Part shown: positions 1 to 64,000 of the stretch, in pieces | How the letters are laid out: the number at the start of each line of letters is the position of its first letter | How positions within the stretch are numbered: the stretch's first letter is position 1 | IMG/VR virus record: IMGVR_UViG_3300032156_000001 | Location: 124,001 to 188,000 of that record | Reading direction: 5' to 3' (one strand) | Source: a virus | DNA: 64,000 nt | Translations under genes and position numbers: made by a program | Notes under the pieces: generated by a model | The model's database searches: none | The model's input: the letters and a program-made list of their open reading frames with translations, nothing else | What the model was told of the DNA's origin: nothing

Positions 1-1
1 C

Positions 2-139
2 TTGGCCAGCACGGCGGACAACCGCAACGAGCCGCGGTCGTTCCGCACGAGACAGGACGCGCTGCGCGCCTACCGCCGCGGCGAGCTCGGGCTTGGCGAC
101 CGCGTGGCCACGCTGGACGAAGGGGAGAAGAAGAAATGA
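2..139 (+). CDS. RNA polymerase beta-prime, N-terminal half (3' end only)
   Basis: Only the last 45 codons lie in the window; the 5' end is outside. The tail contains FRTRQDALRAYRRGELGLGD, which resembles the stretch of bacterial RpoC after the catalytic NADFDGD loop, where a phrase of the type 'EALxAYxxGEVxLHAxIKV' occurs. The reading frame stops at TGA 137-139, overlapping the next start codon by 3 bases. The matching continuation of beta-prime starts at 4346, so this is read as the end of the N-terminal part of a split polymerase subunit. The catalytic Mg-binding loop itself must lie upstream and is not visible. The identification rests on a short match plus context. Confidence 0.65.
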   Translation: MASTADNRNEPRSFRTRQDALRAYRRGELGLGDRVATLDEGEKKK

Positions 140-1029
140 GCCAGGATCTTGCTACCTTGAAGCTCGTCATGGAGACCGTGGCGGAGGTCCAGCGGCGCTG
201 GGAGAAGCGGGGCTTCGTCCCGCTCGATTCCTCCGGCATGATGGTGCAGCCGCAGCAGCAGATGGATCCCTCGATGGGCGGGATGCCCGGCGGGCAGCCG
301 CCGGGAGCTCCTCCGGGGCCCATGCCCCCCGGCGGCGCGCCCCCGCCCGGCGCGGGCGGAATGCCCCCGGGAGCGCCACCGGAAGCCGGTGGAATGCCGC
401 CGGAAGCCGGCGGCGCTGCTCCCGGTGGGGCTCCTCCCGGCCAGCCCGTCATGGTCAGCCTGAACGACCTGATCCAGCTGTTCCAGATGATCGTCCAGCA
501 GCTCGGCGGCGCGGCTGCCCCTGGCGGGGCGGCCGCCCCGGCGCAGGCCCCCGCGGAAGCGCCCAAGAAGGGCAAGGTCGCCGTGGAAGAACAGCTGGCG
601 CAACTGAACGCGAAGCTCGATCAGCTGCTCGGCGCGCTGGGCGGCGGCTCCGCTCCGGCTCCCGCTCCCACCGGGGGCCCTCCTGCTGCCGCCCCCGCCG
701 AGCCGACGCAGGCCGGCCCCGTCGCGCCCGCGGCGCCGATGCAGGTCCAGGCCAGCGCGATCGGCAAGCCGGAAGAGGACCCCGGCGAGCCGCCTTCGCT
801 GTCCGACCCGATCAAGACGGCCGAGATCCCGACGAGCGGCCCGGCGAACCCCGCGCTTGGCGCGGCGACCCCGGCCGCCGCAGTTCCTCCGCCGGCGCTT
901 CCCCCGCCGGCCTCGATGCAGCCGCCCACCGCTGTCGCCATGCAGCAGCCGGCAGGTGGGCTGGCGGGTGCCAAGGCGCAGTCGATGGCCAAGAGGATAA
1001 CCGAACTGAGAGGAGCGCCCAAGAAGTGA
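136..1029 (+). CDS. Pro/Gly/Ala-rich low-complexity protein between the beta-prime halves
   Basis: 297 aa, function not recognised. Residues 1-30 look helical and charged. Residues 40-105 are a Pro/Gly/Met-rich run of PPGAPP-like repeats. A helical hydrophobic patch follows (VSLNDLIQLFQMIVQQL), then a second helix (VEEQLAQLNAKLDQLLGAL), then more Pro/Ala-rich sequence, and a basic helical end (AKRITELRGAPKK). This is an intrinsically disordered protein with short amphipathic helices that could mediate oligomerisation. The start overlaps the preceding polymerase stop (ATGA) and the stop overlaps the next GTG start, so it is translationally coupled on both sides. It is not polymerase-like in sequence. 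Confidence 0.7.
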   Translation: MSQDLATLKLVMETVAEVQRRWEKRGFVPLDSSGMMVQPQQQMDPSMGGMPGGQPPGAPPGPMPPGGAPPPGAGGMPPGAPPEAGGMPPEAGGAAPGGAPPGQPVMVSLNDLIQLFQMIVQQLGGAAAPGGAAAPAQAPAEAPKKGKVAVEEQLAQLNAKLDQLLGALGGGSAPAPAPTGGPPAAAPAEPTQAGPVAPAAPMQVQASAIGKPEEDPGEPPSLSDPIKTAEIPTSGPANPALGAATPAAAVPPPALPPPASMQPPTAVAMQQPAGGLAGAKAQSMAKRITELRGAPKK

Positions 1030-1253
1030 AGGTGCGCGTGCAGTCAGGCGACATGAGCTCCGTGGAGTTGGAGGACGCCCGCAGCGCGGTGGTCATAGAC
1101 GACCACGGGCAGCCGATCGTGCTGGTGCAGTCGATGGCGCCTGGCCAAGTCCTGGTAGCGCGGGCGTCGGACCCGAACTTCAGGAAGCAGATCGAGGCGC
1201 TCGGCATAGGGTTGCGAGCCGATTTCGAGGTGCGAAAGGGCCATGCGAGCTGA
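1026..1253 (+). CDS. small unknown protein (75 aa)
   Basis: 75 aa starting at GTG 1026, which overlaps the previous stop as GTGA; GAGAGGAG sits about 10 bases upstream. The protein is a compact mix of beta-like strands (SAVVIDDHGQPIVLVQSM) and a short helix (RKQIEALGI). No family recognised. The same frame is open further upstream, but that part is Arg/Gly-rich and lies antiphase to the better-supported Pro-rich gene, so the short form is preferred. It overlaps the next start (1243) by 11 bases. Confidence 0.6.
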   Translation: MKVRVQSGDMSSVELEDARSAVVIDDHGQPIVLVQSMAPGQVLVARASDPNFRKQIEALGIGLRADFEVRKGHAS

Positions 1254-4200
1254 CTGGTTCACGGACGCCGTTTACGCCTCCGCGTTGCCGCCGGCTGTCA
1301 AGGAAGTGGCAGGGTGGGGCGGCGCCGGTCGGGCTTTCGGGGGGCGCACGTTCGCCGCCCCGGTCTTCGGGCGGCTCTTCGGACGGACGGCGGCGCCTGC
1401 GGCAGAACAGGCCGCTGCAGGCGCCGCTGCGCGCATCGTGCCGGTAGCAAAGGGGACCGCTGCGGCTGCCGGAACGGCCGCGCGGCCGGGCGCTTTGGCT
1501 GCACTCGGGCAACAGTTCCGGCCGGGCAACGTGGCGTCCCAGTTTTCCCGGCAGCTCGGCTTGGGCGGGTTGGGGACCGCCGCAAGAGGGGAACTGACGT
1601 CGCAATTGCGTTCCGGCGGGCGCATAGGGGAAGAACTGGTAAGGCAGTTCGGCCTTGGCAGCCCCGCGATGGCCGCGCTGGCGCCTGGCATAGCGACACG
1701 GCGCATGGCGGCGCAGCTGGCCCTTCGACCGCCGGTTCCCGCCTTGCAAGGCATCAAGTGGCAGGCGGGTGAAGCGGGTCCGCCCGGCTTGCGTTCCTTG
1801 GTGCCGTCGAGAATGCCGCACGAGCCGGGAGGGACAGTGGAACGCGCCGTCCCGGGGGAACAGTTGGGCGGCGTTCGCATCGGCGGGCGCACGCAGGCGT
1901 ACGCGGAGTCTCCCTCCGGGACCGCCACCGTGCTTCCCATCCTGTATCGGCCGCGGCCTGCGCCCGTACCGGCGCCGGCGGCGTCGATGACTACGCACGT
2001 CACGCCCGCGCAGGCGGCATCAGGCACGCCGGCAGCTGCGAAGACGCCCACGCCAGCGCAGGCCGCTTCGGGGACCATGACAACGTCGAGAAGCCGCGGC
2101 ATGAGCATGGCACCGGCGCAAGGCGAGCAGCCGGCCGCGCCCGGCCAGCCGCCGGCAGGGACCCCGTTGACGCAGGAAGCGTTCATGAAAGGCATCGAGT
2201 CGATACGGCCGGAGACGGGCTTCATGGCCGGCGTCAAGGGCATGCTTCCGTGGATGGCGCTAAGCTACGGACCGCAGATGCTCTCGGGTCTTTATCGCGG
2301 ATTCGTCAAGCCGGACGAGGAGGAAGGCCGCGCGCAGGAAGCGCAGGGCCCGCGCTATAGCCACGGCGTTTCGCCGTACGCTAGCCCAGTCGCCGAGTCG
2401 GAACGGTATCGGTACTGGCCGAAAGGCGCTGCGGACGTTTCCAAGGCCTTGGAAAAGTCGGCTAAGCGGACGTGGCGCTCGAAGTCCTTCCGCAAGTTCA
2501 CGCTGCTGCACAGGTTCCCCGGCAAGACGAGGATGTCGGCCATGCGCAGGAAGACCGTCGCGCGCAGCATGCCGTTCGCTGCCAAGTCGGCCTTCTACTG
2601 CGGCTTGGCGAAGCGTTGCGCCGAGCTCGGCCTTGACAGGGACGACGGCAGGGCCGTCGTGGAAGCCCTGCAGAAGCTGGCCTTCGACGGGGAAAATCCA
2701 CGGCCGGAAGAGGAGGAAATAGACCCGCTGTACACTTATGCCCCGGCGGTTGGCGCCGCCGGCGCGGGTCTTCTTGCTGGCGCCGGGACTGGCGGAGGTC
2801 TGCTGGCTTCCGGCGTGGGCGGCACAATGGTTGGCGGCATGGCGCTCTCTCCATTTGAAAGGTTCGCCGAGGGGGTGCGGAGGAGCCACGCGACTGAAGG
2901 TTGGGGAAAGAATTGGCCGCTGCTGTATTCGACCGGTCAGGGCTTCAAGAACATGGTGACCGGCGAATACGGATCCGATCCCTACGGGTCCGCCCCCGCT
3001 TCGGCGGGGAAGGCGGGAAAGGGCGGCGTCGGCACCGACCCGATGGCACTCGACAAGGCAATAGGCACGCTTAAAGATCCGGAAGTGTATAAGCGGATGA
3101 TTCGGGAGGAGAAAGAAAAGTTCGGGCCGATGAACGCGGAAAGATTGAAAGGTTTTCTCAATCTTGCGTATGAGCAAGCGCGAGTAGGCGGCGAGGTGTC
3201 CCCCGGCGAGGCCGCCGCGTCGGCCACCACGGGGATGATCCCCGGCATACGGGGGCTTGACCGCGCCCAAAAGAGCAAGATCCTTCGCAGGCTTCATCCC
3301 GAGTTGGACGCCGTGAAAACATTGCCGGCATTCCAGACGCCGGGGATCGGCGCGGCGCCCGGGGTAGGAACAGCGCCCGGAGTTAGCAGGCCGTCTGGCG
3401 CTGTCGGGCCGCAGGGCACAGCCGCTGCGCCCATGCCGGGTTCGCCGGCAGCTGCCCGAAGGCCCATGAGCGGCCAGAAGTCCACGCGCGACCAGGTCAG
3501 CCTGATAAGGCAGGAAGCAGCCACGCGGCAGGCGCCGGCCGCTCCGAAGGCCCCGGCGCCGACCGGCTCGCCCAGCGCCGCTGCGGCTCCGGCATCGACT
3601 GGTGCGGCACCGCGACCGTGGTCCGCCCGCGGCGGATTCGAGGGCGCTGAGGGGACCCGTTACGGCATGGCGCAGTCCGGCGGCGAATACGTGCCGCTCA
3701 GCGGCGGCGCCAACACGGAACCTGGCCAGACATACGGCGGCGCGGGGAGCTTCGACATAGACCGAAGGCGCGGCAGCATCGGACTGCCCGTGGCCGCGCG
3801 ACAAGCAATGCAATCGTTCCGTCAACCGCCCAGCGGCGCTTACGCTGCCCCGGAAGGAGCGGTCTACGGCCGCGGGTCCGCAATGGGCGGTCCCGAGCGG
3901 TTCTCGTTCGACCCGTCGGAACGGCTTGTGGGGACTGCGCTGTCAGCGCTGACGGGAGCGGGCGGCGGACAACCCGCCCCGGCGGCCCAGGGCGTGCCGG
4001 CGGTTGCCGCGCCGCCGGTGCCGTCGCGCATGGCGCGGAGGATCGAGGACGTCGGGGGCGGCGATGAACCGTCCGGTGCCTCGGCCAGGCTCCGGGCTGG
4101 CAGCGTCGCTACCTCGGTGCCGCAGGGGGCAGTGGCCCCGTCATTCGGCGACGTGGCGTCGTCCGTCGGCAAGCCGGGATTCAGTAAGCACATCACGGGT

Positions 4201-4341
4201 CAGGTGCAGCCGACGCCGTCCAGGCCGCTGCCGGGCGCGCCACAGCTGCCGCCGCCCAATCCGGGCGGCCTGGAAGCGATAAGAAGGAGCCGGGAGCTGT
4301 TGAGCGCCCCGATACCGCCCACGGGCTACGCGACTCGGTGA
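1243..4341 (+). CDS. large Ala/Pro/Gly-rich protein lying inside the split RNA polymerase locus
   Basis: 1032 aa, function not recognised. Long Pro/Ala-rich disordered regions (about 230-320 and 700-800) flank two Gly-rich hydrophobic segments: one near residues 326-353 (GVKGMLPWMALSYG) and one near 495-535 (VGAAGAGLLAGAGTGG), which look like glycine-zipper or membrane-active helices. A basic stretch around residues 405-450 is rich in Arg, Lys and Phe. The pattern (disorder, glycine zippers, basic patch) suits an internal virion, scaffold or membrane-penetrating protein, but that is inference. One copy of the 18-bp palindrome lies inside the gene and encodes VSKALE. The start overlaps the preceding gene and the stop is 4 bases before the polymerase gene. 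Confidence 0.65.
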   Translation: MRADWFTDAVYASALPPAVKEVAGWGGAGRAFGGRTFAAPVFGRLFGRTAAPAAEQAAAGAAARIVPVAKGTAAAAGTAARPGALAALGQQFRPGNVASQFSRQLGLGGLGTAARGELTSQLRSGGRIGEELVRQFGLGSPAMAALAPGIATRRMAAQLALRPPVPALQGIKWQAGEAGPPGLRSLVPSRMPHEPGGTVERAVPGEQLGGVRIGGRTQAYAESPSGTATVLPILYRPRPAPVPAPAASMTTHVTPAQAASGTPAAAKTPTPAQAASGTMTTSRSRGMSMAPAQGEQPAAPGQPPAGTPLTQEAFMKGIESIRPETGFMAGVKGMLPWMALSYGPQMLSGLYRGFVKPDEEEGRAQEAQGPRYSHGVSPYASPVAESERYRYWPKGAADVSKALEKSAKRTWRSKSFRKFTLLHRFPGKTRMSAMRRKTVARSMPFAAKSAFYCGLAKRCAELGLDRDDGRAVVEALQKLAFDGENPRPEEEEIDPLYTYAPAVGAAGAGLLAGAGTGGGLLASGVGGTMVGGMALSPFERFAEGVRRSHATEGWGKNWPLLYSTGQGFKNMVTGEYGSDPYGSAPASAGKAGKGGVGTDPMALDKAIGTLKDPEVYKRMIREEKEKFGPMNAERLKGFLNLAYEQARVGGEVSPGEAAASATTGMIPGIRGLDRAQKSKILRRLHPELDAVKTLPAFQTPGIGAAPGVGTAPGVSRPSGAVGPQGTAAAPMPGSPAAARRPMSGQKSTRDQVSLIRQEAATRQAPAAPKAPAPTGSPSAAAAPASTGAAPRPWSARGGFEGAEGTRYGMAQSGGEYVPLSGGANTEPGQTYGGAGSFDIDRRRGSIGLPVAARQAMQSFRQPPSGAYAAPEGAVYGRGSAMGGPERFSFDPSERLVGTALSALTGAGGGQPAPAAQGVPAVAAPPVPSRMARRIEDVGGGDEPSGASARLRAGSVATSVPQGAVAPSFGDVASSVGKPGFSKHITGQVQPTPSRPLPGAPQLPPPNPGGLEAIRRSRELLSAPIPPTGYATR
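2438..2455. repeat. 18-bp perfect palindrome, copy 1
   Basis: TTTCCAAGGCCTTGGAAA, identical to its own reverse complement. One of four exact copies in the window (others at 23785, 36885 and 57532). This copy is inside the 1032-aa gene and is read as VSKALEK. Confidence 0.85.
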
Positions 4342-4345
4342 CTGA

Positions 4346-6190
4346 ATGCTCACGACGGTCGGACAGCTTCTGGTCAACGAGGAGCTCCCCCCGGGGCTGC
4401 GCGACCATTCGCGCGTCCTCGACCAGGCCGGCGTGGCCAAGCTGTTCGGCGAGATAGAGAAGGCCGACAAGGGCAAGTTCGCCGACATCAACAGGCGGCT
4501 GCACGACATCGGCCAGCTGGTGTCCACCAGGCAGGGCCGCGAGACGAGCCTGTCGCTGGACGCCCTGCGCCCTTCCAAGGGCGTCGCCGACGAGCGCGCC
4601 AAGCTGGACCGCGAGGTGAAACTGATCCTGGCCGGCCCGGGCGACACGGCGGAGAAGCACAGGAAGATCGTCGAGGCCATCGCCGGCAAGGCCGACAGGA
4701 TCACCGAGCTGAACTACCAGGAAGGCCTGAAGGACCGCAACCCGTTCGCGCTGCAAATCCTGTCGGGCAGCCGCGGCAACAAGGTACAGTTCAGGACGCT
4801 GCGCGCGGGCGACCTGTTGGTAACCGATCACAGGGATGAGCCCGTGCCGGTGCCAATGCTGTCGTCCTACGCTGAGGGGCTCGACCCGGTGCAGTATTGG
4901 GCGGGAGCGTATGGCGCCCGCCGAAGCGAGATTTTGAAAAAGTTCTCCACCCCGAAGGCCGGCTACCTCGGCAAGCAGCTCGCCATGGCGGCGCACAGGC
5001 TCGTCGTGACGGAGAAGGACTGCGGCACTTCCACCGGCGTGCCGGCGACGGCCGACGATCCCGACAACGAGGGTGCCGTCCTGGCAACCGACGCGGCCGG
5101 CATCCGGGCCGGGACGGTGCTGACGCCGGACATCATGCGGAAGCTGGGGGACAAGAAGATCCTCGTCAGGTCGGCGCTGACCTGCCAGGCGGAGCGCGGC
5201 CTGTGCGGCAAGTGCGCTGGCGTACGCGAGACAGGCGCGCTGCCGTCGATCGGCTCGCATATCGGCATCGCGGCGGCGCACGCGCTTTCAGAGCCGTTGT
5301 CACAGGGGTCTCTGGGCGCGAAACATTTGGGCGGGACCGTCTCCTCCGGCCAGAGATCGAAGGACGACGCGCTCGACGTGGTCAACAGGCTGGTCCAAGT
5401 GCCGGAGGCGTTCCCCGGCGCGGCGGCGGTCGCTACCAACGACGGCCGCGTGGAGCGCGTCGAGGATGCGCCGCAGGGCGGCACGACGGTCGTCATAGGC
5501 GGCAAGGAGCACTGGGCGGCGCCGGGCCAGAAGATCATGGTGAAGAAGAACGACGAAGTCGAAGCTGGCGACGTCATCAGCGACGGCATGCCTAATCCCG
5601 CCGACATCGTGAAGCACAAGGGCATCGGCGAGGGCAGGCGCTACTTCACGGACCTGTTCAGGAAGACGCTGGCGCAGCACGGATTCAAGCAGAACAGGCG
5701 GAACGTGGAGCTGGTGGCCCGCGGCCTGATCAACCACGTGCGCATCACGGGGCTGCACGGGCCGAACCACACCGTCATGGACGACCTGGTGGAGTTCGAC
5801 CCGCTCATGCGCGGCTACGAGCCCAGGGAGGGCAGCGTTTCCGTCACGCCGAAGGAAGCCAGGGGTTTCTTTCTGGAAAGGCCCGTGCTACATTACTCGG
5901 TGGGCACGCGGATCACGCCGCGGATGGCGGCGGAGCTGCACGGGAACGGCGTCAAGAGCGTCACGGCGCACCGTGAGCCGCCGCCGTTCGAGCCGGAGAT
6001 GGTGCGGGCGGTCGAAACGATGGCGCACGCGGACGACTGGATGCTGCGGCTGGGAGGCCTGTACGGCATCCAGCGCAGCTTCTTGAAGTCCGTCCACCGC
6101 GGCGGCACCTCCGATCCGACGGGGACGTCCTACATCCCGGCGCTGGCGGAGGGCACCGGCCTGCGGGGGTTGGAAGACGAGGAGGATTAG
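4346..6190 (+). CDS. rpoC: RNA polymerase beta-prime subunit, C-terminal half (bridge helix, zinc site, trigger loop)
   Basis: 614 aa. The N-terminus (TTVGQLLVNEELPPGL) aligns with the TTVGRAILWxIVPxGLP region of bacterial RpoC, exactly where the upstream fragment at 139 leaves off. Residues 182-216 match the bridge helix (YGARRSEILKKF, GYLGKQLAMAA). The second zinc site is complete: C226 in VVTEKDCGTSTG, and C280, C287, C290 in CQAERGLCGKC. Residues 303-331 match the trigger-helix region (IGIAAAHALSEPLSQ, HLGG). Compared with E. coli (numbers from memory), the trigger-loop His936 is kept but Arg933 is replaced by Gly. Later, EAGDVISDGMPNPADIV matches the ERGDVISDGPEAPHDIL segment. It probably assembles with the N-terminal half and phage beta-like subunits. 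No strong ribosome site precedes ATG 4346. Confidence 0.93.
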   Translation: MLTTVGQLLVNEELPPGLRDHSRVLDQAGVAKLFGEIEKADKGKFADINRRLHDIGQLVSTRQGRETSLSLDALRPSKGVADERAKLDREVKLILAGPGDTAEKHRKIVEAIAGKADRITELNYQEGLKDRNPFALQILSGSRGNKVQFRTLRAGDLLVTDHRDEPVPVPMLSSYAEGLDPVQYWAGAYGARRSEILKKFSTPKAGYLGKQLAMAAHRLVVTEKDCGTSTGVPATADDPDNEGAVLATDAAGIRAGTVLTPDIMRKLGDKKILVRSALTCQAERGLCGKCAGVRETGALPSIGSHIGIAAAHALSEPLSQGSLGAKHLGGTVSSGQRSKDDALDVVNRLVQVPEAFPGAAAVATNDGRVERVEDAPQGGTTVVIGGKEHWAAPGQKIMVKKNDEVEAGDVISDGMPNPADIVKHKGIGEGRRYFTDLFRKTLAQHGFKQNRRNVELVARGLINHVRITGLHGPNHTVMDDLVEFDPLMRGYEPREGSVSVTPKEARGFFLERPVLHYSVGTRITPRMAAELHGNGVKSVTAHREPPPFEPEMVRAVETMAHADDWMLRLGGLYGIQRSFLKSVHRGGTSDPTGTSYIPALAEGTGLRGLEDEED

Positions 6191-6192
6191 TA

Positions 6193-6828
6193 ATGCGTTC
6201 CGAACGGGCGTTCGCGTACCGGCTTGGCCGCAAGATCGGCGAGTTGGCGAAGGAAGCGGCGGGGCCGGGCCTGCCTTCCAGCGCCACGGCCCGGCAAAGG
6301 GCGGCTTCCGCCGGTGGCGGCGGCCTGCTCGGCGCCGTCGGCGGCGCGGGCATGGGCCTGGCCGGCCTGTTCAGCCCCCGTGCGGAGAAGCGCATCACGG
6401 AGTGGGGCGGCCAAGGCAGGACCGGTCGGATAGGACAGGCGATGGCGGCCCGCCGCCTCGGCAAGTACATGCTCGGCGTGCCGGCCGCCGCGATGGTCCT
6501 GCCGGAACTGTACACGCACGCGTTCGGCTCGCAGGGCCTCATTCATAAGCTGTTGGGTCAGGCCACCACCGATCCGCGGCTGGCGGTGCCGGATCCCTAT
6601 GGCGGCATCGACATGTCGCGGATGGGCGGATTCGGCCCCAGCTACATGCAGGCCTGGAACGCCTACGCCAAGGCGCAGGCGGAGCGCAGGAAGCAGATGT
6701 GGGAGCTCGGCCAGGCGGACCGCGTCGCGGCCGGCCTGCCGCCCATCCCGTACGAGGCCGGCTACGCCGGGCTCGGGCCCTCGGCCGGCGGCATGGGCTA
6801 CGCGCCGTCGGCGTCGTACTGGCGGTAG
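6193..6828 (+). CDS. Gly/Ala-rich protein with hydrophobic segments, unknown
   Basis: 211 aa, starting 2 bases after the beta-prime stop, so co-translated with it. A basic N-terminus (AYRLGRKIGELAKEA) is followed by a Gly-rich hydrophobic segment (residues about 38-60, GGGLLGAVGGAGMGLAGLF), a basic loop, a second hydrophobic stretch (about 93-110, YMLGVPAAAMVLPELY) and a Gly/Tyr-rich tail ending YWR. Two possible membrane or glycine-zipper segments are visible. It resembles in style the proteins at 12411 and 1243. No family recognised; possibly a minor virion protein. Confidence 0.65.
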   Translation: MRSERAFAYRLGRKIGELAKEAAGPGLPSSATARQRAASAGGGGLLGAVGGAGMGLAGLFSPRAEKRITEWGGQGRTGRIGQAMAARRLGKYMLGVPAAAMVLPELYTHAFGSQGLIHKLLGQATTDPRLAVPDPYGGIDMSRMGGFGPSYMQAWNAYAKAQAERRKQMWELGQADRVAAGLPPIPYEAGYAGLGPSAGGMGYAPSASYWR

Positions 6829-6865
6829 GGCTGTCGGCCGTTTCACGTTTGCGAGGAGCTGAGCC

Positions 6866-9379
6866 ATGCCTGTGCCGCAGTCGACGGAGACGAACTTCGA
6901 GCGGGCGTTCTCCGACCTCGCCTTCGCGCGCCTGCGCGACAAGGCGCCCGCCCTGCTCGACCATCTCGTCGGCTTCCAGCTGATCGACAAGAACGACGAG
7001 GACACGCACGCCGTCGGCGTGTTCGGCTTCAAGCTCGGCCGGGAGTGGATCTTCGCCCCCGTGTTCTTCATCAACGGCGAGCTGAAGGGCCACGAGCTCC
7101 TGTACCTCAAGGACCGCGACGCGTTCGTGCCGATGACGGAGGCCTGGGTCAACTACCTGCTCAACAGGAAGCCGCGGATCCTCGGCGAGGCCGAGCAGAT
7201 CCCCAGGGACCAGATCGGGCTCAGGCAGCCCGACTTCAACATCTTCACCCGCTCCCCGCTCACCGGCGCCAAGTACGCCTCAGCGCGGCTCACCATCAAC
7301 GAGGTCATCAGGCGGGCGAAGCCGGAGTTCGCCGCGTTCATCGACTCGGCGTTCCGCGTCGGGCCGAAGCACGCGAAGTATGCGTCGGTTGACAAGACCA
7401 CCAGCCTGCCGATCGCGCTGCGCATCCTGGGCAAGCAGGCGCAGCGGAACCTCGAGATGACCATGCGGGCCGACCCGGCCTTCGCCGACGCGGTCTGCAA
7501 GTTCTACGACTGGCAGGAGCTCACCGGGGCCAAGGAAGCCAAGACGAAGCTGACCCGCGAGGAAGCCCGGTACATGGCGTCCGCCGCGGCCAACAAGTGC
7601 AAGGACTGCGACCACCACGACGCCCCCAAGTGCGCCATAGTGGAAGGCGAGGTGGCCGGCAGCGGCGGCTGCGCGCACTTCAAGATGAACACGGTCCGCA
7701 ACAGGATCGAGCCGGTCTCGGACAACCTGGCCCTGCCGCTCGCGGGCGCGAAGTCCGCCGTGGCGCTGGACCAGGCCGTGCAGAAGATGCGCGGCAAGAA
7801 GAAGAGCACGCTGCCGCGGCAGGTCGTGGTCATCCGCGACGACGACAACTCCAGCACGCTGTACCAGCTAACGGCGCAGGAGAAGGAGCAGCTGGCCCAG
7901 CACAAGTACGTCGTCCACAGGGTCGTGGAGGACCCGCGCAAGGGCGAGACGGGCACCAAGGTGTTCCGCTCGCAACTGCAGCTGACCCTTCAGGTCCCCA
8001 CGAAGACGGGCTTCTACGACATCATGATGGCCGACGGCAGCGCGCGGAAGCTGCTCGTCCTGTGCGACCAGTTGCTGGTCGGCTGGAACGCCAAGAAGGA
8101 CCCGCCGTCCGTCACCGTCATAGACACGGAGAAGAAGCAGTTCGGCGTCTACTCGCCGCACGAGATCCTGACCTCCAAGTGGTACGGCGACGACGAGCTG
8201 AAGGACTGGGCGAACAAGCTGCCCGACGCCGGCGAGCTGACGCCAGGCGCCTGCGCGATCCTCATCTCGCCCGCCGGCTCGGCCACCAACGTCTTCGAGG
8301 TCAACCGCAAGGACACGACCGCCGACGGCTTGGCCACCCTGTCCGTGAGCAGCTACTGGGACGCCTCCAAGGACTCGATGCTCAGCGACAAGCGCACGTT
8401 CCTGTCGAAGAGCCGCGAATACGCGTCCGACGACGTGGAGTCGATCACCCTCAGCGGCAAGGAAGGCGACAAGCCGGTGGTGCTGCACCGCAGCGCGTTC
8501 GTCCCCAAGGAGCTGAAGGCGTTCGTGCTTCACCGCAGGTCGCAAGCCCGACACGAGGCCCCGGCGACGCCCGACTCGTACGGGCCGTCCAGCATGGGTC
8601 CCGGCTCCCTGTCCAACACGCTGCTGAAGGCGGCGCTGGACAAGGAGATCCACAAGGTCCAGGTCACCACCGACGGCATCGGCTACGTGGCCATCGAGGA
8701 CGGCAAGCAGGGCCCGTACCTCGGCAAGATCGCCATGCTGAAGCACCTCATCGAGGACCACGGCGCCGGCGAGCAGGATGCGCTCGCCATGCTGAAGGCG
8801 GCGTCGGGGGCCGACAGGGCCCCGGTCTTCCTGGTCAAGCACGGCGACTACTACGACGGCGCGTACTCCGCGATGCCGATGACGCCGTACTTCCCCGACC
8901 AGATGGTCGGCCAGGAGGACGGGATCAAGGCGCCGGTGACGTACGACCAGACCGACGTGCTGCCGCTGACGAACATCGACAACTCCACGTCCAGGTCGGC
9001 GTACATGGACGACAGGTACGTCGACGACCAGGCCAAGCGGTTCGCCACCTACGCCGCCAATCAGGGGCAAAAGGAGGTCCTGGACACGGCGGTCATCGGC
9101 GGGCTGGTCAAGACGATGGACTCCGACGCGCTGACCGACAGCTACATGAGCGACCTGCTGCTGGCGCTGGACCGGCTCGGCCGCATCCTGTTCATGTACT
9201 ACTGGCACAACGACAAGTTCCGCGAGCGGTACGGCCAGCAGGACATGATCGAGCTCGAGGACAGCCTGCGGAACGTCTTCAAGCAGCTGGGCGAGCTGAC
9301 GCTGTTCCTGAAGCAGAAGACGATAGAGCCGGAGGCGCCGGGCTCCGAGATCGAGCTGCCCAACGCCGTTCCCTCGTAG
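6866..9379 (+). CDS. large 837-aa phage protein with a Cys cluster, probably virion-associated
   Basis: Well-formed globular protein of normal composition, preceded by GAGGAGCTGAGCC before ATG 6866. Residues about 245-272 hold CKDCDHHDAPKC followed by VEGEVAGSGGCAHF. This C-x2-C-x7-C...C spacing looks like small metal or iron-sulfur binding segments seen in some phage head proteins. Two YD-type repeats near residues 660-700 (FLVKHGDYYDGAYS) and an acidic helical C-terminus follow. I do not recognise the family and cannot assign it as portal, although a portal-sized gene would be expected near this position. It is followed after 8 bases by the next gene. Confidence 0.7.
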   Translation: MPVPQSTETNFERAFSDLAFARLRDKAPALLDHLVGFQLIDKNDEDTHAVGVFGFKLGREWIFAPVFFINGELKGHELLYLKDRDAFVPMTEAWVNYLLNRKPRILGEAEQIPRDQIGLRQPDFNIFTRSPLTGAKYASARLTINEVIRRAKPEFAAFIDSAFRVGPKHAKYASVDKTTSLPIALRILGKQAQRNLEMTMRADPAFADAVCKFYDWQELTGAKEAKTKLTREEARYMASAAANKCKDCDHHDAPKCAIVEGEVAGSGGCAHFKMNTVRNRIEPVSDNLALPLAGAKSAVALDQAVQKMRGKKKSTLPRQVVVIRDDDNSSTLYQLTAQEKEQLAQHKYVVHRVVEDPRKGETGTKVFRSQLQLTLQVPTKTGFYDIMMADGSARKLLVLCDQLLVGWNAKKDPPSVTVIDTEKKQFGVYSPHEILTSKWYGDDELKDWANKLPDAGELTPGACAILISPAGSATNVFEVNRKDTTADGLATLSVSSYWDASKDSMLSDKRTFLSKSREYASDDVESITLSGKEGDKPVVLHRSAFVPKELKAFVLHRRSQARHEAPATPDSYGPSSMGPGSLSNTLLKAALDKEIHKVQVTTDGIGYVAIEDGKQGPYLGKIAMLKHLIEDHGAGEQDALAMLKAASGADRAPVFLVKHGDYYDGAYSAMPMTPYFPDQMVGQEDGIKAPVTYDQTDVLPLTNIDNSTSRSAYMDDRYVDDQAKRFATYAANQGQKEVLDTAVIGGLVKTMDSDALTDSYMSDLLLALDRLGRILFMYYWHNDKFRERYGQQDMIELEDSLRNVFKQLGELTLFLKQKTIEPEAPGSEIELPNAVPS

Positions 9380-9387
9380 GGGCGACA

Positions 9388-10212
9388 ATGGCGTCCGAGC
9401 CCGACACCCTCAACGCGCCGGACTGGCGCTGGTCGATCGCCGGTGAGATGGTGCGCCGCAGCGATCCCCCCGACCGCGGTTCCGACAGGCTGCTGATCCA
9501 GGCATACCGCTTCCTGGTGCGGTTCAAGGATCCGGCGGCGACGGCGCGGTTGCGCCTGCGGAAGGACTACCCGGAGATATACGCCGCGCACGCGCTGTAC
9601 CGCGACCCCCTCAGCGAGCGCTGGCTCATCGAGGCCGGCCTGCTGTCCGACGTGCCGTTCCAGGAGCTCGCCGAGTACGTGGCGCAGACGGCCAGGACCG
9701 TGGAGACGTACGGGGCCCTCTTCTTCGACGTGAAGGAGAAGATGAAGTCGCGCGGCTGGGTCATGACGCGCATCCTGATGCCGCCGCGGATGGCCAGCCA
9801 GCCGACGGACCTGGACTTCCTGCTGAAGGCGGTAGCCTACTTCGCCGGCTGGGGCGTCCTGCGCGAGTACCTGGAGGCCAAGCGGCTGAGCCCCGGCGCG
9901 CGCACGTACCTGACGGAGGACTACCGCGACCAGGTGTTGCGCCGCAGCTGGGAGGCGGCCCACAGGGTCGAGATCAACAAGTTCAACGTCGTCGAGGTCA
10001 TGGAGATGCAGCTAAAGGCCATGGCGCTGGACCTGCAGCGCGGGGCCGTTTCGGAGCCCGAATTGGTCATCCGGTTGAACGCCGTGTTCGGCGGCTGTAG
10101 AATAGGCGTCGCGGCCCCGGTGCCGATGATAGACGAGCTTGGGCCGAAGGCGCTGGCGCTCCCGGTGCCCATCCGGGACGAGGAGAAAGCGGGAGATGGA
10201 AAAGCTCAGTGA
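9388..10212 (+). CDS. conserved-looking 274-aa protein, unknown
   Basis: ATG 9388 is preceded by GTAGGGGCGACA. Mostly helical and charged, Arg-rich in the first half (FLVRFKDPAATARLRLRKDYPE) and ending in a Pro/Val-rich tail. No catalytic motif, Cys cluster or transmembrane segment is visible. It overlaps the next gene by 17 bases (start at 10196), so the two are translationally coupled. The position ahead of the prohead protease suggests a head-assembly or packaging role, but this is context only. Confidence 0.65.
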   Translation: MASEPDTLNAPDWRWSIAGEMVRRSDPPDRGSDRLLIQAYRFLVRFKDPAATARLRLRKDYPEIYAAHALYRDPLSERWLIEAGLLSDVPFQELAEYVAQTARTVETYGALFFDVKEKMKSRGWVMTRILMPPRMASQPTDLDFLLKAVAYFAGWGVLREYLEAKRLSPGARTYLTEDYRDQVLRRSWEAAHRVEINKFNVVEVMEMQLKAMALDLQRGAVSEPELVIRLNAVFGGCRIGVAAPVPMIDELGPKALALPVPIRDEEKAGDGKAQ

Positions 10213-11485
10213 GGCCGACGAGCGGCGCATCCTGGCCGCCATGGAGCGGGTCATCGACGCCACCAACGGCGGCGCCGACCCCAGCGCCGCGATAGCCAAG
10301 GTGGCCGCCGACGAGAAGTTCGCCCCGCCGGTGGTGCAGCGGATGGTCGAGGCGTACAACGTGTCCAAGACCAACGCCTACATGAAGGAGGCCAGCGGCG
10401 AGGCCAGGGCCGCCTCCTTCCCGATAGCCGACGCGGCCAAGGTGCTGGGGGAGATGTACCCCGCCGTTCCTAAGGCCGCCCGCGCGCGGGAGCTGGAGGA
10501 GACGGAGGCCATCGCGGCCTTCTTCGCGCCGAAGGGCGAGTCCGTGGACTTCTTCAAGATCGCCGACGACGGCGGCATCGCGGGACAGGCGGGCGGCAGC
10601 GCCGAGGGCGGGCTGGTCACTTCCGACCCTGAGAGGGCGGCGGCGCACCCGTTCGACCCCGCCGAGGCGCAGGCGAAGAAGATCAGGAAGCACAGGAAGC
10701 TGGAGAAGGACGCCGACGACGCGCGCGTGAAGTACGCGGGCGCCTTCTCCGACTGGTTCGGGAAGATGGCCGAGGCCGTGGAATACTTCAAGCGGCCCGA
10801 CCACATCTCGTTCGCCGAGGTGGAGAACCGCATCAGCTCCAACTTCGGCGCCCTCGGCAAGGCGGCCATGGACGCGATACACGTCCTGGCCGGCGGGCTG
10901 GCGAAGCGGGCAGAGGCGGCGCCGTACCCGCTGATGGTGGACATCGCCAAGGCGCCGTACAGGTCGATCGTCGAGGCCATGAGCGCCGCGAACGAGGTGG
11001 TCAAGTACGCCAGCGACGCCGCCGCGGCGGCCGTCGCGCTGGAGCAGTACGACCGCGAGAACGGCCTCACGCTGGTAAAGCCGGCGGCAGGCATCCTGGT
11101 CAGCACCAAGGACTTCATGGAGGCGCTCGGTGTAGGCTCGGACCCTACGGCAACCCGGGCCAGGACCGCAGCGGAGGTCATGGCGCCGGGGCATGAGACG
11201 CAGATGCGGGCCGTGAAGGTCCAGGCGATGATCAACGACCTGGTCTCCAACGATCCCGTCCTGTCCGCGCACGACCCGAACGACGTGGCCGACGCGTACA
11301 ACCAGATCGCGCAGCTGGTGCCGCACGTGGCCAGCCAGCCGGTGCTGATGCGCGGCCTGCTGCGGCGCGTGGTCCAGCAGGGCGGCGTGGTCGAGCCGCA
11401 CGAGCTGAAGCAGGTGTCCGACCTGGAGAAGCAGAAGGAGCCCGCCCCGCTGCCGTTGGGCGAGCCGGCCAAGCCGAGGGCCTGA
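10196..11485 (+). CDS. helical 429-aa protein, unknown
   Basis: The start ATG 10196 is chosen because GAGGAGAAAGCGGGAG lies directly upstream and the sequence MEKLSEADERRILAAMERV is a plausible N-terminus. The same frame is open 57 bases further upstream, but inside the preceding gene. The protein is almost entirely alpha-helical and Ala/Lys/Glu-rich with coiled-coil-like stretches (KIRKHRKLEKDADDARVKYA). No enzymatic motif seen. It is compatible with a structural or scaffold-like head protein; no family assigned. Confidence 0.6.
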   Translation: MEKLSEADERRILAAMERVIDATNGGADPSAAIAKVAADEKFAPPVVQRMVEAYNVSKTNAYMKEASGEARAASFPIADAAKVLGEMYPAVPKAARARELEETEAIAAFFAPKGESVDFFKIADDGGIAGQAGGSAEGGLVTSDPERAAAHPFDPAEAQAKKIRKHRKLEKDADDARVKYAGAFSDWFGKMAEAVEYFKRPDHISFAEVENRISSNFGALGKAAMDAIHVLAGGLAKRAEAAPYPLMVDIAKAPYRSIVEAMSAANEVVKYASDAAAAAVALEQYDRENGLTLVKPAAGILVSTKDFMEALGVGSDPTATRARTAAEVMAPGHETQMRAVKVQAMINDLVSNDPVLSAHDPNDVADAYNQIAQLVPHVASQPVLMRGLLRRVVQQGGVVEPHELKQVSDLEKQKEPAPLPLGEPAKPRA

Positions 11486-11490
11486 TTCCG

Positions 11491-12411
11491 GTGGATTTCT
11501 GCGAGTCATTGGCCAGGACGTGCATTGCGGCGCGGCAGAAGCGCGCCGAGGATCCGGATCCCGCGTCGTTGCGCTCCGAGTTCGAGCGCCTGTCGGCGCG
11601 CGAGCGCGTCCTGCGCGAGTCGGCGTCGGGCATGCAGGAGGAGGCCAAGCGCACGGCCGCCCGGCAGCGCGTGTCCGGCTCCGGCCCGATGGCCACGTTC
11701 CTGAAGCGCCTGTTCGTCCCGATTCCCCTCGGCGCCGGCGAGACCGCGCTGCGGGCCGGCGGGGCCGGCCTGGGCGGGTACTATGGGCACCGCGCCGCCA
11801 AGCCCGGCCTGACGCCGAAGGAGCTGGGCATGGTCATGCTGCCGCCCGAGCGCGGCGGCGGGCCGGCCGGGCCGATAGGCGCCGCTGAACACCTGGAGAA
11901 CATCCTTAGGCCGATATACCAGCAGGCGCAGCTGCCCGCTGGCGTGGAAGGGCCCGCACGTATGCCGTTGATCGACGTGACGAAGCTGCTGGCGGGCAGC
12001 CCGGAGAAGGACGTTCTGGCGGCCCTGGGCAAGCGCCCGCTCGGCTGGGTGCCCGGCATGGGCCTGTCGGAAAGCCAGCAGAAGATCCGGGAGGCCGTGA
12101 CGGGCGCGTTCGGGCAGGGCGGGCCCGGCCAGGTCATCGGAAGGCTGGGTTCTGCGGCGGAACGGCTGAAGTCGAAGCAGCCCGCCGCGATGCCGAGGAC
12201 CTCGTCGAGGCAGATGCTGGGGACGGTCCTTGGCGCGTACCTGGGTTCCGTGGCGGGCGGGCTGCCGTCCGCGCTGCGCGCCGCGTGGAAGGCCAGGAGC
12301 GGCGGCGAGGCTTCCGCCAATCTGGCCGCCAAGGCGCAGGCCGCGTTGCGGGAGGCCGACGAGGCCGCCGCGTCGCGCGACAGGCTGCTCACGATGCTGG
12401 GAGCCAAGTAA
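11491..12411 (+). CDS. 306-aa protein with a Gly-rich hydrophobic segment, unknown
   Basis: Begins at GTG 11491, five bases after the preceding stop, with CCGAGGGCC upstream. The N-terminal 70 residues are a charged helix (FERLSARERVLRES). A hydrophobic Gly-rich piece follows (residues about 84-100, GAGETALRAGGAGLGGYYG), then a Pro-rich loop, and a C-terminal region with a second Gly-rich segment (GTVLGAYLGSVAGGLPSAL) and a helical end. It shares this organisation with its downstream neighbour. The stop overlaps the next ATG by one base. Confidence 0.6.
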   Translation: MDFCESLARTCIAARQKRAEDPDPASLRSEFERLSARERVLRESASGMQEEAKRTAARQRVSGSGPMATFLKRLFVPIPLGAGETALRAGGAGLGGYYGHRAAKPGLTPKELGMVMLPPERGGGPAGPIGAAEHLENILRPIYQQAQLPAGVEGPARMPLIDVTKLLAGSPEKDVLAALGKRPLGWVPGMGLSESQQKIREAVTGAFGQGGPGQVIGRLGSAAERLKSKQPAAMPRTSSRQMLGTVLGAYLGSVAGGLPSALRAAWKARSGGEASANLAAKAQAALREADEAAASRDRLLTMLGAK

Positions 12412-13175
12412 TGATCAAGCCGGCGGCGGTGCTGCCATCGTTCCTGTCGCAGACGCTGGGCCACGCCGCGCTGGGCGGGCTGGCCGCCGGCGCGTTGAGC
12501 AGCCACGACCGGCTGGTCGCGGTGCTGCGCGGCGCGCTGACGGGCGCCGGCGGCGGGTTCCTGGGATCGGCGGCGGGGCTGGTCCCACTGGGCGCGGGCA
12601 GGCTCGCGACCGGCACCGTGGCGGAGCACATACCGTACATGCAGGCCGGCGGCCTGATAGGAAGCGTGGCCGGCGGCGCGTACGGCCGGTCGCGCAAGCC
12701 CGAGGAGGCCGCGGAGGAGAAGAAGGCCGGGATCGCTCCCGTGGCATTGGGTTTGGGCCTGGGCGGCATCCTTGGCGGGACGGCCGGTTACAGGGCGACC
12801 GGGCAGGATACCTGGAACCGTTTGACGCCGAAGCAGAAACTGGCGGTGATCCTGCGCAGCAGCCTTCTCGGTGCCGCCGGCGCCGGCGCCTTGGGAGTCG
12901 CCGGCGCCGGCGCCGGCGGCCGAATAGGAACTTACAGGCTGCGCGGCGCGCTCGACACGCGCGTGAAGGAGCTGGAGAAGGCGCTCGACACGGGCGGGCC
13001 GCTGCCGCCCAAGCCCGATGTAAGGGCGTTGGCCGGCCTGGTGCGCACCCCCGCGTTGATGGGAATGGCCGCCGGCGGGCTAACTGGAGGCGTCCTGGGC
13101 GGTCTGTTCGGCAGGGCGGGCGGCAAGGCGCGCGGCGGCAGGCGGCGCGCGATGGAGCAGGACGAAGATGTATAA
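12411..13175 (+). CDS. glycine-zipper multi-segment hydrophobic protein
   Basis: 254 aa starting at ATG 12411, which shares one base with the previous stop. At least five Gly/Ala-rich hydrophobic segments are visible: about residues 17-30, 42-62, 78-92, 106-124 and 150-172, plus one near 213-235 (MGMAAGGLTGGVLGGLFG). Charged loops such as RSRKPEEAAEEKKAG separate them. The GxxxG patterns are typical of glycine-zipper proteins that pack in or disrupt membranes. No family assigned. It overlaps the protease gene by 8 bases, so it is made together with the head genes. Confidence 0.65.
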   Translation: MIKPAAVLPSFLSQTLGHAALGGLAAGALSSHDRLVAVLRGALTGAGGGFLGSAAGLVPLGAGRLATGTVAEHIPYMQAGGLIGSVAGGAYGRSRKPEEAAEEKKAGIAPVALGLGLGGILGGTAGYRATGQDTWNRLTPKQKLAVILRSSLLGAAGAGALGVAGAGAGGRIGTYRLRGALDTRVKELEKALDTGGPLPPKPDVRALAGLVRTPALMGMAAGGLTGGVLGGLFGRAGGKARGGRRRAMEQDEDV

Positions 13176-14646
13176 GGTCATCCCGCACGGCTCGTTCGAT
13201 TTCGGCATGCCGGCCGCCCGGCTGGTGGACCTGCACCGCGGCGGCGTGGACTCGGCGTGGCTGGAGAAGCGCGCGGCCGTCCTGACGCGGGAGATCGCCG
13301 AGCTGAGGCCGCGGCCGGGGCACAGCTACGTCCACCTGATCTCGCTGGGCTCCATGGAGCACTACGGCTGCAACAGGAACGGCGACGCGTTCCCGTACAA
13401 GAGCGCTACGTACGAGCTGCCCATGCCGAAGGGCGGTCAGAAGCTCATCAAGCTCGCCGACGGCCTGTCCAGGATGCACGCGACCTTCATGCAGGGGCAC
13501 GTCTTCAAGCATCACCAGAACGACAACCCCGAGAAGTCGATCGGCAAGATCGCCGCCGAGGCGTACAACCCCGAGATGCACCGCGGCGAGCTGATCATCG
13601 AGGTGCCGCACGGGAAGGAGTGGGACGACGACCTGCAGAAACTGGCGAGCGGCCAGGACATCGCCTTCTCGATGAGTATGCGCGAGCCGCACGACACGTG
13701 CAGCGCATGCGGCAACCAGGCGACGTCGCGGGCGAGGTACTGCGACCACCTGCGCGACCACATGACGGAGATACTCAAGAGCGGCCACCAAGTGTTCGCC
13801 ATCAACGACGTAGGCTCTTTTTTCGATATCAGCAAGGTGATGCGCCCCGCCGACAGGATCGCGTTCTCGCTGAGGAAGGTTGCCGAGCTGCTCGCGGTGG
13901 GCGGGGCCGCCCTTGCCGAGGAGCTCGGGATGATCGACGCCGCGGGCTCGCCCCGCAGCGTCCCAGCCGCAATGTCGCGGAAGGTCGCGGCGGCCGAAAA
14001 GCTGTCCGCGATGGAGAAGCGGGTCGGTGCCGCCGCGCGCGGAGAGGACAACACGGAGCTGTTGCAGCAGGCGCGCGGTTGCCCGTCGCGGGAGCTCAAC
14101 GACGACGAGATTTCCGGGCTGAAGAGCGCGCGGCTCGGCCCGGTGCTCGGCGCGTTGGCCGACGCGAAGATCTGCCTCTCGGTCCGCGATTTCGCGCGGC
14201 TGGTGCAGGGGCCGAGTCGCGGCCCCTCGGACGGCGACATCGGCTTGGTCGAGCGGATGCTGCCGGACCTGCATTCCCGCCTGTCCGACGGGGATGCGCA
14301 AAGCTGCGCCGCTGACGGGTCGTACGACTCCGACGAGGGGTCGGCCGGTCCTCTCGGCGCCTCGATTCCGCGGCACGTGCGCGACTTGATCGGCCGGCTG
14401 ATGGACGACCATTCGTTGGCCGAGGGCCCGGTCCGGCGGAGGATCACGATCGTCACGATCCGCGGCCTGAAGCCGGAGACGGCCCAGCCGGAAAAGTCGA
14501 AGGTTGCCGTGGACTCGACTTCGGCATATACTCTCGCTCGGGAGTATGCGAAGTACCGGCTCGCCTTTCTGGCCAAGCAGGGAGCCGACGCTGAGCGATG
14601 TGCCTTGTTGACAGTCCTGCGCGGCTGCGTTAGATTCGTGCCGTGA
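13168..14646 (+). CDS. prohead (capsid maturation) protease, predicted
   Basis: 492 aa. The N-terminal half resembles phage head maturation proteases: GCNRNGDAFPY (about 67-77), a conserved His in MHATFMQGHVFKHH (about 103-116), strands such as GELIIEVPHG, and a Ser-rich strand DIAFSMSM (about 164-171). These are followed by a putative metal site CSACG...YCDH (C178, C181, C192, H194), a signature I associate with large-phage prohead proteases. The C-terminal half is Ala/Asp-rich and variable. It would cleave scaffold and capsid proteins in the prohead. Position supports this: probable scaffold, decoration proteins and major capsid follow. A promoter lies in its last 40 bases. The exact catalytic residues are not certain from sequence alone. 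Confidence 0.75.
   Translation: MYKVIPHGSFDFGMPAARLVDLHRGGVDSAWLEKRAAVLTREIAELRPRPGHSYVHLISLGSMEHYGCNRNGDAFPYKSATYELPMPKGGQKLIKLADGLSRMHATFMQGHVFKHHQNDNPEKSIGKIAAEAYNPEMHRGELIIEVPHGKEWDDDLQKLASGQDIAFSMSMREPHDTCSACGNQATSRARYCDHLRDHMTEILKSGHQVFAINDVGSFFDISKVMRPADRIAFSLRKVAELLAVGGAALAEELGMIDAAGSPRSVPAAMSRKVAAAEKLSAMEKRVGAAARGEDNTELLQQARGCPSRELNDDEISGLKSARLGPVLGALADAKICLSVRDFARLVQGPSRGPSDGDIGLVERMLPDLHSRLSDGDAQSCAADGSYDSDEGSAGPLGASIPRHVRDLIGRLMDDHSLAEGPVRRRITIVTIRGLKPETAQPEKSKVAVDSTSAYTLAREYAKYRLAFLAKQGADAERCALLTVLRGCVRFVP
14608..14636 (+). promoter_or_regulatory. sigma70-type promoter before the scaffold/capsid block
   Basis: TTGACA at 14608-14613, a 17-base spacer, and TAGATT at 14631-14636. 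It lies within the end of the protease gene and about 50 bases before the scaffold start. The -35 is a perfect consensus match and the -10 matches four of six. It would allow capsid genes to be transcribed more strongly than the protease. Confidence 0.6.
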
Positions 14647-14692
14647 AGGGGCCTGGAGAGCTTGGCTTGACTGGGACCTGAGGAGGCTTGAC

Positions 14693-16021
14693 ATGGCAGA
14701 CAAAGTCGGAAACGCCCTCGACCTGTGCGACAAGTTCCTGAAGCAGGCGCAGGAACAGCAGGCGAAGCTGGCCAGCGAGACGAAGAAGGCCGATCCCGGC
14801 TCCGATCAGATGGGAACGAGCACGTCGCATCCCTCCGGCAGCGCGCCGGACGGCACCCGCCCTGCGGCGACGGGCTCTCGCGCCGCCGAGAACGAGGCGG
14901 ACGTGAAGAAGGCCATCGGCAGCACGGGCGTCACCGGGCAGCAGGACGCCAACTCGGTCGCCGGCAAGTCGACCGCGCCCGCGGTCAAGGACCACGTCGG
15001 CGCGTCCGACGAGGGGCTCAAGGGCACCACGCCCGCCCCGGCGGCGACCTTGCCGAAGCCGCCCGAGTCGCCCAGCCATCCCAGCAACGAGCCGTTCTCG
15101 ATCAAGTATTCCTCGCTGATTGCGGCGGGGAACGCCCTGGTCGAGAAGCTCGGCGAGCTGGCCAAGAAGTCCGACCCGGACCCCGACCCCGAACCCGATC
15201 CCGACCCCGGCAAGATGCCTCCTCAGCTCGCGGCCGCGAAGGCCAAGAAGGAAAAGAAGGAGGGGGATAAGGACACTGTCTCGGACCCTCCCAAGGCCGC
15301 GGCGGAGCGGGCTGAGCTCGCCAAGGAAGCCGACATGTACGTCGACGACCTCAAGGCCGGCCACCTGACCGCGGCAGCCCTCAAGGGCGAAGATGGCGCG
15401 CAGGAGAAGCTGGCGGAGTTCGCCGGCCAGATGGTCGAGAAGTACAGGGGCGAGGCCGAGGCCGGCGCGAAGGCGGCCGAGCAGGTGGTCGGGCTCACCA
15501 AGGAGCAGACGAAGGCTGCCGCCGACATGGCGGCGCAGATCATCAAGGCCGCCGAGGGCGACGCCGACATGTACGGGTCGTTCCTGGGCGGGATGGGCGA
15601 GGGCGGGCCCGATGCCGGCGCGGCTGCTGGCGCTAGCCCGGCAGGCCTCGGCGCCGGCCCGGAAGGCCCCGGAGGGGGCCAGGACGCCCAGATCGAGCAG
15701 CTGGCCGCGATGCTCGACGAGATGGGCATCACCCCCGAGGAAGTGATCCAGGCGATCCAGAGCGGCGCGCTGTCGGGCGCCGGCGGAGAAGGCGGCGGGG
15801 CTCCCCCTGGCCCGCCGGCTGGCCCGCCGGCCGGTCCGTCGGTCCCGGCCGCCCCCGAGAAGGAAGAGAAGGGCGAGAAGGAAGAGAAGGGCGAGAAGGA
15901 AGAGAAGGAGGGCGCCGCAAGCCCTCTGGCGAAGATGGCCGCGTCGATCGTCGACAAGGTGGTCCAGCTTCGGCAGGCGAAGCAGGCGAAGCAGGGGAAG
16001 GCCGCGGCACCCGCGAAGTAG
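14693..16021 (+). CDS. probable scaffold / prohead core protein
   Basis: 442 aa, extremely charged and low in aromatics. A helical N-terminus (LCDKFLKQAQEQQAKLASETKK) is followed by a disordered Ser/Thr/Pro region and an Asp/Pro repeat (DPDPDPEPDPDP, about 163-174). Helices (ERAELAKEADMYVDDLKAG) and a Gly/Pro-rich zone come next. A KEEKGEKEEKGEKEEKEG tandem repeat (about 394-411) and a basic C-terminal helix (QLRQAKQAKQGKAAAPAK) end the protein. Such composition, directly between protease and capsid genes, is typical of phage scaffolds whose basic C-terminus binds capsid protein. Strong AGGAGG precedes ATG 14693. The role is inferred from composition and position. Confidence 0.65.
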   Translation: MADKVGNALDLCDKFLKQAQEQQAKLASETKKADPGSDQMGTSTSHPSGSAPDGTRPAATGSRAAENEADVKKAIGSTGVTGQQDANSVAGKSTAPAVKDHVGASDEGLKGTTPAPAATLPKPPESPSHPSNEPFSIKYSSLIAAGNALVEKLGELAKKSDPDPDPEPDPDPGKMPPQLAAAKAKKEKKEGDKDTVSDPPKAAAERAELAKEADMYVDDLKAGHLTAAALKGEDGAQEKLAEFAGQMVEKYRGEAEAGAKAAEQVVGLTKEQTKAAADMAAQIIKAAEGDADMYGSFLGGMGEGGPDAGAAAGASPAGLGAGPEGPGGGQDAQIEQLAAMLDEMGITPEEVIQAIQSGALSGAGGEGGGAPPGPPAGPPAGPSVPAAPEKEEKGEKEEKGEKEEKEGAASPLAKMAASIVDKVVQLRQAKQAKQGKAAAPAK

Positions 16022-16070
16022 GCTTGCGACCGGCGTTGACGCCGTTGACGCTTGAGAAGGAGAAGGAAAG

Positions 16071-16457
16071 ATGAAACTGACCCCCGAACTGCTGAAGGGC
16101 GTGACGGACTACGTCAAGGGCGCCCAGGAGCTGGTTCAGGCGGAGGCCGCGGAGCGCCAGAAGATCGCCGAGGCCGCGCCCGCCGCGGTGGACGCCCTGA
16201 TCAAGGCCGGCGCCGTGGATCCCGCGGGCCGCGAGCTCGCGATCAAGCAGCTGACCGAGGAGCCCCACCGGGCCGTGGTCAGCCTCCAGAATATGGCGGA
16301 GCGCCAGATGAAGGCCGCCGGGGCCACCAAGCAGGCCTCGTTGGGCCAGCCGGCCGCTCCTGTAAACGCCGGCGCGCCCGATCCCGACTGGAAGGTCAAG
16401 AAGGGCGAGGCGGACCGGGTGTTCGCGGAGGCGTTCGGCTTCAGCACTGGGGCCTGA
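16071..16457 (+). CDS. small helical head-region protein
   Basis: 128 aa with GAGAAGGAGAAGGAAAG just before ATG 16071. Nearly all helical and Ala/Glu/Lys-rich, ending in a short aromatic segment (DRVFAEAFGFSTGA). No family recognised. It sits between the probable scaffold and the decoration-like proteins, so it is probably a minor head or core protein. Confidence 0.6.
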   Translation: MKLTPELLKGVTDYVKGAQELVQAEAAERQKIAEAAPAAVDALIKAGAVDPAGRELAIKQLTEEPHRAVVSLQNMAERQMKAAGATKQASLGQPAAPVNAGAPDPDWKVKKGEADRVFAEAFGFSTGA

Positions 16458-16533
16458 ACCCTGGGACTACAAGGGCCGGCGGCGTGCCCGCGCAGCGGGT
16501 AGCAGCCCGGCGGACAAGTAAGGAGAGAGGCAA

Positions 16534-17046
16534 ATGACGACTCCTGCCCAGATGTACGACCACGAACTGAACGTGGTGAAGGGCTGGCCGGGCCCGAGCG
16601 CGCTCGACAAGACGAAGGTGATCAAGGTCGGCGAGACGATCCAGCGCGGGCGGGTCATGTCCATCGACCCCATCGCGGATCAGCTCGTCCTCGGCGCGCC
16701 CGACAACGCCATGCCCATCTTCGCGTTCCCCAGCACGTCGGACTTCGACGTGTACAGCGACACGGGGAACATCTCCGGCGGGCACGGGATGGGGCTGGTC
16801 GCCACCGGCGGCTTCGAGGTGGAGACGACCGAGTTCCTCGGCGCGGACTTCCCGCCGAACACGCCGCTGACGCCGCACAACGGCGCCGACGCGGACAAGG
16901 GGAAGGTCGAGGCGACCGACTTCAGCTACGTCGACATGCTCTGCGGGATCGTCTCGGACGCGGGGCCGCTCGCCAACGAGTTCCGCAAGTCGGTGCTGCG
17001 GTTCTGGACCCTCTACATCCCGTTCATCGACAAGGGCGGCGGGTAG
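16534..17046 (+). CDS. capsid decoration/stabilisation-like protein A
   Basis: 170 aa, beta-rich. The N-terminus MTTPAQMYDHELNVVKGWPG is almost identical to that of the next gene, as are the IQRGRVMSI, NAMPIFAFPST and GGHGMGLVATG segments and the C-terminal FW-T-YIPFID end. The pair is therefore a tandem duplication. A small beta-barrel-like protein with a 'GxxIxRGxVxSI' strand immediately before the capsid gene fits a head decoration protein. The function is inferred from position and size. GGAGAGAGG precedes the start. Confidence 0.65.
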   Translation: MTTPAQMYDHELNVVKGWPGPSALDKTKVIKVGETIQRGRVMSIDPIADQLVLGAPDNAMPIFAFPSTSDFDVYSDTGNISGGHGMGLVATGGFEVETTEFLGADFPPNTPLTPHNGADADKGKVEATDFSYVDMLCGIVSDAGPLANEFRKSVLRFWTLYIPFIDKGGG

Positions 17047-17099
17047 CAAGCGGGCGAAAAGCGGCTCCGGCGCGGGCCGGGCTGGTAAGGAGACAGGCG

Positions 17100-17732
17100 A
17101 TGACGACTCCTGCACAGATGTTCGACCACGAGCTGAACCCGGTCAAGGGTTGGCCCGGGCCGGCTGCGCTGGACAAGACGAAGGCGATCGGGCCGGGCGA
17201 GTCGATCCAGCGCGGGCGGGTCATGTCCATCGGCCCGAACGACACGCTCATCCTGGGCGCGTACTTCAACGCGATGCCCATCTTCGCGTTCCCGAGCACC
17301 GACGACTTCGACGTCGCGAGCGACGTCGGCAACTTCTCTGGCGGGCATGGCATGGGCCTGGTGGCCACCGGGCACTTCGAGGTGGAAACCACCGAGTTCA
17401 TGACCAGCTTCGAGGAGCTCAGGTTCACCTACCCGCCGAACACGCCAGTGGCGCCGTGGCTCTACTCGGCGAACGACGTCGGGAAGATCTTCCCGACCGG
17501 CTTCACGCTGTTCGACCGGATCTTCGACCAGATCTGCGGGATCGTCTCCGACGCGAGCCCGCTCACCAACGAGTTCCAGAAGCAGGTGGTCAGGTTCTGG
17601 ACCACCTACATCCCGTACATCGACATCGGGGAATGGAAGAGCAAGGACAAGCTGCTGCCCCCCGGCAAGCGCTCGGAAGCGGAAGTGAGGAAGTTGGCGG
17701 CCGCATGGCGGGCGCGGGGAAAGGCGAAGTAG
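17100..17732 (+). CDS. capsid decoration/stabilisation-like protein B (paralog of A)
   Basis: 210 aa. Paralogous to the gene at 16534 over its whole length, including the leader before ATG (both have GGTAAGGAGA or AAGTAAGGAGA followed by a purine-rich gap). It differs by an insertion in the middle (FEELRFTYPPNTPVAPWLYS) and by an extra basic C-terminal tail (KRSEAEVRKLAAAWRARGKAK) that the first copy lacks. The longer tail could contact DNA or the capsid interior. It follows protein A after 53 bases. Confidence 0.65.
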   Translation: MTTPAQMFDHELNPVKGWPGPAALDKTKAIGPGESIQRGRVMSIGPNDTLILGAYFNAMPIFAFPSTDDFDVASDVGNFSGGHGMGLVATGHFEVETTEFMTSFEELRFTYPPNTPVAPWLYSANDVGKIFPTGFTLFDRIFDQICGIVSDASPLTNEFQKQVVRFWTTYIPYIDIGEWKSKDKLLPPGKRSEAEVRKLAAAWRARGKAK

Positions 17733-17801
17733 GAAACTGGCGCCGGTCCAGCCACCAAGGGCGGCCCGGCTTGGGAAGGCTTGGAAGAGAGGGTCACTGA
17801 G

Positions 17802-18731
17802 ATGGAACCGACCACGGAACTGCTGAATCGGGCCGTCATAGACCGGCTCACCTCGGACGATCCCGGGATGGTGAAGGAAGCCGTCACGGCGATCAACGAG
17901 TACACGCGGGTGAAGCTGCGCGAAGACGGCTTCCTGAGGCGGGTGCTCCCGCCCCTGACGATCACGGAGTTCGACCGGCAGGTCGACACCGACAAGCCGG
18001 TCAAGGTCGTGGACAAGGAACCGGACTCCCCGGCCGCGATCAGCGTGCCGTTCGGCTCCTCGCCCATGAACCGGTACATCCGCGGGCCCCGCTACCGCGT
18101 GATGTTCGACCGGATCCTCACGCCGAAGTTCACCAAGGACGTCGTCGAGCTGATGACCTGGCACATGGACATCCGCCAGATCCTCAGCGACAACGCCATC
18201 AAGGACATGATGGCCGAGGAGGACAACAAGTTCCTCCTGGCGGTCAACACCGTCCTGGTGGCCCCCGGCAGCGTCCTGCCCGACACGGGCATCGCGCAGT
18301 GGGTCACGCTCAGCGGCGGAGTGACCAGGGACACGCTGGCTGCGGCCATGCAGGTCCTCCCGGGCAGCTTCCAGCGCTTGGTCGCGGCCACGGTGCTGGT
18401 CAACCAGATCACCATCTGGGAGTTCGTGAAGTGGGGCCGCGACGAGGTCGGCGGCGACGACGCGCAGGCCACGCTGCGCCAGGGCTTCCAGGAACGCGAG
18501 CTCATGGGGGTCCGCTTCATCGTCACGATCAAGTGGGACCTGGTCCCGACGAACACGATCTTCCTGTTCGCCGAGCCGAAGTTCCTCGGCAAGCTGTACA
18601 TGATCGAGGACGTCACGATGTACGTGAACAAGCGGGCGTTCATGCTCGAGTTCTTCGCGTACGAGTGCCTCGGCGGGGCGATCGGGAACGTGGCCGCGGT
18701 CGGCCGCGTGGACTTCACGACCGAGACGTAG
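17802..18731 (+). CDS. major capsid protein, predicted
   Basis: 309 aa. ATG 17802 is preferred over an in-frame TTG 21 bases upstream because AGAGAGGG lies 9 bases before it. Order of elements: helical N-arm (residues 1-45), strand-rich E-loop-like region (RRVLPPLTITEFDRQV), long central helix (FTKDVVELMTWHMDIRQIL), and a beta-rich P/A-domain-like end (GVRFIVTIKWDLVPTNTIFLF and KLYMIEDVTMYV). Size, order of strands and position after protease, scaffold and decoration genes fit an HK97-fold capsid protein of the long-helix type seen in myoviruses. A strong GC hairpin follows the stop codon. Confidence 0.75.
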   Translation: MEPTTELLNRAVIDRLTSDDPGMVKEAVTAINEYTRVKLREDGFLRRVLPPLTITEFDRQVDTDKPVKVVDKEPDSPAAISVPFGSSPMNRYIRGPRYRVMFDRILTPKFTKDVVELMTWHMDIRQILSDNAIKDMMAEEDNKFLLAVNTVLVAPGSVLPDTGIAQWVTLSGGVTRDTLAAAMQVLPGSFQRLVAATVLVNQITIWEFVKWGRDEVGGDDAQATLRQGFQERELMGVRFIVTIKWDLVPTNTIFLFAEPKFLGKLYMIEDVTMYVNKRAFMLEFFAYECLGGAIGNVAAVGRVDFTTET

Positions 18732-18743
18732 CCTTCCGCAGGC

Positions 18744-18777
18744 CCGGCGGGCCCGGCGCAGGGTCCGGGCCCGCCGG
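18744..18777 (+). terminator. 13-bp GC hairpin after the capsid gene
   Basis: The two arms, 18744-18756 (CCGGCGGGCCCGG) and 18765-18777, are perfectly complementary over 13 bases around an 8-base loop. Only scattered T residues follow (TTGTGCTGGCTGT), so it may be a weak terminator, a transcription attenuator or an mRNA 3'-end stabiliser that keeps capsid message levels high. Confidence 0.55.
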
Positions 18778-18822
18778 TTGTGCTGGCTGTGGCATTGGCA
18801 AACGGACGGAGAGGACTTCGCG

Positions 18823-19158
18823 ATGAACCTGGCACAGATGACGCCGGCGCAGCGGGAAGTGGCGGCCAAGCTGTACGTGCCCGCCTTCCTGTCGAAGATG
18901 GCGGAGCTCGGCCGGCCGATCCAGACCGCCGAGCAGCTGGACGACGCGCTGGAGACCGTGGCGCTGCTGAAGGCCGCGCAGCTCCAGGCACAGGCCGCGC
19001 CGGACATGCACAAGACGGCCAATGCGCGCCTGAAGGCGGCGCTGGGCATGCAGCCCGGCGTCGACGAGCCGCTCCGCAAGATGGCGGAAAGGCTCGTGGC
19101 CGAGGATCCGCAGCTGGCGGCGGCGCTGCTGACGGCGCCCGAAGCGCCGGCGAAGTAG
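18823..19158 (+). CDS. small helical protein after the capsid gene
   Basis: 111 aa. ATG 18823 is preferred because GGAGAGG lies 7-13 bases upstream; the in-frame sequence further up is Trp/Cys-rich and overlaps the hairpin. Helical and Ala/Leu/Lys-rich (AEQLDDALETVALLKAAQLQ). No family recognised. Possibly a head completion or internal protein. Confidence 0.6.
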   Translation: MNLAQMTPAQREVAAKLYVPAFLSKMAELGRPIQTAEQLDDALETVALLKAAQLQAQAAPDMHKTANARLKAALGMQPGVDEPLRKMAERLVAEDPQLAAALLTAPEAPAK

Positions 19159-19181
19159 CATAGGGGATCCAGAGGGCGACG

Positions 19182-19730
19182 ATGCCTGGCCAGCGGTCAC
19201 CTGACATAGCGGACTACGTCACGCCGCGCAAGGACTACCGTTCCTGCATAGGAGCGGCGGACGACACCGTCCTCGGTCCGTTGAGCCCGGCCATACCCGT
19301 CCTGAACACGGCGCTGCCGCCCGACCTGAACATGGGCGTGCGCACGAACGCCTGCAGCCAGTACGGCAGGAACGCACAGATCAACTTCGCCATAATCAAG
19401 AGCGGCAGCTGCGACGTGTGCATGGCGCTGTACCTTCTCGCGGAAGTGGAGGCCAAGACGGTGCTGCCCCCGCCTTCGCCGACGCCGTCGTCGTCTTCGT
19501 CTTCGCCGTCATCGTCATCGTCTCCGTCGTCTTCGCCGTCATCGTCTTCATCGTCTCCGGCGCAGTGCGGGGACGGGCTGTACGGCGAGTGGGTGCAGGT
19601 GGCGTCGTTCCACACGGAAGTCCCGGTGCTTTGGGTGGTGAAGGACATACCGCCCGGCAAGTACAAGGTGGTCGTGACGAATTTTCCCGCTGGCGAGAAG
19701 ATCACGATACGCGAGCAGCATGCTGCGTAG
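19182..19730 (+). CDS. virion protein with poly-Ser/Pro linker
   Basis: 182 aa in two parts joined by a Ser/Pro tract (about residues 100-126, SSSSSSPSSSSSPSSSPSSS). The first part has a short Cys-containing fold (KSGSCDVCMALYLL). The second part is a small beta domain (VQVASFHTEVPVLWVVKDI, PPGKYKVVVTNFP). The Ser tract uses several Ser codons mixed (TCG, TCA, TCT, TCC). Located directly after the capsid block and before the modular decoration proteins, it is probably a capsid-exposed or fibre-like protein. Confidence 0.6.
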   Translation: MPGQRSPDIADYVTPRKDYRSCIGAADDTVLGPLSPAIPVLNTALPPDLNMGVRTNACSQYGRNAQINFAIIKSGSCDVCMALYLLAEVEAKTVLPPPSPTPSSSSSSPSSSSSPSSSPSSSSSSPAQCGDGLYGEWVQVASFHTEVPVLWVVKDIPPGKYKVVVTNFPAGEKITIREQHAA

Positions 19731-19741
19731 GAGGAACGGAA

Positions 19742-20017
19742 ATGCGCACATTGGTCTTCAACAACCTGTACCGCTCCCAGTTCTTCGGGTACATCCCGCC
19801 GCACGGGGCGGCCATTCCCGGCCGGCGCTCGGTGCTCGTGGACGGCGACCTCCGGTCCGTGCTGGCCAGCGGGCGCGCCAGGTACTCGCGGAAGCGCGAG
19901 ATCGCGGCGCTGAACCACGACCAGGACGCCTGCATCGTCACGCTGAGCGAGGTGCCGGAGCCGAGCTGCTCGTCCAGCTCCAGCTCGATGTCCAGCTCCA
20001 GCTCGCCGGCGATGTAG
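19742..20017 (+). CDS. minimal GYxPPHG-module protein
   Basis: 91 aa: a single copy of the module shared with the proteins at 20057, 21146 and 37627 (FFGYIPPHGAA, VDGDLRSVLASGRARYSRKR), followed by a Ser-rich tail (SCSSSSSSMSSSSSPAM). ATG 19742 is preceded by TAGGAGGAACGGA. It lacks any additional domain, so it probably represents the bare anchoring module. Role unknown; the location suggests head decoration or fibre base. Confidence 0.6.
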   Translation: MRTLVFNNLYRSQFFGYIPPHGAAIPGRRSVLVDGDLRSVLASGRARYSRKREIAALNHDQDACIVTLSEVPEPSCSSSSSSMSSSSSPAM

Positions 20018-20056
20018 CCGAAATACGTCGGGGGTTGCGGCCAGGAGGACCTACCG

Positions 20057-21127
20057 GTGCGAACGTTGATAGAGAACCCCGGCCACAGGCGGCTGTTCGG
20101 CTACGTGCCGCCACACGGCGTTTTCCTTGCGAGGCACGGGCACGTCGTCATAGACGGGGACCTGCGGACGGTGTTGGCCGGCGGCAAGCGCTATTCGCGC
20201 GGCCGCGAGTTGGCCGCGCTGCGCGGCGATGAGGAAGCCGGGCAGGTCCGGTTGGACAAGGAACCGGATCCCAGCACGTCGTCTTCGTCTTCGCCGTCCT
20301 TCAGCCCGCGCGACCTGCCGGGGATAGTGGCATGGTACGACGCCCTGCAGCTGACCAGGGGCCGTGGGTCGCCGCCATCGGAATCCTCGAGCTCCAGCCC
20401 CAGCTCGTCCGAGAGCTCCGGCTCCAGCGAAGAGCCGGTCTACGTACCTGTTTGGCCTGAGTTGATCCACGGGCGCGACGCCGAAGCCCCGATGGATCTT
20501 TCGCATCAGCCGATCTACGTGCCGGACGGGATCAATGGGCAGCCCGTCATCGCGTTCTCGAACGACCGCTGGTTCACGGTGCCGTACGCGGCCGCGCTGA
20601 ATCCCGCCGCGCTCAGTCTGTTCGCCGTGGTGAAGAAGACGCGGGGCGGCGACACGTGGGACGTCTGGTACAGCGAGAACAGCGGCGGCTATGACCTGTT
20701 CATCGACTATCCAAGGGCGATAAAGGCGAGGCAGCTGAAGCGTGGCCGCGTGAGGCACCGCGACAGGAAGCCGCCGACGGAGAGGCTCCCGTCTGCGCCG
20801 TCCGTTTGCGCCCAAGTGCGCGTGGGCGACGAATGGATAGAAATGTCATACGAAACGATCGAGACCGACCCGACCGTCATCGGCATGACCATCGACGCCG
20901 TCAATCCCATGGTGATCATCTGGGCGAAGTACCACGGATTGTCCTTCCTGCTCGACGCGCCGTACACGCCCAACGACAGCGACGACGTGTGGATCGGCGG
21001 ATACGGCAACTCCGGCGACCCGGGCTTGTACATCGGCGAGATCGTCCTCACGGAAGGCGTCATGGCGCCCGCCGACCGCGCCAACCTGCACGAATACTTC
21101 AAGGCGAAGTGGGGGCTGGTCTGGTAA
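20057..21127 (+). CDS. GYxPPHG module + LamG-like lectin domain protein
   Basis: 356 aa from GTG 20057, with CCAGGAGGACC upstream. Residues 1-65 are the shared module (LFGYVPPHGVF, DGDLRTVLAGGKRYSRGREL). After a Ser tract the rest resembles a concanavalin/LamG-type fold used by phage fibres: GIVAWYDALQL, a second Ser-rich interruption, ING QPVIAFSNDRW-type strands, SLFAVVKKT, DVWYSENSGGYDLF, and a C-terminal GEIVLTEGVMAPADRANLHE end. It probably binds carbohydrate. It is paralogous over its full length to the next gene, which lacks the second Ser-rich insertion. Confidence 0.7.
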   Translation: MRTLIENPGHRRLFGYVPPHGVFLARHGHVVIDGDLRTVLAGGKRYSRGRELAALRGDEEAGQVRLDKEPDPSTSSSSSPSFSPRDLPGIVAWYDALQLTRGRGSPPSESSSSSPSSSESSGSSEEPVYVPVWPELIHGRDAEAPMDLSHQPIYVPDGINGQPVIAFSNDRWFTVPYAAALNPAALSLFAVVKKTRGGDTWDVWYSENSGGYDLFIDYPRAIKARQLKRGRVRHRDRKPPTERLPSAPSVCAQVRVGDEWIEMSYETIETDPTVIGMTIDAVNPMVIIWAKYHGLSFLLDAPYTPNDSDDVWIGGYGNSGDPGLYIGEIVLTEGVMAPADRANLHEYFKAKWGLVW

Positions 21128-21145
21128 GACGACCCGGGAGACTGC

Positions 21146-22153
21146 GTGAAAACCCAGTTCGCCAATCTTACCGGTCACAGCAGGTTCTTCGGTTACGTGG
21201 GGCCGCACGGCGGCACTGTGCCGCGCCGCAGGCGCAGGGAGCTTGACGGCGACCTGCGAACGGTGCTGGCCGGCGGCATGGGCAAGCGCTTCTCCAGGCA
21301 GCGTGAAATGGCCGCCATGACCGCCGCGGACGACGCCGGCCAGATCGGGCTGGTCGAGACGACCGATTACAGGTTCAGCCCGCGACACCTGACGGGGATA
21401 AGGGCGTGGTTCGACGCGACGCAGATGGGTCCCGTCAGTCCCGGCACGATCTACAGGTGGCCCGATCTGATAGCCAACAACGACGCCGTCGCCTTCGAGA
21501 GGGATCTGGCGCCGGCTTACGAACCGGCCGGGATCAACGGGTTGCCGGTCGTGGCGTTCGCGGGGGACGAGGGCCTCGTCATACCGTACTCAGCGTTCAC
21601 GGATCCCGGCGTCTTGAGCCTGTTCATAGTAGTGAAGATCGAGGATCTCAACGACGCCTGGGCTTTGTGGTACAGCGAGGGCTTCGACGGCGGGTACTAC
21701 TTGCAGATCAACAACCCCAGGAGCATGAAGGGCCGCGCGCCGGAACGGGGGCCGCGCAGCAGGCAAACGGAAGACAACCTGGGGCCAAGGCCGAGAGGAG
21801 CCGGCGGCTGCGTCAAGACCCAACTCTTCGTCGGTTCCACCTGGGTCGGGAACTCCAACTGGGGCGTCACGGCGCCGCCGGTGAACCTGGTCGCGCTGAC
21901 GATAGGCCCCGTCGACGGCGGCAGGACGCCGTGGTCCCTCAAGGTCAACAACGAAACCGTGTCGGGCACGCCCAGCGGCGCGTACGTGTCGGCGGGCGCC
22001 GGCGGCGACATCTGGCTGGCTGGCTGGGGCTCTCCGGCCGATCCGCTGCACAAGCTGAGGATCGGCGAGATGGTGCTCGTAGGCGGCATCCTTAGCGACG
22101 ACGATCTCGCCGCGCTCCGCGCGTATTTCAGCGCGAAATGGGGCACCGTCTGA
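21146..22153 (+). CDS. GYxPPHG module + LamG-like lectin domain protein, second copy
   Basis: 335 aa from GTG 21146. The module is at residues 12-55 (FFGYVGPHGGT, LDGDLRTVLAGGMGKRFSR). The lectin-like part follows directly with no Ser linker (GIRAWFDATQM, IYRWPDLIANNDA, GLPVVAFAGDEGLVIPY, SLFIVVKIEDLNDAW, WYSEGFDGGYYLQI, RIGEMVLVGGILSDDDLAAL). It is clearly a tandem duplicate of the upstream gene with different surface loops. A carbohydrate-binding fibre or decoration protein is the best reading. Confidence 0.7.
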   Translation: MKTQFANLTGHSRFFGYVGPHGGTVPRRRRRELDGDLRTVLAGGMGKRFSRQREMAAMTAADDAGQIGLVETTDYRFSPRHLTGIRAWFDATQMGPVSPGTIYRWPDLIANNDAVAFERDLAPAYEPAGINGLPVVAFAGDEGLVIPYSAFTDPGVLSLFIVVKIEDLNDAWALWYSEGFDGGYYLQINNPRSMKGRAPERGPRSRQTEDNLGPRPRGAGGCVKTQLFVGSTWVGNSNWGVTAPPVNLVALTIGPVDGGRTPWSLKVNNETVSGTPSGAYVSAGAGGDIWLAGWGSPADPLHKLRIGEMVLVGGILSDDDLAALRAYFSAKWGTV

Positions 22154-22165
22154 CGAAAGGCAAGC

Positions 22166-22501
22166 GTGAGAACGCGGCTTACTAATCTCGCCAGGCAAGC
22201 CACTGCTTCGCCTCTGGGAACCGCGCCGCTGGTAGTCGGGTTCACTTTCGGCGCTCCCTCCATGTCGGCCTGGCTGAACTATGTTCCTGCCTCGGACGCC
22301 GCAGAGTCGTACTCGCAGGGGTCGGACCACGACACCGTCATTTGCGGCGACGGATATGCGGCCTTGACGGAGCGATTCCGCATCAGCGAGATCGTATTCG
22401 TCGGCAATGTGCTTGACGCTTCCGATCGCACCAAGCTGCTGAATTATCTGTGCGACAAGTGGGCCCTTGATACTTCCAGTAGTTCTAGCCCGTCCGCCTG
22501 A
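22166..22501 (+). CDS. shortened LamG-like paralog, probably internally deleted
   Basis: 111 aa from GTG 22166. The first dozen residues (MRTRLTNLARQA) resemble the start of the upstream paralogs (MKTQFANLTG), and the last 70 resemble their C-termini (RISEIVFVGNVLDASDRTKL, LCDKWAL). The PPHG module and most of the lectin fold are missing. It ends in a short Ser tail. Its GC content looks lower than its neighbours. It could be a decaying duplicate or a small functional derivative. Confidence 0.5.
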   Translation: MRTRLTNLARQATASPLGTAPLVVGFTFGAPSMSAWLNYVPASDAAESYSQGSDHDTVICGDGYAALTERFRISEIVFVGNVLDASDRTKLLNYLCDKWALDTSSSSSPSA

Positions 22502-22568
22502 AAGCAGCCTTCGGTTGCGCCGGCGTGCGCCGTGTCGTATCGTATACTGGGACGCGGAGGAAGCGCCG

Positions 22569-23480
22569 ATGCCGTTAGCCAACGACTGCCTTGACCACAT
22601 CAGCTCCTGTGCCAACAGGCTGTGGTCGCTGACCGTCGGCCAGCAGACCAACGACGAGTTCCCGATCATGCTCAAGGACCCGCTGACTGGCGACGCGGTG
22701 GACCTGACGAAGTACGACATCCCGCCCGAATCGTCGTCCTCCTCGTCCTCGTCTTCTTCATCCTCCGGGGCGGCAGGCAAGCACGGCGTGGAGATCACCG
22801 TCTGCGGCAACGTGAAGTTCCGCCTGCCGCCGTTCTACCACCAGAAGATGGCCGTCGTGCACGGCCGCGAGGAGGCGGAACAGGGGAAGGTCTGGCTGGA
22901 GGTGGACGGCAATTTCTCCGACTACGCCGGGATCTGGTACGCCCAGGCGACCGTCTACCAGCGCGGCGTCAGCCGCAAGCTGCTGCCGTTCTACTACGAG
23001 GTGATGACGAACATCGCGGTGCGGCCGCCGCCCAACCAGCCGAACGACCCGGTCACGTCGGTGGAGATCAGGACCAAGATGCGCGACATGTGCCCGGAGA
23101 TGAACTTCCTGATCGACAGGCAGGAGATCGCCCAGGAAGAGATCATGTGGGCGATCCTGCACAACGTCGAGATATGGAACGAGGCGCTGCCCCCGGTGGC
23201 GCAGTACATGAACGCGCTGATCTTCCCGTTCAAGGGCCAGCTGTCGGAGGGCGTCGTGGGCGAGCTGATGATGCTCGTGGCGCGGTGGATGCGGCGCAAC
23301 GACCTCGACTACGCGGCGGCGGGGCTGGAAGTGGGCGACACGAAGAAGTGGCCGGCGTACATGCAGATCGGCGGCCAGATGCACGCCGACTGGAAGAAGT
23401 TCATCACCGAGAAGAAGAAGCAGATCAACCTCGAGGGGGCCTACGGCCGCATAGGCGGCTGGCCGAGCTGGTGGTTCTAG
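22569..23480 (+). CDS. connector/neck-region virion protein with Ser tract, unknown
   Basis: 303 aa. ATG 22569 follows GCGGAGGAAGCGCC; the in-frame extension upstream is not protein-like. Residues 1-52 form a small domain. A run of about 12 Ser follows (residues 56-67). A beta domain comes next (VEITVCGNVKFRLPPFYHQ, GKVWLEVDGNFSDYAGIWY). The C-terminal half is helical (EMNFLIDRQEIAQEEIMWAIL, WMRRNDLDYAAAG). No family recognised. Its position between head and sheath genes suggests a connector, tail-completion or neck protein. Confidence 0.6.
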   Translation: MPLANDCLDHISSCANRLWSLTVGQQTNDEFPIMLKDPLTGDAVDLTKYDIPPESSSSSSSSSSSSGAAGKHGVEITVCGNVKFRLPPFYHQKMAVVHGREEAEQGKVWLEVDGNFSDYAGIWYAQATVYQRGVSRKLLPFYYEVMTNIAVRPPPNQPNDPVTSVEIRTKMRDMCPEMNFLIDRQEIAQEEIMWAILHNVEIWNEALPPVAQYMNALIFPFKGQLSEGVVGELMMLVARWMRRNDLDYAAAGLEVGDTKKWPAYMQIGGQMHADWKKFITEKKKQINLEGAYGRIGGWPSWWF

Positions 23481-23488
23481 GAGGACGG

Positions 23489-23782
23489 ATGGAACCGCTG
23501 GAATTCCTGGTGGGCCAGGCGACGAAGCGGGCCGCGATGGTGCTGCAACGGTCGCTGACGCCGGCAGGCGTGACCGGCTGGCGCCCACCGCCGAAGCCGA
23601 TCGCGCCGCCGTCGTTCCTGGGCGGGCAGCTGCGACGGACGCGGTTCGGGCCGGCCGCGATGGCGGGCCTGGGCCTGGGCGGGCTGGGCATCGCGCTGCC
23701 GACGATCCTGCAGGGGATCAGGGGCTTCAAGGACATGCTTGAGGGCCGGCGGTCGCTGGACCAGGCGTCGGCGGGCCGCTGA
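23489..23782 (+). CDS. small protein with one hydrophobic segment
   Basis: 97 aa. ATG 23489 is preceded by TAGGAGGACGG. An amphipathic start (EFLVGQATKRAAMVLQR), a Pro-rich loop and one Gly-rich hydrophobic stretch (AAMAGLGLGGLGIALPTIL, about residues 57-75) are visible. It resembles the small Gly-rich hydrophobic proteins of the head region. No function assigned. Confidence 0.55.
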   Translation: MEPLEFLVGQATKRAAMVLQRSLTPAGVTGWRPPPKPIAPPSFLGGQLRRTRFGPAAMAGLGLGGLGIALPTILQGIRGFKDMLEGRRSLDQASAGR

Positions 23783-23784
23783 GT

Positions 23785-23802
23785 TTTCCAAGGCCTTGGA
23801 AA
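23785..23802. repeat. 18-bp perfect palindrome, copy 2
   Basis: TTTCCAAGGCCTTGGAAA in the 32-base gap between the gene ending at 23782 and the ATG at 23815, about 12 bases before that ATG. It would sit over the ribosome-binding region (only CTGGAGC remains as a possible site). Confidence 0.85.
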
Positions 23803-23814
23803 CTGGAGCTTCGG

Positions 23815-24819
23815 ATGGCAAACCCGGCGATGCTTCCCGCCACGACGCCGAGCGCCATCTTCGACCCCAGGGACGCCCGGAAGCTGGACTGCACGTGCTT
23901 CAAGCGCGTGCAGATCCTGGCGCAGCCGCTGGGAGGCCATCTGGCCGCCTGGGAGCTCCAGACCGGCTTCCGCGGCAAGGGCGCGTTCCACTTCTACGTC
24001 GACTTCGGCAGGCCGGGCACCAACGAATGGGAGTGCCTGAACACGGTCCCCATCGTGGACAGCTGCCTGTTCATGGACCCGCTTCAGCGTCACTGGGACC
24101 ACCTGGCCGATTGGTACTACAGGGTCAGGCTGGCGCTGCCGGAGGACGTCGACCCGGCGACGGGCCAATGCAGGCTGTACGCCTCGCAGCCGCAGCAGGC
24201 CAACGGCATCCTGAACAAGAAGGACTGGCTGCTGGCCAGGGAGATCTGCCGGAAGGAGTACCTGTACCAGCGCAAGCGCGTGAACATGACGGCGGTGGGC
24301 TGGCTGCTCAAGCGGAAGCGGTGGGGGACGGGCTGCCCGCAGTGCCTCGACTACGACAGCGGCGAGGTCAAGAGCGTCGACTGCCCGGTCTGCTACGGGA
24401 CCGGCTTCGTGGGCGGGTACTTCCCGGCGGTGGACTTCATCTTCACGCTCGTGAACGCGCCGTGGCCGCGGGAGTTCAAGTGGGACGAAACGGTCTCGCG
24501 CAAGAACGACATCGCGAGGCAGGGGCGGGCCGTGGCGTACCCGTACCTCGACACCAACGACGTCTACGTCCGCCAGGACACCGGCGAGCGCTTCTTCGTG
24601 AACCAGATACAGACCGCCGCCGAGGTGGGCGGCGTCCCCGTCGTGGTGCTGGCGGAGCTGCGGCTGGCGCCCGTGACGCATGTCATCTACAAGATACCGC
24701 TGGCGGCGCCGAGCTCGTCCAGCTCGTCGAAGAGCGGCCCGAGCTCCAGCCCCAGTTCCAGCAGCGTCCCGCCGTGCGACTGGCGGGTCGGCCTGAACGG
24801 CGACGAGGAGAACTGGTAG
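23815..24819 (+). CDS. virion protein with zinc-ribbon, connector candidate
   Basis: 334 aa. A beta-rich N-terminal domain (residues 30-120; IFDPRDARKLDCTCFKRV). A zinc-ribbon lies about residues 174-201: CPQCLDYDSGEVKSVDCPVC followed by YGTGFVGGYF, the C-x2-C...C-x2-C-x-GTGF pattern recalling DnaJ-like or phage structural ribbons. A beta domain follows, and a poly-Ser tract sits near the C-terminus (SSSSSSKSGPSSSPSSSS), ending DWRVGLNGDEENW. It lies four genes after the lectin-like proteins and two before the sheath, so a neck or tail-completion role is possible. The palindrome lies just upstream. Confidence 0.65.
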   Translation: MANPAMLPATTPSAIFDPRDARKLDCTCFKRVQILAQPLGGHLAAWELQTGFRGKGAFHFYVDFGRPGTNEWECLNTVPIVDSCLFMDPLQRHWDHLADWYYRVRLALPEDVDPATGQCRLYASQPQQANGILNKKDWLLAREICRKEYLYQRKRVNMTAVGWLLKRKRWGTGCPQCLDYDSGEVKSVDCPVCYGTGFVGGYFPAVDFIFTLVNAPWPREFKWDETVSRKNDIARQGRAVAYPYLDTNDVYVRQDTGERFFVNQIQTAAEVGGVPVVVLAELRLAPVTHVIYKIPLAAPSSSSSSKSGPSSSPSSSSVPPCDWRVGLNGDEENW

Positions 24820-25014
24820 ATGGACATGAAACCGCCAGCCGGGTATAAGGAACGGAGTCCCGTGCCGGCCAAGCTGGTAGGCAGGCTCAACATGCGGACT
24901 TGGGAGCCCGATTTCGAGGACGTGGTGCATGGCATTGCCCCCCGTCGACAACAGAACGACGGCCGTCGGCCTGGAGCCGGCCAGCAGCCTTTGCAGCACC
25001 GGCCCGTTCGCTAA
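24820..25014 (+). CDS. possible small overlapping gene
   Basis: 64 codons from ATG 24820, directly after the previous TAG. The first 40 residues read like protein (AGYKERSPVPAKLVGRLNMR, TWEPDFEDVVHG). The remainder overlaps the next gene and is Arg/Gln-rich, so only the non-overlapping part looks selected. It may instead be leader sequence for the 24929 gene. Low confidence. Confidence 0.3.
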   Translation: MDMKPPAGYKERSPVPAKLVGRLNMRTWEPDFEDVVHGIAPRRQQNDGRRPGAGQQPLQHRPVR

Positions 25015-25642
25015 CGTCCTCACGGGGGCGTTCCTGCGGACCCTCCAGGAGCACTTCTCCGACGCGAGCAATCTCGCCTACAACGGCGAGAACATGGATC
25101 TTGTCTCCTCGCGCGGGCAGGAGACGCCGGGCAGGCAGCTTCAGGAGTACATCTGGAAGCCCGACAACACGGAGACGAAGATCCAGATCCAGCCGGTCTG
25201 GAAGTACAACACCGAGGACGTCCAGCGCAGGCCCGCGTTCTACGTGAAGCGCAACAAATGGCAGGTCGCCCCGCAGGAGGCGATCGACTACGGCATGACC
25301 ACCAGCGCCGCGAAGACCGGGGCGATCGTGCAGGGGCAGTTCCAGACCCACGCCATGATAGGCAGCCATTCCATCTTCGCCGTCGGACAAAGCGGGGCGG
25401 AGGTTGAGCTTCTGGCCTCCGAGGCGTATGATCTGTTCATGAGCTTCCGGTCGGCCATACGGGAGGACCTGAAGCTGCACAAGTTCGCCGTCCTGGAAGT
25501 GGAGGCGGCGCAGTTGCTGGACGAGCACGTGGAGGCGTGGGTGGTGCCGGTGGTGCTCGGCTACGCCTTCTACAGGGCTTGGCGCGTGGACAGGGTCGCG
25601 CCGTGGTTGAAGGGCGCGTCCATCGACTTGAGATCGGGATGA
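24929..25642 (+). CDS. tail completion/neck-like protein before the sheath
   Basis: 237 aa; TTCGAGGACGTGGTGC lies before ATG 24929. Mixed alpha/beta protein (LTGAFLRTLQEHFSDASNLA, ETKIQIQPVWKYNTEDVQRR, AYDLFMSFRSAIREDLKLH). No named family recognised. Immediately upstream of a tail sheath gene, this is the usual place for a head-tail joining or tail terminator protein; the size is compatible with T4 gp15-like proteins. That is inference from position only. Confidence 0.6.
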   Translation: MALPPVDNRTTAVGLEPASSLCSTGPFANVLTGAFLRTLQEHFSDASNLAYNGENMDLVSSRGQETPGRQLQEYIWKPDNTETKIQIQPVWKYNTEDVQRRPAFYVKRNKWQVAPQEAIDYGMTTSAAKTGAIVQGQFQTHAMIGSHSIFAVGQSGAEVELLASEAYDLFMSFRSAIREDLKLHKFAVLEVEAAQLLDEHVEAWVVPVVLGYAFYRAWRVDRVAPWLKGASIDLRSG

Positions 25643-25655
25643 AGGAGAACGGGCG

Positions 25656-28463
25656 ATGACTTACGTGCTTCCGCAGGTCCTGGTCCATCAGGAGTTCGCC
25701 GCCGCCCCCGCCGCGCTGGTCCAGCCGCTCAACGCGTGCATCATCGGGCCGCAGTACGACCTGCACCGGTACGCCGACGCGGACGAGAAGGCGCTCATCA
25801 AGGTGACGGACCAGTACGACCCGCTGAGCGACACCTGCTTCCCCTGGCCGGGCAGGCCGGCGGGCGGCGTGGTGGACCCGGACTACACGCGGGTCTTCAT
25901 GGACGACGCCTGGCTGGAGATGTACCACGAACCGGCCGGCGGCCCCGGCGGGCCCGTCCTGGCCGTCTCCGGGTACAGGAACAGGATCCGCGCGGAGAAC
26001 ATCGTCTTCGCCACGGCGAACGGATACGCCAGGTCGGCCGGTCTCCTCAGGGACATCCGGGCCGGCGACGGCGTCAAGGTGTTCGCGAACGCCTGCGGCG
26101 GCGTGTACGAGCTCAGGACCACGGTCCTCGGCCTCGTCGCCGACGTGGTCCCCGCGGTCATCGGAACGGCCGAGGCTGACGACGGCAACCACGACGCCAC
26201 CATCGTCGGCGTCACGATCGCCAACGCCGGCCAGCCAATCTCCGGCACGGTCAACAACGTGCTGCTGTCGGCCGGCGACGCGTCGAGCTACGACGGGATG
26301 GCCGACGGTAATCCCGATGAGACGTACGACATCGAGGTCCTGGTGGCCGGCGGCGAGAACGAGGCCGTCTTCCGCGTCACCTCCGCTTCCGGCAACGACG
26401 ACGACGCCTCCGTGGCGTTCAACGTGGCGTTCGGCGCCCCGATCGCCGTCGGCGCCCGCGGCTTGACCTGCACCTTCATCACGCGCGGGCCGGACGAGTT
26501 CGTCGTCGGCCAGGTGTTCAGGATCCAGGCGCGGCAGAACTTCACCCCGGCGACGTACGCGTCGGGCGGCACGTACACCGGCGAGTACGACACCACCTAT
26601 ATCGTCAGGGTGTCGCTCGGCGGCGCCTTCACTGACCCGGTCCAGCCGCAGATCACCGTGACGACCACGACGGGCGTGGACGTGTCCGGCCCGACGACCG
26701 TGACGGCCAGCGGCCTGGCGGTGCCGGTGGGCAACTACGGCGCGACCATCGCGTTCACGGGGCTGGCGCTGTGCAAGGGCGACCAGTACACGATCGTCGT
26801 GACGGCGGTCGCCGACGGCCCGGTCAAGACGCTCGTGCTGGCCAACAACCTGCCCGACGAGCTGCGGGGGATATGCGGGACCCGCGGCATCAGGGGGCCG
26901 TCCTCCTCGTCTTCATCCTCGAGCAGCTCCAGCAGCTCGGGCGCGCCGCCCGACCTGGACCTGACGCTGTACATGATCAAGGACATCGAGGTCCCGCAGG
27001 CCAAGTCGCCCGGCGCGCAGAACTGGACGCAGAGCGCGACCGAGATCTGCCTCAAGGCCGGCATCCAGGGCTACGACGCGGAGTGGGTCAGCGGCGGCGT
27101 CATGCAGGCCATGGACGTGGAGTACGGCGTGGTCTACGTGCAGCACCGCGACCAGCTGCCGACATGGTGCGCCACGGTGGGCACGGTGTCGGACGTGTCC
27201 GAGGTCCCGGCCGCCCTGGGCACCGTGGATCCCGACAACCCCCTGGCGTTCGGCGTGTACAAGGCGCTCGAGAACGCCGCCGGCGAGGACGTGAAGTACG
27301 TCGCCATCTGCGGCGACCCGGCGGACGTGAACAGCTGGCTGCCGGCGCTGGAGCTGCTGGTGGGCCGCGACGACGTGTACGGCCTGGTGCCGCTGACCCA
27401 GCAGAAGGACATCATGGATGCGGTCCTGGCGCACTGCCTGGCCGAGTCCACCCCGGAGGCGGGCCGCTGGCGGATCTGCTGGCTGAACATGCTGGCCGAG
27501 CAGCCGAAGCCCGTCTACGCGTACGAGTACGGCACGGCCGACCCGCTCCTGGCCACGATCACCGACGACCCGGACACCTCGGGCACCCAGTACACGCTGG
27601 TCGACATAGACGGCGGCAAGCTGGTGACGAAGGGCGTCCGGGCCGGCGACATCCTGCGGGCCGGGTACACCAGCGACGGGTTCGGCAACATCGTCTACGC
27701 GGAGTACGTCATCGACGCGATCCTCAGCGAGGAGTCGTGCCGGCTCGTGTCCGGCCCGGCCGTCGCCGTCACCGTCCCCAGCAAGATAGAGATCTGGCGC
27801 ACGCTGAGCTCGACGGAGCTGTCCGCCGAGTTGGCGGCCTACCCCGGCCTGTTCGGCAGCCGGCGCGCCTACCTGGTCTGGCCGGACGAGTGCGGGAACT
27901 CGGGCGACCGGTTCCCCGGCTACTTCCTCTGCGCGGCGCTGGCCGGCCTGCGGTCGGGCGTGCTGCCGCACCAGGGGCTCACGAACGTCGAGCTCATCGG
28001 CTTCGACGACATGACGGGCTCGATCGGCGACCTGACCGCGGTGCAGATGAGCGTGATGGCTGCGACGGGCTACTGGATCGTCGTCAAGGACCCGAACTCC
28101 GGCGCGATCTACACGCGCCATCAGCTCAGCTGCGGCGACCAGAGCGACGTGAACCAGAAGGAGCAGAACATCACGACCAACCTGGACGACATCTCCTACC
28201 TAGCGCTCGACAGGTTCTCGCCGTTCATCGGCCGCGGCAACGTGACGCCGACGATGATAGACATCGTCCGCGGCGAGTTCATCGCGCTGATGGAGCAGCT
28301 GACCAACACGATCGTGAGCAACCAGCTGGGGCCGCAGATCGTCAGCTACACGATCAAGGAGCTGCGGCAGGACCCGACGTACAAGGACAGGATCGTGGCG
28401 CGCGCGGAGCTGGTGCTGCCGGCCCCGTTTAACGTCCTCGATCTATTTTTGATCGTGAGCTAG
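25656..28463 (+). CDS. tail sheath protein, oversized, with poly-Ser insertion
   Basis: 935 aa. The N-terminus (VLPQVLVHQEFAAAP, NACIIGPQYDLHRYA) is typical of contractile sheath proteins. Residues about 160-410 are immunoglobulin-like beta domains inserted in the middle (YDIEVLVAGGENEAVFRVTS, TTTTGVDVSGPTTVTASGLA). A run of about 14 Ser sits near residues 414-428 (coded 26896-26938). The conserved C-terminal sheath core follows (NVELIGFDDMTGSIGDLTAV, TNLDDISYLALDRFSPFIG, VARAELVLPAPFNVLDLFLI), which forms the handshake strands and polymerises around the tube. Larger than a typical 350-660 aa sheath because of the surface domains. Confidence 0.85.
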   Translation: MTYVLPQVLVHQEFAAAPAALVQPLNACIIGPQYDLHRYADADEKALIKVTDQYDPLSDTCFPWPGRPAGGVVDPDYTRVFMDDAWLEMYHEPAGGPGGPVLAVSGYRNRIRAENIVFATANGYARSAGLLRDIRAGDGVKVFANACGGVYELRTTVLGLVADVVPAVIGTAEADDGNHDATIVGVTIANAGQPISGTVNNVLLSAGDASSYDGMADGNPDETYDIEVLVAGGENEAVFRVTSASGNDDDASVAFNVAFGAPIAVGARGLTCTFITRGPDEFVVGQVFRIQARQNFTPATYASGGTYTGEYDTTYIVRVSLGGAFTDPVQPQITVTTTTGVDVSGPTTVTASGLAVPVGNYGATIAFTGLALCKGDQYTIVVTAVADGPVKTLVLANNLPDELRGICGTRGIRGPSSSSSSSSSSSSSGAPPDLDLTLYMIKDIEVPQAKSPGAQNWTQSATEICLKAGIQGYDAEWVSGGVMQAMDVEYGVVYVQHRDQLPTWCATVGTVSDVSEVPAALGTVDPDNPLAFGVYKALENAAGEDVKYVAICGDPADVNSWLPALELLVGRDDVYGLVPLTQQKDIMDAVLAHCLAESTPEAGRWRICWLNMLAEQPKPVYAYEYGTADPLLATITDDPDTSGTQYTLVDIDGGKLVTKGVRAGDILRAGYTSDGFGNIVYAEYVIDAILSEESCRLVSGPAVAVTVPSKIEIWRTLSSTELSAELAAYPGLFGSRRAYLVWPDECGNSGDRFPGYFLCAALAGLRSGVLPHQGLTNVELIGFDDMTGSIGDLTAVQMSVMAATGYWIVVKDPNSGAIYTRHQLSCGDQSDVNQKEQNITTNLDDISYLALDRFSPFIGRGNVTPTMIDIVRGEFIALMEQLTNTIVSNQLGPQIVSYTIKELRQDPTYKDRIVARAELVLPAPFNVLDLFLIVS

Positions 28464-28465
28464 GA

Positions 28466-28485
28466 CAAGGAGTTATGACTCCTTG
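28466..28485. other. 20-base hairpin between sheath and tube genes
   Basis: CAAGGAGT-TATG-ACTCCTTG, perfectly paired over 8 bases with a 4-base loop, directly after the sheath stop codon. No T-run follows. It may be a processing or attenuation site that sets the tube-to-sheath ratio. Confidence 0.5.
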
Positions 28486-28524
28486 ACTAGTTGAGAACGG
28501 AAACAGAAACAGGGAGGACGACAC

Positions 28525-28974
28525 ATGGCCCGAGACATCTACAACCGCGAGGTGCAGCTGGGCACCCCGATCGCGGCCGACGCGGTCCGCATGCTGATCC
28601 CTGCCATCGGCAACGAGGATTTCCTCATTCAGAGAGCGCAGATCCAATATAATCAAAACATTTCCCGGTTCTGGGAGGTGGGCTCCCCGAACGTGTACTT
28701 CTTCGCGGGGCGCACGCTCGGCGCGGCGCAGTTCGACCGCGTCGTCGGCGGGAAGGGCATCTCCGGCCAGTTCGTCAAGCAGTTCGGCGACGTGTGCAAC
28801 ATCGCGGGGAACCACCTCACGCTGAACATGATGGCCGGCTGCGCCCCGCCGGAGGACAAGGGCAAGCTCCAGGTGTCCGGCGCGGTAATCAACTCGCTGG
28901 CCTACAGCATCGCCGCGGAGGAGATGGTGATCCACGAGACGGTCGGCATGATGTTCGCCCGCCTCAACATCTAG
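28525..28974 (+). CDS. tail tube protein
   Basis: 149 aa directly after the sheath gene, as in most myoviruses. The sequence is of tube type: an N-terminal region (REVQLGTPIAADAVRMLIP), a strand-turn-helix middle (FFAGRTLGAAQFDRVVGGK), and a C-terminal pair of strands with a helix (GAVINSLAYSIAAEEMVIHE). It would stack as hexameric rings inside the sheath. The leader before ATG (28501-28518) is nearly identical to the leader of the chaperone gene at 31643, and both include GGGAGGA. Confidence 0.8.
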   Translation: MARDIYNREVQLGTPIAADAVRMLIPAIGNEDFLIQRAQIQYNQNISRFWEVGSPNVYFFAGRTLGAAQFDRVVGGKGISGQFVKQFGDVCNIAGNHLTLNMMAGCAPPEDKGKLQVSGAVINSLAYSIAAEEMVIHETVGMMFARLNI

Positions 28975-29032
28975 CCGCGGTGCCGCGACGGGCCGGGCAG
29001 CGCCCGGCCGGCGAGGGTAGCAGGAGCAGGCC

Positions 29033-31642
29033 ATGGCTGAAGGCTCGAGGATCTTCGGATCCGTCTCGTACAGGCAGCAACTTCCCGGGGAGTCGGACCC
29101 GTTCGCGTCCGGCTCCCTGTTCTTTTTCTTCGCGACCATAGACGACGCCTTTGCGCACGTCGGCGCCTACTCGCTGCGGCTGCCCGCCGGGCCGCTGATA
29201 CCTGCCCAGGACCTCTACCATCTCGGCTCGATCCCTTTCGGCGCGCGCCCGCTCGGCGGATACCCGGTCAAGTCGCGCGTGCTGGCGGCCTACAGTCCGC
29301 GGTTCAACACCGCCGTCATCCTGGGCGCCGCGCCGCTCGGCCACGCCGACCCGCGCTTCGTGATCCCTGACTCGCTCGTCATGCGCCCGCGTGCGGGCCT
29401 GTGGGAGGACGCGGCGCACAGCCTGCCGTTCAACGACCCGAACTGCGGCTTCGTGAACTCCAGCCTCGGCAGGCCCACGGACACGCTGCCCGGCGACTGG
29501 GGTTCCATCAATGACCTCGGCGTGGCGGTCGGCCTCGGCAGGTTCATGGCGTTCCTGAAGGCCAGCGACCTGGCCAAGGTGGAAGCGTTCTGGGGCGACG
29601 ACCTGCTGCGCATCGTGGGCTACAACTACGAGCGGTTCACCGCCGGCGTGCACGAGCACGGCTGCAACGATGAGGGCGAGTACAGCGAGGTGATGCGGTC
29701 GACGCCGTACCCGTGGGAGGGGATGGGCGTCAAGGCCAAGGATTCCGACGCCGCCAAGGACGAGGACGACAGCGGCCTGAAGGCCGGCTCGGAGAAGGCC
29801 GCCAGGGAGCCGAAGGAGGACGACCAGCTTATCGTGCCGCGGCGGTTCCGCGCGCGCGGCTTCCTCGGCGACGTCGACCGCGACTGGGTCTGCCTGCCCG
29901 AGGACGACCTGGACGTGGAGAAGTACGACCGGCGGACCAAGTATTACGGCCTCCTGGAGGTCCACAGGGGGATCAACGGCTCGTATTCCGTGCGGTCGGC
30001 GAAGGAGATCACCCTCGAGAAGGTCATCCTCATCCCGGTGCCGAAGGAGCTGAAGGCGCCGGAGGACCCGACGGGCGATTCCGAGAAGAGCGGCTACGTC
30101 AACGCCGGCTGGGACGAGGACGTGCCGGAGTTCGAGTGGGGCGACGACACGCCCGACATCCGCGCGGCGCAGCTCTACGACTATCAGGCCTGGCTGATGG
30201 GCCGGTACACGTGCGTGGGCCTCTACAAGCACGAGAAGGACTGGTACTACCCGAACCCGTCCGAGCTGGACGGCATGGCCGACAGGGAGCTCATCGACCC
30301 GTCGAAGCTCCAGATGGAGTACAGGTTCCTGACCGACCTGCCCGCCTACGTCGAGAAGACCATCGATGGCAGGCCCGGCCACACGGTCCGCTACTACAAG
30401 TCCCGCTCCTGCATCAAGCAGCTCGACGACGGCGGGGTCCTGCTGGAGGACGGCTACGGCAGCCAGCTGCTCATGACGGGTGGCTCGATCTTCCTGAAGT
30501 GCGCCGGCGACGTGTGGCAGCTGCCCGGCCGCAACGCCGTGACGTGGGCCCCGCACGACGCCGTCCTGCGCGCCGGCAACAGCGCGGACATCTCGGCGGC
30601 GAAGAAGGACGTGCGGATCAAGGCCGAGAAGAACCTCCACATGCTGGGCGGCAACAGCGGCAATGAGGGCGGCATCCTGCTGGAGAGCCGGTCGATCGGC
30701 AGCAACTCGCCCTCCGACTTCGAGGCCGCGATCGGCGAGAAGGTGGTCAGCTACGGCATCGTCCTGATGTCGCGGAAGTCCGAGATAGACCTGATAGCGA
30801 AGGACATGTACCTGGGCCTGGCAACCGAGAACCCCGGCACGCTGGTGCTCGACTCCGACAAGGGGCAGTTCTACGGCCGCGGCTCCCGGATGGCGTTCAA
30901 CGTGCAGGACCAATTCACTGTCGCCGCCGGCGATCCCAAGCCCGAGAACGTCCTGATCCTGACGCCGGAGAACCTGATGGTCACTACGCCGGCGCAGTTC
31001 GGCGGGGCCGTCCTCATAGCGCCGGTGGACAACAACACGGCGTCGCTGGTCGTCGGCGGCCCGATGAGGGTGCATGAGATCCTGGAAGTCGGCGGCTCGG
31101 TCGTCACTAACACCGGGTTCGTGCAGCACGGCACCGACAATCACGTGTCGCCGATGCAGGATCCCGTCGACCTGGGCGAATCGCCGCAGGACATGGCCGC
31201 CGAACTGGAGACGTACCGCACGCAGGAGAAGGACGACATCGATACGCTGGAGCAGGACGTCAAGACCGACACGGAGAAGCCCGGCAACGAGCGCTTCCAG
31301 AAGAAGGTCGGCTTCTCGTGCCGCGACACCGTCGAGGACATCCGGCTGGACGAGGAGACGTTCAGGCTTTTCGAGGCGCGGTGGCAGCAGCTGCTGCGCC
31401 TTGGCGGGGGCGGCACCAAGACGTGGGACGAGCCGGTCGTGGAGGCCCCCACCGGCAAGCAGACGAGACCCCACCCCGGCCAGGAGGCCTGGGAGGACTG
31501 GTCGGCGTTCAAGACGGTCGAGAACGTGAACTACGATGTCGGCGGCGGGAAGCCCGACGACCGCGACGGCATGACGAAGGCGGGCCAGGCGCCCGACGGG
31601 AAGACGTTGAAGGCGGGGTACGCGATAACCGCCCAGGAGTGA
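29033..31642 (+). CDS. baseplate spike-like protein with beta-helix region
   Basis: 869 aa. The N-terminal 230 residues are globular. A charged linker (KDSDAAKDEDDSGLKAGSEK, about 240-275) leads to an OB-like region (RRFRARGFLGDVDRDWVCLP). Residues about 450-560 carry strand repeats characteristic of gp5/VgrG-type spikes: GGVLLEDGYGSQLLMTGGSI, AGDVWQLPGRNAVTWAPHDA, KKDVRIKAEKNLHMLGGNSG, GGILLESRSIGSN. More repeats with gpV-like rhythm follow (GAVLIAPVDNNTASLVVGGP). A helical charged end closes it. It probably forms the trimeric central spike or hub shaft that penetrates the outer cell envelope. GGTAGCAGGAGCAGGCC precedes the start. Confidence 0.7.
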   Translation: MAEGSRIFGSVSYRQQLPGESDPFASGSLFFFFATIDDAFAHVGAYSLRLPAGPLIPAQDLYHLGSIPFGARPLGGYPVKSRVLAAYSPRFNTAVILGAAPLGHADPRFVIPDSLVMRPRAGLWEDAAHSLPFNDPNCGFVNSSLGRPTDTLPGDWGSINDLGVAVGLGRFMAFLKASDLAKVEAFWGDDLLRIVGYNYERFTAGVHEHGCNDEGEYSEVMRSTPYPWEGMGVKAKDSDAAKDEDDSGLKAGSEKAAREPKEDDQLIVPRRFRARGFLGDVDRDWVCLPEDDLDVEKYDRRTKYYGLLEVHRGINGSYSVRSAKEITLEKVILIPVPKELKAPEDPTGDSEKSGYVNAGWDEDVPEFEWGDDTPDIRAAQLYDYQAWLMGRYTCVGLYKHEKDWYYPNPSELDGMADRELIDPSKLQMEYRFLTDLPAYVEKTIDGRPGHTVRYYKSRSCIKQLDDGGVLLEDGYGSQLLMTGGSIFLKCAGDVWQLPGRNAVTWAPHDAVLRAGNSADISAAKKDVRIKAEKNLHMLGGNSGNEGGILLESRSIGSNSPSDFEAAIGEKVVSYGIVLMSRKSEIDLIAKDMYLGLATENPGTLVLDSDKGQFYGRGSRMAFNVQDQFTVAAGDPKPENVLILTPENLMVTTPAQFGGAVLIAPVDNNTASLVVGGPMRVHEILEVGGSVVTNTGFVQHGTDNHVSPMQDPVDLGESPQDMAAELETYRTQEKDDIDTLEQDVKTDTEKPGNERFQKKVGFSCRDTVEDIRLDEETFRLFEARWQQLLRLGGGGTKTWDEPVVEAPTGKQTRPHPGQEAWEDWSAFKTVENVNYDVGGGKPDDRDGMTKAGQAPDGKTLKAGYAITAQE

Positions 31643-31666
31643 AAACAGTAACAGGGAGGATCAACG

Positions 31667-32296
31667 ATGGCACAGGGATTCACGCAGCCGGCGGCGGCGC
31701 CGCCGAAGATCGGGCCGACTTTGGCGCCCGCGCAGGTCGATCCTGAGAAGAGGCGGGAGATCGAGGAGCTCGACGCGGTGGCGAAGGAGCTGAAGCAGCC
31801 CATCGAGGGCATCGGCGACGCGCCCTCGCTGCCGCCGCAGGGGGGAACGGCGTATTCGGAGGAGGACAAGAAGTCCTTCGTGCGCGCCATCCTGGGCAGC
31901 CAGCCGTTCGCGAAGCCGTACACCCTGTTCGGCGGCATCAGGGTGACGTTCGTGGACGCGCCGGCGGAGGCGTACGGGATGCTGCCGACCGTCATTAAAG
32001 CCGACATGACCGCCGGGCTCGCGCCGAAGCTGGGGCAGGACGACGACGCGAACGAACTGGTCGCGCGCTACCTGGCGGCGCTGACCGTGCGCGACATCCT
32101 CGGCCCCAACGCCAAGCCGATCAAGGCGTTCAAGGAGCCCGACCTGACGAAGCTGAACGAGCGCGTCAAGGAGCTGCTGGAGCTGCCGCGCCCGCTGTTC
32201 CTGGCCGTCGTGAACGCGGCGATGGACTTCGACTCGCTCATAAACGGACTGGTCGAGCGGGCGGCCGTCGCAAATTTCTGGCAGACCGGTGGGTAG
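31667..32296 (+). CDS. tail assembly chaperone (zero-frame product)
   Basis: 209 aa. Composition and placement fit the gpG-like chaperone of tailed phages: acidic/helical, Pro-rich N-terminus, middle domain (KPYTLFGGIRVTFVDAPAEA), C-terminal helices (LNERVKELLELPRPLFLAVV). It ends at TAG 32294-32296, 16 bases after an AAATTTC slippery site read in phase as A-AAT-TTC, and the next reading frame (-1) stays open for 174 codons with no early start codon. The product binds the tape-measure protein during tail assembly. The leader at 31643 repeats the tube gene leader. Confidence 0.75.
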   Translation: MAQGFTQPAAAPPKIGPTLAPAQVDPEKRREIEELDAVAKELKQPIEGIGDAPSLPPQGGTAYSEEDKKSFVRAILGSQPFAKPYTLFGGIRVTFVDAPAEAYGMLPTVIKADMTAGLAPKLGQDDDANELVARYLAALTVRDILGPNAKPIKAFKEPDLTKLNERVKELLELPRPLFLAVVNAAMDFDSLINGLVERAAVANFWQTGG

Positions 32297-32802
32297 GCCT
32301 GGCGGTCGAGGCGGCCGCCAACGGCCGGCTTGATTTCTCCGCCGCCCGCCGGGACGATTGGGGTTGGGAGCTGAAGGAAGCGCTGGTCCTCGAGCGCGTA
32401 GACGCGGAGATATCGGCGCGCCTGGCCGAGGCGACGCACAGGTGGTACTGCGCGGCCGCGCAGCTGACGGGCTGGGATCCCGGCGAGGCGCAGTACGACC
32501 AGTACGCCGAACGCGCGGGGCAGACCTATCTCCGCCTGGGCCGCATCCTGGCCCCGTGGCGGGGCTGGCTCGGCAAGCGCGGCGGCCTGGCGGAACAGTG
32601 GCGTCTGTTCAAGGAGGCCGAGAAGGACCCGAAATATGCGGCCTGGCTGCGCGAGGAGCGCGCGCGGCTGCGGGAACTGGCCGCCGAGGCGGAAGCGAAC
32701 AGGAAGAGCGAGGCGGAGTTCGTGAAGCGGCGGGCGGAGTGGCTGCTGAAGCGGGCTGAGCGAGACCGGGATAGGAGACGGCGGCATGGCGTCGGGTCCT
32801 GA
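31667..32802 (+). CDS. tail assembly chaperone frameshift fusion (GT-like)
   Basis: A -1 shift at 32272-32278 would add 174 residues after residue 204, giving about 378 aa. The extension continues without a stop from 32278 to TGA 32800-32802 and is clearly protein-like: ADRWVGLAVEAAANGRLDFS, a helical middle (YDQYAERAGQTYLRLGRILA), and a charged Arg/Glu/Lys-rich helical end (LRELAAEAEANRKSEAEFVK). The extension frame contains no ATG and its only GTG is far downstream, so it cannot be made independently; fusion by frameshifting explains it. The last bases overlap the next gene (ATG 32786). This mirrors lambda G/GT and the frameshifted chaperones of many myoviruses. Confidence 0.75.
32272..32278 (+). 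promoter_or_regulatory. programmed -1 ribosomal frameshift slippery heptamer
   Basis: AAATTTC in phase as A-AAT-TTC matches X-XXY-YYZ. The zero-frame stop is 16 bases on. A short stem GACCG/CGGTC (32284-32288 with 32303-32307) begins 5 bases downstream and a CGGCCG inverted pair lies at 32312-32327; either might stimulate slipping, but both are weak. Confidence 0.75.
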
Positions 32803-33979
32803 CGTGCTGCGGAACAGGAAGGCGGCGCTGCAGCGCCAGGCGGCGGATGAGCCGGAAAGCCGCGTGGCCACGGCGCGCGCGCGCACGGTGCATCACAACC
32901 CCTTCGAGCAGATGCGCCAGATGACCCACGAGCTGGGCAGCTCCATAGACATCATGCGGAAGCTGCTCGGCAAGGACTGGGCCGGCGGCAAGCCGTCCCC
33001 GCCCCTGCACAGTGACAAATCGACAGACCGTGTCATAACGACAAGACTGGGCCGTGGGCGCGTCGCGGCGGGCGTAACGCCCCAAGGGTTGGAGTCTCCT
33101 TACAGCGGCCTCGCCCGAGGCCGCCAGGGCCGCCAGGACGGGCTGATGAGGGACCGGCCTACCAGAGAGGCCTTCGCCACTTTGCTCGCGCCAGAGGCCT
33201 CAGAATCGAGTTCCGGCGTAGAGCGGCTGGTGACCGTGAGAGGCGCCGTACCGCACACGGAACTGCGTAAGGAGCCCGTTCCTGCACAACGAGCAGAACT
33301 GCCGACGGCCGCACGGGTGCAGCAGGTCATGAACGCCGACCTTCTGGCAAGGGGCACCTCGCCCACAGCGGCTAAGCTGGCCGGGCTGGTGAAGGAAGGC
33401 AAGCGGGAAGCGGTGGCTTCGATGCCGGCCAGCCAGACAGTTGCCAGGATCAAGGCGGAGCTGGGGCCGACGGCCGACAGGGCCTTGAAAGCGCCCAATG
33501 TGCAGCGCCTGGCCGCCGCGCGCGACTCACACCGTGACGCCATCCAGAGCCTGCTGACCGGGGCGGCGCGGAGCGGCAGGCTGAGGCTCGACGGCATGCC
33601 GTCTCCAGGGCCCGGTCGCCAGCCGGGGCCGGGCATTGAAACCGCCCTTGAACAACCCGGCGCGGAGGCCACGTCGGCGCTGCGCGGCAACGACGAGACG
33701 CACCTGGAAACGGCCAAGGCCGAACTGATGGAAAGGAGCGCGCCGTCGGGCCGGGCGTCGCTCAGGGAGCACACGGTGGCGACGGCGCGGGCGCAGCCGA
33801 AGGAAACGCCTGTGGAGGCGCCGGAGACGGAGCTGGCGCCCAACCGCGTCACGGCGTCGGCGGCCGCGCTGGCTAAACCGGAGCAGCGCAGGCGGGACGA
33901 CGGGCCGGGTAAGATGACCATAACGATTCGCAATCAGAACGGCCGGCAGCTGCTGACCGGCGACGCGGAGATGAGCTGA
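32786..33979 (+). CDS. short tape-measure protein candidate
   Basis: 397 aa, mostly Ala/Arg/Glu-rich and predicted helical (KREAVASMPASQTVARIKAE, DETHLETAKAELMERSAPSG), with a more ordered N-terminus (FEQMRQMTHELGSSIDIMRK) and a strand-like C-terminus (KMTITIRNQNGRQLLTGDAE). The only support for a tape-measure role is position: it directly follows the frameshifted chaperone, where the tape measure normally lies. At this length it would measure a short tail (roughly 60 nm at 1.5 angstrom per residue). No clear hydrophobic segments are visible, so another tail role is possible. The start overlaps the frameshift product by 17 bases. Confidence 0.45.
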   Translation: MASGPDVLRNRKAALQRQAADEPESRVATARARTVHHNPFEQMRQMTHELGSSIDIMRKLLGKDWAGGKPSPPLHSDKSTDRVITTRLGRGRVAAGVTPQGLESPYSGLARGRQGRQDGLMRDRPTREAFATLLAPEASESSSGVERLVTVRGAVPHTELRKEPVPAQRAELPTAARVQQVMNADLLARGTSPTAAKLAGLVKEGKREAVASMPASQTVARIKAELGPTADRALKAPNVQRLAAARDSHRDAIQSLLTGAARSGRLRLDGMPSPGPGRQPGPGIETALEQPGAEATSALRGNDETHLETAKAELMERSAPSGRASLREHTVATARAQPKETPVEAPETELAPNRVTASAAALAKPEQRRRDDGPGKMTITIRNQNGRQLLTGDAEMS

Positions 33980-34446
33980 TGGCCGACATCTTCAATTCCG
34001 TGCCTGGCGTGATCGCCGTGCTGGAGGACGAGTTCATCATCCCCGGCCGCGTCCACGTCGAGGGTTTCGAGCCGGAGATGGCGCTCATCTCGGGCATCGA
34101 CTACTCCCAGTTGACGGACCATCAGTTCCAGACGTCGCTGGAGCGCAAAGTTTACATCTACGTGTTCGGCGACGCCATGGGGGAGGTCAGGGTCCACGGC
34201 TTGGCGTTCCCGGCGTTGTGCGACAATATCGGCGGCACGAACGGGCTGATCGAGGTTCTGGACTACTACAAGAACAACCGCGCGTCGGCGCAGCCGACGC
34301 CGGTCCAGGTGTTCATCGGCTCGGACGAGGAGGTCATAACCGGCTACCTGACCGCCGTGCAGATCAGGACGAAGGCGATAGCGGACGATCCTTCGTCCTT
34401 CTTCAGCGCGTGGACGATGATGATCAACGCACTGCCGAGGACGTGA
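33979..34446 (+). CDS. baseplate/tail tube-like protein
   Basis: 155 aa with a one-base overlap with the previous stop. Beta-rich with strands such as IPGRVHVEGFEPEMALI, RKVYIYVFGDAMGEVRVHGL and PVQVFIGSDEEVITGYLTAV. Length and strand pattern resemble small tube-fold or tail completion proteins. No family named. Found between the tape-measure candidate and the baseplate hub, so a tail-tip or tube-initiator role is likely. Confidence 0.55.
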   Translation: MADIFNSVPGVIAVLEDEFIIPGRVHVEGFEPEMALISGIDYSQLTDHQFQTSLERKVYIYVFGDAMGEVRVHGLAFPALCDNIGGTNGLIEVLDYYKNNRASAQPTPVQVFIGSDEEVITGYLTAVQIRTKAIADDPSSFFSAWTMMINALPRT

Positions 34447-34447
34447 C

Positions 34448-35245
34448 ATGATAAACCACGGCCGGACGCTCCTTCTCAACCGTGACGGTGCCACCAGGCC
34501 GCCGCTAACGTTCTTCCTGGAGGAATACGTGCCGGCGGACTTCGGCGCGGTGGCGCTTCCGGGCGGGCTGGCGCTGGTGCACGGCCGGCTCATGCCGCCC
34601 GGCGCCGACGACGCTTTCGCCAACCTGATGATGCGCCTTTACATGCAGCTGCTCCATTCCAACGAGCTGGCGGACGACCTCCTGGCCCTGGACCCGAGGA
34701 TCACCTACGACCTGAAGCGCACCGTCGTGGCGACCCGATCGCAGACGGCGTTCTGCCCGCTGACCGCCTCGGCGCGGCCGTACGAGCTGGACTTCGTCGG
34801 CGGCGTGGAGGCGTCGCTGCAGGCGCCGCAGCTGCGGACCGAGTGGATCCTGACGGCGGTCGGCGCGGACCGGGTGAAGGCGGTCCGCGTGTCCACCGGC
34901 GAGACCGCCTATACCGACGTGACGATAACGGACGGCGAGACCAGCCCGATAGACCTGCCCGGCCAGCGCAACTACAAGGCCCGCGTCGGCGGGCTGCCGG
35001 GCGCGCTGCCGGTCGGCGCCGAGTGGTCTGCGCAGACGTTCGTCATCCCGCATATCGACGCCAGCGGCGTGCTGACGCGGCTGGACACGATGGGCAACGA
35101 GGCCCTCATCGACCTGTTCCCCAACCGTGAGCCGTACATCACTTACAAGAAGCTGTGGACCGACCACGTCTACGCCGAGTACAGGCTCGGCGGCGTCCTG
35201 CTCGCCTTCGTCTACCGCGCGGAGGAGGAGCGAACCGGTGGGTGA
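34448..35245 (+). CDS. baseplate-region protein, unknown
   Basis: 265 aa, globular, starting one base after the previous stop. A mixed first half (MRLYMQLLHSNELADDLLAL) and a beta-rich second half (VGADRVKAVRVSTGETAYTD, SPIDLPGQRNYKARVGGLPG). No motif assignment possible. Directly before the hub gene, with 8 bases of overlap, so it is probably a baseplate or hub-associated component. Confidence 0.55.
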   Translation: MINHGRTLLLNRDGATRPPLTFFLEEYVPADFGAVALPGGLALVHGRLMPPGADDAFANLMMRLYMQLLHSNELADDLLALDPRITYDLKRTVVATRSQTAFCPLTASARPYELDFVGGVEASLQAPQLRTEWILTAVGADRVKAVRVSTGETAYTDVTITDGETSPIDLPGQRNYKARVGGLPGALPVGAEWSAQTFVIPHIDASGVLTRLDTMGNEALIDLFPNREPYITYKKLWTDHVYAEYRLGGVLLAFVYRAEEERTGG

Positions 35246-36881
35246 CCCGGTCCAGGCCTTCTACACGCGGGTCCGCGCGCGGGCTTATGTCGGCGGCGAG
35301 AAGATCCCAATCACCGGGTTCCAGGCATCGTACGTGCTGAACTCGGTGCCGGAGGTGACCGTCACCGTGCCGATCGGTAGGACCGGCGACGACTTCTCCG
35401 TGTCGGAGGCGGAGAACCTGGTTTCCGGGCTGTCGCCGTACACCACGCTCCGTGTCGAGCTGGAGGCGACGCCGGACCCGAACACCGGTTCCGCGCCGAG
35501 CGGCAAGGATCCCGGGTTTCCCAGCGGCGTCGTTGACGTGTTCGACGGCTTCATCTCCGAGGCGTCGTACACGCGCGACAGGGTAGCAAAGTCGGTCTCC
35601 GTCACGCTGCGCGGCTTCGGCAAGCTGGGCGCGCTGGGCGGCGCCACGCGCTTCGTGGACGGCCTGATGATAGGCGGCCAGCACAACGGCGAGGAGGTCC
35701 TCAACTCGAACATAGCGAAGCAGAGCATCGGCTTCGTGATATTCAAAACGCTGATGGCCAAGATGGAGTCCATACCGGAGGCCGTCTGGGAGAACGGGCT
35801 CAAGCCGCTGTTCAGCGAAATCATCGAGAAGGCCGCCGACGTCTTCTCGTCGTCCTTCGGGTTCAGGACGGGCGGCGGCGCCAGCTTCGCCAGGCAGGCG
35901 CTGGAGATGATCGACGCGGGCAACAACCGCTTCGACACCGACATGACCCTGCGGGCCGAGTACAACAGCCTGCCGGGCATAGAGAAGAGCATGGTCAGGC
36001 AGATGGCGCAGCACTTCTACGGCTGGGTGTCGCGCGGCTACGGCGGCGATTCCAGCCTGCTGTCCTTCCTGTTCGAGGCGGCGCGCGCGTACCAGTTCGT
36101 GATAGTGCCGTGCGTGAAGGATGCAGCCACGGTGCCGCTCTTCTTCAACCTCGACGCCGAGCCGCCGGCCAGCCAAGTCATAGACCCGGACGAATACTGG
36201 ACCGTCGAGTCGGAACCGGCGCCCGGCGGCCGGTCGCTGTTCTCGCCGGATTTCTGGGCCTTCGTCACGACGGTGGTGCTGACGTCTCCGTTCGACTTCA
36301 GCGAGGAGCGGATAGACAGCCCGATCGTCTGCAGGCCGGTGGGCGTCGGCACCGTGAACGGCAGGGGCCCGCTGATGGGCTACACCGGCCGGCTGATAGC
36401 CGAGCCGGCGCCGGCGTGGGTGCTGCCGTACTCGCCGGCGCCGGGGGGCACGGTCCTGCCGGGCATACCGGAAATGGGCGCGCTGAAACAGGGCATTCCG
36501 CCCGTGGATTCCCCTGGGGATGCCCTGAAGAGATTCTGGCGGTCGGGCCTTGGCGATGCCGTGGCGGACACGATGCTGCACTCCATCCTGTTCGAGCGGC
36601 GCGTGCGGCAGGTGACCGGCAGGCTGCGCCTGGACCTGGCCCCGGGCAGCCTCGTGAAGCTGAACACGGCGGGCGAGCTGTTCACCGGGATCACGAACAC
36701 TTTCTACGGCATCGTCGGCGCCGTCAGCATCTCCGTCGTGGAGCACGGCGACCACGGCGTGGCGAACACCACACTCCTCCTGACGCACCTTCGTACGGAG
36801 GACGAGCACAAGGAACTGACAATGCCGAGCCATCCGCTATATACTGGCGAATGGCTGGGCGGGAAGCTGATAGACTACTGA
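35238..36881 (+). CDS. baseplate hub protein (gpD/gp27-like)
   Basis: 547 aa from GTG 35238, preceded by GGAGGAGGAGCGAACC; the frame is open further upstream but only as a shadow of the previous gene. The start VGDPVQAFYTRVRARAYVGG and the strands DVFDGFISEASYTRDRVAKS and VSVTLRGFGKLGALGG look like the first hub domain of gpD-type proteins. After a helical middle, the end RQVTGRLRLDLAPGSLVKL and YGIVGAVSISVVEHGD resembles the second barrel, which positions the spike. It would form the trimeric hub to which the spike binds. A promoter and a palindrome copy overlap its 3' end and gap. Confidence 0.7.
   Translation: MGDPVQAFYTRVRARAYVGGEKIPITGFQASYVLNSVPEVTVTVPIGRTGDDFSVSEAENLVSGLSPYTTLRVELEATPDPNTGSAPSGKDPGFPSGVVDVFDGFISEASYTRDRVAKSVSVTLRGFGKLGALGGATRFVDGLMIGGQHNGEEVLNSNIAKQSIGFVIFKTLMAKMESIPEAVWENGLKPLFSEIIEKAADVFSSSFGFRTGGGASFARQALEMIDAGNNRFDTDMTLRAEYNSLPGIEKSMVRQMAQHFYGWVSRGYGGDSSLLSFLFEAARAYQFVIVPCVKDAATVPLFFNLDAEPPASQVIDPDEYWTVESEPAPGGRSLFSPDFWAFVTTVVLTSPFDFSEERIDSPIVCRPVGVGTVNGRGPLMGYTGRLIAEPAPAWVLPYSPAPGGTVLPGIPEMGALKQGIPPVDSPGDALKRFWRSGLGDAVADTMLHSILFERRVRQVTGRLRLDLAPGSLVKLNTAGELFTGITNTFYGIVGAVSISVVEHGDHGVANTTLLLTHLRTEDEHKELTMPSHPLYTGEWLGGKLIDY
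36816..36845 (+). promoter_or_regulatory. promoter for the sigma-factor gene
   Basis: CTGACA at 36816-36821, an 18-base spacer, and TATACT at 36840-36845; both hexamers match the consensus at five of six positions. The expected start of transcription is near 36852, about 64 bases before the sigma ATG at 36916, and the palindrome lies in between. Confidence 0.55.
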
Positions 36882-36884
36882 AGG

Positions 36885-36902
36885 TTTCCAAGGCCTTGGA
36901 AA
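36885..36902. repeat. 18-bp perfect palindrome, copy 3 (extends to 22 bp)
   Basis: TTTCCAAGGCCTTGGAAA, here flanked by GG and CC so that symmetry extends to 36883-36904. It lies between the sigma-factor promoter and its start codon and may be an operator. Confidence 0.85.
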
Positions 36903-36915
36903 CCCGGGGGACGCG

Positions 36916-37617
36916 ATGGAGCAGGCTTACGAGAAGTGGCGGAAGGCCCCGACGCAGGAGAACATGGCCGCGCTGCTGGACGCGGCCGACCCCGTCGTCG
37001 ATTCGGCGCTGTCCGCGTACGCGCGCGGGGACAAGGCGCTCAAGTCGCGCGCCAGGATCCTCGCCGCCGGCGCGTTCAAGACCTACGACCCGCAGAAGGG
37101 CACCAAGCTGCGGACCCACGTCATGACGCAGCTGCAGCCCCTGTCGCGGGCGCACAGGGAGCGGACGGCGGTCGTCAGGACGCCGGAGCGGGTGGCTGCC
37201 GACTCGTACCGGCTGAGCCAGGCGCAGCAGGAGTTCGCGGACAGGCACGGCCGGGAGCCCAGCACCGCCGAGCTGGCCGACGCCTCCAACCTGTCGCTGA
37301 AGCGGATAGCGCACGTGCGCGGCTTCAAGGGCCCGCTGGCCGAGTCGTCGCTGACCGAGATGGAGGAGGACTCGCCGGCCACGTTCTACCCCGGCGTCCA
37401 CAAGGAGGACCCGAGGAAGATCTGGCAGGAGTACGTCTACCACGACCTGGACCCGATCAACCAACAGATCCTGGAACGGAAGGCGGGCATGCATGGCAAG
37501 CCGGCGCTGTCGAACAACGAGATCGCGGCCAAGCTGGGCGTGACGCCAGGCGCAGTGTCGCAGCGCAGCGCGGCCATAGCGGCCAAGCTGGCACAGGGCG
37601 AGGGCGTGGAGCTATAG
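36916..37617 (+). CDS. phage sigma factor (sigma70 family)
   Basis: 233 aa. Residues about 24-83 correspond to a reduced region 2 (ARILAAGAFKTYDPQKGTKL, VMTQLQPLSRAHRER), which contains the YDPQKGTKLRT equivalent of the 'FDPxRGxKFST' motif. Residues 87-135 match region 3 (VRTPERVAADSYRLSQAQQE, HGREPSTAELADASNLSLKR). Residues 165-228 match region 4 with the HTH (ALSNNEIAAKLGVTPGAVSQ). There is no long region 1. Such a factor could direct host or phage polymerase to phage promoters. It sits inside the baseplate gene cluster, with its own promoter (36816) and palindrome (36883-36904) upstream. Confidence 0.85.
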   Translation: MEQAYEKWRKAPTQENMAALLDAADPVVDSALSAYARGDKALKSRARILAAGAFKTYDPQKGTKLRTHVMTQLQPLSRAHRERTAVVRTPERVAADSYRLSQAQQEFADRHGREPSTAELADASNLSLKRIAHVRGFKGPLAESSLTEMEEDSPATFYPGVHKEDPRKIWQEYVYHDLDPINQQILERKAGMHGKPALSNNEIAAKLGVTPGAVSQRSAAIAAKLAQGEGVEL

Positions 37618-37626
37618 GAGTCGCGG

Positions 37627-38550
37627 ATGAAGACCAAGATCCAGAACGCCACCCACGGCGCGTTGAACCTCGGGTTCGTCCCGCCGCACGGCGTCAGGCT
37701 GCCGCGCGGCGGCTCGCGCACGTTCGACGGCGGCCTGCGGACCGTCCTGGCTTCCGGCCTGAAACGGTATTCGCGGCAGAGGGAGCTGCGCGTCATGACC
37801 GAGGTCGAGGAGACGGGCACCGTCGTGCTGACGGTCTGGCGCGGGAGCGAGGACCCGATCCTGATCCGGGACGGCTATTTCGTGATCGACGGCGGCCGGC
37901 TCGGCGGCCCCGCGTACGAATGGGACGACATCGAGGCGGCGGGCCTTCACGTGCCGGGATTCGACGACGACGAGGATTACGACGACGATACGTCGGACCT
38001 CATCGCCATGCCGTTCCCCTTCGACTTCTTCGGCTGGTCCTGCAGCGGGTTCAGGGTGTGCAGCAACGGGTTCATAGAGTTCGACAACGACGACGACGAT
38101 TGCTGCAGCCAGTACCAGCTGCCTGACGTGTACTGCCCGCTGAACATGGCCGCGGCCTTCTTCGCCGACCTGTACCTGCGCGCCAACGTGTCCAAGGTGC
38201 GGTACAAAGTGCTCGGCACGGCGCCGAACCGGAGGCTCGTCGTCACCTTTTTCAACGTGATCGGCTACTTCAAGACCGCCGACGACTTCACCTTCCAGAT
38301 CACCGTGTACGAGGGCCCCTCCGGCGCCGTCCGCTGCCAGTACAAGAGGATGGCGCTCGGCCCCGTCGAAAGCCGCATCGATACCGGCCTGGTCATCGGG
38401 CTGAACAGCCAGACCGGGCTAGAGGGCATAACTTATCAGTTCATAAGCGAAGACGACGTGCAAAAGCTGGCCGATCTCGGATTGGACGAGGTGGTGGTCG
38501 GGTTCAGGAAGGTCGACCAGGTGTCGCCGTGGCCCAGGAAGGAGGGATGA
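37627..38550 (+). CDS. GYxPPHG module + nidogen-like 'SNGFIEF' domain protein
   Basis: 307 aa. The N-terminus (LGFVPPHGVRL, FDGGLRTVLASGLKRYSRQR) is the fourth copy of the module seen at 19742-21260. The C-terminal part resembles the beta domain often seen in surface proteins: IAMPFPFDFFGWSCSGFRVC, SNGFIEF, a Cys/Asp-rich loop, LNMAAAFFADLYL, GTAPNRRLVVTFFNVIGYFK, TFQITVYEGPSGAVRCQYKR. It probably decorates the baseplate region or binds a host surface. GGAGTCGCGG precedes the start. An acidic Asp/Glu-rich stretch lies in the middle (DDDEDYDDDTSD), which could bind Ca2+. Confidence 0.65.
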   Translation: MKTKIQNATHGALNLGFVPPHGVRLPRGGSRTFDGGLRTVLASGLKRYSRQRELRVMTEVEETGTVVLTVWRGSEDPILIRDGYFVIDGGRLGGPAYEWDDIEAAGLHVPGFDDDEDYDDDTSDLIAMPFPFDFFGWSCSGFRVCSNGFIEFDNDDDDCCSQYQLPDVYCPLNMAAAFFADLYLRANVSKVRYKVLGTAPNRRLVVTFFNVIGYFKTADDFTFQITVYEGPSGAVRCQYKRMALGPVESRIDTGLVIGLNSQTGLEGITYQFISEDDVQKLADLGLDEVVVGFRKVDQVSPWPRKEG

Positions 38551-38551
38551 G

Positions 38552-38974
38552 GTGCCCGTAGACCCGCAGCTTGAGAAAGTCGTCGGCTACCTCGTCGCGA
38601 CCGAGGAGAAGATCGCCGACGGCACGTTCGCCAAAGGGCGGCGGCCGTGGCTGGACTTCGAGCCGGTGAAGAAGGCCGGCAAGTTCGACCTGGCCGCGCA
38701 GCATGAGATCTTCGACCGCTCGGCGTCGAACGACGCCTACGCCAACGCGCGGACGCAGCCGGACGCCAAGCTGAAGCAGGCGCAGACGGCGAAGCTGAGC
38801 ATCGACCTTCTGGCCGGGATGGAGCGCGACCACAAGATGCGGATCCGCAGCCGGGTGCGCATGCTGGTCCACGGCGGGGTGCGGGCGACGCACCACGGCG
38901 ACGACGCCGGCCCTATCAGGCGGAACATGATCGACTGGCAGAGCAGGATCCTGAGCGAGCAGAAGGGGACGTAG
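38552..38974 (+). CDS. small helical baseplate-region protein
   Basis: 140 aa from GTG 38552, with AAGGAGGGATGAG upstream. Helical and charged, with a central basic/acidic region (KAGKFDLAAQHEIFDRSASN, MERDHKMRIRSRVRMLVHGG). It lies between the module protein and the gp25-like wedge. No family recognised. It may be a wedge component. Confidence 0.55.
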   Translation: MPVDPQLEKVVGYLVATEEKIADGTFAKGRRPWLDFEPVKKAGKFDLAAQHEIFDRSASNDAYANARTQPDAKLKQAQTAKLSIDLLAGMERDHKMRIRSRVRMLVHGGVRATHHGDDAGPIRRNMIDWQSRILSEQKGT

Positions 38975-38975
38975 C

Positions 38976-39449
38976 GTGGCCACTTCCGTGAACTACAGCG
39001 GCAGGAAGGTCGACATCCTGATCTTCCAGGGCGCGCAGCCGGCGGGGATGGTGCCGGTGACCCTCGGCTTCGGCGAGGCCGGCTTCCTCACCACGGGGAT
39101 ACAGAAGGTCGCGCAGACGTTCGCCGTGTTCTTCCTGAACGACAAGGGGTCCGTGCCGGCGCAGCCGGACTACGGCACGTCGTTCATGCAGCAGTTCCGC
39201 CAGGGCTACCTGCAGGACGAGTCGTCGGTGAAGTCGGCCTTCGCGTTCGCGTCGGACTCCGCCGTGCGCGCCATGCGGGCGCAGGCGGCAGCGGCGGACC
39301 TGCCGGCCGATGAGACGATAAAGTCGGCGAGGCTGCTGGGTTACAGCCTCGACAAGGCGACCGGGAACTTGCAGTTGAGGGTGCAGCTGACGTCGGAGGC
39401 CGGGGCGACGAGGACGGTGTTCCTCCCCGTCCCGGTCACGATCAAGTAG
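38976..39449 (+). CDS. gp25-like baseplate wedge protein
   Basis: 157 aa from GTG 38976, one base after the previous stop. The core KVAQTFAVFFLNDKGSVPAQ and PDYGTSFMQQFRQGY resemble the lysozyme-like fold of the T4 gp25/W family, where a 'DYG' turn is common. The C-terminal beta strands (NLQLRVQLTSEAGATRTVFL) also fit. It initiates sheath polymerisation at the baseplate. The baseplate J-like gene directly follows, as is usual. Confidence 0.7.
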   Translation: MATSVNYSGRKVDILIFQGAQPAGMVPVTLGFGEAGFLTTGIQKVAQTFAVFFLNDKGSVPAQPDYGTSFMQQFRQGYLQDESSVKSAFAFASDSAVRAMRAQAAAADLPADETIKSARLLGYSLDKATGNLQLRVQLTSEAGATRTVFLPVPVTIK

Positions 39450-39457
39450 GAGCACGC

Positions 39458-41104
39458 ATGTCCACGGAACTGAATCCGGCGGATCTCGACCAGGAGGCCG
39501 TCGCGCAGGCGGAGGAGACGCTTGCGTCCTGGCTGCAGACCGAGTACCCCTCCATGGACCTCACGCAGGGGCGCGTCCTGCGCGACCTCCTGATACGCCC
39601 GGCCGCCATCTTCCACGTCATGAACCAGACGGACGTCAACAGGCTGCGCCAGTCGATGTCGCTGCTGGCGATCGAGCAGGACCCGACGCTGGCCGACGAC
39701 ACTATCGTCGACGGCATCATGTCGAACTACGGCATCGCCCGCGACCCTGGCTCGAAGGCCGCCGGGCAGGCCGTGATAGTGATACCCAACCTTCTCACCA
39801 CGTACGTCGCGCCGGGGACGGTGTTCGCGTACGGCTCCCTCAACTTCGTGACGGCGGGCCCGTTCGTCGGCGTCACGACGGTGGACGCGGTGATCGACCC
39901 GGCCGTGCAGCGGCTCATCACGCTGCGCAGGGACCGGACGTACATGTTCGTCGTGGACGTCGTGGCGCAGGGGACGGGCTCGGAATACTGGGTGCGCAAG
40001 GACACCGCCTTCGACTCCGTGTCGCCGACGCCGACGGGCCTTGTCACCGCGTACGCCTACGCCGACTTCTCCGCCGGCACCGACGCGCAGACGAACGAGG
40101 ACCTGGTCAACGAGGTCAAGAACGGCGTGGCCGCCAAGGTGTTCAGCGGCAGGGCGCAGATAGAGGCGCTGCTGCTGAAGACCCTGCCGGCGATAGCGGC
40201 GATCAGCATCATAGGGTTCGGCGACGCGGAGATGGTCCGCGACAGGCACAACATCTTCGCCATCAGCACCGGCGGCAAAGCTGACCTGTACGTGCGGACC
40301 CAGGCCGTGCCGCAGACGGTGCGGCTGGTCAAGACGGCCGTGCTGGTGGACCTGCCGACGAAGACGTGGCAAGTGACACTGGCCCGCGACGATGCGCCGG
40401 GCTTCTACGACATCGACTCGATCCTGCCCACGGACGCCCCCGAGGGCACCGGCAGCCTGGAGATCGGCTCCGAGACGCGCGGGCTGGACCTGTCGGCGCC
40501 GAACGATGAGTTCGTGCCTGACATAGACAGCCTGACCGAGGGCGGGTTCTCCCGCTACCAGACCGACGTCGTCAGGTTCGTCGATCCCGACACGGACGGC
40601 AGCGTGGCGGCGAAGGATTACGCCGTCTACGTGCGGTACATGCCGAACCTGGTGGCGCTGCAGGACCTGGCGGTCAGCCGCGACAACCGGAACCCGCAGG
40701 CCGACTACCTGGTCCGCGCGCCGGTCCCGGGGTTCTGCACCATGAACATCACGGTGAGGCACCTGCCGTCGGTGGAGGCCCCCGACGGGGACGACATCAA
40801 GCTGGCCGTGGCCGACAGGGTCAACAGGCTGGGCTTCGGGCTCGGCAAGGTGTCGGCGTCGGTGGTCTTCGACGCCATCTACGACATCATCGGGCATGGG
40901 CCGTCCGTGATGGCCGTCTCGCCGCTGGACATGTTCTGCCGGATCGTGAAGCCGGCGGGCGGCGTGATCGACCTCCGGTCGGCGAACGAGCTGGTCGCGC
41001 CGTTCCTGCCGGCGGAGGGCGTGACCTCGAGGACGGTGGCGTTCTACCTGGACCCCGACGACGTGGACGTCGTCGTGGAGCAGGTCGACTCGCTGCCGGT
41101 GTGA
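39458..41104 (+). CDS. baseplate J / gp6-like wedge protein
   Basis: 548 aa. The N-terminal helix-rich part (ADLDQEAVAQAEETLASWLQ, MDLTQGRVLRDLLIRPAAIF) and the core strands (VIVIPNLLTTYVAPGTVFAY) are typical of Baseplate_J proteins. Many internal repeats of beta-hairpins follow, and the end (PDGDDIKLAVADRVNRLGFG, VVFDAIYDIIGHGPSVMAVS) resembles the C-terminal dimerisation domain of gpJ/gp6. It forms the ring of wedges around the hub. GGAGCACGC precedes ATG 39458. Confidence 0.75.
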   Translation: MSTELNPADLDQEAVAQAEETLASWLQTEYPSMDLTQGRVLRDLLIRPAAIFHVMNQTDVNRLRQSMSLLAIEQDPTLADDTIVDGIMSNYGIARDPGSKAAGQAVIVIPNLLTTYVAPGTVFAYGSLNFVTAGPFVGVTTVDAVIDPAVQRLITLRRDRTYMFVVDVVAQGTGSEYWVRKDTAFDSVSPTPTGLVTAYAYADFSAGTDAQTNEDLVNEVKNGVAAKVFSGRAQIEALLLKTLPAIAAISIIGFGDAEMVRDRHNIFAISTGGKADLYVRTQAVPQTVRLVKTAVLVDLPTKTWQVTLARDDAPGFYDIDSILPTDAPEGTGSLEIGSETRGLDLSAPNDEFVPDIDSLTEGGFSRYQTDVVRFVDPDTDGSVAAKDYAVYVRYMPNLVALQDLAVSRDNRNPQADYLVRAPVPGFCTMNITVRHLPSVEAPDGDDIKLAVADRVNRLGFGLGKVSASVVFDAIYDIIGHGPSVMAVSPLDMFCRIVKPAGGVIDLRSANELVAPFLPAEGVTSRTVAFYLDPDDVDVVVEQVDSLPV

Positions 41105-41111
41105 GGCGCGG

Positions 41112-41672
41112 ATGGGCAATCCGATCAAGTGCTTTATGGTCGAGCGAACCCGCACGGTACGGATCTCGCTGCGACGCTACAAGGGCAGCGCGACGGGGGA
41201 GAAGTGCCCCGGCAAGTACGGCTACCACGACGCCAGCAAGGTCGTGCGCGACGAGCCGTACGACAAGAACAACGAGGGCTACGGCGACCGGCCGGGCGGT
41301 CCGTTCCCGAAGGGCCATCCCGACTGGCCGAAGAAGTGCGACTGGTGCCCGTACGAGTTCGCCGACGGCGATTCATGGCAGCTGGGCGGCGAGCGCCTGT
41401 ATAAGAATTCGGAGACGGGCGAGCTGTTCACGCTGCGCAAGGCGCCCGTCGGCGCCATGTGGGACGCCTACTGGATGAGCCGTCGCGGCCCCGACGGCAT
41501 CTGCCTGGTGGTGCAGACGCCGGGCGGCGACTGGATGATAGACTACCCGGCGCGCGGCGTCGGCCAGCCGTGGCACCGAACGGGCGTCCCGCCAAAGGTG
41601 ACGGCGGTTCCGTCGATCATGATAGGCTCGTACCACGGCTGGCTGAGGGACGGTTTCCTGGTGGAGGCCTGA
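41112..41672 (+). CDS. Cys/Trp-containing baseplate-region protein, unknown
   Basis: 186 aa, starting 7 bases after the J-like gene stop. Contains a lone Cys pair flanked by Trp (PKKCDWCPYEFADGD, about residues 74-88) and an earlier Cys (GEKCPGKYGYHDA). The rest is beta-rich (GICLVVQTPGGDWMIDYPAR). No catalytic motif is visible. It is placed among wedge genes and overlaps the next start as TGATG. Confidence 0.55.
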   Translation: MGNPIKCFMVERTRTVRISLRRYKGSATGEKCPGKYGYHDASKVVRDEPYDKNNEGYGDRPGGPFPKGHPDWPKKCDWCPYEFADGDSWQLGGERLYKNSETGELFTLRKAPVGAMWDAYWMSRRGPDGICLVVQTPGGDWMIDYPARGVGQPWHRTGVPPKVTAVPSIMIGSYHGWLRDGFLVEA

Positions 41673-43150
41673 TGGCACAGTACCCGCCGGAAGACTTCGA
41701 TCGCGGCCGGACGATGATGCAGCAGCTCGGCTCGTTCTGGAACCTGATCTTCCAGGACGCCGACAGGCTGCAGGCGCACGTCCGTTCGTCCGGCAACGAA
41801 CACGGCCAGACGTACCTCGACTTCCTCGAGGCCGTGGCCTGCGTGTCGCGTTTCAACGTGCCGGTCTTCCATGCGGAGAACTGGTACTTGCTGACGATCC
41901 GCAGGAGCGACACCAAGGCGGTCATGTCGATCTACCAGCCGGACGACCTCGTCTACGGGCCGCAGCCGGGCGGCGGCGCTCGCCCGGAGGGCTTCACCCA
42001 GGTGTACGGCGGCGAGGACTGGCCCGGCTTCGTGCAGGCGGCGCTGCCGGACGATATGGTCGACGCGCCATACGCGCTACACAATCTGGTCGTCAACCCC
42101 AGCCTGACGCTGGCATACGGCGTGGATTACGACGTGGACGGCGGGAAGAAGGCTATCCGGTTCCGCGACGACCCGTTCAACAACGCGCTGATCCCCAGCC
42201 GCGACATCGTCGATTCGGCCGGCAACGTGGTGGATACCGAGATAGCGCTGTGGGCCTACAAGGGCCAGTTCGACTTGGACTACGTCTACATGCAGTTCGG
42301 GTACGCGTTGGGCCTGAAGCTGGCCAGCAGCCAAGGCTACAAGGACCTGCTCAACGCCTTTTGGGACATGTACATGCAGGGCCCGTCGGTGGCCCTGCTG
42401 GGAGCGTTCCTGTCGGCCGTGTCCGGCACGCCAACGTGCCTCGAGGCGGCCGAGACGGTGGAGTTGGTGACGGCGAATGAGATCGAGAGGATCGTGGCGA
42501 CCGACCAGCACGTCTACAGGTTCCCGCTGGGGGCGACGATCCTGGTGGCGGCTGGCGACGTCATCCATGCCGGGGAGGCCATTTCGGACGCTTTTCAGGT
42601 GAAGGAGCTCAGCGGCGCCGACTTCGACCTGAGCCTTCTTTCCGAGCTGGTCGTCTCGGGCAACATGGCTTCCGGCAACTTCGTGGCCCCGCTCGTGTTT
42701 GAGAACCGCGACGCCGCGCTGAACTACGTCGGCCTGGACCCCGACGGCAAGGCTATAGTGACCTTTGAGACATCCGGCATCCCGGCCGACGTGGCGACGT
42801 TCTGGGCGGCCGTTCACGCGCGCGGGAAGGCGGCCGGCAAGACCCTGGCGGAGTATCTGGACATCCGCGCCGACCCTGTCGGCGAGCCCGGCCCGGCCAG
42901 CCTGCCGGCCACGGTGAACCCGGCGGAGTTCCTCATAGAAAACCTCATGCGGTCGAATCTTTTTATCCTCGTGCTGAGGGAATCGTCCTTCGGGCCGGGC
43001 GCGGTGGGCGCCGATTTGTGCCGTTTGTTGAGAGAGGTGTTGCCGCCGCATACGGCATACGTGACAATCCTGGAGCCGGTGTCGAGCTCGTCGTCAAGTT
43101 CGTCGTCGGGTAGCCCGAGCGGTTCGAGTTCCAGCGGCGGGCCGCTGTAA
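41672..43150 (+). CDS. baseplate wedge/peripheral protein with Ser-rich tail
   Basis: 492 aa from ATG 41672; the in-frame sequence upstream is an Arg/Pro-rich shadow of the previous gene and is not included. Globular protein with a helical N-terminus (TMMQQLGSFWNLIFQDADRL), middle beta domains (GVDYDVDGGKKAIRFRDDPF) and a helical end (LREVLPPHTAYVTILEPV), finished by a Ser/Gly tail (SSSSSSSSGSPSGSSSSGG). The size and order (after gp25 and J-like genes) suggest a gp7- or gp8-like peripheral wedge protein; not proven. Confidence 0.6.
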   Translation: MAQYPPEDFDRGRTMMQQLGSFWNLIFQDADRLQAHVRSSGNEHGQTYLDFLEAVACVSRFNVPVFHAENWYLLTIRRSDTKAVMSIYQPDDLVYGPQPGGGARPEGFTQVYGGEDWPGFVQAALPDDMVDAPYALHNLVVNPSLTLAYGVDYDVDGGKKAIRFRDDPFNNALIPSRDIVDSAGNVVDTEIALWAYKGQFDLDYVYMQFGYALGLKLASSQGYKDLLNAFWDMYMQGPSVALLGAFLSAVSGTPTCLEAAETVELVTANEIERIVATDQHVYRFPLGATILVAAGDVIHAGEAISDAFQVKELSGADFDLSLLSELVVSGNMASGNFVAPLVFENRDAALNYVGLDPDGKAIVTFETSGIPADVATFWAAVHARGKAAGKTLAEYLDIRADPVGEPGPASLPATVNPAEFLIENLMRSNLFILVLRESSFGPGAVGADLCRLLREVLPPHTAYVTILEPVSSSSSSSSSGSPSGSSSSGGPL

Positions 43151-43180
43151 GGCCGCAGCCGCGCTTGATGGAGTGAGAGA

Positions 43181-45037
43181 ATGGGCGGAATCACGCCGTG
43201 GCGGGGCACAGTGCACAACGTCAGGGACGGCGAGCAGGTCCGGGCGTCGATAACGAACAGGCCCACCGGCGACCTGACGCAGCGGACCCAGCACCTGAAG
43301 GACCGGCTCGACCAGATGCAGGCCGGCGAGGCGGTGTTCGACCACGACGCGCCGATGGCCGCGTCCGTGCTGGTCGGCCAGCCGGTGTACTGGAACGCCG
43401 CCACGGGGCAGTACGAGCAGGCCTTCGCCGCCGTCGTGTACGACCCCGACCTCGACGCCTTCGTGCACGCGCCGAGCGCCTACGTGGCGGGCGTGTGCTT
43501 CGACAAGGCCGTCGCCACCCGCGGCGACGTCTGCCTCAACGGCATGGCGCACGACATCGACTGGACCGATGCGATCGGCTCGCCTGGCACCACGGCCGCC
43601 GAGGCCGGCGCGTACTTCCTGTCGGGAACCGAGCCCGGCAAGATGGTCCGGGCGCGCCCGGGCATCGGCGTCCTGGTCGGATACCTCTACGGGCAGGCCG
43701 ATGGCGAGTTCCGCGTCAACCCGACGCCCAGCGACGTGCTCGACTCGCACGTCCACTACATCGTCAGGCTCTTCGCCCAGCCGTCCGGCCGCCTGGAATG
43801 CGTCGGCCATCGCGAGCACTACGAATTCATCGAGGTCGACCCGGACATGCCGGGCTGGCTGCCCGTGGCGTACTTCGACCCCGCCATCGTCCCGCCGGGC
43901 GCGAAGTACGGCTACAACCTCGCCGCCCACCCGGAGCTGCTGCGGGTCTGGCCGCCCATGCCGCCCACCGCGGGCGTGATAGAGACCGACGGGGTCGGCG
44001 TGCCGTCCAGCCGGTACAGCCTAGATAGCAACGGGCTGTGGTGGTACGAGGACTGCCAGGGTCTCGCTCCCTGGCCGGCCGATCCCAGGCCGTGCGGTTC
44101 GTCCTCCAGCTCGTCGAGCCCGTCCAGCTCGTCCAGCTCGTCCAGCGAGTCGTCCTCCTCGTCGCTGTGCGAGGAGCGCGCCGAGCTGGAGGAGCTCGGC
44201 TACGTGCGCCATCCGTCCCACGAGATGGAGATGGTGCTGTATTTCACGAAGATGCTGTTCGAGACCGACAACGCCGTGGTGACCAGCCTGCAGCCCGCCG
44301 ACGGCTCGCCGATTACCGTCACGAACCTCGACGGCGAAGTGGCAACCAGGGGCGACCTGCAGCTCGACCTGGACCTGGCGCTCACCGTCGTGGAGGGCGA
44401 CGATTCGTACAAGGCCCTCAAGGGCGTCAGCGGAATGGAGTTCGGCCGCGGCTACGTCGTGACGGCCCTGCGGCTGGGCCCGGGGCTGGTGTTCTCGCCG
44501 ACCGCCGGAAAGGGCACGCGGCTGCCGGACGGCAGGTACGTCGGCGAGCTCACCGCCGGCGTCGATCCGACGCTCGGCGGGGCCGGCGGCGCGGAGCTGG
44601 TGGCGCTCAACGGCGTCAGGGAGGACTCGTACCAGGACGTCTTCTATCTCGGCATGCCGCAGAACGTCGTCTCGTCCATGCGCGTCAGGCTCGATATCTC
44701 CAACGTCGGCGTGCCTTCCGTCATGTACATCCGGCTGTGGACGTGGCTGCTGGCGCGGGTGGCGGGCACGCTGCCCGACCTGGCCATCACCGGGCGGGTG
44801 CTGCCCAACCCGTCGGACATCTGCGTCGCGGAGGCCCTGCCGGTCACCGACGATATCTCGCTGGAGTTGGCCGCCAGCGGCTGCGGTTCGCTGGATCCCA
44901 ACGAGTACGTCAAGGTGGAGACGGTGCCGTTCGAGGTCCACCCCGGCGAAACGGTGTTCCTGACCGTCCAGCGCAGCTCCCCCGACGGGTTCAACGGCGA
45001 CGTGGGGGTCCTGAGGCTCGGCTTTAGCGCGGAGTAG
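43181..45037 (+). CDS. tail fibre/adhesin-like protein with poly-Ser linker
   Basis: 618 aa. The first half (residues 1-300) has strand-rich decoration-like folds (SVLVGQPVYWNAATGQYEQA, VCLNGMAHDIDWTDAIGSPG) that appear in phage head/tail decoration domains. A Ser tract of about 27 residues lies near 309-335 and is bracketed by Cys residues (PCGSSS...SSSLCEE). The second half is another beta domain (VVTSLQPADGSPITVTNLDG, GVPSVMYIRLWTWLLARVAG). The Cys pair either side of the Ser tract could form a disulfide that loops it out. GGAGTGAGAG precedes ATG 43181. Probable receptor-binding or decorating fibre. Confidence 0.6.
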   Translation: MGGITPWRGTVHNVRDGEQVRASITNRPTGDLTQRTQHLKDRLDQMQAGEAVFDHDAPMAASVLVGQPVYWNAATGQYEQAFAAVVYDPDLDAFVHAPSAYVAGVCFDKAVATRGDVCLNGMAHDIDWTDAIGSPGTTAAEAGAYFLSGTEPGKMVRARPGIGVLVGYLYGQADGEFRVNPTPSDVLDSHVHYIVRLFAQPSGRLECVGHREHYEFIEVDPDMPGWLPVAYFDPAIVPPGAKYGYNLAAHPELLRVWPPMPPTAGVIETDGVGVPSSRYSLDSNGLWWYEDCQGLAPWPADPRPCGSSSSSSSPSSSSSSSSESSSSSLCEERAELEELGYVRHPSHEMEMVLYFTKMLFETDNAVVTSLQPADGSPITVTNLDGEVATRGDLQLDLDLALTVVEGDDSYKALKGVSGMEFGRGYVVTALRLGPGLVFSPTAGKGTRLPDGRYVGELTAGVDPTLGGAGGAELVALNGVREDSYQDVFYLGMPQNVVSSMRVRLDISNVGVPSVMYIRLWTWLLARVAGTLPDLAITGRVLPNPSDICVAEALPVTDDISLELAASGCGSLDPNEYVKVETVPFEVHPGETVFLTVQRSSPDGFNGDVGVLRLGFSAE

Positions 45038-45040
45038 ACC

Positions 45041-45958
45041 ATGCCGACTTACGGCGGCCTCTGGGACGTCGATTGGCTCAGCGCCAACTCGCAGCGGAGG
45101 TATCCCTTCCACGACGAGGCTAGCCTCCGCGACGCTTCCGACAGCGTCACGCTGCCTAACGACTTCGTCGTGGACCTGGTCTGGCCGGTCCACTACGACG
45201 TCGGCCTCGACCCGACGCTGTTCCACCTGCTGTCCATAAGCGTCTTCGGCACCGGCGTGACGGTGACGCTCGGCTACGACGGCGCCGCGGTCGGCAGCGT
45301 CACGATCGACTTCGCCACCTTCGTCAGGTTCGGCACGTACGTCGTCGCCGGCACGGGAATCTGCTTCGACACCGTCGGCAAGATAACGATAGGCTCGATA
45401 GACAACGCCAGGCTGCTGGCCGGGACGTACTCGTTCTCCGTCGCCAACGGCAGGCTGGTCCCCGCGGCGGTCAGGCCGGACATACGCGGCGTCAGCTCCA
45501 TCGTGCTCCAGAACGGCGAGGACCTGAGCGACCCCCTGCAGGGCAACGTGATCCTGAGGGCGGGGCGCAACATAGAGCTGAACATGGTGCCGGGCGCGGG
45601 CCCGTTCGACCCCAGCATCATCTACATCAGCGCCATCTCCGGCGCGGGCCTCAACGTCGGCTGCGACTGCGGCGAGGCCGCCGACCTGCCGTGCATAAAG
45701 ACGATCAACGGCGAGGGGCCCGACGAGTACGGGAACTTCGACCTGCTGGAGAGCGAGTGCCTGAAGCTGACGGCCATAGCGAACGGGCTCCAGCTGACGG
45801 ACGACTGCTCGCACCCGTGCTGCGGCTGCGACGAGCTGAACGTGGTGCTGCAGGCCGCCGAGACCATGAAGGCGCAGATCAACAGTCTTGAGCAGCTGGC
45901 GAACCGCATCGAGATCGCCATGGGCACGCTCAGCTTCAACCTGTTGGCGTCGAGGTGA
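45041..45958 (+). CDS. YPF/TING-family virion protein 1 of 5
   Basis: 305 aa. Founder-like member of a five-gene run. Shared N-terminal signature DWLSANSQRRYPFHDEASLR (an aromatic-x-x-x-N-x-x-x-x-YPF pattern). A strand-rich middle (GTYVVAGTGICFDTVGKITI) is followed by a C-terminal 'CIKTINGEGPDEYGNFDLL' segment like the TING..PD..GN repeats in phage fibres. A Cys-rich piece (CDCGEAADLPC, SHPCCGCDEL) and a coiled-coil end (MKAQINSLEQLANRIEIAMG) follow. Probably trimerises as part of a fibre. Confidence 0.6.
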   Translation: MPTYGGLWDVDWLSANSQRRYPFHDEASLRDASDSVTLPNDFVVDLVWPVHYDVGLDPTLFHLLSISVFGTGVTVTLGYDGAAVGSVTIDFATFVRFGTYVVAGTGICFDTVGKITIGSIDNARLLAGTYSFSVANGRLVPAAVRPDIRGVSSIVLQNGEDLSDPLQGNVILRAGRNIELNMVPGAGPFDPSIIYISAISGAGLNVGCDCGEAADLPCIKTINGEGPDEYGNFDLLESECLKLTAIANGLQLTDDCSHPCCGCDELNVVLQAAETMKAQINSLEQLANRIEIAMGTLSFNLLASR

Positions 45959-45961
45959 TGG

Positions 45962-47347
45962 GTGCCTGAATTTGAATACTACGCATCCAACGCCAAGGTC
46001 GCGTACCCGTTCCTGGGACCGCTCGCCGGGGACGCGCACAAGGCCTTCGTGGACGCCGCCGTCTGCCACAGCGGCGAGCGGGCCAACGCCGGCCGGCTGC
46101 GGATAGACACGCTCGACCTGGGCACCGGCGAACTCAAGCTGGTCTTCGAGGACGGCACGACCCTGTGCGACATCGTCGGCACGTCCGGCGTGCACGACTT
46201 CGGCTCCTACCGCATCTTTGAATGGCGGCACGTCGACGACGGCGCGGTGCCTTACGTCGGCGCTGAGGTCCTGGCCCGGCTCGTGATGCGCATCGATGCC
46301 ATCGGAACGTTCCCCGTGCCGTGGACGCCCGCCGGCGCATGGCTGGTCCCCTCCACGGTCGTGCCGCGGGTGGGCAGGTTGCGCCAGTTCGGCGTCGGCA
46401 TCCCCGCCGGCATAGTGGTGCACGACAGGAAGTTCGTCCTGGCCGCCGACCACAACATCAAGCTGTCCGCCGCCGTGCAGGCGGGCGGGCGCGACACCAC
46501 CGTCGTCACGATCGAGGCGGTGGCCGGCGAGGGCACTGGAAAGTATTCGGAGTGCATGGAAGGCGACGACATCAAGACCATCAACAACGTCGGTCCCGAC
46601 GTCAAGGGCTATTTCCGGTTCGAGGGCGAGCGCTGCACGTGGATGGAACGGCCGCTGTTCGGCGACAGGGATTGGGCGCACCCGCATCACACTTTGTTCC
46701 CGCCGGTCCATCCGGGCACCGACTACCTGTCGCGCCTGGAGCCGAACTGCCTGCGGCTGCACTCCGACTGCAAGGTGTGCTGCGACTGCGACGACTACAA
46801 GGAGGCCTACGAGGCGCTGTACCGGCTGTGGACGCGGGCGCTCGCCGCGAGTCGCAGGATCGAGCTGATCCGCCGGCGCTACCAGGAGCTTGCCGCCGAG
46901 GCCTGGCACAAGGTCGGCGGATTCGCGAAGGAGGTGGTGCTTACCGTCAAGTTGGTCTCGCGGCCTGGCTACAACGTCGGCGTGGCTGTGGCGGTCACGA
47001 ACCGGTCGCGGTTCGACTTCACCTCCACGTCTCTGCAGTTCATCCTTCTGCCCGCCGACTGGAAGGTCACCGACGATTCCGGCATCATGGAACTGACCGC
47101 CATCACGACGGGCACGTTCCACGCGGTCCAGCGGGTCAGGCCCAGCGTCGTGGGCAACCTGGCGTACGTGAACATACCGTACATGCCTAGCGGATCGACG
47201 GCGAACTATTCGTTCGAGATATACTGGGAGCGCGGCGCGCCGCGGGTCGGCAGCATGGTGTCGGCCACGGCGCGGGTGTTCTCGCGCTCGGGGATAGAGG
47301 TGGCGCAGGACAGCATAGAGATGAAGGCGCCGGCGAAGAAAACGTGA
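45962..47347 (+). CDS. YPF/TING-family virion protein 2 of 5
   Basis: 461 aa from GTG 45962, with GAGGTGATGG upstream. N-terminus FEYYASNAKVAYPFLGPLAG corresponds to the family signature. The middle has DIKTINNVGPDVKGYFRFEG (about residues 203-222), then a Cys motif CKVCCDCDDYKEAYEALYRL leading into helices, and a C-terminal beta sandwich resembling an immunoglobulin/DUF11-like domain (VVLTVKLVSRPGYNVGVAVA, STANYSFEIYWERGAP-like strands). It ends one base before the next ATG region. Probable fibre or adhesin. Confidence 0.6.
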   Translation: MPEFEYYASNAKVAYPFLGPLAGDAHKAFVDAAVCHSGERANAGRLRIDTLDLGTGELKLVFEDGTTLCDIVGTSGVHDFGSYRIFEWRHVDDGAVPYVGAEVLARLVMRIDAIGTFPVPWTPAGAWLVPSTVVPRVGRLRQFGVGIPAGIVVHDRKFVLAADHNIKLSAAVQAGGRDTTVVTIEAVAGEGTGKYSECMEGDDIKTINNVGPDVKGYFRFEGERCTWMERPLFGDRDWAHPHHTLFPPVHPGTDYLSRLEPNCLRLHSDCKVCCDCDDYKEAYEALYRLWTRALAASRRIELIRRRYQELAAEAWHKVGGFAKEVVLTVKLVSRPGYNVGVAVAVTNRSRFDFTSTSLQFILLPADWKVTDDSGIMELTAITTGTFHAVQRVRPSVVGNLAYVNIPYMPSGSTANYSFEIYWERGAPRVGSMVSATARVFSRSGIEVAQDSIEMKAPAKKT

Positions 47348-47348
47348 C

Positions 47349-49046
47349 ATGGACACGATCTACGCGGAATGGCTGAACGCCAACGAGAACAGGGCCTACC
47401 CGGTCCACGAGGCGGCCAGCCGCGTCGCCGACTCGGGCGTCCGCCTGCCGGACGGCGTCCTCGCCGACGCGCATATCTGGATGCCACGGTCGCTAGGCAC
47501 CAGGGTTTGCGTCAGCTCGGTCGGCATCACGCCGCGCCTCGTCACGGTCACGTTCGCCGCCGACAACGGCGGCGCCATGACGCCGATAGCCGCCGTGGCG
47601 GTACGAAGGCCGGTGACGCGGTTCAAGAATTACCGGCTGGACGCCGTGGCGGACGGCGCGGCCGGCTGGGTGGCGTTCGGCCAGGGGGCGGTGGAGCTGA
47701 CCGCGCTGACGCTGCTGTTCAGCGACCCCGATGCGGCCTACCTGGCTGATCGGGTCGTGCGCGCCTATCCTGACCTGCCGGTGCGCAGCCTGGGGAAGGA
47801 CGGCAGGGCGGACGCGCTTACGGGCGTCGTGGGCCTCAGCGGGGTCGCCGGCTCGGTCGTGACGCGGAAGGGGACCAGGATAGTCGACGGCGAGGAGACC
47901 GACGTCCTGCTGGTCGGCCTCGACCTCGGCGACGACGCCGTCAAGGCGCTGCTGGACTACATCGGCCCGTGCGGGCCGCGCCCGGACTCCAGGACGTGCG
48001 ACCCGCCGGCGATCCTCAGCGTGAACGGCGTGACGCCCGACGCCAACGGCAACATCGACATCGTCTTCGAGGCCGGCGTCATTGTCGGCGACGCGGAGAT
48101 AGGCCTGATCCTGGACTCGCCGCTGGGCCTCCACAACGTGTGCCCCGGCAGCCCTTTCAGGGGCTTCGACCCGGAGACCAGCACGGTGTGCGGCGAGATC
48201 CGCTGGAGCTGGAGCTCCACGGCGCCGCCGCCCTCGTCGGGCTGGAGCTCCATGTCGAGCTCGTCGCAGAGCTCGTACTCGTCCGGGTCGGCGCCGGGGC
48301 CGGACCGCTACTGCGAGGACTTCCTGGATCCCGAACACACGGAGCTGGAGATCGTCAGCGGCTACTTCGAGCGTAACGTCGGCGAGCTCAAGACGAACGT
48401 GCTGTACAGGACCGACTGGCAGGAGAACATAGCGGAGGACCCGTACCGGTACGAGGACATGGAGGACGGCTTTCGCCTCACCGCCATCATCCACCCGTAC
48501 GGGAACGAGGGGGCCGGCAACGGCCACGCCATCTTCGGCTACAGGTCCTGGCGGGACTTCTTCTGCGTCGGCGTGTCGCTGCACACGACCAAGTACGGCC
48601 GCGGGGCGATCTACATCGCGCAGCGCACGCGGGGCGTCGTGCCGGCGGGGGCCATGTTCGGCGATCTCGGCTGGCAGGACATCGAACTGCGCACTCAGTA
48701 TTACGAGCTGCTCTACGCGTGGACGCCGCCGTCCGGCGGGCCGGACCCGAACGCGAACTTCCTGCCGGAGACGGACTACTACCTCGACGCGACGGTGTGG
48801 CGCGCGCTAGGGGACATGAACGTCCGCTTCGCGCTGGCGTGGTATTATGACGGCGTGCTGTACACCACGGGGCCGGTGCCGCTGCTGTTCAGCACGGCGA
48901 TAACCGCCCAATACAGGCAGCGGCCCGTCGGCCTGGGCGACGTGTCGGCGACGACGGGCTTCAAGTGGTTCGGCGTCAACTGCCCGGGCAGCAGCTCGAG
49001 CAGCAGCAGTTCGAGCAGCAGTTCGGAAGAACCGCCGCCGCCTTAG
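47349..49046 (+). CDS. YPF/TING-family virion protein 3 of 5
   Basis: 565 aa, starting 1 base after the preceding stop. Family signature EWLNANENRAYPVHEAASRV; C-terminal family phrase LSVNGVTPDANGNIDIVFEA (about residues 220-240). A Ser-rich linker (SSTAPPPSSGWSSMSSSSQS, about 284-303) precedes a carbohydrate-binding-like beta domain (ENIAEDPYRYEDMEDGFRLT, GHAIFGYRSWRDFFCVGVSL), and a Ser/Glu/Pro tail ends the protein (PGSSSSSSSSSSSSEEPPPP). This is the largest member and is likely a receptor-binding protein. Confidence 0.6.
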   Translation: MDTIYAEWLNANENRAYPVHEAASRVADSGVRLPDGVLADAHIWMPRSLGTRVCVSSVGITPRLVTVTFAADNGGAMTPIAAVAVRRPVTRFKNYRLDAVADGAAGWVAFGQGAVELTALTLLFSDPDAAYLADRVVRAYPDLPVRSLGKDGRADALTGVVGLSGVAGSVVTRKGTRIVDGEETDVLLVGLDLGDDAVKALLDYIGPCGPRPDSRTCDPPAILSVNGVTPDANGNIDIVFEAGVIVGDAEIGLILDSPLGLHNVCPGSPFRGFDPETSTVCGEIRWSWSSTAPPPSSGWSSMSSSSQSSYSSGSAPGPDRYCEDFLDPEHTELEIVSGYFERNVGELKTNVLYRTDWQENIAEDPYRYEDMEDGFRLTAIIHPYGNEGAGNGHAIFGYRSWRDFFCVGVSLHTTKYGRGAIYIAQRTRGVVPAGAMFGDLGWQDIELRTQYYELLYAWTPPSGGPDPNANFLPETDYYLDATVWRALGDMNVRFALAWYYDGVLYTTGPVPLLFSTAITAQYRQRPVGLGDVSATTGFKWFGVNCPGSSSSSSSSSSSSEEPPPP

Positions 49047-49054
49047 GAGCGAGC

Positions 49055-49837
49055 ATGGAAGTCAAATTCCCGGAGTGGCGTGACGGCAACGCCCGCATAA
49101 AGTACCCGTTCTCCGACCTGGCCACGCTGGTCAACGGCGGCGGCGTCGCGATCGACAGGGACGTGTTCGTCGACGCCAGGCTGTATCCGCTGGGCGGGAC
49201 CGAGGAGCTGTACCTCAGCCGGGTCAGCGTGGCTTCCGACTACCCGTCCGCCGTCACCGTCTACGTCGGCACGCCCGAGACGCCGCTTCTCGCGTGGGCG
49301 GCGTACGATCCGGCGGCCCCGCCGACGAACGGCGAGTTGCGCCTTGCCGACGCCGCGGGCAGGACGGCCGGCGTGCTGGTGTCCGACGCGGACAGGCTCC
49401 TGGCGTTCGCGCAGGCCATGCCGGTGGGGGACACCGACTTCGACCAGGACCAGACGCCGTTCGCGCCGACGGCCATAGTGCCTATGCCGGCTTACGGCGT
49501 ACGGAGCATCGTGGCCGACGACGGCGGGGCCGTCAGCGGACGCGCCGTCCTGGTGGGGACCGACGGAATAGTGCTGTGGGACGACGGCGACGGCAAGATC
49601 AGGATCGACGTCGTGGGCGACCCCTACGCACTTGTGAACAGGTGCCTTGCGGACGGCACGCCGGTGCCGAGGTTCTGCGGGTTGCGCACGATCAACGGCG
49701 TCGGCCCGAACGACCAGGGCGACTTCGTCCTGTCGGCGGGCCGCAACGAGGCTTACGACAACGTCTTCCGCATCGTGTGGTCGGGCGACAAGCTGGAGAT
49801 ACGCGCCGAGGGCCTGATGGGGCTCACAGATGGCTGA
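49055..49837 (+). CDS. YPF/TING-family virion protein 4 of 5
   Basis: 260 aa. ATG 49055 has TAGGAGCGAGC upstream; the frame also runs earlier but only as Gln-rich shadow of the previous Ser tail. Signature FPEWRDGNARIKYPFSDLAT at residues 4-23. Family phrase LRTINGVGPNDQGDFVLSAG near 211-230. Beta-rich throughout, no Ser tract and no C-terminal extra domain. It overlaps the next start by 8 bases. Probable fibre or fibre-adaptor protein. Confidence 0.6.
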   Translation: MEVKFPEWRDGNARIKYPFSDLATLVNGGGVAIDRDVFVDARLYPLGGTEELYLSRVSVASDYPSAVTVYVGTPETPLLAWAAYDPAAPPTNGELRLADAAGRTAGVLVSDADRLLAFAQAMPVGDTDFDQDQTPFAPTAIVPMPAYGVRSIVADDGGAVSGRAVLVGTDGIVLWDDGDGKIRIDVVGDPYALVNRCLADGTPVPRFCGLRTINGVGPNDQGDFVLSAGRNEAYDNVFRIVWSGDKLEIRAEGLMGLTDG

Positions 49838-50972
49838 GAACGGTTTCTACAACGTCGCGGACTTCATCTCGTACCCGCTGGTGGCGGGCGGGGACCGCGC
49901 GTTCCTGCCCGCCGGGCCGGACCTGCCGCGGCGCGGCATAGCAGGCGGCTGGTTCATGTTGGGCGTCAGCAGCGGCTTCACCGTCGCGACGCACGCGGTC
50001 ACGCTGCATTCGGTGGAAGTGACGGCGTCAAAGGTGAGGTTCGATTTCCGTGCCGACTCGCCGGGCTTCGCGGGCTACCGGTGGTGGTTCGAGTTCGATG
50101 TTGCCGACCTGTTCGGGACGATGAAGGACGCGACGGCGGAGACGATCATCGGGGCCGCGCCGGACGAGGATGTGGGCTGGGCGGAACTGGTCATGGGCGA
50201 CCTGGCGGAACTGATCGCGCTCGGCATCGGCGTGCACGCCCTGCGCACGCCGGTCCCCGTCGAGCCGGCCCTGATCCAGAGTTTGGCCGACTCGTACGTG
50301 AAACAGATCGACCTTGCCAACGACGGCCGGTCCTGCCCGGTGGAGTGCTCGGACAGCTCATCGTCGTCGTCCTCGCCGCCATCGTCGTCGTCCTCGCCGC
50401 CATCGTCGTCGTCCTCGCCGCCATCGTCGTCGTCCTCGCCGCCATCGTCGTCGTCCTCGCCGCCATCGTCGTCGTCCTCGCCGCCATCGTCGTCGTCCTC
50501 GCCGCCATCGTCGTCGTCCTCGCCGCCATCGTCGTCGTCCTCGCCGCCATCGTCGTCTTCTTCAGAGGAGCCAAAGGAACTAGAGAGAACAAAAGTGCCT
50601 CCTTCGAGCCCGCCGGCATACGTCCAGGCGCGCGGCCTGGTCGGCGACGTCAAGGTGAAGGAAGGGTACAACATCCAGCTCCTGGTCAGCGTCGCGAACA
50701 ACGCGCTGCGCATCAAGGCCGTCAAGGGGGCAGGGGCTGGCGAGACGTGCGTGGACTACCTGATCGGGCCCGGCGGCTTCGTGATAGACCCCGGCGACGC
50801 GTGCCGCAGCTGCACGGAGTTCATCCGGCGCATCAACGGCATGGCGACGAGGGACGGACGACTGACGATAAGCGGCGGGCCCGGCGTCGACATCTTCCCG
50901 GACCCGGTGATACCGCACAGGCTGGTAGTGAGGCCCAGGATCGAACGGGCCTCCTGCAGTGCGAACCCGTGA
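49830..50972 (+). CDS. YPF/TING-family virion protein 5 of 5, with repeat linker
   Basis: 380 aa. The N-terminal signature is weaker (FYNVADFISYPLVAGGDRAF). The middle is a long PPSSSSS repeat (about residues 171-250) encoded by nine exact 21-bp units. The C-terminal part has the family phrase in modified form (RRINGMATRDGRLTISGGPG) after a Cys-containing strand (CVDYLIGPGGFVIDPGDACR). The linker would separate the two globular parts by a long flexible spacer. Length variation of the repeat between isolates is expected, but this is inference. Confidence 0.6.
   Translation: MAENGFYNVADFISYPLVAGGDRAFLPAGPDLPRRGIAGGWFMLGVSSGFTVATHAVTLHSVEVTASKVRFDFRADSPGFAGYRWWFEFDVADLFGTMKDATAETIIGAAPDEDVGWAELVMGDLAELIALGIGVHALRTPVPVEPALIQSLADSYVKQIDLANDGRSCPVECSDSSSSSSSPPSSSSSPPSSSSSPPSSSSSPPSSSSSPPSSSSSPPSSSSSPPSSSSSPPSSSSSPPSSSSSEEPKELERTKVPPSSPPAYVQARGLVGDVKVKEGYNIQLLVSVANNALRIKAVKGAGAGETCVDYLIGPGGFVIDPGDACRSCTEFIRRINGMATRDGRLTISGGPGVDIFPDPVIPHRLVVRPRIERASCSANP
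50361..50549 (+). repeat. nine tandem copies of a 21-bp unit (PPSSSSS coding)
   Basis: The 21-base unit (for example 50361-50381, ending in CTCGCCGCCA) repeats exactly nine times in frame and encodes SSSSPPS. A partial degenerate unit follows. Exactness at the nucleotide level indicates recent expansion by slippage, unlike the mixed-codon Ser tracts elsewhere. Confidence 0.9.
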
Positions 50973-50980
50973 GGTGAGGT

Positions 50981-52087
50981 GTGGCGAACCCGTTCCACCC
51001 GCGGCCCGACTGCCCGGTCCCCTCGACCCCTTCGATCGAGGGGAGCCTGGTCAGCTCGTGCGAGGTCCGGCAGCCGCCGCAGTTCCCGTGGCTGATGGCC
51101 CCGCCGCCGCCCATCTTCCCGCCCGGCTTCGAGTTCGGCTGCTACAAGCCCAGCGTCGAGGTCAGGACGACCATCCGCTCGCTCGGCAGCAGCGAATCCA
51201 GCCTGCCGGGGGAGCTGACCGCTAGCATAGACTTCCCGCGCAGCAGCGAGACCGGCTGGTGCGAGCCGCGGATCATCCTGGACTTCTCGCCCGGCGTCTC
51301 ATGCCCGCCGAAGCCCGAAGGTTCGGCCAGCATGAAGATGAAGTTTGAGGCGGGTGCGATGATGTCGGCCGTCATGATGGACAGCCGGAAATGCGAATGG
51401 GCGGTGAGATGGAAGGGCAGCGCCGCCTGCCCGACCTTCGTGCCGGCAGGTGATGGGACTCCTGCCAACCCGACGGTTCAGATCTCCCAGATTTACGGTC
51501 AAAACTCGATCTGGGGGGATATTTTCATCCTGCTTGACGATGAGGCCTATGAGGAAGCCGACGAGCTGATCTGCCCGTACACGTACGGCGGCGCCATGTT
51601 CATAGATGGGCCGCCCGATTTCAGCGTTCTGAACACGCCCACGGGCGTCGATTCCCCCGCGTGCTGCACCGATGAGATAACCGTGGTGGGCATCCTGGAA
51701 GACGTGGGTCCGATTCAGCTGCTGCTGCATGACAGCAAGGCCGGCGACCCGCCTGAAGGCGATCCGTTCGGCGTCCAATACGAGCTGCGATACAACCTCG
51801 TGAAGTTCAGACTGCCGAAGTTGGATACGGACGAAGCCACGCCGCTGACTATAACGCTGACGAACGGTCCAGGCGTCTTCAACGGATTCGACTCCTTGAG
51901 CGACCGGGGGGACTGCGGTCCGTGCGGCCAGACGATTTGGACGTGCCCGGTCACGATCGATACCGGCGGCACGAGCCGCGACATCGTCGTCGTGACCGGC
52001 GGCGAATGCGACAACTACTCGCCGTATCTGCACCTCACGACTATCACGCTGCACTTTGACAACGGCATCTTCATAGGGGCCGATTGA
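50981..52087 (+). CDS. Cys-containing virion protein, tail-fibre region
   Basis: 368 aa from GTG 50981, with GAGGTGAG upstream. An extended Pro-rich N-terminus (PPQFPWLMAPPPPIFPPGFE) is followed by strands (VEVRTTIRSLGSSESSLPGE, MSAVMMDSRKCEWAVRWKGS) and a Cys-rich C-terminal half (DSPACCTDEITVVGIL, CGPCGQTIWTCPVTIDTGGT). No family named. It sits between the five-paralog run and a second Cys-rich protein, so it is probably part of the fibre/adhesin apparatus. Its GC content looks slightly lower than upstream genes. Confidence 0.55.
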   Translation: MANPFHPRPDCPVPSTPSIEGSLVSSCEVRQPPQFPWLMAPPPPIFPPGFEFGCYKPSVEVRTTIRSLGSSESSLPGELTASIDFPRSSETGWCEPRIILDFSPGVSCPPKPEGSASMKMKFEAGAMMSAVMMDSRKCEWAVRWKGSAACPTFVPAGDGTPANPTVQISQIYGQNSIWGDIFILLDDEAYEEADELICPYTYGGAMFIDGPPDFSVLNTPTGVDSPACCTDEITVVGILEDVGPIQLLLHDSKAGDPPEGDPFGVQYELRYNLVKFRLPKLDTDEATPLTITLTNGPGVFNGFDSLSDRGDCGPCGQTIWTCPVTIDTGGTSRDIVVVTGGECDNYSPYLHLTTITLHFDNGIFIGAD

Positions 52088-53103
52088 TGGGCACTATTGA
52101 TATCCTTTGCCCCGTCTGCTGTCCTGACGGCTGCATTGAAGGCCACGTGTACGACAAGCTCGGCGTCGGCGTCAACGGCGCGACGGTGCAGGCCGTTTGG
52201 ACGGTGGGACCGCTCAACTACCCGGCTGCCGGGCCGGTCGTCACGAACGCCGCCGGCTACTACGTCATATCGCCGGTCCCGCGTGGGGCGTTCACGGTGA
52301 GCGTCACCAGCGCCACGCCGAACCCGCCGTCGCATTGGGAACCCGATCCGTGCAGCACTACGGTGGTCGCGCACATACCGACTTGCGTGACATGCGACTT
52401 CCACGAGATCCCCGACGTGACGACCGGCTGCATCGACGGCCACGTCTACGATTGCTGGGGAGATCCCGCCGTCGGCTACGAAGTGAACGCCACCAAGGGC
52501 GGCGTCACGGTATCCGATGTCACGGATAAGTTTGGGTATTACTGCATCGACGCGCTGGCTTTCGGCTCTTACGAAATGTCGATAACCGAGATCACGCCCA
52601 ATGGCGGCGCGTGGCAGTTCGATCTTCAGCCTACTGCCGTTGTCGCGATTGGAAGTTGCGCCACCACGGGCTGCGTCCACGATGACGCCAACGAGGTGGC
52701 CGTCGGCGACTGCTACGACTGCGAAACGCGGCCGTGCCATGCCGTAGATCCCATTACGATATACATTGATGCTCTCGGAATGTGCCCGGACTGCAGCGTC
52801 CTCGGTGCCGGTAATTGGGACGTGCCGTGGTTCGCCGACTGTGACTGGTGGGGCACATGGGAAATCGATGGAAACTTCATCAGCATCCGCTTCTGGTGCG
52901 ACGAGAACCAATGGAAATTCAGGGTGGAAATCAACATGACTCAATGCATCATCGACTCCACCTTTGCGGAGAGCTACGGCATGAACCGAGTCTTCTGCTC
53001 CGCCAGCGGGGTGTCGAGTTGCGGATGGGCGGAGAGCGTCGCCGGCCACGATCATTGGATGATGATGTGCGGCTACGCCATGGTGGTGCTCGGAGGGCTG
53101 TAG
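52087..53103 (+). CDS. Cys-rich protein with two carboxypeptidase-regulatory-like (Ig-like) domains
   Basis: 338 aa from ATG 52087, overlapping the previous stop by one base. Two repeats of a beta-sandwich fold are clear: CIEGHVYDKLGVGVNGATVQ ... NAAGYYVISPVPRGAFTVSV (about 16-76) and CIDGHVYDCWGDPAVGYEVN ... DKFGYYCIDALAFGSYEMSI (about 116-176). This is the GxVxDxxGxPVxGAxV...TDxxGxYxxxxLxxGxY pattern. The last 120 residues are Cys/Trp-rich (WGTWEIDGNFISIRFWCDEN). Such domains occur in surface proteins and fibres that bind saccharides. Likely receptor-binding or fibre tip. Confidence 0.65.
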   Translation: MGTIDILCPVCCPDGCIEGHVYDKLGVGVNGATVQAVWTVGPLNYPAAGPVVTNAAGYYVISPVPRGAFTVSVTSATPNPPSHWEPDPCSTTVVAHIPTCVTCDFHEIPDVTTGCIDGHVYDCWGDPAVGYEVNATKGGVTVSDVTDKFGYYCIDALAFGSYEMSITEITPNGGAWQFDLQPTAVVAIGSCATTGCVHDDANEVAVGDCYDCETRPCHAVDPITIYIDALGMCPDCSVLGAGNWDVPWFADCDWWGTWEIDGNFISIRFWCDENQWKFRVEINMTQCIIDSTFAESYGMNRVFCSASGVSSCGWAESVAGHDHWMMMCGYAMVVLGGL

Positions 53104-53105
53104 CG

Positions 53106-53546
53106 ATGGGCTGCTGCGGCGACAAGCGGGCCAGGATGGCCAAGGCGTTGGAGGAGAAGAATCTCGGCATCGTCTCGCTTGCCAAGGCCATGATCGGTCC
53201 GCCGGCTGCGCCGCGGCTGGTGACGGAACGGCTCAACCGGTGCAGGGCGTGCGTGGAAATCGACAGCCGCGGCGAACGGCTGTACCGGCAAATCGGCGAC
53301 GTCTTCTACTGTGGCCAGCCGCGCCTGGAGAACATCTATCGCGACGAGAGGAAGGACGGCTGTGGCTGCGAACTGGGCTTGAAGGCGTCGAGGCGCGACG
53401 TGGGATGCCCGCGCAACCATTGGGCCATTCTGATGCTGCAGGCGCCTGCCGGCTTGGTAACGCATACCGGCGCGATGCGGCCAGACGCGAAAACGAATCC
53501 TGGGGCCAATATCAAGCCGATAGATAATTCTCCCAAGAACTCTTGA
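53106..53546 (+). CDS. small Cys-rich (zinc-ribbon-like) protein
   Basis: 146 aa from ATG 53106. Cys motifs: MGCCGDK at the start, RCRACVE (about 41-47), YCGQP (about 63-67), CGCELGLK (about 81-88), GCPRNHW (about 95-101). The spacing CxxC...C...CxC...C resembles a zinc-binding small protein seen in many phages. A basic N-terminal helix precedes the first cluster. Located at the end of the fibre block before a promoter. Function unknown. Confidence 0.6.
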   Translation: MGCCGDKRARMAKALEEKNLGIVSLAKAMIGPPAAPRLVTERLNRCRACVEIDSRGERLYRQIGDVFYCGQPRLENIYRDERKDGCGCELGLKASRRDVGCPRNHWAILMLQAPAGLVTHTGAMRPDAKTNPGANIKPIDNSPKNS

Positions 53547-53572
53547 CCGATCACCCGATCTTGCGGTACAGT
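53543..53572 (+). promoter_or_regulatory. sigma70-type promoter for the small-gene/glycosyltransferase block
   Basis: TTGACC at 53543-53548, an 18-base spacer, and TACAGT at 53567-53572. The -35 lies over the stop codon of the previous gene. Transcription would begin near 53579, just before AAAGGAGGG and the ATG at 53594. Confidence 0.55.
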
Positions 53573-53593
53573 CTCCGCAAAGGAGGGCGCGAC

Positions 53594-53932
53594 ATGTTTG
53601 GCGAATACGCCGTCTGGGCGGAATCCGGCGGGGAGATGCGGCGTGTGTGCAAGGAGGCCGAGCACGTCGTGGTGCTCTACCATGACGGCATGCGCTGGCA
53701 GCTGACCGCCGTGGGGCCGCTCGACCACGTCGAGGAGGCGCTGGCATGTCTGGCAGCCTTGCGACCCGGGCCGCCGAAGCCGGCGGTCGGCTCCACGTCG
53801 ATCCCGGTGAGCCAGATGGTCCCCGGCGTGGGCGACAAGGGCCAGCGGGTGCTCCGCGTACCGATGACGGGCTCGGTGCAGCAGGCCGTGCAGGAAGCGT
53901 TGGCCCCGCCCGCGAAGCCGGCGATAGAGTAG
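53594..53932 (+). CDS. small unknown protein ahead of the glycosyltransferases
   Basis: 112 aa. ATG 53594 has AAAGGAGGGCGCGAC directly upstream; the in-frame TTG-based extension lies inside the promoter. An N-terminal beta-like part (GEYAVWAESGGEMRRVCKEA, VVVLYHDGMRWQLTAVGPLD) and a Pro-rich C-terminus. No family recognised. It is the first gene after the 53543 promoter. Confidence 0.55.
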   Translation: MFGEYAVWAESGGEMRRVCKEAEHVVVLYHDGMRWQLTAVGPLDHVEEALACLAALRPGPPKPAVGSTSIPVSQMVPGVGDKGQRVLRVPMTGSVQQAVQEALAPPAKPAIE

Positions 53933-53935
53933 CGC

Positions 53936-54715
53936 ATGGCTACGTGCCACATACTGAGCGAACTATCAGACGTGACGGACCGCCTGCAGCGTGAGCGCGG
54001 CGCGGCGGCCGTATTCGAGCGCCTGGGATTCAAGGTCAAGCTGTGGGACCGGTCGATTTGCGACGCCGTGCGTGCCGAGCACATGCCGGTCCAGCATCCC
54101 AACTTCGCCGCCGCGCTCAGCGGCTGGCAGGCCGACTTCGCCGATCAGGTCGCCGCGAAGCTGGAGCCCGAGGCCGGCGATGTGATTGTGGCCGCGGCGG
54201 CGTGGCACGCGGCCATCTTCAAGGGCCTGCTGCGCCAGTCGGGCGGCCGGCATAAAGGCGCGCCCGTCCTTGAGCTGTTCGTCGACTACGCGGACTCGTT
54301 CGCCGTCTGGCGCGCGTTCACCAGCTACTACGCGATGGGCCTCGCGGCCGCCGCGGAGCGCTGTGGGTGGGATGAACGGTGGGTCGTTGCCGACCCGTGC
54401 GTCCTCGAGCTGCCGAATCCCGAGTCCGCGGCCATCATCTATGATGCCAACGCCTCCGCGCCGATGGATGCGGCTTACCTGGTGCACATGGTCAGGGGCT
54501 CCCTCGTGATAGCCCCCGACTTCGGCTCGTGGCACGAGCTGGTCGACCAGGGCATAACGGGCCTGCTGTACCGGACGGAGGTCGGCCACGCGAAGTGCCT
54601 CGACTTCGCGCCGCGGATCAACCGCCGGCGCGTGCAGGAGGAGGCGGCGCGCCGGTTCGGGGTCGACGCCGCCGCCCTGGCGATCAGGCCCTGGCTGGAG
54701 CGCGCCCTTGCCTGA
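53936..54715 (+). CDS. glycosyltransferase-like protein (GT-B, partial fold)
   Basis: 259 aa. The C-terminal half holds a GT-B nucleotide-sugar-binding phrase, GSLVIAPDFGSWHELVDQGI (about 188-207) followed by TGLLYRT, matching the 'G...P...G..ELV..G.tGlL' motif of GT4-type enzymes with Glu201 in the usual place. The N-terminal half looks like a reduced first Rossmann domain (AVFERLGFKVKLWDRS). It is short for a complete enzyme, so it may be a stand-alone small transferase or act together with the next gene. The two genes overlap by 8 bases. Confidence 0.6.
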   Translation: MATCHILSELSDVTDRLQRERGAAAVFERLGFKVKLWDRSICDAVRAEHMPVQHPNFAAALSGWQADFADQVAAKLEPEAGDVIVAAAAWHAAIFKGLLRQSGGRHKGAPVLELFVDYADSFAVWRAFTSYYAMGLAAAAERCGWDERWVVADPCVLELPNPESAAIIYDANASAPMDAAYLVHMVRGSLVIAPDFGSWHELVDQGITGLLYRTEVGHAKCLDFAPRINRRRVQEEAARRFGVDAAALAIRPWLERALA

Positions 54716-56330
54716 ACGCGTCGTCATACGCAACACGCAGAGCCCCGGCGACATAGTGATCCTCAGCGCTGCCGTCCGCGACCTGTGCCGCGCGCACCCG
54801 CGCCGGTTCGCGTTCTCCATGGACCTGAGCTGCCCGGCGGTCTTCCACAGCAACCCCAACGTCGTCGGCTTCAGCAAGGGCGCCGGGCGGTGCGTCGTGG
54901 CGCAATATCCCGGCATCCACAGGTCCAACCAGCGGCGCGACCACTTCATCTGGTCGTTCATAGACGACCTGAACGGCAAGCTGAAGGCGTCGGCGGTCCT
55001 GACTGAGTTCAAGCCCGACCTGCACCTGACGTCGCAGGAGCAGCGCGATCCCATCGTGCCGCCGCCGTACTGGGTCTTCCTCAGCGGCGGCAAGCGGGAC
55101 TACACGGCGAAATGGTGGGTGCCTCAATACTGGCAGAAGGTCGTCGACATGATGTCGCCGTGGACGAAGATGGTGCAGCTGGGCGCGTCGGCGCACGTGC
55201 ACCCGAAGATAACCGGCACGCACGACATGGTCGGCAAGACGTCGCTGCGGGAGATGATGCGGATCGTCTATCATTCCGAGGGCGTGATCTGCGTGGTTAC
55301 CGCTGCCATGACGATGGCGGCCGCCTTCAACAAGCCGTGCGTGGTCATATCCGGCGGCAGGGAGCCGTGGTGGTGGCAGGCGTTCACGCAGGAGAACCGG
55401 CTGGTGCAGATGCGCCGCGGCATCCCCGACTGGAAGCCGCCCGACCCCGACAACTTCGTGCCGCACCAGTTTCTCCACACGATCGGCGCGCTCGACTGCT
55501 GCAAGGCCGGCGGCTGCTGGCGCTCCCGCATAGAGAAGTCGGGCAACCAATGCCGGAAGCCCGTGCAGGTCGGCGGCGTGACGGTGCCGGAATGCCTGCG
55601 GCGCATCACGCCGGAGCACGTCGTCCAGGCGGCGCAGTGGTACTACGACCAGGGGATCCTCAGCCACGGCAAGCCGATAGCCAAGATGATTTCCGTGCCG
55701 GTCCTCAATCCAACGCCGGCCCCCGCGCCGGCGGTATCGGCGGCGCGCGCCAGGCCGCTGCCGCCCCCGGAACCGGAGCCAATCGCGCCGGAAGCGCGGC
55801 CCGTCCTGTACTGGGTCGTCGCCGACCTGGCGGCCGGACTGGACGCGCTTGTCCGCGTCGGCGGCGTGGCCGTGGTGCGCGGGGCGGAGGCGAAGGCGGC
55901 CTGCGAGGCGCGAAAGATCCCGTTCGTGGAGGCCCAGCCCGGCCTGCGCGGGTTCGTAGAGGCCGCGCGCGGCCATGACGCCCCCGGTGTGCCTGTCCTG
56001 GCCGGCGTGCCGGACTGCCCGCCGCACGAGATCATCGACGCCTTCCAGGCCGCGGCGCTGGCCATGCGAGGCACGGAGCGCTGGGCGCTGGGAAGGGTAG
56101 ACTGGGACTGGTCGGAGGCGCCGGAAGCGGAATCGCATCCGTACCTGCCGCAGCGGCGGATACTGTATTCGCTGTGGCCGCATCTGTTCATGGCCCCGCG
56201 CGCGGTCCTGGCGGAGCTTGTGCGCGAGCCGGGCGAGCTGGATACTGTCGAGCTGGCGCTGCGCCTGCGCAGATGCGGGGCCAAGCTGCGGGACGCGGGC
56301 ATCGTGATGGAGTGGCCATGCCGAGGCTGA
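54708..56330 (+). CDS. glycosyltransferase family 9-like (heptosyltransferase-like) protein
   Basis: 540 aa, probably starting at TTG 54708, which overlaps the previous gene; CTGGAGCGC lies upstream. The start RVVIRNTQSPGDIVILSAAV is the 'GDxIL..a.. dL' nucleotide-binding signature of ADP-heptose/LPS heptosyltransferases. Further matches: FLSGGKRDYTAKWWV, MVQLGASAHVHPKITGT (a 'GSxxxxK' region), ICVVTAAMTMAAAFNKPCVV (the 'D/S-T-G-P-x-H' equivalent region). Residues after about 350 form an extra domain of unknown use (VLYWVVADLAAGLDALVRVG). Modifies virion proteins, DNA or host glycans; the substrate is not visible. Confidence 0.65.
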   Translation: MPERVVIRNTQSPGDIVILSAAVRDLCRAHPRRFAFSMDLSCPAVFHSNPNVVGFSKGAGRCVVAQYPGIHRSNQRRDHFIWSFIDDLNGKLKASAVLTEFKPDLHLTSQEQRDPIVPPPYWVFLSGGKRDYTAKWWVPQYWQKVVDMMSPWTKMVQLGASAHVHPKITGTHDMVGKTSLREMMRIVYHSEGVICVVTAAMTMAAAFNKPCVVISGGREPWWWQAFTQENRLVQMRRGIPDWKPPDPDNFVPHQFLHTIGALDCCKAGGCWRSRIEKSGNQCRKPVQVGGVTVPECLRRITPEHVVQAAQWYYDQGILSHGKPIAKMISVPVLNPTPAPAPAVSAARARPLPPPEPEPIAPEARPVLYWVVADLAAGLDALVRVGGVAVVRGAEAKAACEARKIPFVEAQPGLRGFVEAARGHDAPGVPVLAGVPDCPPHEIIDAFQAAALAMRGTERWALGRVDWDWSEAPEAESHPYLPQRRILYSLWPHLFMAPRAVLAELVREPGELDTVELALRLRRCGAKLRDAGIVMEWPCRG

Positions 56331-56701
56331 ACATCGAACAGATAGTCAAGATCGTCGGCGATCCTGTTGCCTATGACGTGCTGCCGTTCCTGAGGCCCAT
56401 GAAGGACAGCGCGCTGTCGGCGCTGTCGAAGATGCGGCGCGGCTGCCGCGGGTGCGCCGCCGCGCGCAAGCAGGCGGCGTTCAAGGCCATGGCGAACGCC
56501 TTCGCCCGGCTGGTGTGGGAGGAGTCGAAGAAGCCGGGCGCCCCCCTGGACGGGCTGGCGGTTGCGTGCGGACGGATGTTCGGCCCCAGCAAGGACGGCT
56601 GGTTCGTTAGCGTGTGGCTGCCGCCGGATGGCAGGCAGGTGGACATCCGGTTCGGCGCGCCGCCGGCCCCGGCAATTGAACCCCCGAAGCCTCCGGTGTA
56701 G
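56318..56701 (+). CDS. small helical unknown protein
   Basis: 127 aa from ATG 56318, which overlaps the previous gene by 13 bases; GGAGTGGCC lies upstream. Contains a Cys pair in RRGCRGCAAARKQA (about residues 40-53), then a helix and a beta hairpin (DGWFVSVWLPPDGRQVDIRF), and a Pro-rich end. The longer in-frame extension upstream is Arg/Gly-rich shadow and is not used. Its last bases contain the next promoter. Confidence 0.55.
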   Translation: MPRLNIEQIVKIVGDPVAYDVLPFLRPMKDSALSALSKMRRGCRGCAAARKQAAFKAMANAFARLVWEESKKPGAPLDGLAVACGRMFGPSKDGWFVSVWLPPDGRQVDIRFGAPPAPAIEPPKPPV

Positions 56702-56704
56702 ACT
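56676..56704 (+). promoter_or_regulatory. sigma70-type promoter before the 56722 gene
   Basis: TTGAAC at 56676-56681, a 17-base spacer, and TAGACT at 56699-56704. Each hexamer matches consensus at four of six positions. The expected start near 56711 leaves a very short leader that begins close to the GGAGG before ATG 56722. Confidence 0.45.
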
Positions 56705-56721
56705 GCGTTTGGAGGTGCCCG

Positions 56722-57522
56722 ATGCCCATGAATCTCGCGGAGGAGATCGCCCTCATCCTGTCACAGGTGGACTGGGACGTCTCCGAACGGTACGGCATAT
56801 CGCTCAAGGTGCACGCGCAGGAGAAGTACATCAGCGGGCGTACGCAGGGCTACCGCCTGTACGTCGAGGCGGAGAACCCGCGGCACATGAGCAGGAAGAT
56901 CTTCGTTTACCAGCTCAAGCCGGGGGTGGACGATGAGGGACGGCCGATCACGGAGTTCACGAACGTGGCGTCGCCGGCGGACTTGGAAGAGTACCCGCCG
57001 GACAACTCGGTCGGCGTCAGCAGCCCCTTCTTCAGACTGGCGTATATCGACCTCGTCTTCAGAAATCCCGAGCTGCTTCTTGAGGCGTTTCAGGGGCTCG
57101 TCAGCGACGTAGTGGAGCTGGTCCTCAGCCTCGACTACATGGACGACATCGCCCTGGCCGGCACGATCGACATCGGCAATCCCTCGAAGTCGAGCAGCTC
57201 GTCCAGCTCGTCCTCACCGTCAGTGTCGTCCTCCTCGTCGTCGTGGCCGCACGACAATGTCATGCACGTCCATTTCGCGGACAGTTGCGGCGGCGGGACG
57301 GCGTACCTCGGCCGGACGTTCCGCGCGCGCGGGCAGCGCACGGCGTTCCTGATCCGCGAGACCATCGTGGCGCAGGACATGGACTTCCACCTGCCCGCCG
57401 ACGAATATGAGGTCTACATCGAGGAGGTCCACCCGGATTCGGGCTGCCAGTGGCCGCGGTTGCACCCGACCGTGCCGCCGGCAGTGCCGGTCTATCTGGC
57501 GTACGACAGCGGGCCCGCATGA
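56722..57522 (+). CDS. two-domain protein with central poly-Ser linker
   Basis: 266 aa. The N-terminal domain (1-150, VDWDVSERYGISLKVHAQEK, FRNPELLLEAFQGLVSDVVE) resembles a helical/strand protein of unknown type. A Ser-rich tract follows (about 155-174, SSSSSSSSSPSVSSSSSS). The C-terminal beta domain (HVHFADSCGGGTAYLGRTFR, ETIVAQDMDFHLPADEYEVY) is unassigned. The domain-Ser-domain architecture matches many virion proteins here, suggesting that it is a virion or virion-associated protein although it is downstream of the fibre block. The stop overlaps the next ATG. Confidence 0.6.
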   Translation: MPMNLAEEIALILSQVDWDVSERYGISLKVHAQEKYISGRTQGYRLYVEAENPRHMSRKIFVYQLKPGVDDEGRPITEFTNVASPADLEEYPPDNSVGVSSPFFRLAYIDLVFRNPELLLEAFQGLVSDVVELVLSLDYMDDIALAGTIDIGNPSKSSSSSSSSSPSVSSSSSSWPHDNVMHVHFADSCGGGTAYLGRTFRARGQRTAFLIRETIVAQDMDFHLPADEYEVYIEEVHPDSGCQWPRLHPTVPPAVPVYLAYDSGPA

Positions 57523-57848
57523 GCGTCAACCTTTCCAAGGCCTTGGAAACGCGGGTAGCCGGCGCAAGGACCATCATCCTCACCGACGGCGCGCTGCTGG
57601 CTGTGGCGGGGCGTGGCGACATCCTCAAGGAGTTCCCGTTCTTCCGCGCCCCCGCCGCCAACGCCGTCCGCACGTGTTGCGGCAGGCGCGCGGACCGCAA
57701 CCTGCTGGCCACTCATTGCCGGATCGTGCGGGAGGCGCTCATCCGCCTGCCGGCCGACCGGAAGCAGGTCCTGAAGCGGTTGCTCGGCGCCGGCAAGGTC
57801 GTCCTGTTCGTGCGCGGCGCGCGCGGCGTCGAGCAGCACGAGTTGTAG
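57519..57848 (+). CDS. small Arg/Leu-rich protein
   Basis: 109 aa. ATG 57519 overlaps the previous stop (ATGA); the longer in-frame alternative lies inside that gene. The palindrome codes residues 5-10 (LSKALE). Middle: GARTIILTDGALLAVAGRGD, Cys pair RTCCGRRADR, helical end (LPADRKQVLKRLLGAGKVVL). No family recognised. Confidence 0.55.
   Translation: MSVNLSKALETRVAGARTIILTDGALLAVAGRGDILKEFPFFRAPAANAVRTCCGRRADRNLLATHCRIVREALIRLPADRKQVLKRLLGAGKVVLFVRGARGVEQHEL
57532..57549. repeat. 18-bp perfect palindrome, copy 4
   Basis: TTTCCAAGGCCTTGGAAA, 13 bases downstream of the start codon of the 57519 gene, where it encodes LSKALE. Confidence 0.85.
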
Positions 57849-57877
57849 TTGACACTAATCAGCGGCATTGATACTAT
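57849..57877 (+). promoter_or_regulatory. sigma70-type promoter before the 57906 gene
   Basis: TTGACA at 57849-57854 (perfect), a 17-base spacer, and TACTAT at 57872-57877. It immediately follows a TAG stop. Leader TTTTGGAGGAGCGAAC precedes ATG 57906. This is the best promoter in the window by spacing and -35 match. Confidence 0.6.
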
Positions 57878-57905
57878 TCGCAAGGACTCTTTTGGAGGAG
57901 CGAAC

Positions 57906-58301
57906 ATGCCTGACGACAACAATTTCTTCGTGGCGGACAGGAAGGCACCCACGTCGACGGCGCCGGTGCCGCTCAACAAAGTCCCGGAGCCGCCCGTGGC
58001 CGGCGAGCCCGTGGCGGCCGGGCCGAAGGAGCCGACGGATCCGGAGCTGGCCACGTTCCGGGTCCACGAGGCGAAGGTGGCCGGCAAGGAGATGTACCTG
58101 ACCGTGGAGGCCGACAACGGCAGCTGGCTGATGAACGTCGACGCGAAGAAGTTCGCGTACGACCAGCGGGCCAAATACCCCGGGTTCCACGACGCGGGCA
58201 TCGAGTTCTACGGCGGGCCGACCGCGCACACCGTGCCGGGCAACGGCGGCGAGACCAGGCTCGTGTGGCGCAGGACGTTCAAGCTCACGCAGGGCGTCTG
58301 A
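57906..58301 (+). CDS. small protein with its own promoter, unknown
   Basis: 131 aa; ATG 57906 with TTGGAGGAGCGAAC upstream. A disordered Pro-rich N-terminus (VPLNKVPEPPVAGEPVAAGP) is followed by a compact beta domain (KEMYLTVEADNGSWLMNVDA, DAGIEFYGGPTAHTVPGNGG). No family recognised. It is the first gene behind a strong promoter, which suggests high expression. The stop overlaps the next start by one base. Confidence 0.6.
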   Translation: MPDDNNFFVADRKAPTSTAPVPLNKVPEPPVAGEPVAAGPKEPTDPELATFRVHEAKVAGKEMYLTVEADNGSWLMNVDAKKFAYDQRAKYPGFHDAGIEFYGGPTAHTVPGNGGETRLVWRRTFKLTQGV

Positions 58302-58798
58302 TGCACTACGACCCGAAGCGCATCGCAGAGCACCTTGGCGTGCCGGAGGACCGCCTCCGGTACGCCCGCTCCGTCGTCCTGCGCAGGGACGCCGCGAAGC
58401 CGATCGAGGAACCGGAGCTGCTCCTTCTCCTGCTGTACGACCTCCTGACCCGGTACATGCCCGTCGATCGCGCCAACACGGCCATGATGTGGTTGGGCGG
58501 CTGCCTGGACGGATACGCCGCCGAGCTGCCCGCGATGCTGGACACGAAGGAGGTCAAGCTCCTCGTCGTGCAGGTCTTCGATTCCAGGTTCATCGGGTTG
58601 GGGCCGATGCGCGATAACGTGTACGACCTCACAGAATTCCGGGAAGTGCCGAAGGCTCCAATGCCCGCGACGAGCCTTGCGATTGTCCTGCCTGAGCTCT
58701 TTCGACGCTTTCTCGAAGCCGAAGGAGGACTTCCCGGTTCCCGTAGCGAAGGGGAAGGTCCGCCAGGATCCGAGCCGTCTGCTCCAGCCGCGCCATGA
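58301..58798 (+). CDS. last plus-strand gene before the strand switch, unknown
   Basis: 165 aa. Helical first part (DPKRIAEHLGVPEDRLRYAR), strongly hydrophobic leucine run (ELLLLLLYDLLTRYM), and a Gly/Ser/Pro-rich tail (GGLPGSRSEGEGPPGSEP). The tail overlaps the convergent minus-strand gene by 170 bases. The globular part ends at about residue 140, so the overlapped section is mostly the low-complexity tail. No family recognised. Confidence 0.55.
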   Translation: MHYDPKRIAEHLGVPEDRLRYARSVVLRRDAAKPIEEPELLLLLLYDLLTRYMPVDRANTAMMWLGGCLDGYAAELPAMLDTKEVKLLVVQVFDSRFIGLGPMRDNVYDLTEFREVPKAPMPATSLAIVLPELFRRFLEAEGGLPGSRSEGEGPPGSEPSAPAAP

Positions 58799-59363
58799 TG
58801 TCCTGGTTGAGCTCCCGTTCCTTCTCCGCCTGCGTCTTCCAATAGGCCTGGATGTCGCCCCCCTGGTCCGTCATGGCGTCGTTGATGGTCATGTCCTGCG
58901 CGTCCTGCCACGGCCCCGTGATCCGCTGGAGCATCGCGGGCGCCTTGTTCCAGCCCTCCAGCTTCAGCCGCTCCCTCGCGTAGTCGGCGATGTCCTGGGC
59001 GAACTTGTCGGGCGCCTCGTCGAGCAGATGGGTCTCTGTGACGGCCCAGCACATCTCGTGGATGCTGGGGAAGTCGCTGTGCTGCGGGTCAGCACCTCTA
59101 CCGTACAGGGCGGTGCATACCGCCACGAAGGCGTCCAGGCTGGCGAAGAACTGGTTGGTGGTCAGCACGGTGGCCAGCGCGTTGATCTTGTCGCAGGCCT
59201 CCCGCGGCGGCTTGGCCCGCCACGTCGCCTCTATCTCCATCCACAGCGTTTCCGGCTCCCACTCCAGGCACTCGGTGCCGAACTCGTCGATGAGCGCCAT
59301 GACGAGCGCCGTGCCGGGGACCTCGGGGTCGGAGAAGAGCGAGCGCAGCCGTTCGTCAGCCAT
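58629..59363 (-). CDS. helical protein, first in the minus-strand block (3'-most), unknown
   Basis: 244 aa. The start at 59363 (MADERLRSLFSDPEVPGTAL) is preferred because GGAGGCCCTCAG precedes it on the minus strand; an upstream in-frame start is less convincing. Helical and acidic (ACDKINALATVLTTNQFFAS, YARERLKLEGWNKAPAMLQR). No motif recognised. The 3' end overlaps the plus-strand gene at 58301 by 170 bases in the convergent orientation. Confidence 0.6.
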   Translation of the reverse strand: MADERLRSLFSDPEVPGTALVMALIDEFGTECLEWEPETLWMEIEATWRAKPPREACDKINALATVLTTNQFFASLDAFVAVCTALYGRGADPQHSDFPSIHEMCWAVTETHLLDEAPDKFAQDIADYARERLKLEGWNKAPAMLQRITGPWQDAQDMTINDAMTDQGGDIQAYWKTQAEKERELNQDIMARLEQTARILADLPLRYGNREVLLRLRESVERAQAGQSQGSSRALEPSALPGIL

Positions 59364-59423
59364 CTGAGGGCCTCCGTTCCCGTGCATGGTATCCTGTGCG
59401 GTCCCCCTCGGCAACGGATAGCT

Positions 59424-59452
59424 AAAAAAACCGCGCCGTCTCTGGCGCGGTT
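59424..59452 (-). terminator. intrinsic terminator for the secreted-protein gene
   Basis: On the minus strand the arms CCGCGCC and GGCGCGG (extended by AA/TT) flank a 6-base loop and are followed by TTTTTTT. It lies about 15 bases after the stop of the gene at 59467-60162. This is the clearest rho-independent terminator in the window. The gene at 59363 lies beyond it, so that gene needs its own promoter or readthrough. Confidence 0.85.
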
Positions 59453-59466
59453 GCCACCACGAGGCA

Positions 59467-60162
59467 CTAACGGAGGTGCAGGTTCAGCGTACCTTCGCTG
59501 GCGTCGGGAAAGTTGACGAGAATGGTCCACTCTTCTTTGTTGTCCGCTTTCAAGATCGCCTGGTCGGGCATGACCGCCTTGCCGAATATGTTCGATGACA
59601 GCTTTCGCTTGCCGGTCATGGTTTTGGTCAAGTTGATCTTGATCCGCTGCGACGTGTTGCCGTTCCATTCCAGCTGTTTTCTCCCGCCCGGGCCCACCAG
59701 CTGAAAGCTGACGCGTTCGGGTTTGGGCCCCCGTTGGCTCTCGAACCAGACACCCTGCTTCGTGATATGGATCGTGTACATCCCGGCGGCCGGACAGGAC
59801 ATGCTGAGGTCGTCCACTGGCCTGCCCATGTTGATTTCATCGCCCTCTTTCTCATCCTTCGGATCTGCCTTAGGTTCGGCCTTCGCTTCCTTCATGGAAC
59901 CCGCGACGGCTTTCCGTTCGATAGCGATCTCCCGCAGCTCGTCCTCATCCTTAGTCGCCTTCGCGACGGCGTCCAGCTTCTTGATGTAGGCGGCCTTGGC
60001 CGCGTCCACCTTCTTGGCGGCGTCGTCGTAAGCCGCCGTGACGGCGCCCTCGAACTCCGCCTTGGCGGCTGTCGCCGCGGCGGACTTCATCCTTCCGCGG
60101 TCCTCGCCGGCGAATGCGCTGGCCGCCAGCACGAGCACGATGTAGAACATTGCCTTTCGCAT
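59467..60162 (-). CDS. secreted protein with helical segment and C-terminal beta domain (probable moron)
   Basis: 231 aa. N-terminal signal peptide (RKAMFYIVLVLAASAFA, cleavage likely after residue 18). Residues about 24-100 are helical and Ala/Lys/Glu-rich (KVDAAKAAYIKKLDAVAKAT). Such stretches of Ala, Lys and Tyr are common in exported proteins of Planctomycetes and Verrucomicrobia; that link is from general knowledge and not a family assignment. Residues about 112-231 form a beta-rich domain (SMSCPAAGMYTIHITKQGVW, ERVSFQLVGPGGRKQLEWNG). AAAGGAGG precedes the start and a strong terminator follows, so it is an independently transcribed cargo gene, probably acting in the periplasm or at the cell surface. 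Confidence 0.75.
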   Translation of the reverse strand: MRKAMFYIVLVLAASAFAGEDRGRMKSAAATAAKAEFEGAVTAAYDDAAKKVDAAKAAYIKKLDAVAKATKDEDELREIAIERKAVAGSMKEAKAEPKADPKDEKEGDEINMGRPVDDLSMSCPAAGMYTIHITKQGVWFESQRGPKPERVSFQLVGPGGRKQLEWNGNTSQRIKINLTKTMTGKRKLSSNIFGKAVMPDQAILKADNKEEWTILVNFPDASEGTLNLHLR

Positions 60163-60208
60163 GGCATCCTCCTTTCCCGAGTGGCGGTCATTCCGCCCCG
60201 ATTTTCGG

Positions 60209-60225
60209 CGACAGCACGGCTGTCG
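60209..60225. repeat. short inverted repeat upstream of the secreted-protein gene
   Basis: CGACAGC-ACG-GCTGTCG, 7-base arms around a 3-base centre, in the 100-base gap before the secreted-protein gene. It could be an operator or RNA hairpin. I could not identify a convincing promoter in the gap, although TATCAT- and TAAAAT-like hexamers occur nearby. Confidence 0.4.
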
Positions 60226-60262
60226 TCATCTCAAGATATGATACCGCGAATCGGGGGCTATT

Positions 60263-60517
60263 TTAGGGGGGCGGCGACGATGAGGAGGAACTGGATCCCG
60301 ACGGTCGATCGCCCTTGATCTGTGCGGCCCAGGCGTCGATGGCCGAGTCGTCCATGCTGAGGGCTATTCTGGACCGGCTCAGCTGCTGCATCGCCTGCGC
60401 GAGCAGCGCCTTGACGAGGGCGGCTTCCGTCTTGCCGTGCTGGTCGCAGTCGAACTCGACGGTCACGGAGCCGCGCTTGGTCTCGTCGTCGTAGAACCAG
60501 TTAACCGTTTCGGCCAC
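60263..60517 (-). CDS. small protein with poly-Ser tail
   Basis: 84 aa on the minus strand, starting at 60517, 10 bases after the gene ending at 60528 and with GACGAGGACACC as ribosome site. A strand (KRGSVTVEFDCDQHGKTEAA), a helix (LVKALLAQAMQQLSRSRIAL) and a Ser/Pro tail (SGSSSSSSSPPP). A CDQHGK motif is present. No family recognised. Its Ser tail parallels those in the virion genes, although it lies outside the virion operon. Confidence 0.55.
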   Translation of the reverse strand: MAETVNWFYDDETKRGSVTVEFDCDQHGKTEAALVKALLAQAMQQLSRSRIALSMDDSAIDAWAAQIKGDRPSGSSSSSSSPPP

Positions 60518-60527
60518 GGTGTCCTCG

Positions 60528-61808
60528 TCAGATGGTCAGGCCGGCCGGGGTTTGGATCGGCTGGCTGCCGTCGTCCTGGGAGAAATCGGCGACCTTGTAA
60601 CCGCGGTCCTTCAGGTACTTGGCCCACTTCTCCCTGTCGAAGTCGGCGGCGTCGAAGCTGACGCCCGCCCGCTTCTCTATCTCGCCGAGGGCCTGCTCGA
60701 CCAGGGCGGCGTCGTCGCGCGGCAGGGACTGGACGACGGCGGCGAACTTCACCGGGTCGACGTCGATGCCGTCGCCCTGCACCGACTTCGTGAACTCCTC
60801 GCCCAGGAGCGCCGCGAACTTGCTCATGGGCAGGCTGAGCAGCGCCTCCAGGGGGACCACCTTGCCGGTCTGCAGCCGGACGTAGCCGGCCATCACGGCT
60901 GCGGCCTCCTTGGTCAGCACCTGGTAGCAGACCTCCTCGGGCATGTCGACGCCGTCGTGGTAATGCCTATCGATGCCGGCGGCGCGGTCGGCCGCGTCGA
61001 GCAGCGCGGCGAGCTTCACGGCGTTCTCGCCGTCCAGCACGTCCAGCTTGCTGACCGTTATGGCCACTTCGGCCAGCTTGTTCCGCATCGCCTCGTTCCC
61101 GCCGCACAGGATGGCGCGCTGGGCGATCTTCTCCGCCGCCCAGCGGGGGTGCGTCGCGCCCAGGCCGGCCGCTTTCTCCATGTACGCCAGCGCCGCGGGC
61201 TCGAACTGGTAGATGCCGAAGCGCGTGCCGGGGAATTCCACGCTGCCCTTCTTGGCCATCTCGTCGAACTTCATGGCTGCCTTCAGGATGTTCCTGGCCG
61301 CGGCCCTGCGGAGCGCGTACGGGTAGCTGGCGCGGTTCGCGTACAGGAACTCGCTGGCCGCCTTGACCGATGACGGGCTGGTCAGCGGCATCCTGCGGAT
61401 CTTCTTGCCGTCCATCTCGGCCACGAGCGCGTAGGCGTCGTCGGGCAGCTCGGGCGCGCCGTAGCCGGCCACCTTGCGCCAGGCGGCGTCGAACTGGTCG
61501 AGCAGGCCGCGGATGCCGAAGTGGTTGGCGAACTTGTGGAGCCGCGCCTTGACGGTCTCGGCCTCCTTGCCGGCGTACGAGTCCCTGCACTGGTTGAAGT
61601 AGGCGTTGCTGAGCCAGGTGGCCGCCTTGGTGTGGCAGGGGAACTTGCGCCGCACCGCGTCGGCGAACGTCGAGGCGGGCAGCTCGCCGACCTTCTTCGG
61701 GTCGTCCAGAACCGCCTCCTTGACAAACTGGGGGGTTCCCACCAGTTTATCAATGGAGTACAATTTCTGGTGGTTGACGTCGTCAACGTGATCGGCGGGG
61801 GCGCCCAT
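60528..61808 (-). CDS. 426-aa protein divergent from the primase, unknown
   Basis: Starts at 61808 on the minus strand; ribosome site GAGGAGGAGG lies 7 bases upstream. Helical throughout with an ordered N-terminal half (STFADAVRRKFPCHTKAATW, YALRRAAARNILKAAMKFDE) and a C-terminal end with KWAKYLKDRGYKVADFSQDD. No signal peptide, membrane segment or catalytic motif is visible. The promoter (TTGACG-17-TAGGAT at 61858-61886, minus strand) is placed inside the primase gene. The start codon overlaps the primase start. I do not recognise the family. Confidence 0.65.
   Translation of the reverse strand: MGAPADHVDDVNHQKLYSIDKLVGTPQFVKEAVLDDPKKVGELPASTFADAVRRKFPCHTKAATWLSNAYFNQCRDSYAGKEAETVKARLHKFANHFGIRGLLDQFDAAWRKVAGYGAPELPDDAYALVAEMDGKKIRRMPLTSPSSVKAASEFLYANRASYPYALRRAAARNILKAAMKFDEMAKKGSVEFPGTRFGIYQFEPAALAYMEKAAGLGATHPRWAAEKIAQRAILCGGNEAMRNKLAEVAITVSKLDVLDGENAVKLAALLDAADRAAGIDRHYHDGVDMPEEVCYQVLTKEAAAVMAGYVRLQTGKVVPLEALLSLPMSKFAALLGEEFTKSVQGDGIDVDPVKFAAVVQSLPRDDAALVEQALGEIEKRAGVSFDAADFDREKWAKYLKDRGYKVADFSQDDGSQPIQTPAGLTI
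61736..61764 (+). promoter_or_regulatory. candidate promoter for the primase gene
   Basis: TTCCCA at 61736-61741, a 17-base spacer, and TACAAT at 61759-61764 (five of six). It lies inside the first codons of the divergent minus-strand gene, about 43 bases before ATG 61807. The -35 is weak. Confidence 0.4.
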
Positions 61809-64000
61809 GCCCAGTCCTCCTCCTCGTGATGCAGGCCAGTACCTCGACTACGTAGGTATCCTAGCCTCCGTGGGAGTAAGCGTCAAGGACGTGGTCCCGA
61901 CGGTCACGTCGTGCCCGCTCTGCAACCAGGACGGGCTGGCGATCTACCTGGACCCGATCAGCGGCGGGCACAACAGGTGGCTGCGCTGCCCGAAGTGCGG
62001 TTTCGCCGGCGACGTGGCCGACCTGCTGGAGCGGGTCTACGACGTGGACGACCTGCGTGCCGCCCTCCGCATGGCCGTCGACCGCGGCCATTGCACGGCG
62101 CCCGATACGGAGAAGGACGCCGAGGAAATCTACAACGTCCTCATCACGGCGCGGAAGTCGCGCCGCGCGGCCGCGGACGCGTGGGAGTGGCTGCGCGCCG
62201 GCTGCGACAAGGACATCTCGCAGGAGGTGCTCGCGCTGCTCCGGCGGGAGAATCTGTGGCCGGGCCTCAAGACCTCCGCGATGAAGCGGTACTTCCAATA
62301 CCTCGGCGGCGGCACCAAGACGTACGTGAACAAGATCCTGCCGGAGCTGTCCGCGTCGGGGCCCGTCCTGCTGCCGGCGATAGGCTTTTCGGCGGCGATG
62401 GCGCTGAGCTACCAGGACGTGCCGGGCCGCATCTGCGCGGTCGAGTTCTTCGGCCCCAGCGGCGAGCGGTTCCTGAAGACGGTCGGCAGGGAGGAGACGG
62501 CGGAGGGCGGCCTGGCCATGCTGGACGCGCTGGAGCCGTTCGAGAACAGCGTCCTGGCCAGCGGCGACCCCAAGCTGGCGCTCCACCTCCAGCGTCTGCA
62601 GGCCATCGACGACGACAGCCCCGTCAAGGTGGTGGCGTACAACGACAGGACCGCCAAGGCGTGGACGTCCGTGTCCGTGCGCCGGGTGTACTTCCACACG
62701 CGCGTCGTCGACCGCTGGCTGTTCGAGCACGTCAGGCGGGTCGGCTGCGGGCTGATCGCGTCGGAGCCGCGGATCCGCGGCGACGGCGACCTGACGGACG
62801 TCATCCGCAAGTACAGCCTGCCGGAGATAATGGCCGAGATAGAGGGCTCCGCGCGCGACTGGCGGGCCTTCCTGGTGGAGTGGGCGACGGACCCCGCCAA
62901 CGGCAACGCCGCGCCGCAGCTGGTGGCCAGGCTCAACCTGTGCGCGCGCGAGCGCAAGGAGGTCCTCAGCCCCGAGCACTGCCCGCTGCATCGCCGGCCC
63001 ATGATGGAGCAGCTGCTCGGCGAGGTGTACGCCGTCCAGTCGTTCATAACCAACGGCGCCGTCGTGGTGGAGAACCGCGACGGCTGGTACGCCGACCACA
63101 AGACCGGGCTGGAACTGATCAGCGACGCCGTCATCCACCCGAAGCAGGAGATCGTCGACGCCGACACCGGCGAGGTGGAATGGCGCGGCGAGGTGATCTT
63201 CCGCGGCACGGCGGTGCCGTTCCAGGCGCCCGTGTCGCAGATAGAGATCAACCCGGTCCGCTGGCTGTCGCAGCTGCTTGCCAATGCCGGGCTGGGCGCG
63301 CCGCACGTGCACCCGCGCTGGCCGTCGTTCATGACGTACATGGCGCGCTGCTCGTCGGCCATCTCCGCCGTCAGCAAGTCGGTGCAGCCGGGCCTGCAGG
63401 CCGACGGCAGCCTGGAGTTCCCGCGCTTCCGCATCGCGGGCGGCAAGGTCTCGCCCAAGGACGGGCCGCCGCCGGACGCCGGCAGGCCGGCCGCGGTCAT
63501 CCCCGTCCCCGCGCGCCGCGCGCGGGACGCCCGCGACGAGCCGTCGCCGGAACGCAAGGCGTGGCTGGGCCTCTCCCTGGCGTACCTGCACAACCTGCTG
63601 GCGCCGGCGCTCAAGAGCACGGCCGCGCCGATCGCCGCGGTGGGCAGCGAGGGCTCCGTGGTGGCCTATACCGTGTCGGCGTTCGCCGAGGCGATAGGGC
63701 CGAAGGTGGTGGAGTTCGCCGCCGGGCATAGGCCCATCCAGATCGCGACGAAGGCCGATTACAGGTACACGATCCTGTTGCGGTACAGCCCGCACGACCA
63801 CAACCACCACAGATACAAGCTGCGCCAGGGCGAGAACGCGCTCCTGATGGCCAGCCCCGTCGAGGCGCACGCGCTGGGGACCGAGCTGCCGTGCCTGTAT
63901 GTGGAGGTGGCCGGCCAGTCGAAGGGAAGGGTGCGGCTGCCGCCCGTGGACGACCTGATGCTGTATGCACAGGAGTTGCAAAGCAGGGACTACTCGCTGC
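61807..64000 (+). CDS. zinc-ribbon DNA primase-like protein (3' end outside window)
   Basis: At least 731 codons, open to the end of the window. The N-terminus has a CHC2-like zinc ribbon: C36-P-L-C39 and C61-P-K-C64 (TSCPLC and LRCPKCGFAGDVADLLERVY), the C-x2-C-x21-C-x2-C-G-x-x-G-D layout of primase zinc domains. Residues about 170-330 may be a TOPRIM-like region (SASGPVLLPAIGFS, VVAYNDRTAKAW). A large later region is unassigned. It could be a primase, primase-helicase or a related zinc-ribbon nucleic-acid enzyme; no Walker motif was found in the visible part. ATG 61807 overlaps the divergent start at 61808, and GTG 61870 is a less likely alternative. Confidence 0.65.
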   Translation, partial: MPSPPPRDAGQYLDYVGILASVGVSVKDVVPTVTSCPLCNQDGLAIYLDPISGGHNRWLRCPKCGFAGDVADLLERVYDVDDLRAALRMAVDRGHCTAPDTEKDAEEIYNVLITARKSRRAAADAWEWLRAGCDKDISQEVLALLRRENLWPGLKTSAMKRYFQYLGGGTKTYVNKILPELSASGPVLLPAIGFSAAMALSYQDVPGRICAVEFFGPSGERFLKTVGREETAEGGLAMLDALEPFENSVLASGDPKLALHLQRLQAIDDDSPVKVVAYNDRTAKAWTSVSVRRVYFHTRVVDRWLFEHVRRVGCGLIASEPRIRGDGDLTDVIRKYSLPEIMAEIEGSARDWRAFLVEWATDPANGNAAPQLVARLNLCARERKEVLSPEHCPLHRRPMMEQLLGEVYAVQSFITNGAVVVENRDGWYADHKTGLELISDAVIHPKQEIVDADTGEVEWRGEVIFRGTAVPFQAPVSQIEINPVRWLSQLLANAGLGAPHVHPRWPSFMTYMARCSSAISAVSKSVQPGLQADGSLEFPRFRIAGGKVSPKDGPPPDAGRPAAVIPVPARRARDARDEPSPERKAWLGLSLAYLHNLLAPALKSTAAPIAAVGSEGSVVAYTVSAFAEAIGPKVVEFAAGHRPIQIATKADYRYTILLRYSPHDHNHHRYKLRQGENALLMASPVEAHALGTELPCLYVEVAGQSKGRVRLPPVDDLMLYAQELQSRDYSL
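61858..61886 (-). promoter_or_regulatory. candidate promoter for the minus-strand gene 60528-61808
   Basis: Minus-strand TTGACG, a 17-base spacer, then TAGGAT. It lies inside the primase gene, with expected start near 61851 and a leader of about 43 bases to the minus-strand ATG at 61808. Confidence 0.5.

Follow-up and report, generated by a model that had tools for sequence, protein, structure and literature searches.

The window analyzed here, a 64,000-nucleotide stretch (positions 124,001-188,000 of the 188,118-bp IMG/VR record IMGVR_UViG_3300032156_000001), contains the break point of a split phage RNA polymerase (RNAP) of bacterial type, in which the β subunit and the N-terminal half of β′ (β′N) are fused in one gene and the C-terminal half of β′ (β′C) is encoded by another. 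Both products are homologous to the bacterial enzyme and retain active-site residues, their junction is seamless, and the two genes occupy an operon of virion genes. The most probable reading, to which we assign roughly a three-in-four chance, is that of a two-chain enzyme cut once from a single-chain ancestor, carried in the virion and delivered by injection to transcribe early genes. In this mechanism, a chain comprising β and the catalytic N-half of β′ and a second chain comprising the β′ C-half with its bridge helix and trigger loop would assemble after translation into a β/β′ core that dispenses with a phage alpha subunit.

The fused gene lies mostly in the upstream part of the record, which was also analyzed. 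It runs from genome position 117765 to 124139, starting 6,236 bases upstream of the window, so that the window holds only the last 45 residues and the stop codon (window 2..139, + strand). Alignment to relatives identifies the 2,124-aa product as an entire β subunit followed by the N-terminal half of β′, and Pfam profiles match Rpb2_6 (E 9.5e-48), Rpb1_1 (3.9e-10) and Rpb1_2 (5.6e-24). A preliminary description of this DNA, all coordinates of which hold on recheck, had proposed that the gene ending at 139 is RpoC-like and that the NADFDGD loop and β would be found upstream. The tail indeed aligns with the β′N of about 100 relatives and ends where β′C begins; the gene has RpoC similarity and lacks the full C-terminal domains. 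As for the upstream prediction, β is present, but the catalytic loop reads GADFDGD, with Gly replacing the first Asn, where many relatives of the same clade have NAD. That description did not mention the β-β′N fusion, the single-chain sister enzymes or the single origin of the cut. Two further segments interrupt the chain: an insert at aa 227-557 (331 aa), which when searched alone matches 2H phosphoesterases (E 3.6e-7), and an intein-like segment at aa 703-1053 (351 aa), which has no Pfam match and is called from its motifs, from its absence in other members and because it recurs at different sites. No second RNAP was found in the 188,118-bp record, which is possibly incomplete.

The gene at 4346..6190 (+ strand) encodes β′C, with the bridge helix, the trigger loop and Zn-type cysteines. 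Its earlier assignment as the continuation of RpoC is borne out by a Pfam match to Rpb1_5 (E 4e-18), by phmmer against solved bacterial β′ (E 5e-36) and by structure prediction: the AlphaFold model (pLDDT 85) matches Thermus β′ in Foldseek (E 1e-28) and places a 35-residue helix (residues 181-215) at the bridge-helix position. The trigger-loop residues Gln320 and His327 are conserved in 25/25 sequences.

Comparison with uncut relatives defines the cut precisely. In single-chain enzymes, a linker of mostly 2-5 aa joins ..(T/S)DVV.V to (K)TTxGR. In split enzymes, chain 1 stops past ..D.VEI and chain 2 begins M(L).TTxGQLL; the split chains thus stop and restart around the single-chain linker, with no residues lost at the junction. 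In Salmonella β′ numbering the cut falls between 550 and 572. Cyanobacterial RNAP is a cellular enzyme with an unfused β, and its rpoC1/rpoC2 break lies within about 10 residues of the present site (rpoC2 residue 12 aligns with β′C residue 22). The available text of a review gives the split site as common to the phiKZ virion RNAP (vRNAP), the phiKZ non-virion RNAP (nvRNAP) and cyanobacterial RNAP (PMC7598289). The position is therefore already known, contrary to the preliminary view that it was undescribed, and the present locus adds a further case of a β′ break at the linker between domains where cyanobacteria and phiKZ-like phages have theirs.

The arrangement is widespread. A first protein search returned one locus, a profile built from four β′C sequences returned 68, and a β′N profile gave at least 80 matches; all loci, from IMG/VR and from cultured phages, were then scored with domain profiles. 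β′C is encoded in an ORF separate from β′N in at least 102 loci, and in 101 of the 102 split loci listed β′N shares its ORF with β or with the C-terminal part of β. The two halves of β′ are 0.6-8.4 kb apart (median 1.6 kb); one locus (L068) has a 3-bp gap and an additional break within β′N, and another (L106) has β′C located upstream. In at least 30 further loci β′ is intact and joined to β, 29 of the 30 encoding a single chain about 1,900-2,500 aa long; L148 extends past the end of its contig, and in L080 the N-terminal part of β has its own ORF. The figures count loci rather than independent phages, and at 95% identity they become 83 + 1 split and 28 joined. A contig scan yielded, among the matches listed (80), bacterial sequences whose 32-38% identity is what ordinary rpoC would be expected to give; it neither reveals cells carrying the phage-type enzyme nor excludes them.

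Phylogenetic analysis places all split enzymes in one clade, both in a quick 46-row tree (SH-aLRT 98) and in a careful 34-row tree (UFBoot/SH-aLRT 100/100). Single-chain phages surround this clade, and one state change suffices. Bacteria and the single-chain phages both have an unbroken β′, so the split state is most simply derived. The simplest explanation of the sequences is thus a single cut of a fused polymerase, made in a short linker; in the proposed scenario a single-chain β-β′ phage enzyme would have been cut after the catalytic double-psi barrel. Within a single lineage of viruses, the central enzyme of transcription would have undergone fusion and then fission, and both states still exist. 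The outgroup comprises only three rows, namely the bacterial contigs that had appeared among the ‘phage’ matches. Acinetobacter MD-2021a and the Salmonella AFYI contig were rejected as phages on their rplA-rplJ-rplL-rpoB-rpoC gene order; Staphylococcus SA 1306 Kay, which is unannotated, was rejected because it groups with the bacterial contigs in the tree. Recurrence also bears on whether the arrangement is an assembly artefact or a decaying gene. The contig is metagenomic, which would allow for such an origin, but the same layout recurs across about 100 contigs as well as in cultured phages with sequenced genomes, the frames are open and the active-site residues are conserved. The independent genomes already refute an artefact, and this explanation retains almost no credibility.

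Three co-directional ORFs fill the 4.2 kb between the halves, as first described. Gene A (136..1029, +; 297 aa, Pro/Gly/Ala-rich) overlaps the RNAP stop codon by ATGA, gene B (1026..1253, +; 75 aa) starts with GTG in a GTGA overlap, and gene C (1243..4341, +; 1032 aa, Ala/Pro/Gly-rich) overlaps B by 11 nt and ends 4 nt before β′C. None of the three has a Pfam match above cut-off or a PHROG match. Pro-rich ORFs resembling A occupy the equivalent place in 25 loci, a similarity that may be compositional, and owing to this composition bias the A family was left out as homology evidence. No homolog of C was found in the gaps of other loci. B homologs lie within the gap in 35/35 loci where they were found, all in the subclade of the window, and often directly adjoin β′C. 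The B model (pLDDT 85) predicts one helix and five strands, and fold searches of PDB and BFVD gave no match at E<=1e-3. Only B keeps closely to the gap, a linkage confined to this subclade.

The preliminary description had suggested that the three intervening proteins might be polymerase partners, and one alternative is that they, B above all, bind the two chains to each other as genuine polymerase subunits or as assembly/ejection factors. The constant position of B and the overlapping start and stop codons speak for such a role. However, gap gene content differs among the three split subclades, B homologs were not found in the other two, the L068 halves lie 3 bp apart, and the predicted fold of B does not significantly match any RNAP subunit. 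The idea of conserved partners is not supported in general by this comparison, and we regard the subunit or factor reading as unlikely. According to another alternative, a mobile intron makes up the 4.2 kb, or a split intein rejoins the halves, so that mature β′ is one chain. Mobile elements do occur in these genes: inteins are present in the RNAP genes of 28/159 loci, and the β gene of Vibrio phage D181 is interrupted by a group I intron that carries a homing endonuclease. Here, however, Rfam gives no intron match in window positions 1-12000. Chain 1 ends in LDEGEKKK followed by its stop codon and chain 2 starts MLTTVGQ, with intein sequence at neither end, and the corresponding products of Salmonella phage Arash are annotated separately, each with many peptides in the available text of the Arash paper (PMC10585845). 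The intron or intein explanation was accordingly rejected and seems very improbable.

Because the gap genes are subclade-specific, no Rfam intron is present and the chain ends lack intein sequence, the gap most likely consists of ordinary sequence of the virion operon, with genes particular to each lineage; the best reading of these genes is as neighboring virion genes for the most part, rather than conserved polymerase subunits. The cut would have occurred within a virion-gene operon, and neighboring small genes would then have occupied it, differently in each lineage. A tentative extension, which we consider rather improbable, is that the cut allows a large enzyme to be packaged and ejected as two chains, with the gap serving as a slot for co-translated factors and B as a dedicated assembly/ejection partner in its subclade.

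The genomic neighborhood is one of virion genes. Two bases past β′C lies the gene for an unassigned 211-aa protein (6193..6828, +), followed by that for an 837-aa homolog of Arash gp218 (6866..9379, +). This gene is conserved downstream of the RNAP genes: a gp218-family profile search finds it in 87 split and 8 single-chain loci, matches Arash gp218 itself, and recovers the 6866..9379 protein in its own genome at E 1e-107. Further downstream are a putative head maturation protease (13168..14646, +; phrog_18299, E 9.7e-4) and a putative major head protein (17781..18731, +; phrog_2522, E 1e-5); Pfam gave no match for ten downstream proteins. A FliA-like sigma factor is encoded elsewhere in the genome. 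Three points weigh against the main reading: the portal gene of the same genome is about 50 kb from the RNAP genes, just 20/47 related records tested gave a match to sigma region 2, and the first Asn of the catalytic loop is Gly here. No alpha subunit was detected in 48 records, in which positive controls were detected.

Salmonella phage Arash (OQ632216) provides the closest characterized parallel. Its gp206 is a β-β′N fusion (Pfam Rpb2_3, Rpb2_6, Rpb1_1 and Rpb1_2), its gp216 is β′C at a distance of 4.8 kb, and gp218 follows downstream; the phage falls in the same split clade (100/100). The features that define this type are present in the window's phage, namely β and β′N in one ORF and a separate β′C on the same strand within a few kb. 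The proteins are about 27-31% identical, and Arash differs in having neither the intein nor the 2H insert, and in its gap genes, which are unrelated to those here and several of which are on the opposite strand. In the available text of the Arash paper (PMC10585845), gp206 and gp216 are named ‘beta’ and ‘beta prime’, with no description of the fusion or split. According to the same text, purified particles yielded 3516 spectra for gp206, the most of all virion proteins, 1210 for gp216, the fifth most-detected, 1149 for gp218, 467 for the sigma-like gp10 and 143 for the gap protein gp213 (PMC10585845). Because both homologous products occur in Arash particles, the earlier suggestion of a virion polymerase is upheld as the likeliest role. 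From virion context, sigma factor and Arash particle proteomics together, we infer a packaged two-chain RNAP that assembles and serves early transcription in the phage of the window. The enzyme would most likely be packaged in the virion, injected and put to transcribing early genes, probably together with the FliA-like phage sigma.

A polymerase that is not packaged but made after infection for middle or late genes, like phiKZ nvRNAP, is the alternative to this role. It draws on the fact that the virion evidence comes from Arash rather than from the phage of the window, that the genome encodes only one RNAP, and that abundant intracellular enzymes can contaminate virion preparations, a caution about carry-over that the Arash authors themselves voice in the available text (PMC10585845). 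The detection ranks of the homologous Arash pair (PMC10585845, available text) and the position of the RNAP genes in a virion-gene block argue against it, and we consider it improbable. The shared arrangement also joins Arash, a cultured phage characterized by mass spectrometry, to a large uncultured group, and since Arash grows in the laboratory, packaging, ejection and assembly of a split RNAP that works without a phage alpha subunit become testable.

The arrangement differs from that of other phage RNAPs. Like the enzyme described here, the vRNAP and nvRNAP of phiKZ/AR9-type jumbo phages have β′ split past the DPBB domain and no alpha subunit, and virion use is a further likeness, though an inferred one here. 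Unlike it, they have β itself split, giving 4-5 chains, whereas here β is whole and fused to β′N. Moreover, no bacterial sigma was found in phiKZ-type phages, whereas a FliA-like sigma is encoded here, and they have two RNAPs, virion and non-virion, against one in the present, possibly incomplete, record. The crAss-like RNAP carries β and β′ in one chain, as the single-chain sister phages do, and hence keeps the β′ C-part with the catalytic part, which is not so here. It is also reported, in the available text of Weinheimer and Aylward, to be too divergent for COG0085/COG0086 (PMC7481178), whereas ordinary bacterial RNAP profiles match the present enzyme. In the open-access literature searched, we found described neither the fused-and-split arrangement nor profile-recognizable single-chain β-β′ phage RNAPs. 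Vibrio phages D181, D148 and D69 are likewise fused and then split, with a 0.6-kb gap (detail from D181 only), and their RNAP proteins are annotated as hypothetical.

The mReC Caudovirales (Weinheimer and Aylward 2020, PMC7481178) are metagenomic phages that, in the available text, have bacterial-like β and β′, as here. They are described there as having β and β′ subunits, with fusion mentioned only for crAssphage (PMC7481178). Their defining filter asks for NADxDGD (PMC7481178, same text), where the present enzyme reads GADFDGD. It also asks for β and β′ recognizable by cellular RNAP profiles, there the COG0085/COG0086 models, and here Pfam profiles recognize both. The terminase profile in the same definition (TerL, PF03237) gave no match in the 188-kb record, possibly incomplete, and the major capsid profile (PF07068) gave none in 47 related records, nor in the controls. 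One single-chain relative (L152) comes from metagenome 3300017989, which the available text also gives as the source of two mReC examples (PMC7481178).

The beta subunit of the studied RNA polymerase (RNAP) carries a 331-aa insert, encoded upstream of the window (genome 118,443-119,435; L012:2443-3435 in the phage's own RNAP locus), with a match to 2H-phosphoesterases (2H-SAK) and two H-x-S/T motifs. Homologues of this insert were found only in two related loci, inside the same RNAP ORF in L093 and as a separate ORF in L103. During infection, signals or RNA ends in the cell could be substrates of an RNAP bearing a 2H-phosphoesterase-like domain. The RNAP gene of the studied phage also contains an intein-like segment (L012:3871-4923). 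Such segments are frequent among the RNAP genes, occurring in 28 of the 159 loci and at several different sites. In the cultured relative Vibrio phage D181, the beta portion of the fused RNAP gene is interrupted by a group I intron (L015:9011-9291, Rfam RF00028, E 1.4e-26) that comes with a homing endonuclease.

Several relatives depart from the usual gene layout. Locus L068 has an extra break within beta'N (L068:8807-9985), so that there are three pieces in tandem, whose ends overlap, and then a gap of 3 bp ahead of beta'C. The arrangement is reversed in L080 (5071-11440), where the N-terminal part of beta is separate and a complete beta' is fused to the C-terminal part of beta. In L106 (2416-11470), the beta-beta'N gene has beta'C on its upstream side. 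The only interruptions of the RNAP reading frame in L169 (7286-13057) are three TGA codons, which suggests that this phage or its host decodes TGA as an amino acid. Two records from the 'phages' collection, CAKLQF020000005 and AFYI01000006, were rejected as phages, being bacterial contigs that carry rplA-rplJ-rplL-rpoB-rpoC.

Elsewhere in the window, positions 19751-22153 and 37627-38550 encode paralogous proteins sharing the start G(Y/F)(I/V)(P/G)PHG...DG(D/G)LR(T/S)VLA(S/G)G, and the motif DHEL..VKGWPGP is common to both members of another pair, arranged in tandem at positions 16552 and 17118. The phage gene at 54708-56330 matches glycosyltransferase family 9 (heptosyltransferase, E 2.2e-7).

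Follow-up and report, generated by a model that had tools for sequence, protein, structure and literature searches.

Predicted programmed -1 frameshifting at an A_AAT_TTC heptamer in a G/G-T-type tail assembly chaperone gene of large RNA-polymerase-carrying phages

The window, by which we mean the whole 64,000-base stretch of DNA that was analysed, spans bases 124001-188000 of a virus record 188,118 bases long, has a GC content of 68%, and carries a tail gene cluster as well as genes for a phage RNA polymerase subunit, a sigma factor and a baseplate-J-like protein (Table 1). Within the tail cluster lies a reading frame predicted to encode a G-type tail assembly chaperone, which contains a slippery heptamer close to its end and is followed by an open -1 frame, the putative T-type extension. 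The original prediction had placed this gene between a spike gene and a tape-measure candidate. Its position is real, the chaperone gene being followed directly by the one in the tape-measure place, as in other G/G-T clusters, but the supposed spike gene has no profile match, as neither PHROG nor Pfam assigned it to a family, and the tape-measure candidate encodes only 397 aa. The 935-aa gene further upstream, which contains a long serine run, was likewise assigned to no PHROG or Pfam family.

Table 1. Coordinates in the window of the chaperone gene, its predicted frameshift signal and the surrounding genes.
Feature	Coordinates	Strand	Basis or remark
Phage RNA polymerase subunit gene	4346-6190		within window
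Conserved tail-cluster gene, 935 aa	25656-28463	+	upstream of chaperone; putative sheath, from position; used to find the subclade
Conserved gene, 149 aa	28525-28974	+	upstream of chaperone; putative tube, from position
Gene of 869 aa	29033-31642	+	adjoins chaperone on its upstream side; "spike" of the original prediction
Zero-frame ORF, predicted G-type tail assembly chaperone, 209 aa	31667-32296	+	reading frame, homology, predicted fold
Slippery heptamer A_AAT_TTC	32272-32278	+	phase; position conserved in relatives
-1 frame, putative T-type extension, 175 codons, no usable start	32275-32802	+	open frame, codon use, homologues
Predicted stem-loop, candidate stimulator	32286-32352	+	starts 7 nt after heptamer; spans zero-frame stop
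Zero-frame stop TAG	32294-32296	+	sequence
Gene in tape-measure position, 397 aa	32786-33979	+	overlaps end of -1 frame by 17 nt
Sigma factor gene	36916-37617		within window
Baseplate-J-like gene	39458-41104		within window

The zero frame ends in the codons GCA AAT TTC TGG CAG ACC GGT GGG TAG, in which A_AAT_TTC has the X_XXY_YYZ phase and is separated from the stop by 15 nt; this confirms the in-phase site that had been proposed shortly before the stop, a heptamer of the AAATTTC kind and not the GGGAAAG of phage lambda. It is the sole in-frame XXXYYYZ motif within the overlap of the zero and -1 frames, AAATTT occurs only once in the 64 kb when both strands are counted, and among the 14,134 codons of likely genes there are 9 in-frame XXX(AAA/TTT)N motifs. 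Asn is encoded at the site by AAT, a rare codon here (7 of 125 Asn codons in the genes sampled).

Entered at the TTT at 32275, the -1 frame extends over 175 codons to a stop at 32800-32802, and a fusion made through the heptamer would comprise 204 + 174 = 378 aa, in agreement with the 174 open codons and the product of roughly 378 aa that were originally predicted. The absence of an ATG and of any early GTG or TTG was also borne out: the first such codon is a GTG at codon 149, and the 92 open -1-frame codons upstream of the site contain none of the three. Openness as stand-alone evidence was rejected, since it is common in this genome, where 15 of 36 genes in the window have a -1 frame that stays open for more than 60 codons beyond their own stop. 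The frame stands out instead by its codon use, by its homologues and by having AAT as the Asn codon of the site. Past the zero-frame stop its codon use scores +0.33 bits per codon, the other five frames being negative, and its GC3 is 0.88; together with its conservation in relatives, this coding-type codon use upholds the earlier description of the frame as protein-like.

The predicted stem-loop downstream of the heptamer is a candidate stimulator whose distance from the site falls within the 5-9 nt at which RNA structure is sought for X_XXY_YYZ sites. The minimum free energy for bases 32284-32350 is -41.3 kcal/mol (z -3.56; 0 of 200 shuffles as stable), and the fold of the 75 nt after the site ranks in the top 0.07% of 1,385 local windows, or 0.3% with GC correction. 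Among the relatives presented below, the downstream fold is also extreme in L040, L041, L042, L003, L010, L011 and others; it is not unusual in L037, L039, L045, L047 and L048, and the stem-loop is therefore not a fixed part of the signal. Three of these (L039, L045 and L047) are subclade relatives that possess the heptamer and yet lack an unusual downstream fold. Covariation support for the stem-loop is thin, and no Rfam match was found near the shift site.

Single-protein scans of viral and genome contigs with G and T gave no matches, nor did a tblastn search of phages with the G-T fusion, and relatives were reached via the RNA polymerase subunit, the sigma factor and the 935-aa gene. The polymerase search retrieved a contig 45% identical in that protein, as well as Salmonella phage Arash and Vibrio phages D69, D148 and D181. 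Alignment of the 935-aa gene yielded 15 loci, and the 11 distinct relatives among them that include the junction constitute the subclade set of the window. The -1 frame is kept open in all 11, and the encoded protein begins with FLxxD[RQ]. At the shift site, L039 is identical to the window (A_AAT_TTC TGG, the stop again following at 15 nt), A_AAT_TTT is found in L045 and L047, L034, L036 and L048 have G_GAT_TTT, L037 has G_ACT_TTT, and L040, L041, L042 and L046 have G_TCT_TTC. The U_UUY half is thus kept throughout the subclade and the AAA half only in some members: A_AAT_TTY is found in 3 of the 11, and the U_UUY half alone in 8. A comparison of the heptamer and of the -1 frame in related phages had been proposed as a check on the prediction, with loss of either in close relatives counting against it. 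The outcome is divided: the frame and a shift-prone Phe codon persist in every subclade relative, but the first half of the heptamer is missing from 8 of the 11. Five of them (L040, L041, L042, L046 and L048) have a TGATG, in which an ATG overlaps the zero-frame stop. The -1 frame of L048 is open for 213 codons upstream of the shift site. Most subclade G proteins (L034-L047) contain a zinc-finger-like CPHCGWD motif, which is missing from the G of the window.

The second set, referred to here as the Arash type, is comprised of Salmonella phage Arash, Vibrio phages D69, D148 and D181, and metagenomic contigs. A_AAT_TTN is present in the 14 distinct Arash-type relatives in which the site was found, although these are not 14 independent cases, some being close to one another (L004 and L012). 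In 12 of them A_AAT_TT[C/T] is followed at once by TAA, and the other two (L018 and L024) have A_AAT_TTA with the stop 27-33 nt on. Several of these sites were spotted by a heptamer scan; those located by protein homology, through alignment of G (L010-L012) or homology of T (L028, L032 and L033), all read A_AAT_TT[CT]_TAA. Except in L010, the -1 peptide FLxxPWA is conserved between the zero-frame stop and the first start codon, and the first ATG, GTG or TTG lies at codon 7 or later, while L010 has a GTG at codon 5 of this stretch. Differences in the stop-to-start stretch are distributed over codon positions 1, 2 and 3 as 204, 151 and 280, and are most numerous at the third position. In GenBank, the T of Arash is a separate gene (gp3) that starts at an ATG ten codons after the Phe codon; for Arash and the Vibrio phages (L004, 1622-2538; L003, 1536-2395), T is annotated as a separate hypothetical gene whose start appears to lie 8-10 codons too late. 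L027 has A_AAA_AAC, and a comparable site was not established in L014, L016, L017, L025 or L026. The first of these, L014 (4631-6541), which is related through its sigma factor, contains a G-like ORF without a -1 T frame of this kind.

In the Arash-type relatives examined, and in all but one of the 11 subclade relatives, the T frame is followed directly by a gene of about 950 to more than 1,550 aa, whose position and length suggest a tape-measure role. Compared with these, the 397-aa gene of the window is unusually short, which may mean either that the tail is very short or that the tape measure sits elsewhere. L048 has the T frame without an identified long tape-measure gene behind it, the sole ORF of more than 150 aa in that place (17577-18119) encoding 180 aa.

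When scored against profiles built from the 11 relatives with the window left out, G of the window obtained 25.4 bits (the best of about 1,900 shuffles obtained 6.5) and T obtained 32.0 bits (best shuffle 8.9), so that the -1 frame, too, is conserved as protein. Between the subclade and the Arash clade, G gave a weak match (hhalign E 0.00055, probability 30%) and T no detectable homology (hhalign E 0.41). PHROGs and Pfam returned no convincing family for G or T. When an AF2 model of G of the window (mean pLDDT 73) was compared with the PDB, the two highest-ranking of 350,542 chains belonged to the HK97 tail assembly chaperone 2ob9 (weak matches, E 0.12 and 0.14; TM 0.26/0.43), and in BFVD the second-best match of the model was the tail assembly chaperone of Rhodococcus phage Finch, also weak (E 0.0018). 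These matches of the model lend weak support to a chaperone fold for G; a structure search with T gave no matches. The virion proteome of Arash, with 116 proteins, lists Gp004 onward, and Gp002 and Gp003 are absent from it (PMC10585845). These two are the homologues of G and T, and their absence fits the situation in lambda, where neither gpG nor gpGT is found in the mature virion (PMC5009743).

Taken together, the gene is very probably a G/G-T tail assembly chaperone gene with predicted programmed -1 frameshifting at A_AAT_TTC. The recurrence of the site and of the second frame across many distant relatives indicates that the predicted signal is almost certainly real. We infer that most ribosomes would read the zero frame to its stop and produce G, and that in a minority the Asn-tRNA on AAU and the Phe-tRNA on UUC would slip back by one base and re-pair on AAA and UUU, after which translation would continue in the -1 frame to give the G-T fusion. 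Heptamers of the R_RR.U_UU.Y type are among the shift-prone ones in E. coli (PMC4066793), and the stem-loop would probably raise the slip rate. By analogy with lambda, G may coat the tape-measure protein, and the T part may recruit tail-tube subunits.

Several other readings of the two-frame arrangement were weighed against programmed frameshifting. T could be a separate protein, translated without frameshifting by coupling or re-initiation near the zero-frame stop, as might be suspected from the TGATG of the five subclade relatives named above and from the Arash and Vibrio annotations, which begin T at an ATG 8-10 codons in. Against this, the relatives have conserved residues (FL..DR or FLxxPWA) ahead of their first ATG. 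The window has no TGATG-type start near the zero-frame stop, and its -1 frame reaches codon 149 before any ATG, GTG or TTG appears; with no such codon available, the window excludes re-initiation at a normal start, and as a general account of T re-initiation is very unlikely. It is possible that in the TGATG relatives re-initiation operates in addition to frameshifting. An error in sequencing or assembly, or gene decay, might be imagined for a window taken from a metagenomic virus record, but the same layout of two frames recurs in independent contigs and in the named phages Arash and D69/D148/D181, and the chance that the frame change is of this kind is negligible.

A further alternative concerns the bases that take part in slippage. 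The Phe-tRNA might slip by itself on the tetramer U_UUC, with the AAA half contributing little: U_UUY occurs in all subclade relatives and in the Arash-type sites with TTC or TTT, the AAA half is found in only some relatives, and U_UU.C ranks second among shift-prone tetramers in E. coli, given a strong stimulator (PMC4066793). The AAA half is nevertheless present in all 14 Arash-type relatives with the site and in three of the subclade, and we regard slippage by a single tRNA as extremely unlikely. With slippage of both tRNAs on the heptamer as the preferred reading for the window, the differences among relatives can be viewed, tentatively and with more doubt than confidence, as one lineage whose signal is changing from the A_AAU_UUY heptamer to a bare U_UUY, in some cases with a strong stem-loop, and on to TGATG, which perhaps adds re-initiation. 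If so, the group could show a frameshift gene turning into two coupled genes.

A frameshifted tail chaperone is known as a kind and is unannotated in this virus group. Its recognition extends G/G-T frameshifting to RNA-polymerase-carrying phages of about 170-190 kb, which are almost without annotation, amends the gene models of Arash and the Vibrio phages, in which T appears as a separate late-start ORF, and provides, in its heptamer, tetramer and TGATG sites, a natural series on which the determinants of frameshift efficiency can be tested. No paper on AAATTTC frameshifting in phages was found in the open-licence literature, and the frameshift literature searched does not mention an A_AAU_UUY heptamer for phages.

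A two-part chaperone is also a feature of the T4-like phages, for which Vladimirov et al. in 2022 (as cited in PMC12846349) reportedly proposed, in the title of their paper, a mechanism other than frameshifting. In the Vandenendeviridae (Pseudomonas phage Adele), the TAC-N/TAC-NC chaperone has a -1 frame that is conserved across a divergent family and was earlier annotated as separate or intergenic (PMC12846349). By its published description this is likewise a myovirus chaperone, with a U-rich Phe slip motif (GTTTTT) that resembles the U_UUY core reported here, although the slip motif itself differs. The HK97 chaperone 2ob9 is the top, though weak, PDB match of the predicted G, and differs in that the relatives of G carry extra N-terminal regions. 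The closest parallel in organization is the G/GT gene of phage lambda, in which a short and a -1-extended chaperone are encoded directly ahead of the tape-measure gene and the short frame has a slippery heptamer close to its end; the lambda products are absent from the virion, as are the Arash homologues of the present G and T. In contrast to lambda and its GGGAAAG, the present gene has A_AAU_UUC, a candidate stem-loop and a T of 175 codons, and Pfam and PHROGs revealed no sequence homology. Judged by its testable features, it belongs with the lambda-type G/G-T chaperones but uses another heptamer, and its chaperone fold is weakly supported.

Follow-up and report, generated by a model that had tools for sequence, protein, structure and literature searches.

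A sigma70-family factor encoded in the baseplate block of a polymerase-encoding phage: a candidate subunit of a virion-packaged RNA polymerase

Introduction

A gene for a sigma70-family factor lying among the baseplate genes of a phage raises the question of which polymerase that factor serves and when it acts. The gene lies in a stretch of 64,000 nt (the window), which is part of a 188-kb viral record. A sequence-only reading had proposed that it is separately timed and repressed through a palindrome in front of its start codon, and had linked its product to the split RNA polymerase of the same phage. According to reviews, RNA polymerase (RNAP)-encoding jumbo phages are without sigma factors and sigma-encoding ones are without polymerases.

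Results

Position of the sigma gene in a conserved baseplate block

By tblastn, homologues of the sigma protein were found in Salmonella phage Arash (gp10) and Vibrio phage D69. The genes of the block in the window are as follows.

33979..34446, + strand: homologue of Arash gp6, a virion structural protein, in the conserved baseplate block
35127..36881, + strand: upstream gene, called the hub in the earlier reading; its start may be 35238, and it occupies the cell-wall hydrolase/hub position of the relatives
36916..37617, + strand: sigma70-family factor with regions 2-4, 233 aa, by Pfam/PHROGs, a family profile and a structure model
37627..38550, + strand: 307-aa gene adjoining the sigma gene; no counterpart found in the relatives; its paralogues in the window are genes 19742, 20057 and 21146
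38976..39449, + strand: homologue of Arash gp12 (virion structural), downstream of the sigma gene
39458..41104, + strand: baseplate wedge protein, homologue of Arash gp13 (phrog_6, E 5e-8)
41672..43150, + strand: homologue of Arash gp14 (virion structural), by homology

The sigma gene had been placed between hub and wedge genes. The wedge was confirmed by its PHROGs match, and the hub could be upheld by position only; the upstream gene was unrecognised by profile search and by Pfam/PHROGs, and homology to the hydrolase/hub of the relatives was not detected.

In Arash and D69 the block comprises a large gene (annotated as a cell-wall hydrolase in Arash), a small gene, the sigma gene, a gene of about 125 aa, a gene of about 165 aa and a gp6-type wedge gene. 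A single-sequence scan of viral contigs for sigma relatives gave none, and a three-member sigma profile/alignment query gave 29 further homologues in metagenomic viral contigs, several of them near-duplicates. The gene order gp6 homologue, hydrolase, sigma, gp12/gp13 homologues was found in Arash, in D69 and in 27 of the 29 contigs (some near-duplicates), where a contig was counted if its wedge or gp12-type neighbour followed this order; L031 and L059 had no recognised downstream neighbours. The sigma of the window phage is orthologous to the Arash-like virion sigmas and shares their baseplate synteny. No near DNA match was found in phages. Where gene boundaries could be resolved, most relatives have the start of the sigma gene abutting or overlapping the gene before it, so that no intergenic room is left there for a promoter or operator; the 34-nt spacer with the palindrome is peculiar to the window phage.

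Several duplicated genes were seen in the window. The paralogous family at 19742-20017, 20057-21127, 21146-22153 and 37627-38550 has its last member directly after the sigma gene, three neighbouring paralogues (45041-45958, 45962-47347 and 47349-49046) lie past the baseplate block, and a tandem duplicated pair (16534-17046 and 17100-17732) lies upstream of the major capsid gene.

A divergent member of the sigma70 family

The sigma ORF alone matched Pfam Sigma70_r3 (E 3.5e-9), and its residues 53-228 matched phrog_351, RNA polymerase sigma factor (E 7.7e-16, single sequence); for the window protein alone, Pfam r2 gave no match and r4 was below the cut-off. The family profile of 21 viral relatives aligned over regions 2-4 with SigA, RpoS and HrdB (E 6.7e-22), and within the family Pfam detected Sigma70_r3 in 21/21 members, r2 in 5 and r4 in a few. 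The AlphaFold model of the sigma had a mean pLDDT of 86; its sigma3 and sigma4 parts are joined by a linker of low confidence (residues 145-163). In Foldseek, the top PDB matches of this model were all sigma factors. Regions 2, 3 and 4 were thus found in order by profile-PDB alignment, Pfam and the model, and the earlier assignment to the sigma70 family was borne out. Judged by its sequence and predicted fold, the product is a real bacterial-type sigma factor.

The melting aromatics of region 2.3 (the W-W pair, a primary-sigma feature) are not kept, the family alignment showing KLSTHV.N against KFSTYATWW. Because divergent sigmas may lack this pair, its loss limits what can be said of the promoter type and not of family membership; promoter recognition by such a sigma may differ from that of sigma70.

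Promoter-like sequences of the window phage and its relatives

36816..36845, + strand: sigma70-type promoter CTGACA-18-TATACT, 10/12, with a predicted start site near 36852

The promoter described ahead of the sigma gene is present exactly, and it sits within the 3'-terminal part of the upstream gene (stop codon at 36879-36881), which corrects the earlier description. In the 188-kb record, sigma70-type sites of at least 10/12 numbered 6 on the + strand and 0 on the - strand (0.9 per strand expected), and sites of 9/12 numbered 25 and 5, respectively. Nearly all genes lie on the + strand, so this bias is as expected of real promoters. All six sites of at least 10/12 preceded a called + gene start by 29-84 nt, in a genome of which only 12.5% lies within 120 nt upstream of such a start. 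Since the six best sites all stand just upstream of coding-strand gene starts, the sigma-gene promoter, which is one of them, is probably genuine, and the window phage appears to use sigma70-type promoters. The sites are of the TTGACA/TATAAT type and might be read by the host polymerase. With a probably genuine promoter in front of it, the sigma gene could be transcribed separately in the window phage, and to this extent the suggestion of separate timing stands.

In Arash, GGTATAAG was enriched upstream of minus-strand genes (11/46 intergenic regions versus 0.1 expected). It was found at 29-36 sites in each of Arash (OQ632216) and seven relatives (records of L044, L048, L050, L051, L052, L056 and L057), with at most one site on the sigma/structural-gene strand, and it resembles an extended -10 element with no evident -35. 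The motif was not enriched in the window phage, which does not use it. In Arash and these seven relatives the promoter-like TGGTATAAG, with 29-36 copies per genome and nearly all of them opposite the structural-gene strand, was noted; it is unmentioned in the Arash paper.

A palindrome repeated mostly at gene 3' ends

36883..36904, unstranded: 22-bp perfect palindrome GGTTTCCAAGGCCTTGGAAACC, starting 2 nt after the upstream stop and ending 11 nt before the sigma ATG
2438..2455, unstranded: palindrome copy TTTCCAAGGCCTTGGAAA, inside a gene
23785..23802, unstranded: palindrome copy, with a stop 3 nt ahead of its 16-bp core and a start 13 nt beyond it
57532..57549, unstranded: palindrome copy, with a stop 10 nt ahead of its 16-bp core, which falls just within an overlapping ORF

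The 22-bp palindrome reported between the promoter and the sigma start codon is exact, and it is the longest perfect palindrome in the 64-kb window. With up to two mismatches allowed, the 188-kb record holds 14 copies of its 16-bp core (9 exact copies, 4 with one change and 1 with two), and the reversed control gave 0. Of the 14 copies, ten begin 2-13 nt past the stop of the preceding gene, three are intragenic and one is unassigned; in five cases a called start follows at a distance of 1-19 nt. The 14 sites, from G000 4783 to 181533, are spaced more evenly than random (CV 0.41, P 0.0008). The exact 18-mer was absent from the other viral contigs searched, and the examined parts of five relatives showed no repeated palindrome; the window phage differs in this from Arash. 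In bacterial genomes the palindrome was found as 12 single copies in 12 unrelated species (rough chance estimate, about 4), and since these copies are single and near the rough chance level, no host regulon is seen.

This distribution bears on the view that the sigma gene has a timing of its own, under repression by a phage protein that acts at the palindrome and at its other copies. In favour of this view are the probably genuine promoter, the exact palindrome that separates it from the start codon, and the number of specific copies. However, a sigma70-like promoter lies within 120 nt upstream of 1/14 copies, that of the sigma gene only, which indicates that the palindrome does not serve as a promoter operator in general. 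The copies track stop codons instead; the gap is missing in most relatives, the repeat is missing in those examined, and no integrase was found in the window phage. The repression half of the earlier proposal is thus not supported, and regulation of the sigma gene in this manner is improbable.

A ParB/Noc-like site, a classical terminator and a coding motif were considered for the repeat and rejected. The first was suggested by the half-sites, which resemble parS, but no ParB_N domain was found in the 188-kb record. The copies are without the T tract of a classical terminator, and some are intragenic. All four ORF-internal copies read xSKA/PLE in the same frame, as a coding motif would, but most copies are intergenic; the shared frame was treated as the one doing least harm. 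Stem variants are only A-to-G changes (giving G-U pairs) and the other changes fall in the loop, although these few events are not decisive for an RNA hairpin. Dispersed short repeats in small intergenic gaps are known as the stoperators of mycobacteriophage L5 and the start-associated sequences of cluster K, whereas in the window phage, for which no integrase was detected, the repeat is a perfect palindrome of 18 bp that goes with stop codons. We take the palindrome to be a phage-specific repeat, mostly at gene 3' ends, whose role would not be tied to the sigma gene, and a putative sequence-specific protein-binding or RNA-hairpin site. It is possible that one protein binds all 14 sites.

Co-occurrence of the sigma gene with a phage RNA polymerase

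1..139, + strand: 3' end of the RNA polymerase beta-beta'N fusion gene (whole gene G000:117765-124139; L110:9765-16139)
4346..6190, + strand: C-terminal half of RNA polymerase beta' (Rpb1 domain 5), homologue of Arash gp216

The beta-beta'N fusion is a protein of 2124 aa comprising beta and the N-terminal half of beta' (Rpb2_6, Rpb1_1, Rpb1_2 and DFDGD). The polymerase alignment is colinear across the beta' clamp-helix segment, which is the docking site of sigma2 in bacteria. The same fusion is present in Arash and D69. A beta' homologue was found in 12/12 other sigma-carrying records of at least 165 kb, and in those records of this size that were checked, the polymerase consisted of the beta-beta'N fusion and a separate beta'C. 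A search at E 0.01 detected the sigma in 0/9 other RNAP phages (phiKZ, AR9, YerA41, RHph_TM30, IME392, Va2, Carin-5, MD-2021a and SA 1306 Kay), and the phiKZ-type polymerase group is reported to have no recognisable sigma (PMC7824862, PMC7598289).

Two features of the beta part were noted separately. An intein-like insertion (CYSEDTEVLT ... LADGSF ... WCGN/S) was recognised by eye and had no Pfam intein match, and a 2H phosphoesterase domain is inserted (PF22547, E 4.8e-6).

Sigma and polymerase in Arash virions

In sucrose-purified Arash virions, the sigma Gp10 was detected with 24 unique peptides and 100% coverage, the beta subunit Gp206 was the most detected protein, and the beta' subunit Gp216 gave 1210 spectra (PMC10585845). 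The earlier suggestion that the sigma works with the split polymerase is strengthened by the joint presence of these proteins in the Arash virion (PMC10585845) and by the co-occurrence of their genes. The paper reports the sigma in virions with no remark on its family, its conserved position and synteny, or promoters (PMC10585845). From its published table we calculated spectra per residue as a semi-quantitative measure: 2.00 for the sigma, 2.31 for beta-beta'N and 2.00 for beta'C, with 0.66-1.51 for the neighbouring Gp8 and Gp12-Gp14, and 1.21 and 1.85 for the near neighbours Gp11 and Gp16.

T4, like the window phage, encodes a divergent sigma; this factor, gp55, works with the host polymerase in late-gene transcription, and its gene lies outside the baseplate cluster. 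The sigma studied here might have a similar role, steering host or phage polymerase to late genes, with its presence in Arash virions due to carry-over. Its gene lies among late structural genes and is presumably expressed with them, and the Arash authors, who list other enzymes as well, mention that abundant enzymes could ride along with particles (PMC10585845). Against carry-over, the density of sigma peptides and spectra equals that of the polymerase subunits and exceeds that of Gp8 and Gp12-Gp14, and the other Arash sigma, Gp196, is not in the virion protein list (PMC10585845). A purely late role is on balance unlikely.

The conserved position between hydrolase/hub and wedge genes, the presence in Arash virions (PMC10585845) and the divergent region 2.3 would also suit a protein that has kept the sigma fold and become a structural part of the baseplate. 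However, regions 2-4 are all retained, the family tracks the polymerase, and in Arash the spectral density of the sigma matches that of the polymerase; a structural role is very improbable.

Discussion

Sigma70 membership, the conserved baseplate position, co-occurrence with the polymerase and the content of Arash virions together point to a packaged holoenzyme. The reading we favour, with a probability of roughly 0.6, is that the sigma is a subunit of the phage's own polymerase, packed in the virion with beta-beta'N and beta'C and used for early transcription. In its favour are also the colinear polymerase alignment and the GGTATAAG sites of Arash and its relatives. Against it count the loss of the region 2.3 tryptophan pair, the possible carry-over of enzymes with Arash particles, the spectra per residue of Gp11 and Gp16, and the sites of the window phage, which are not GGTATAAG but of a type open to the host polymerase. 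The sigma would be synthesised late, together with the baseplate genes, and be packaged in the virion along with the beta-beta'N fusion and beta'C. Polymerase and sigma would enter the host along with the DNA, and the holoenzyme would open transcription at phage promoters ahead of any phage protein synthesis. In the window phage, the extra promoter could let the sigma be made at other times too. The sigma probably serves to start early transcription, rather than being mainly a separately repressed gene.

From these observations we infer that the sigma binds the phage polymerase and that early promoters are served by the holoenzyme. Arash gp10 and gp206/gp216 provide the closest comparison, with an orthologous sigma, the same baseplate position and the same polymerase layout as in the window phage. 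Presence of the sigma in virions was demonstrated for Arash (PMC10585845), whereas packaging in the window phage is predicted by analogy. The two phages differ in that Arash has a second sigma, gp196, the like of which was not found in the window phage (one protein query), and in the promoter motif. The nearest functional analogue is the phiKZ type (phiKZ, AR9), in which a bacterial-type multisubunit polymerase is carried in the virion for early genes; those phages have no recognisable sigma and other subunit splits, whereas the window phage has a sigma and the beta-beta'N fusion with beta'C.

A literature phrase search for a virion-packaged sigma found no paper. Whether a widespread phage lineage packages and injects a complete bacterial-type holoenzyme, including a sigma70-family factor from the baseplate operon, is in our judgement evenly poised. 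Contrary to the reviews, this lineage has both polymerase and sigma, and the sigma is in the virion of the single member analysed. If packaging of the holoenzyme is true, it would break the rule that a phage has its own multisubunit polymerase or its own sigma, and not both. It would also yield a naturally occurring polymerase that is injectable, depends on a sigma and has a simple predicted promoter (the TGGTATAAG motif in Arash relatives), and the way in which a virion polymerase finds its first promoter would become directly testable in an isolated phage.
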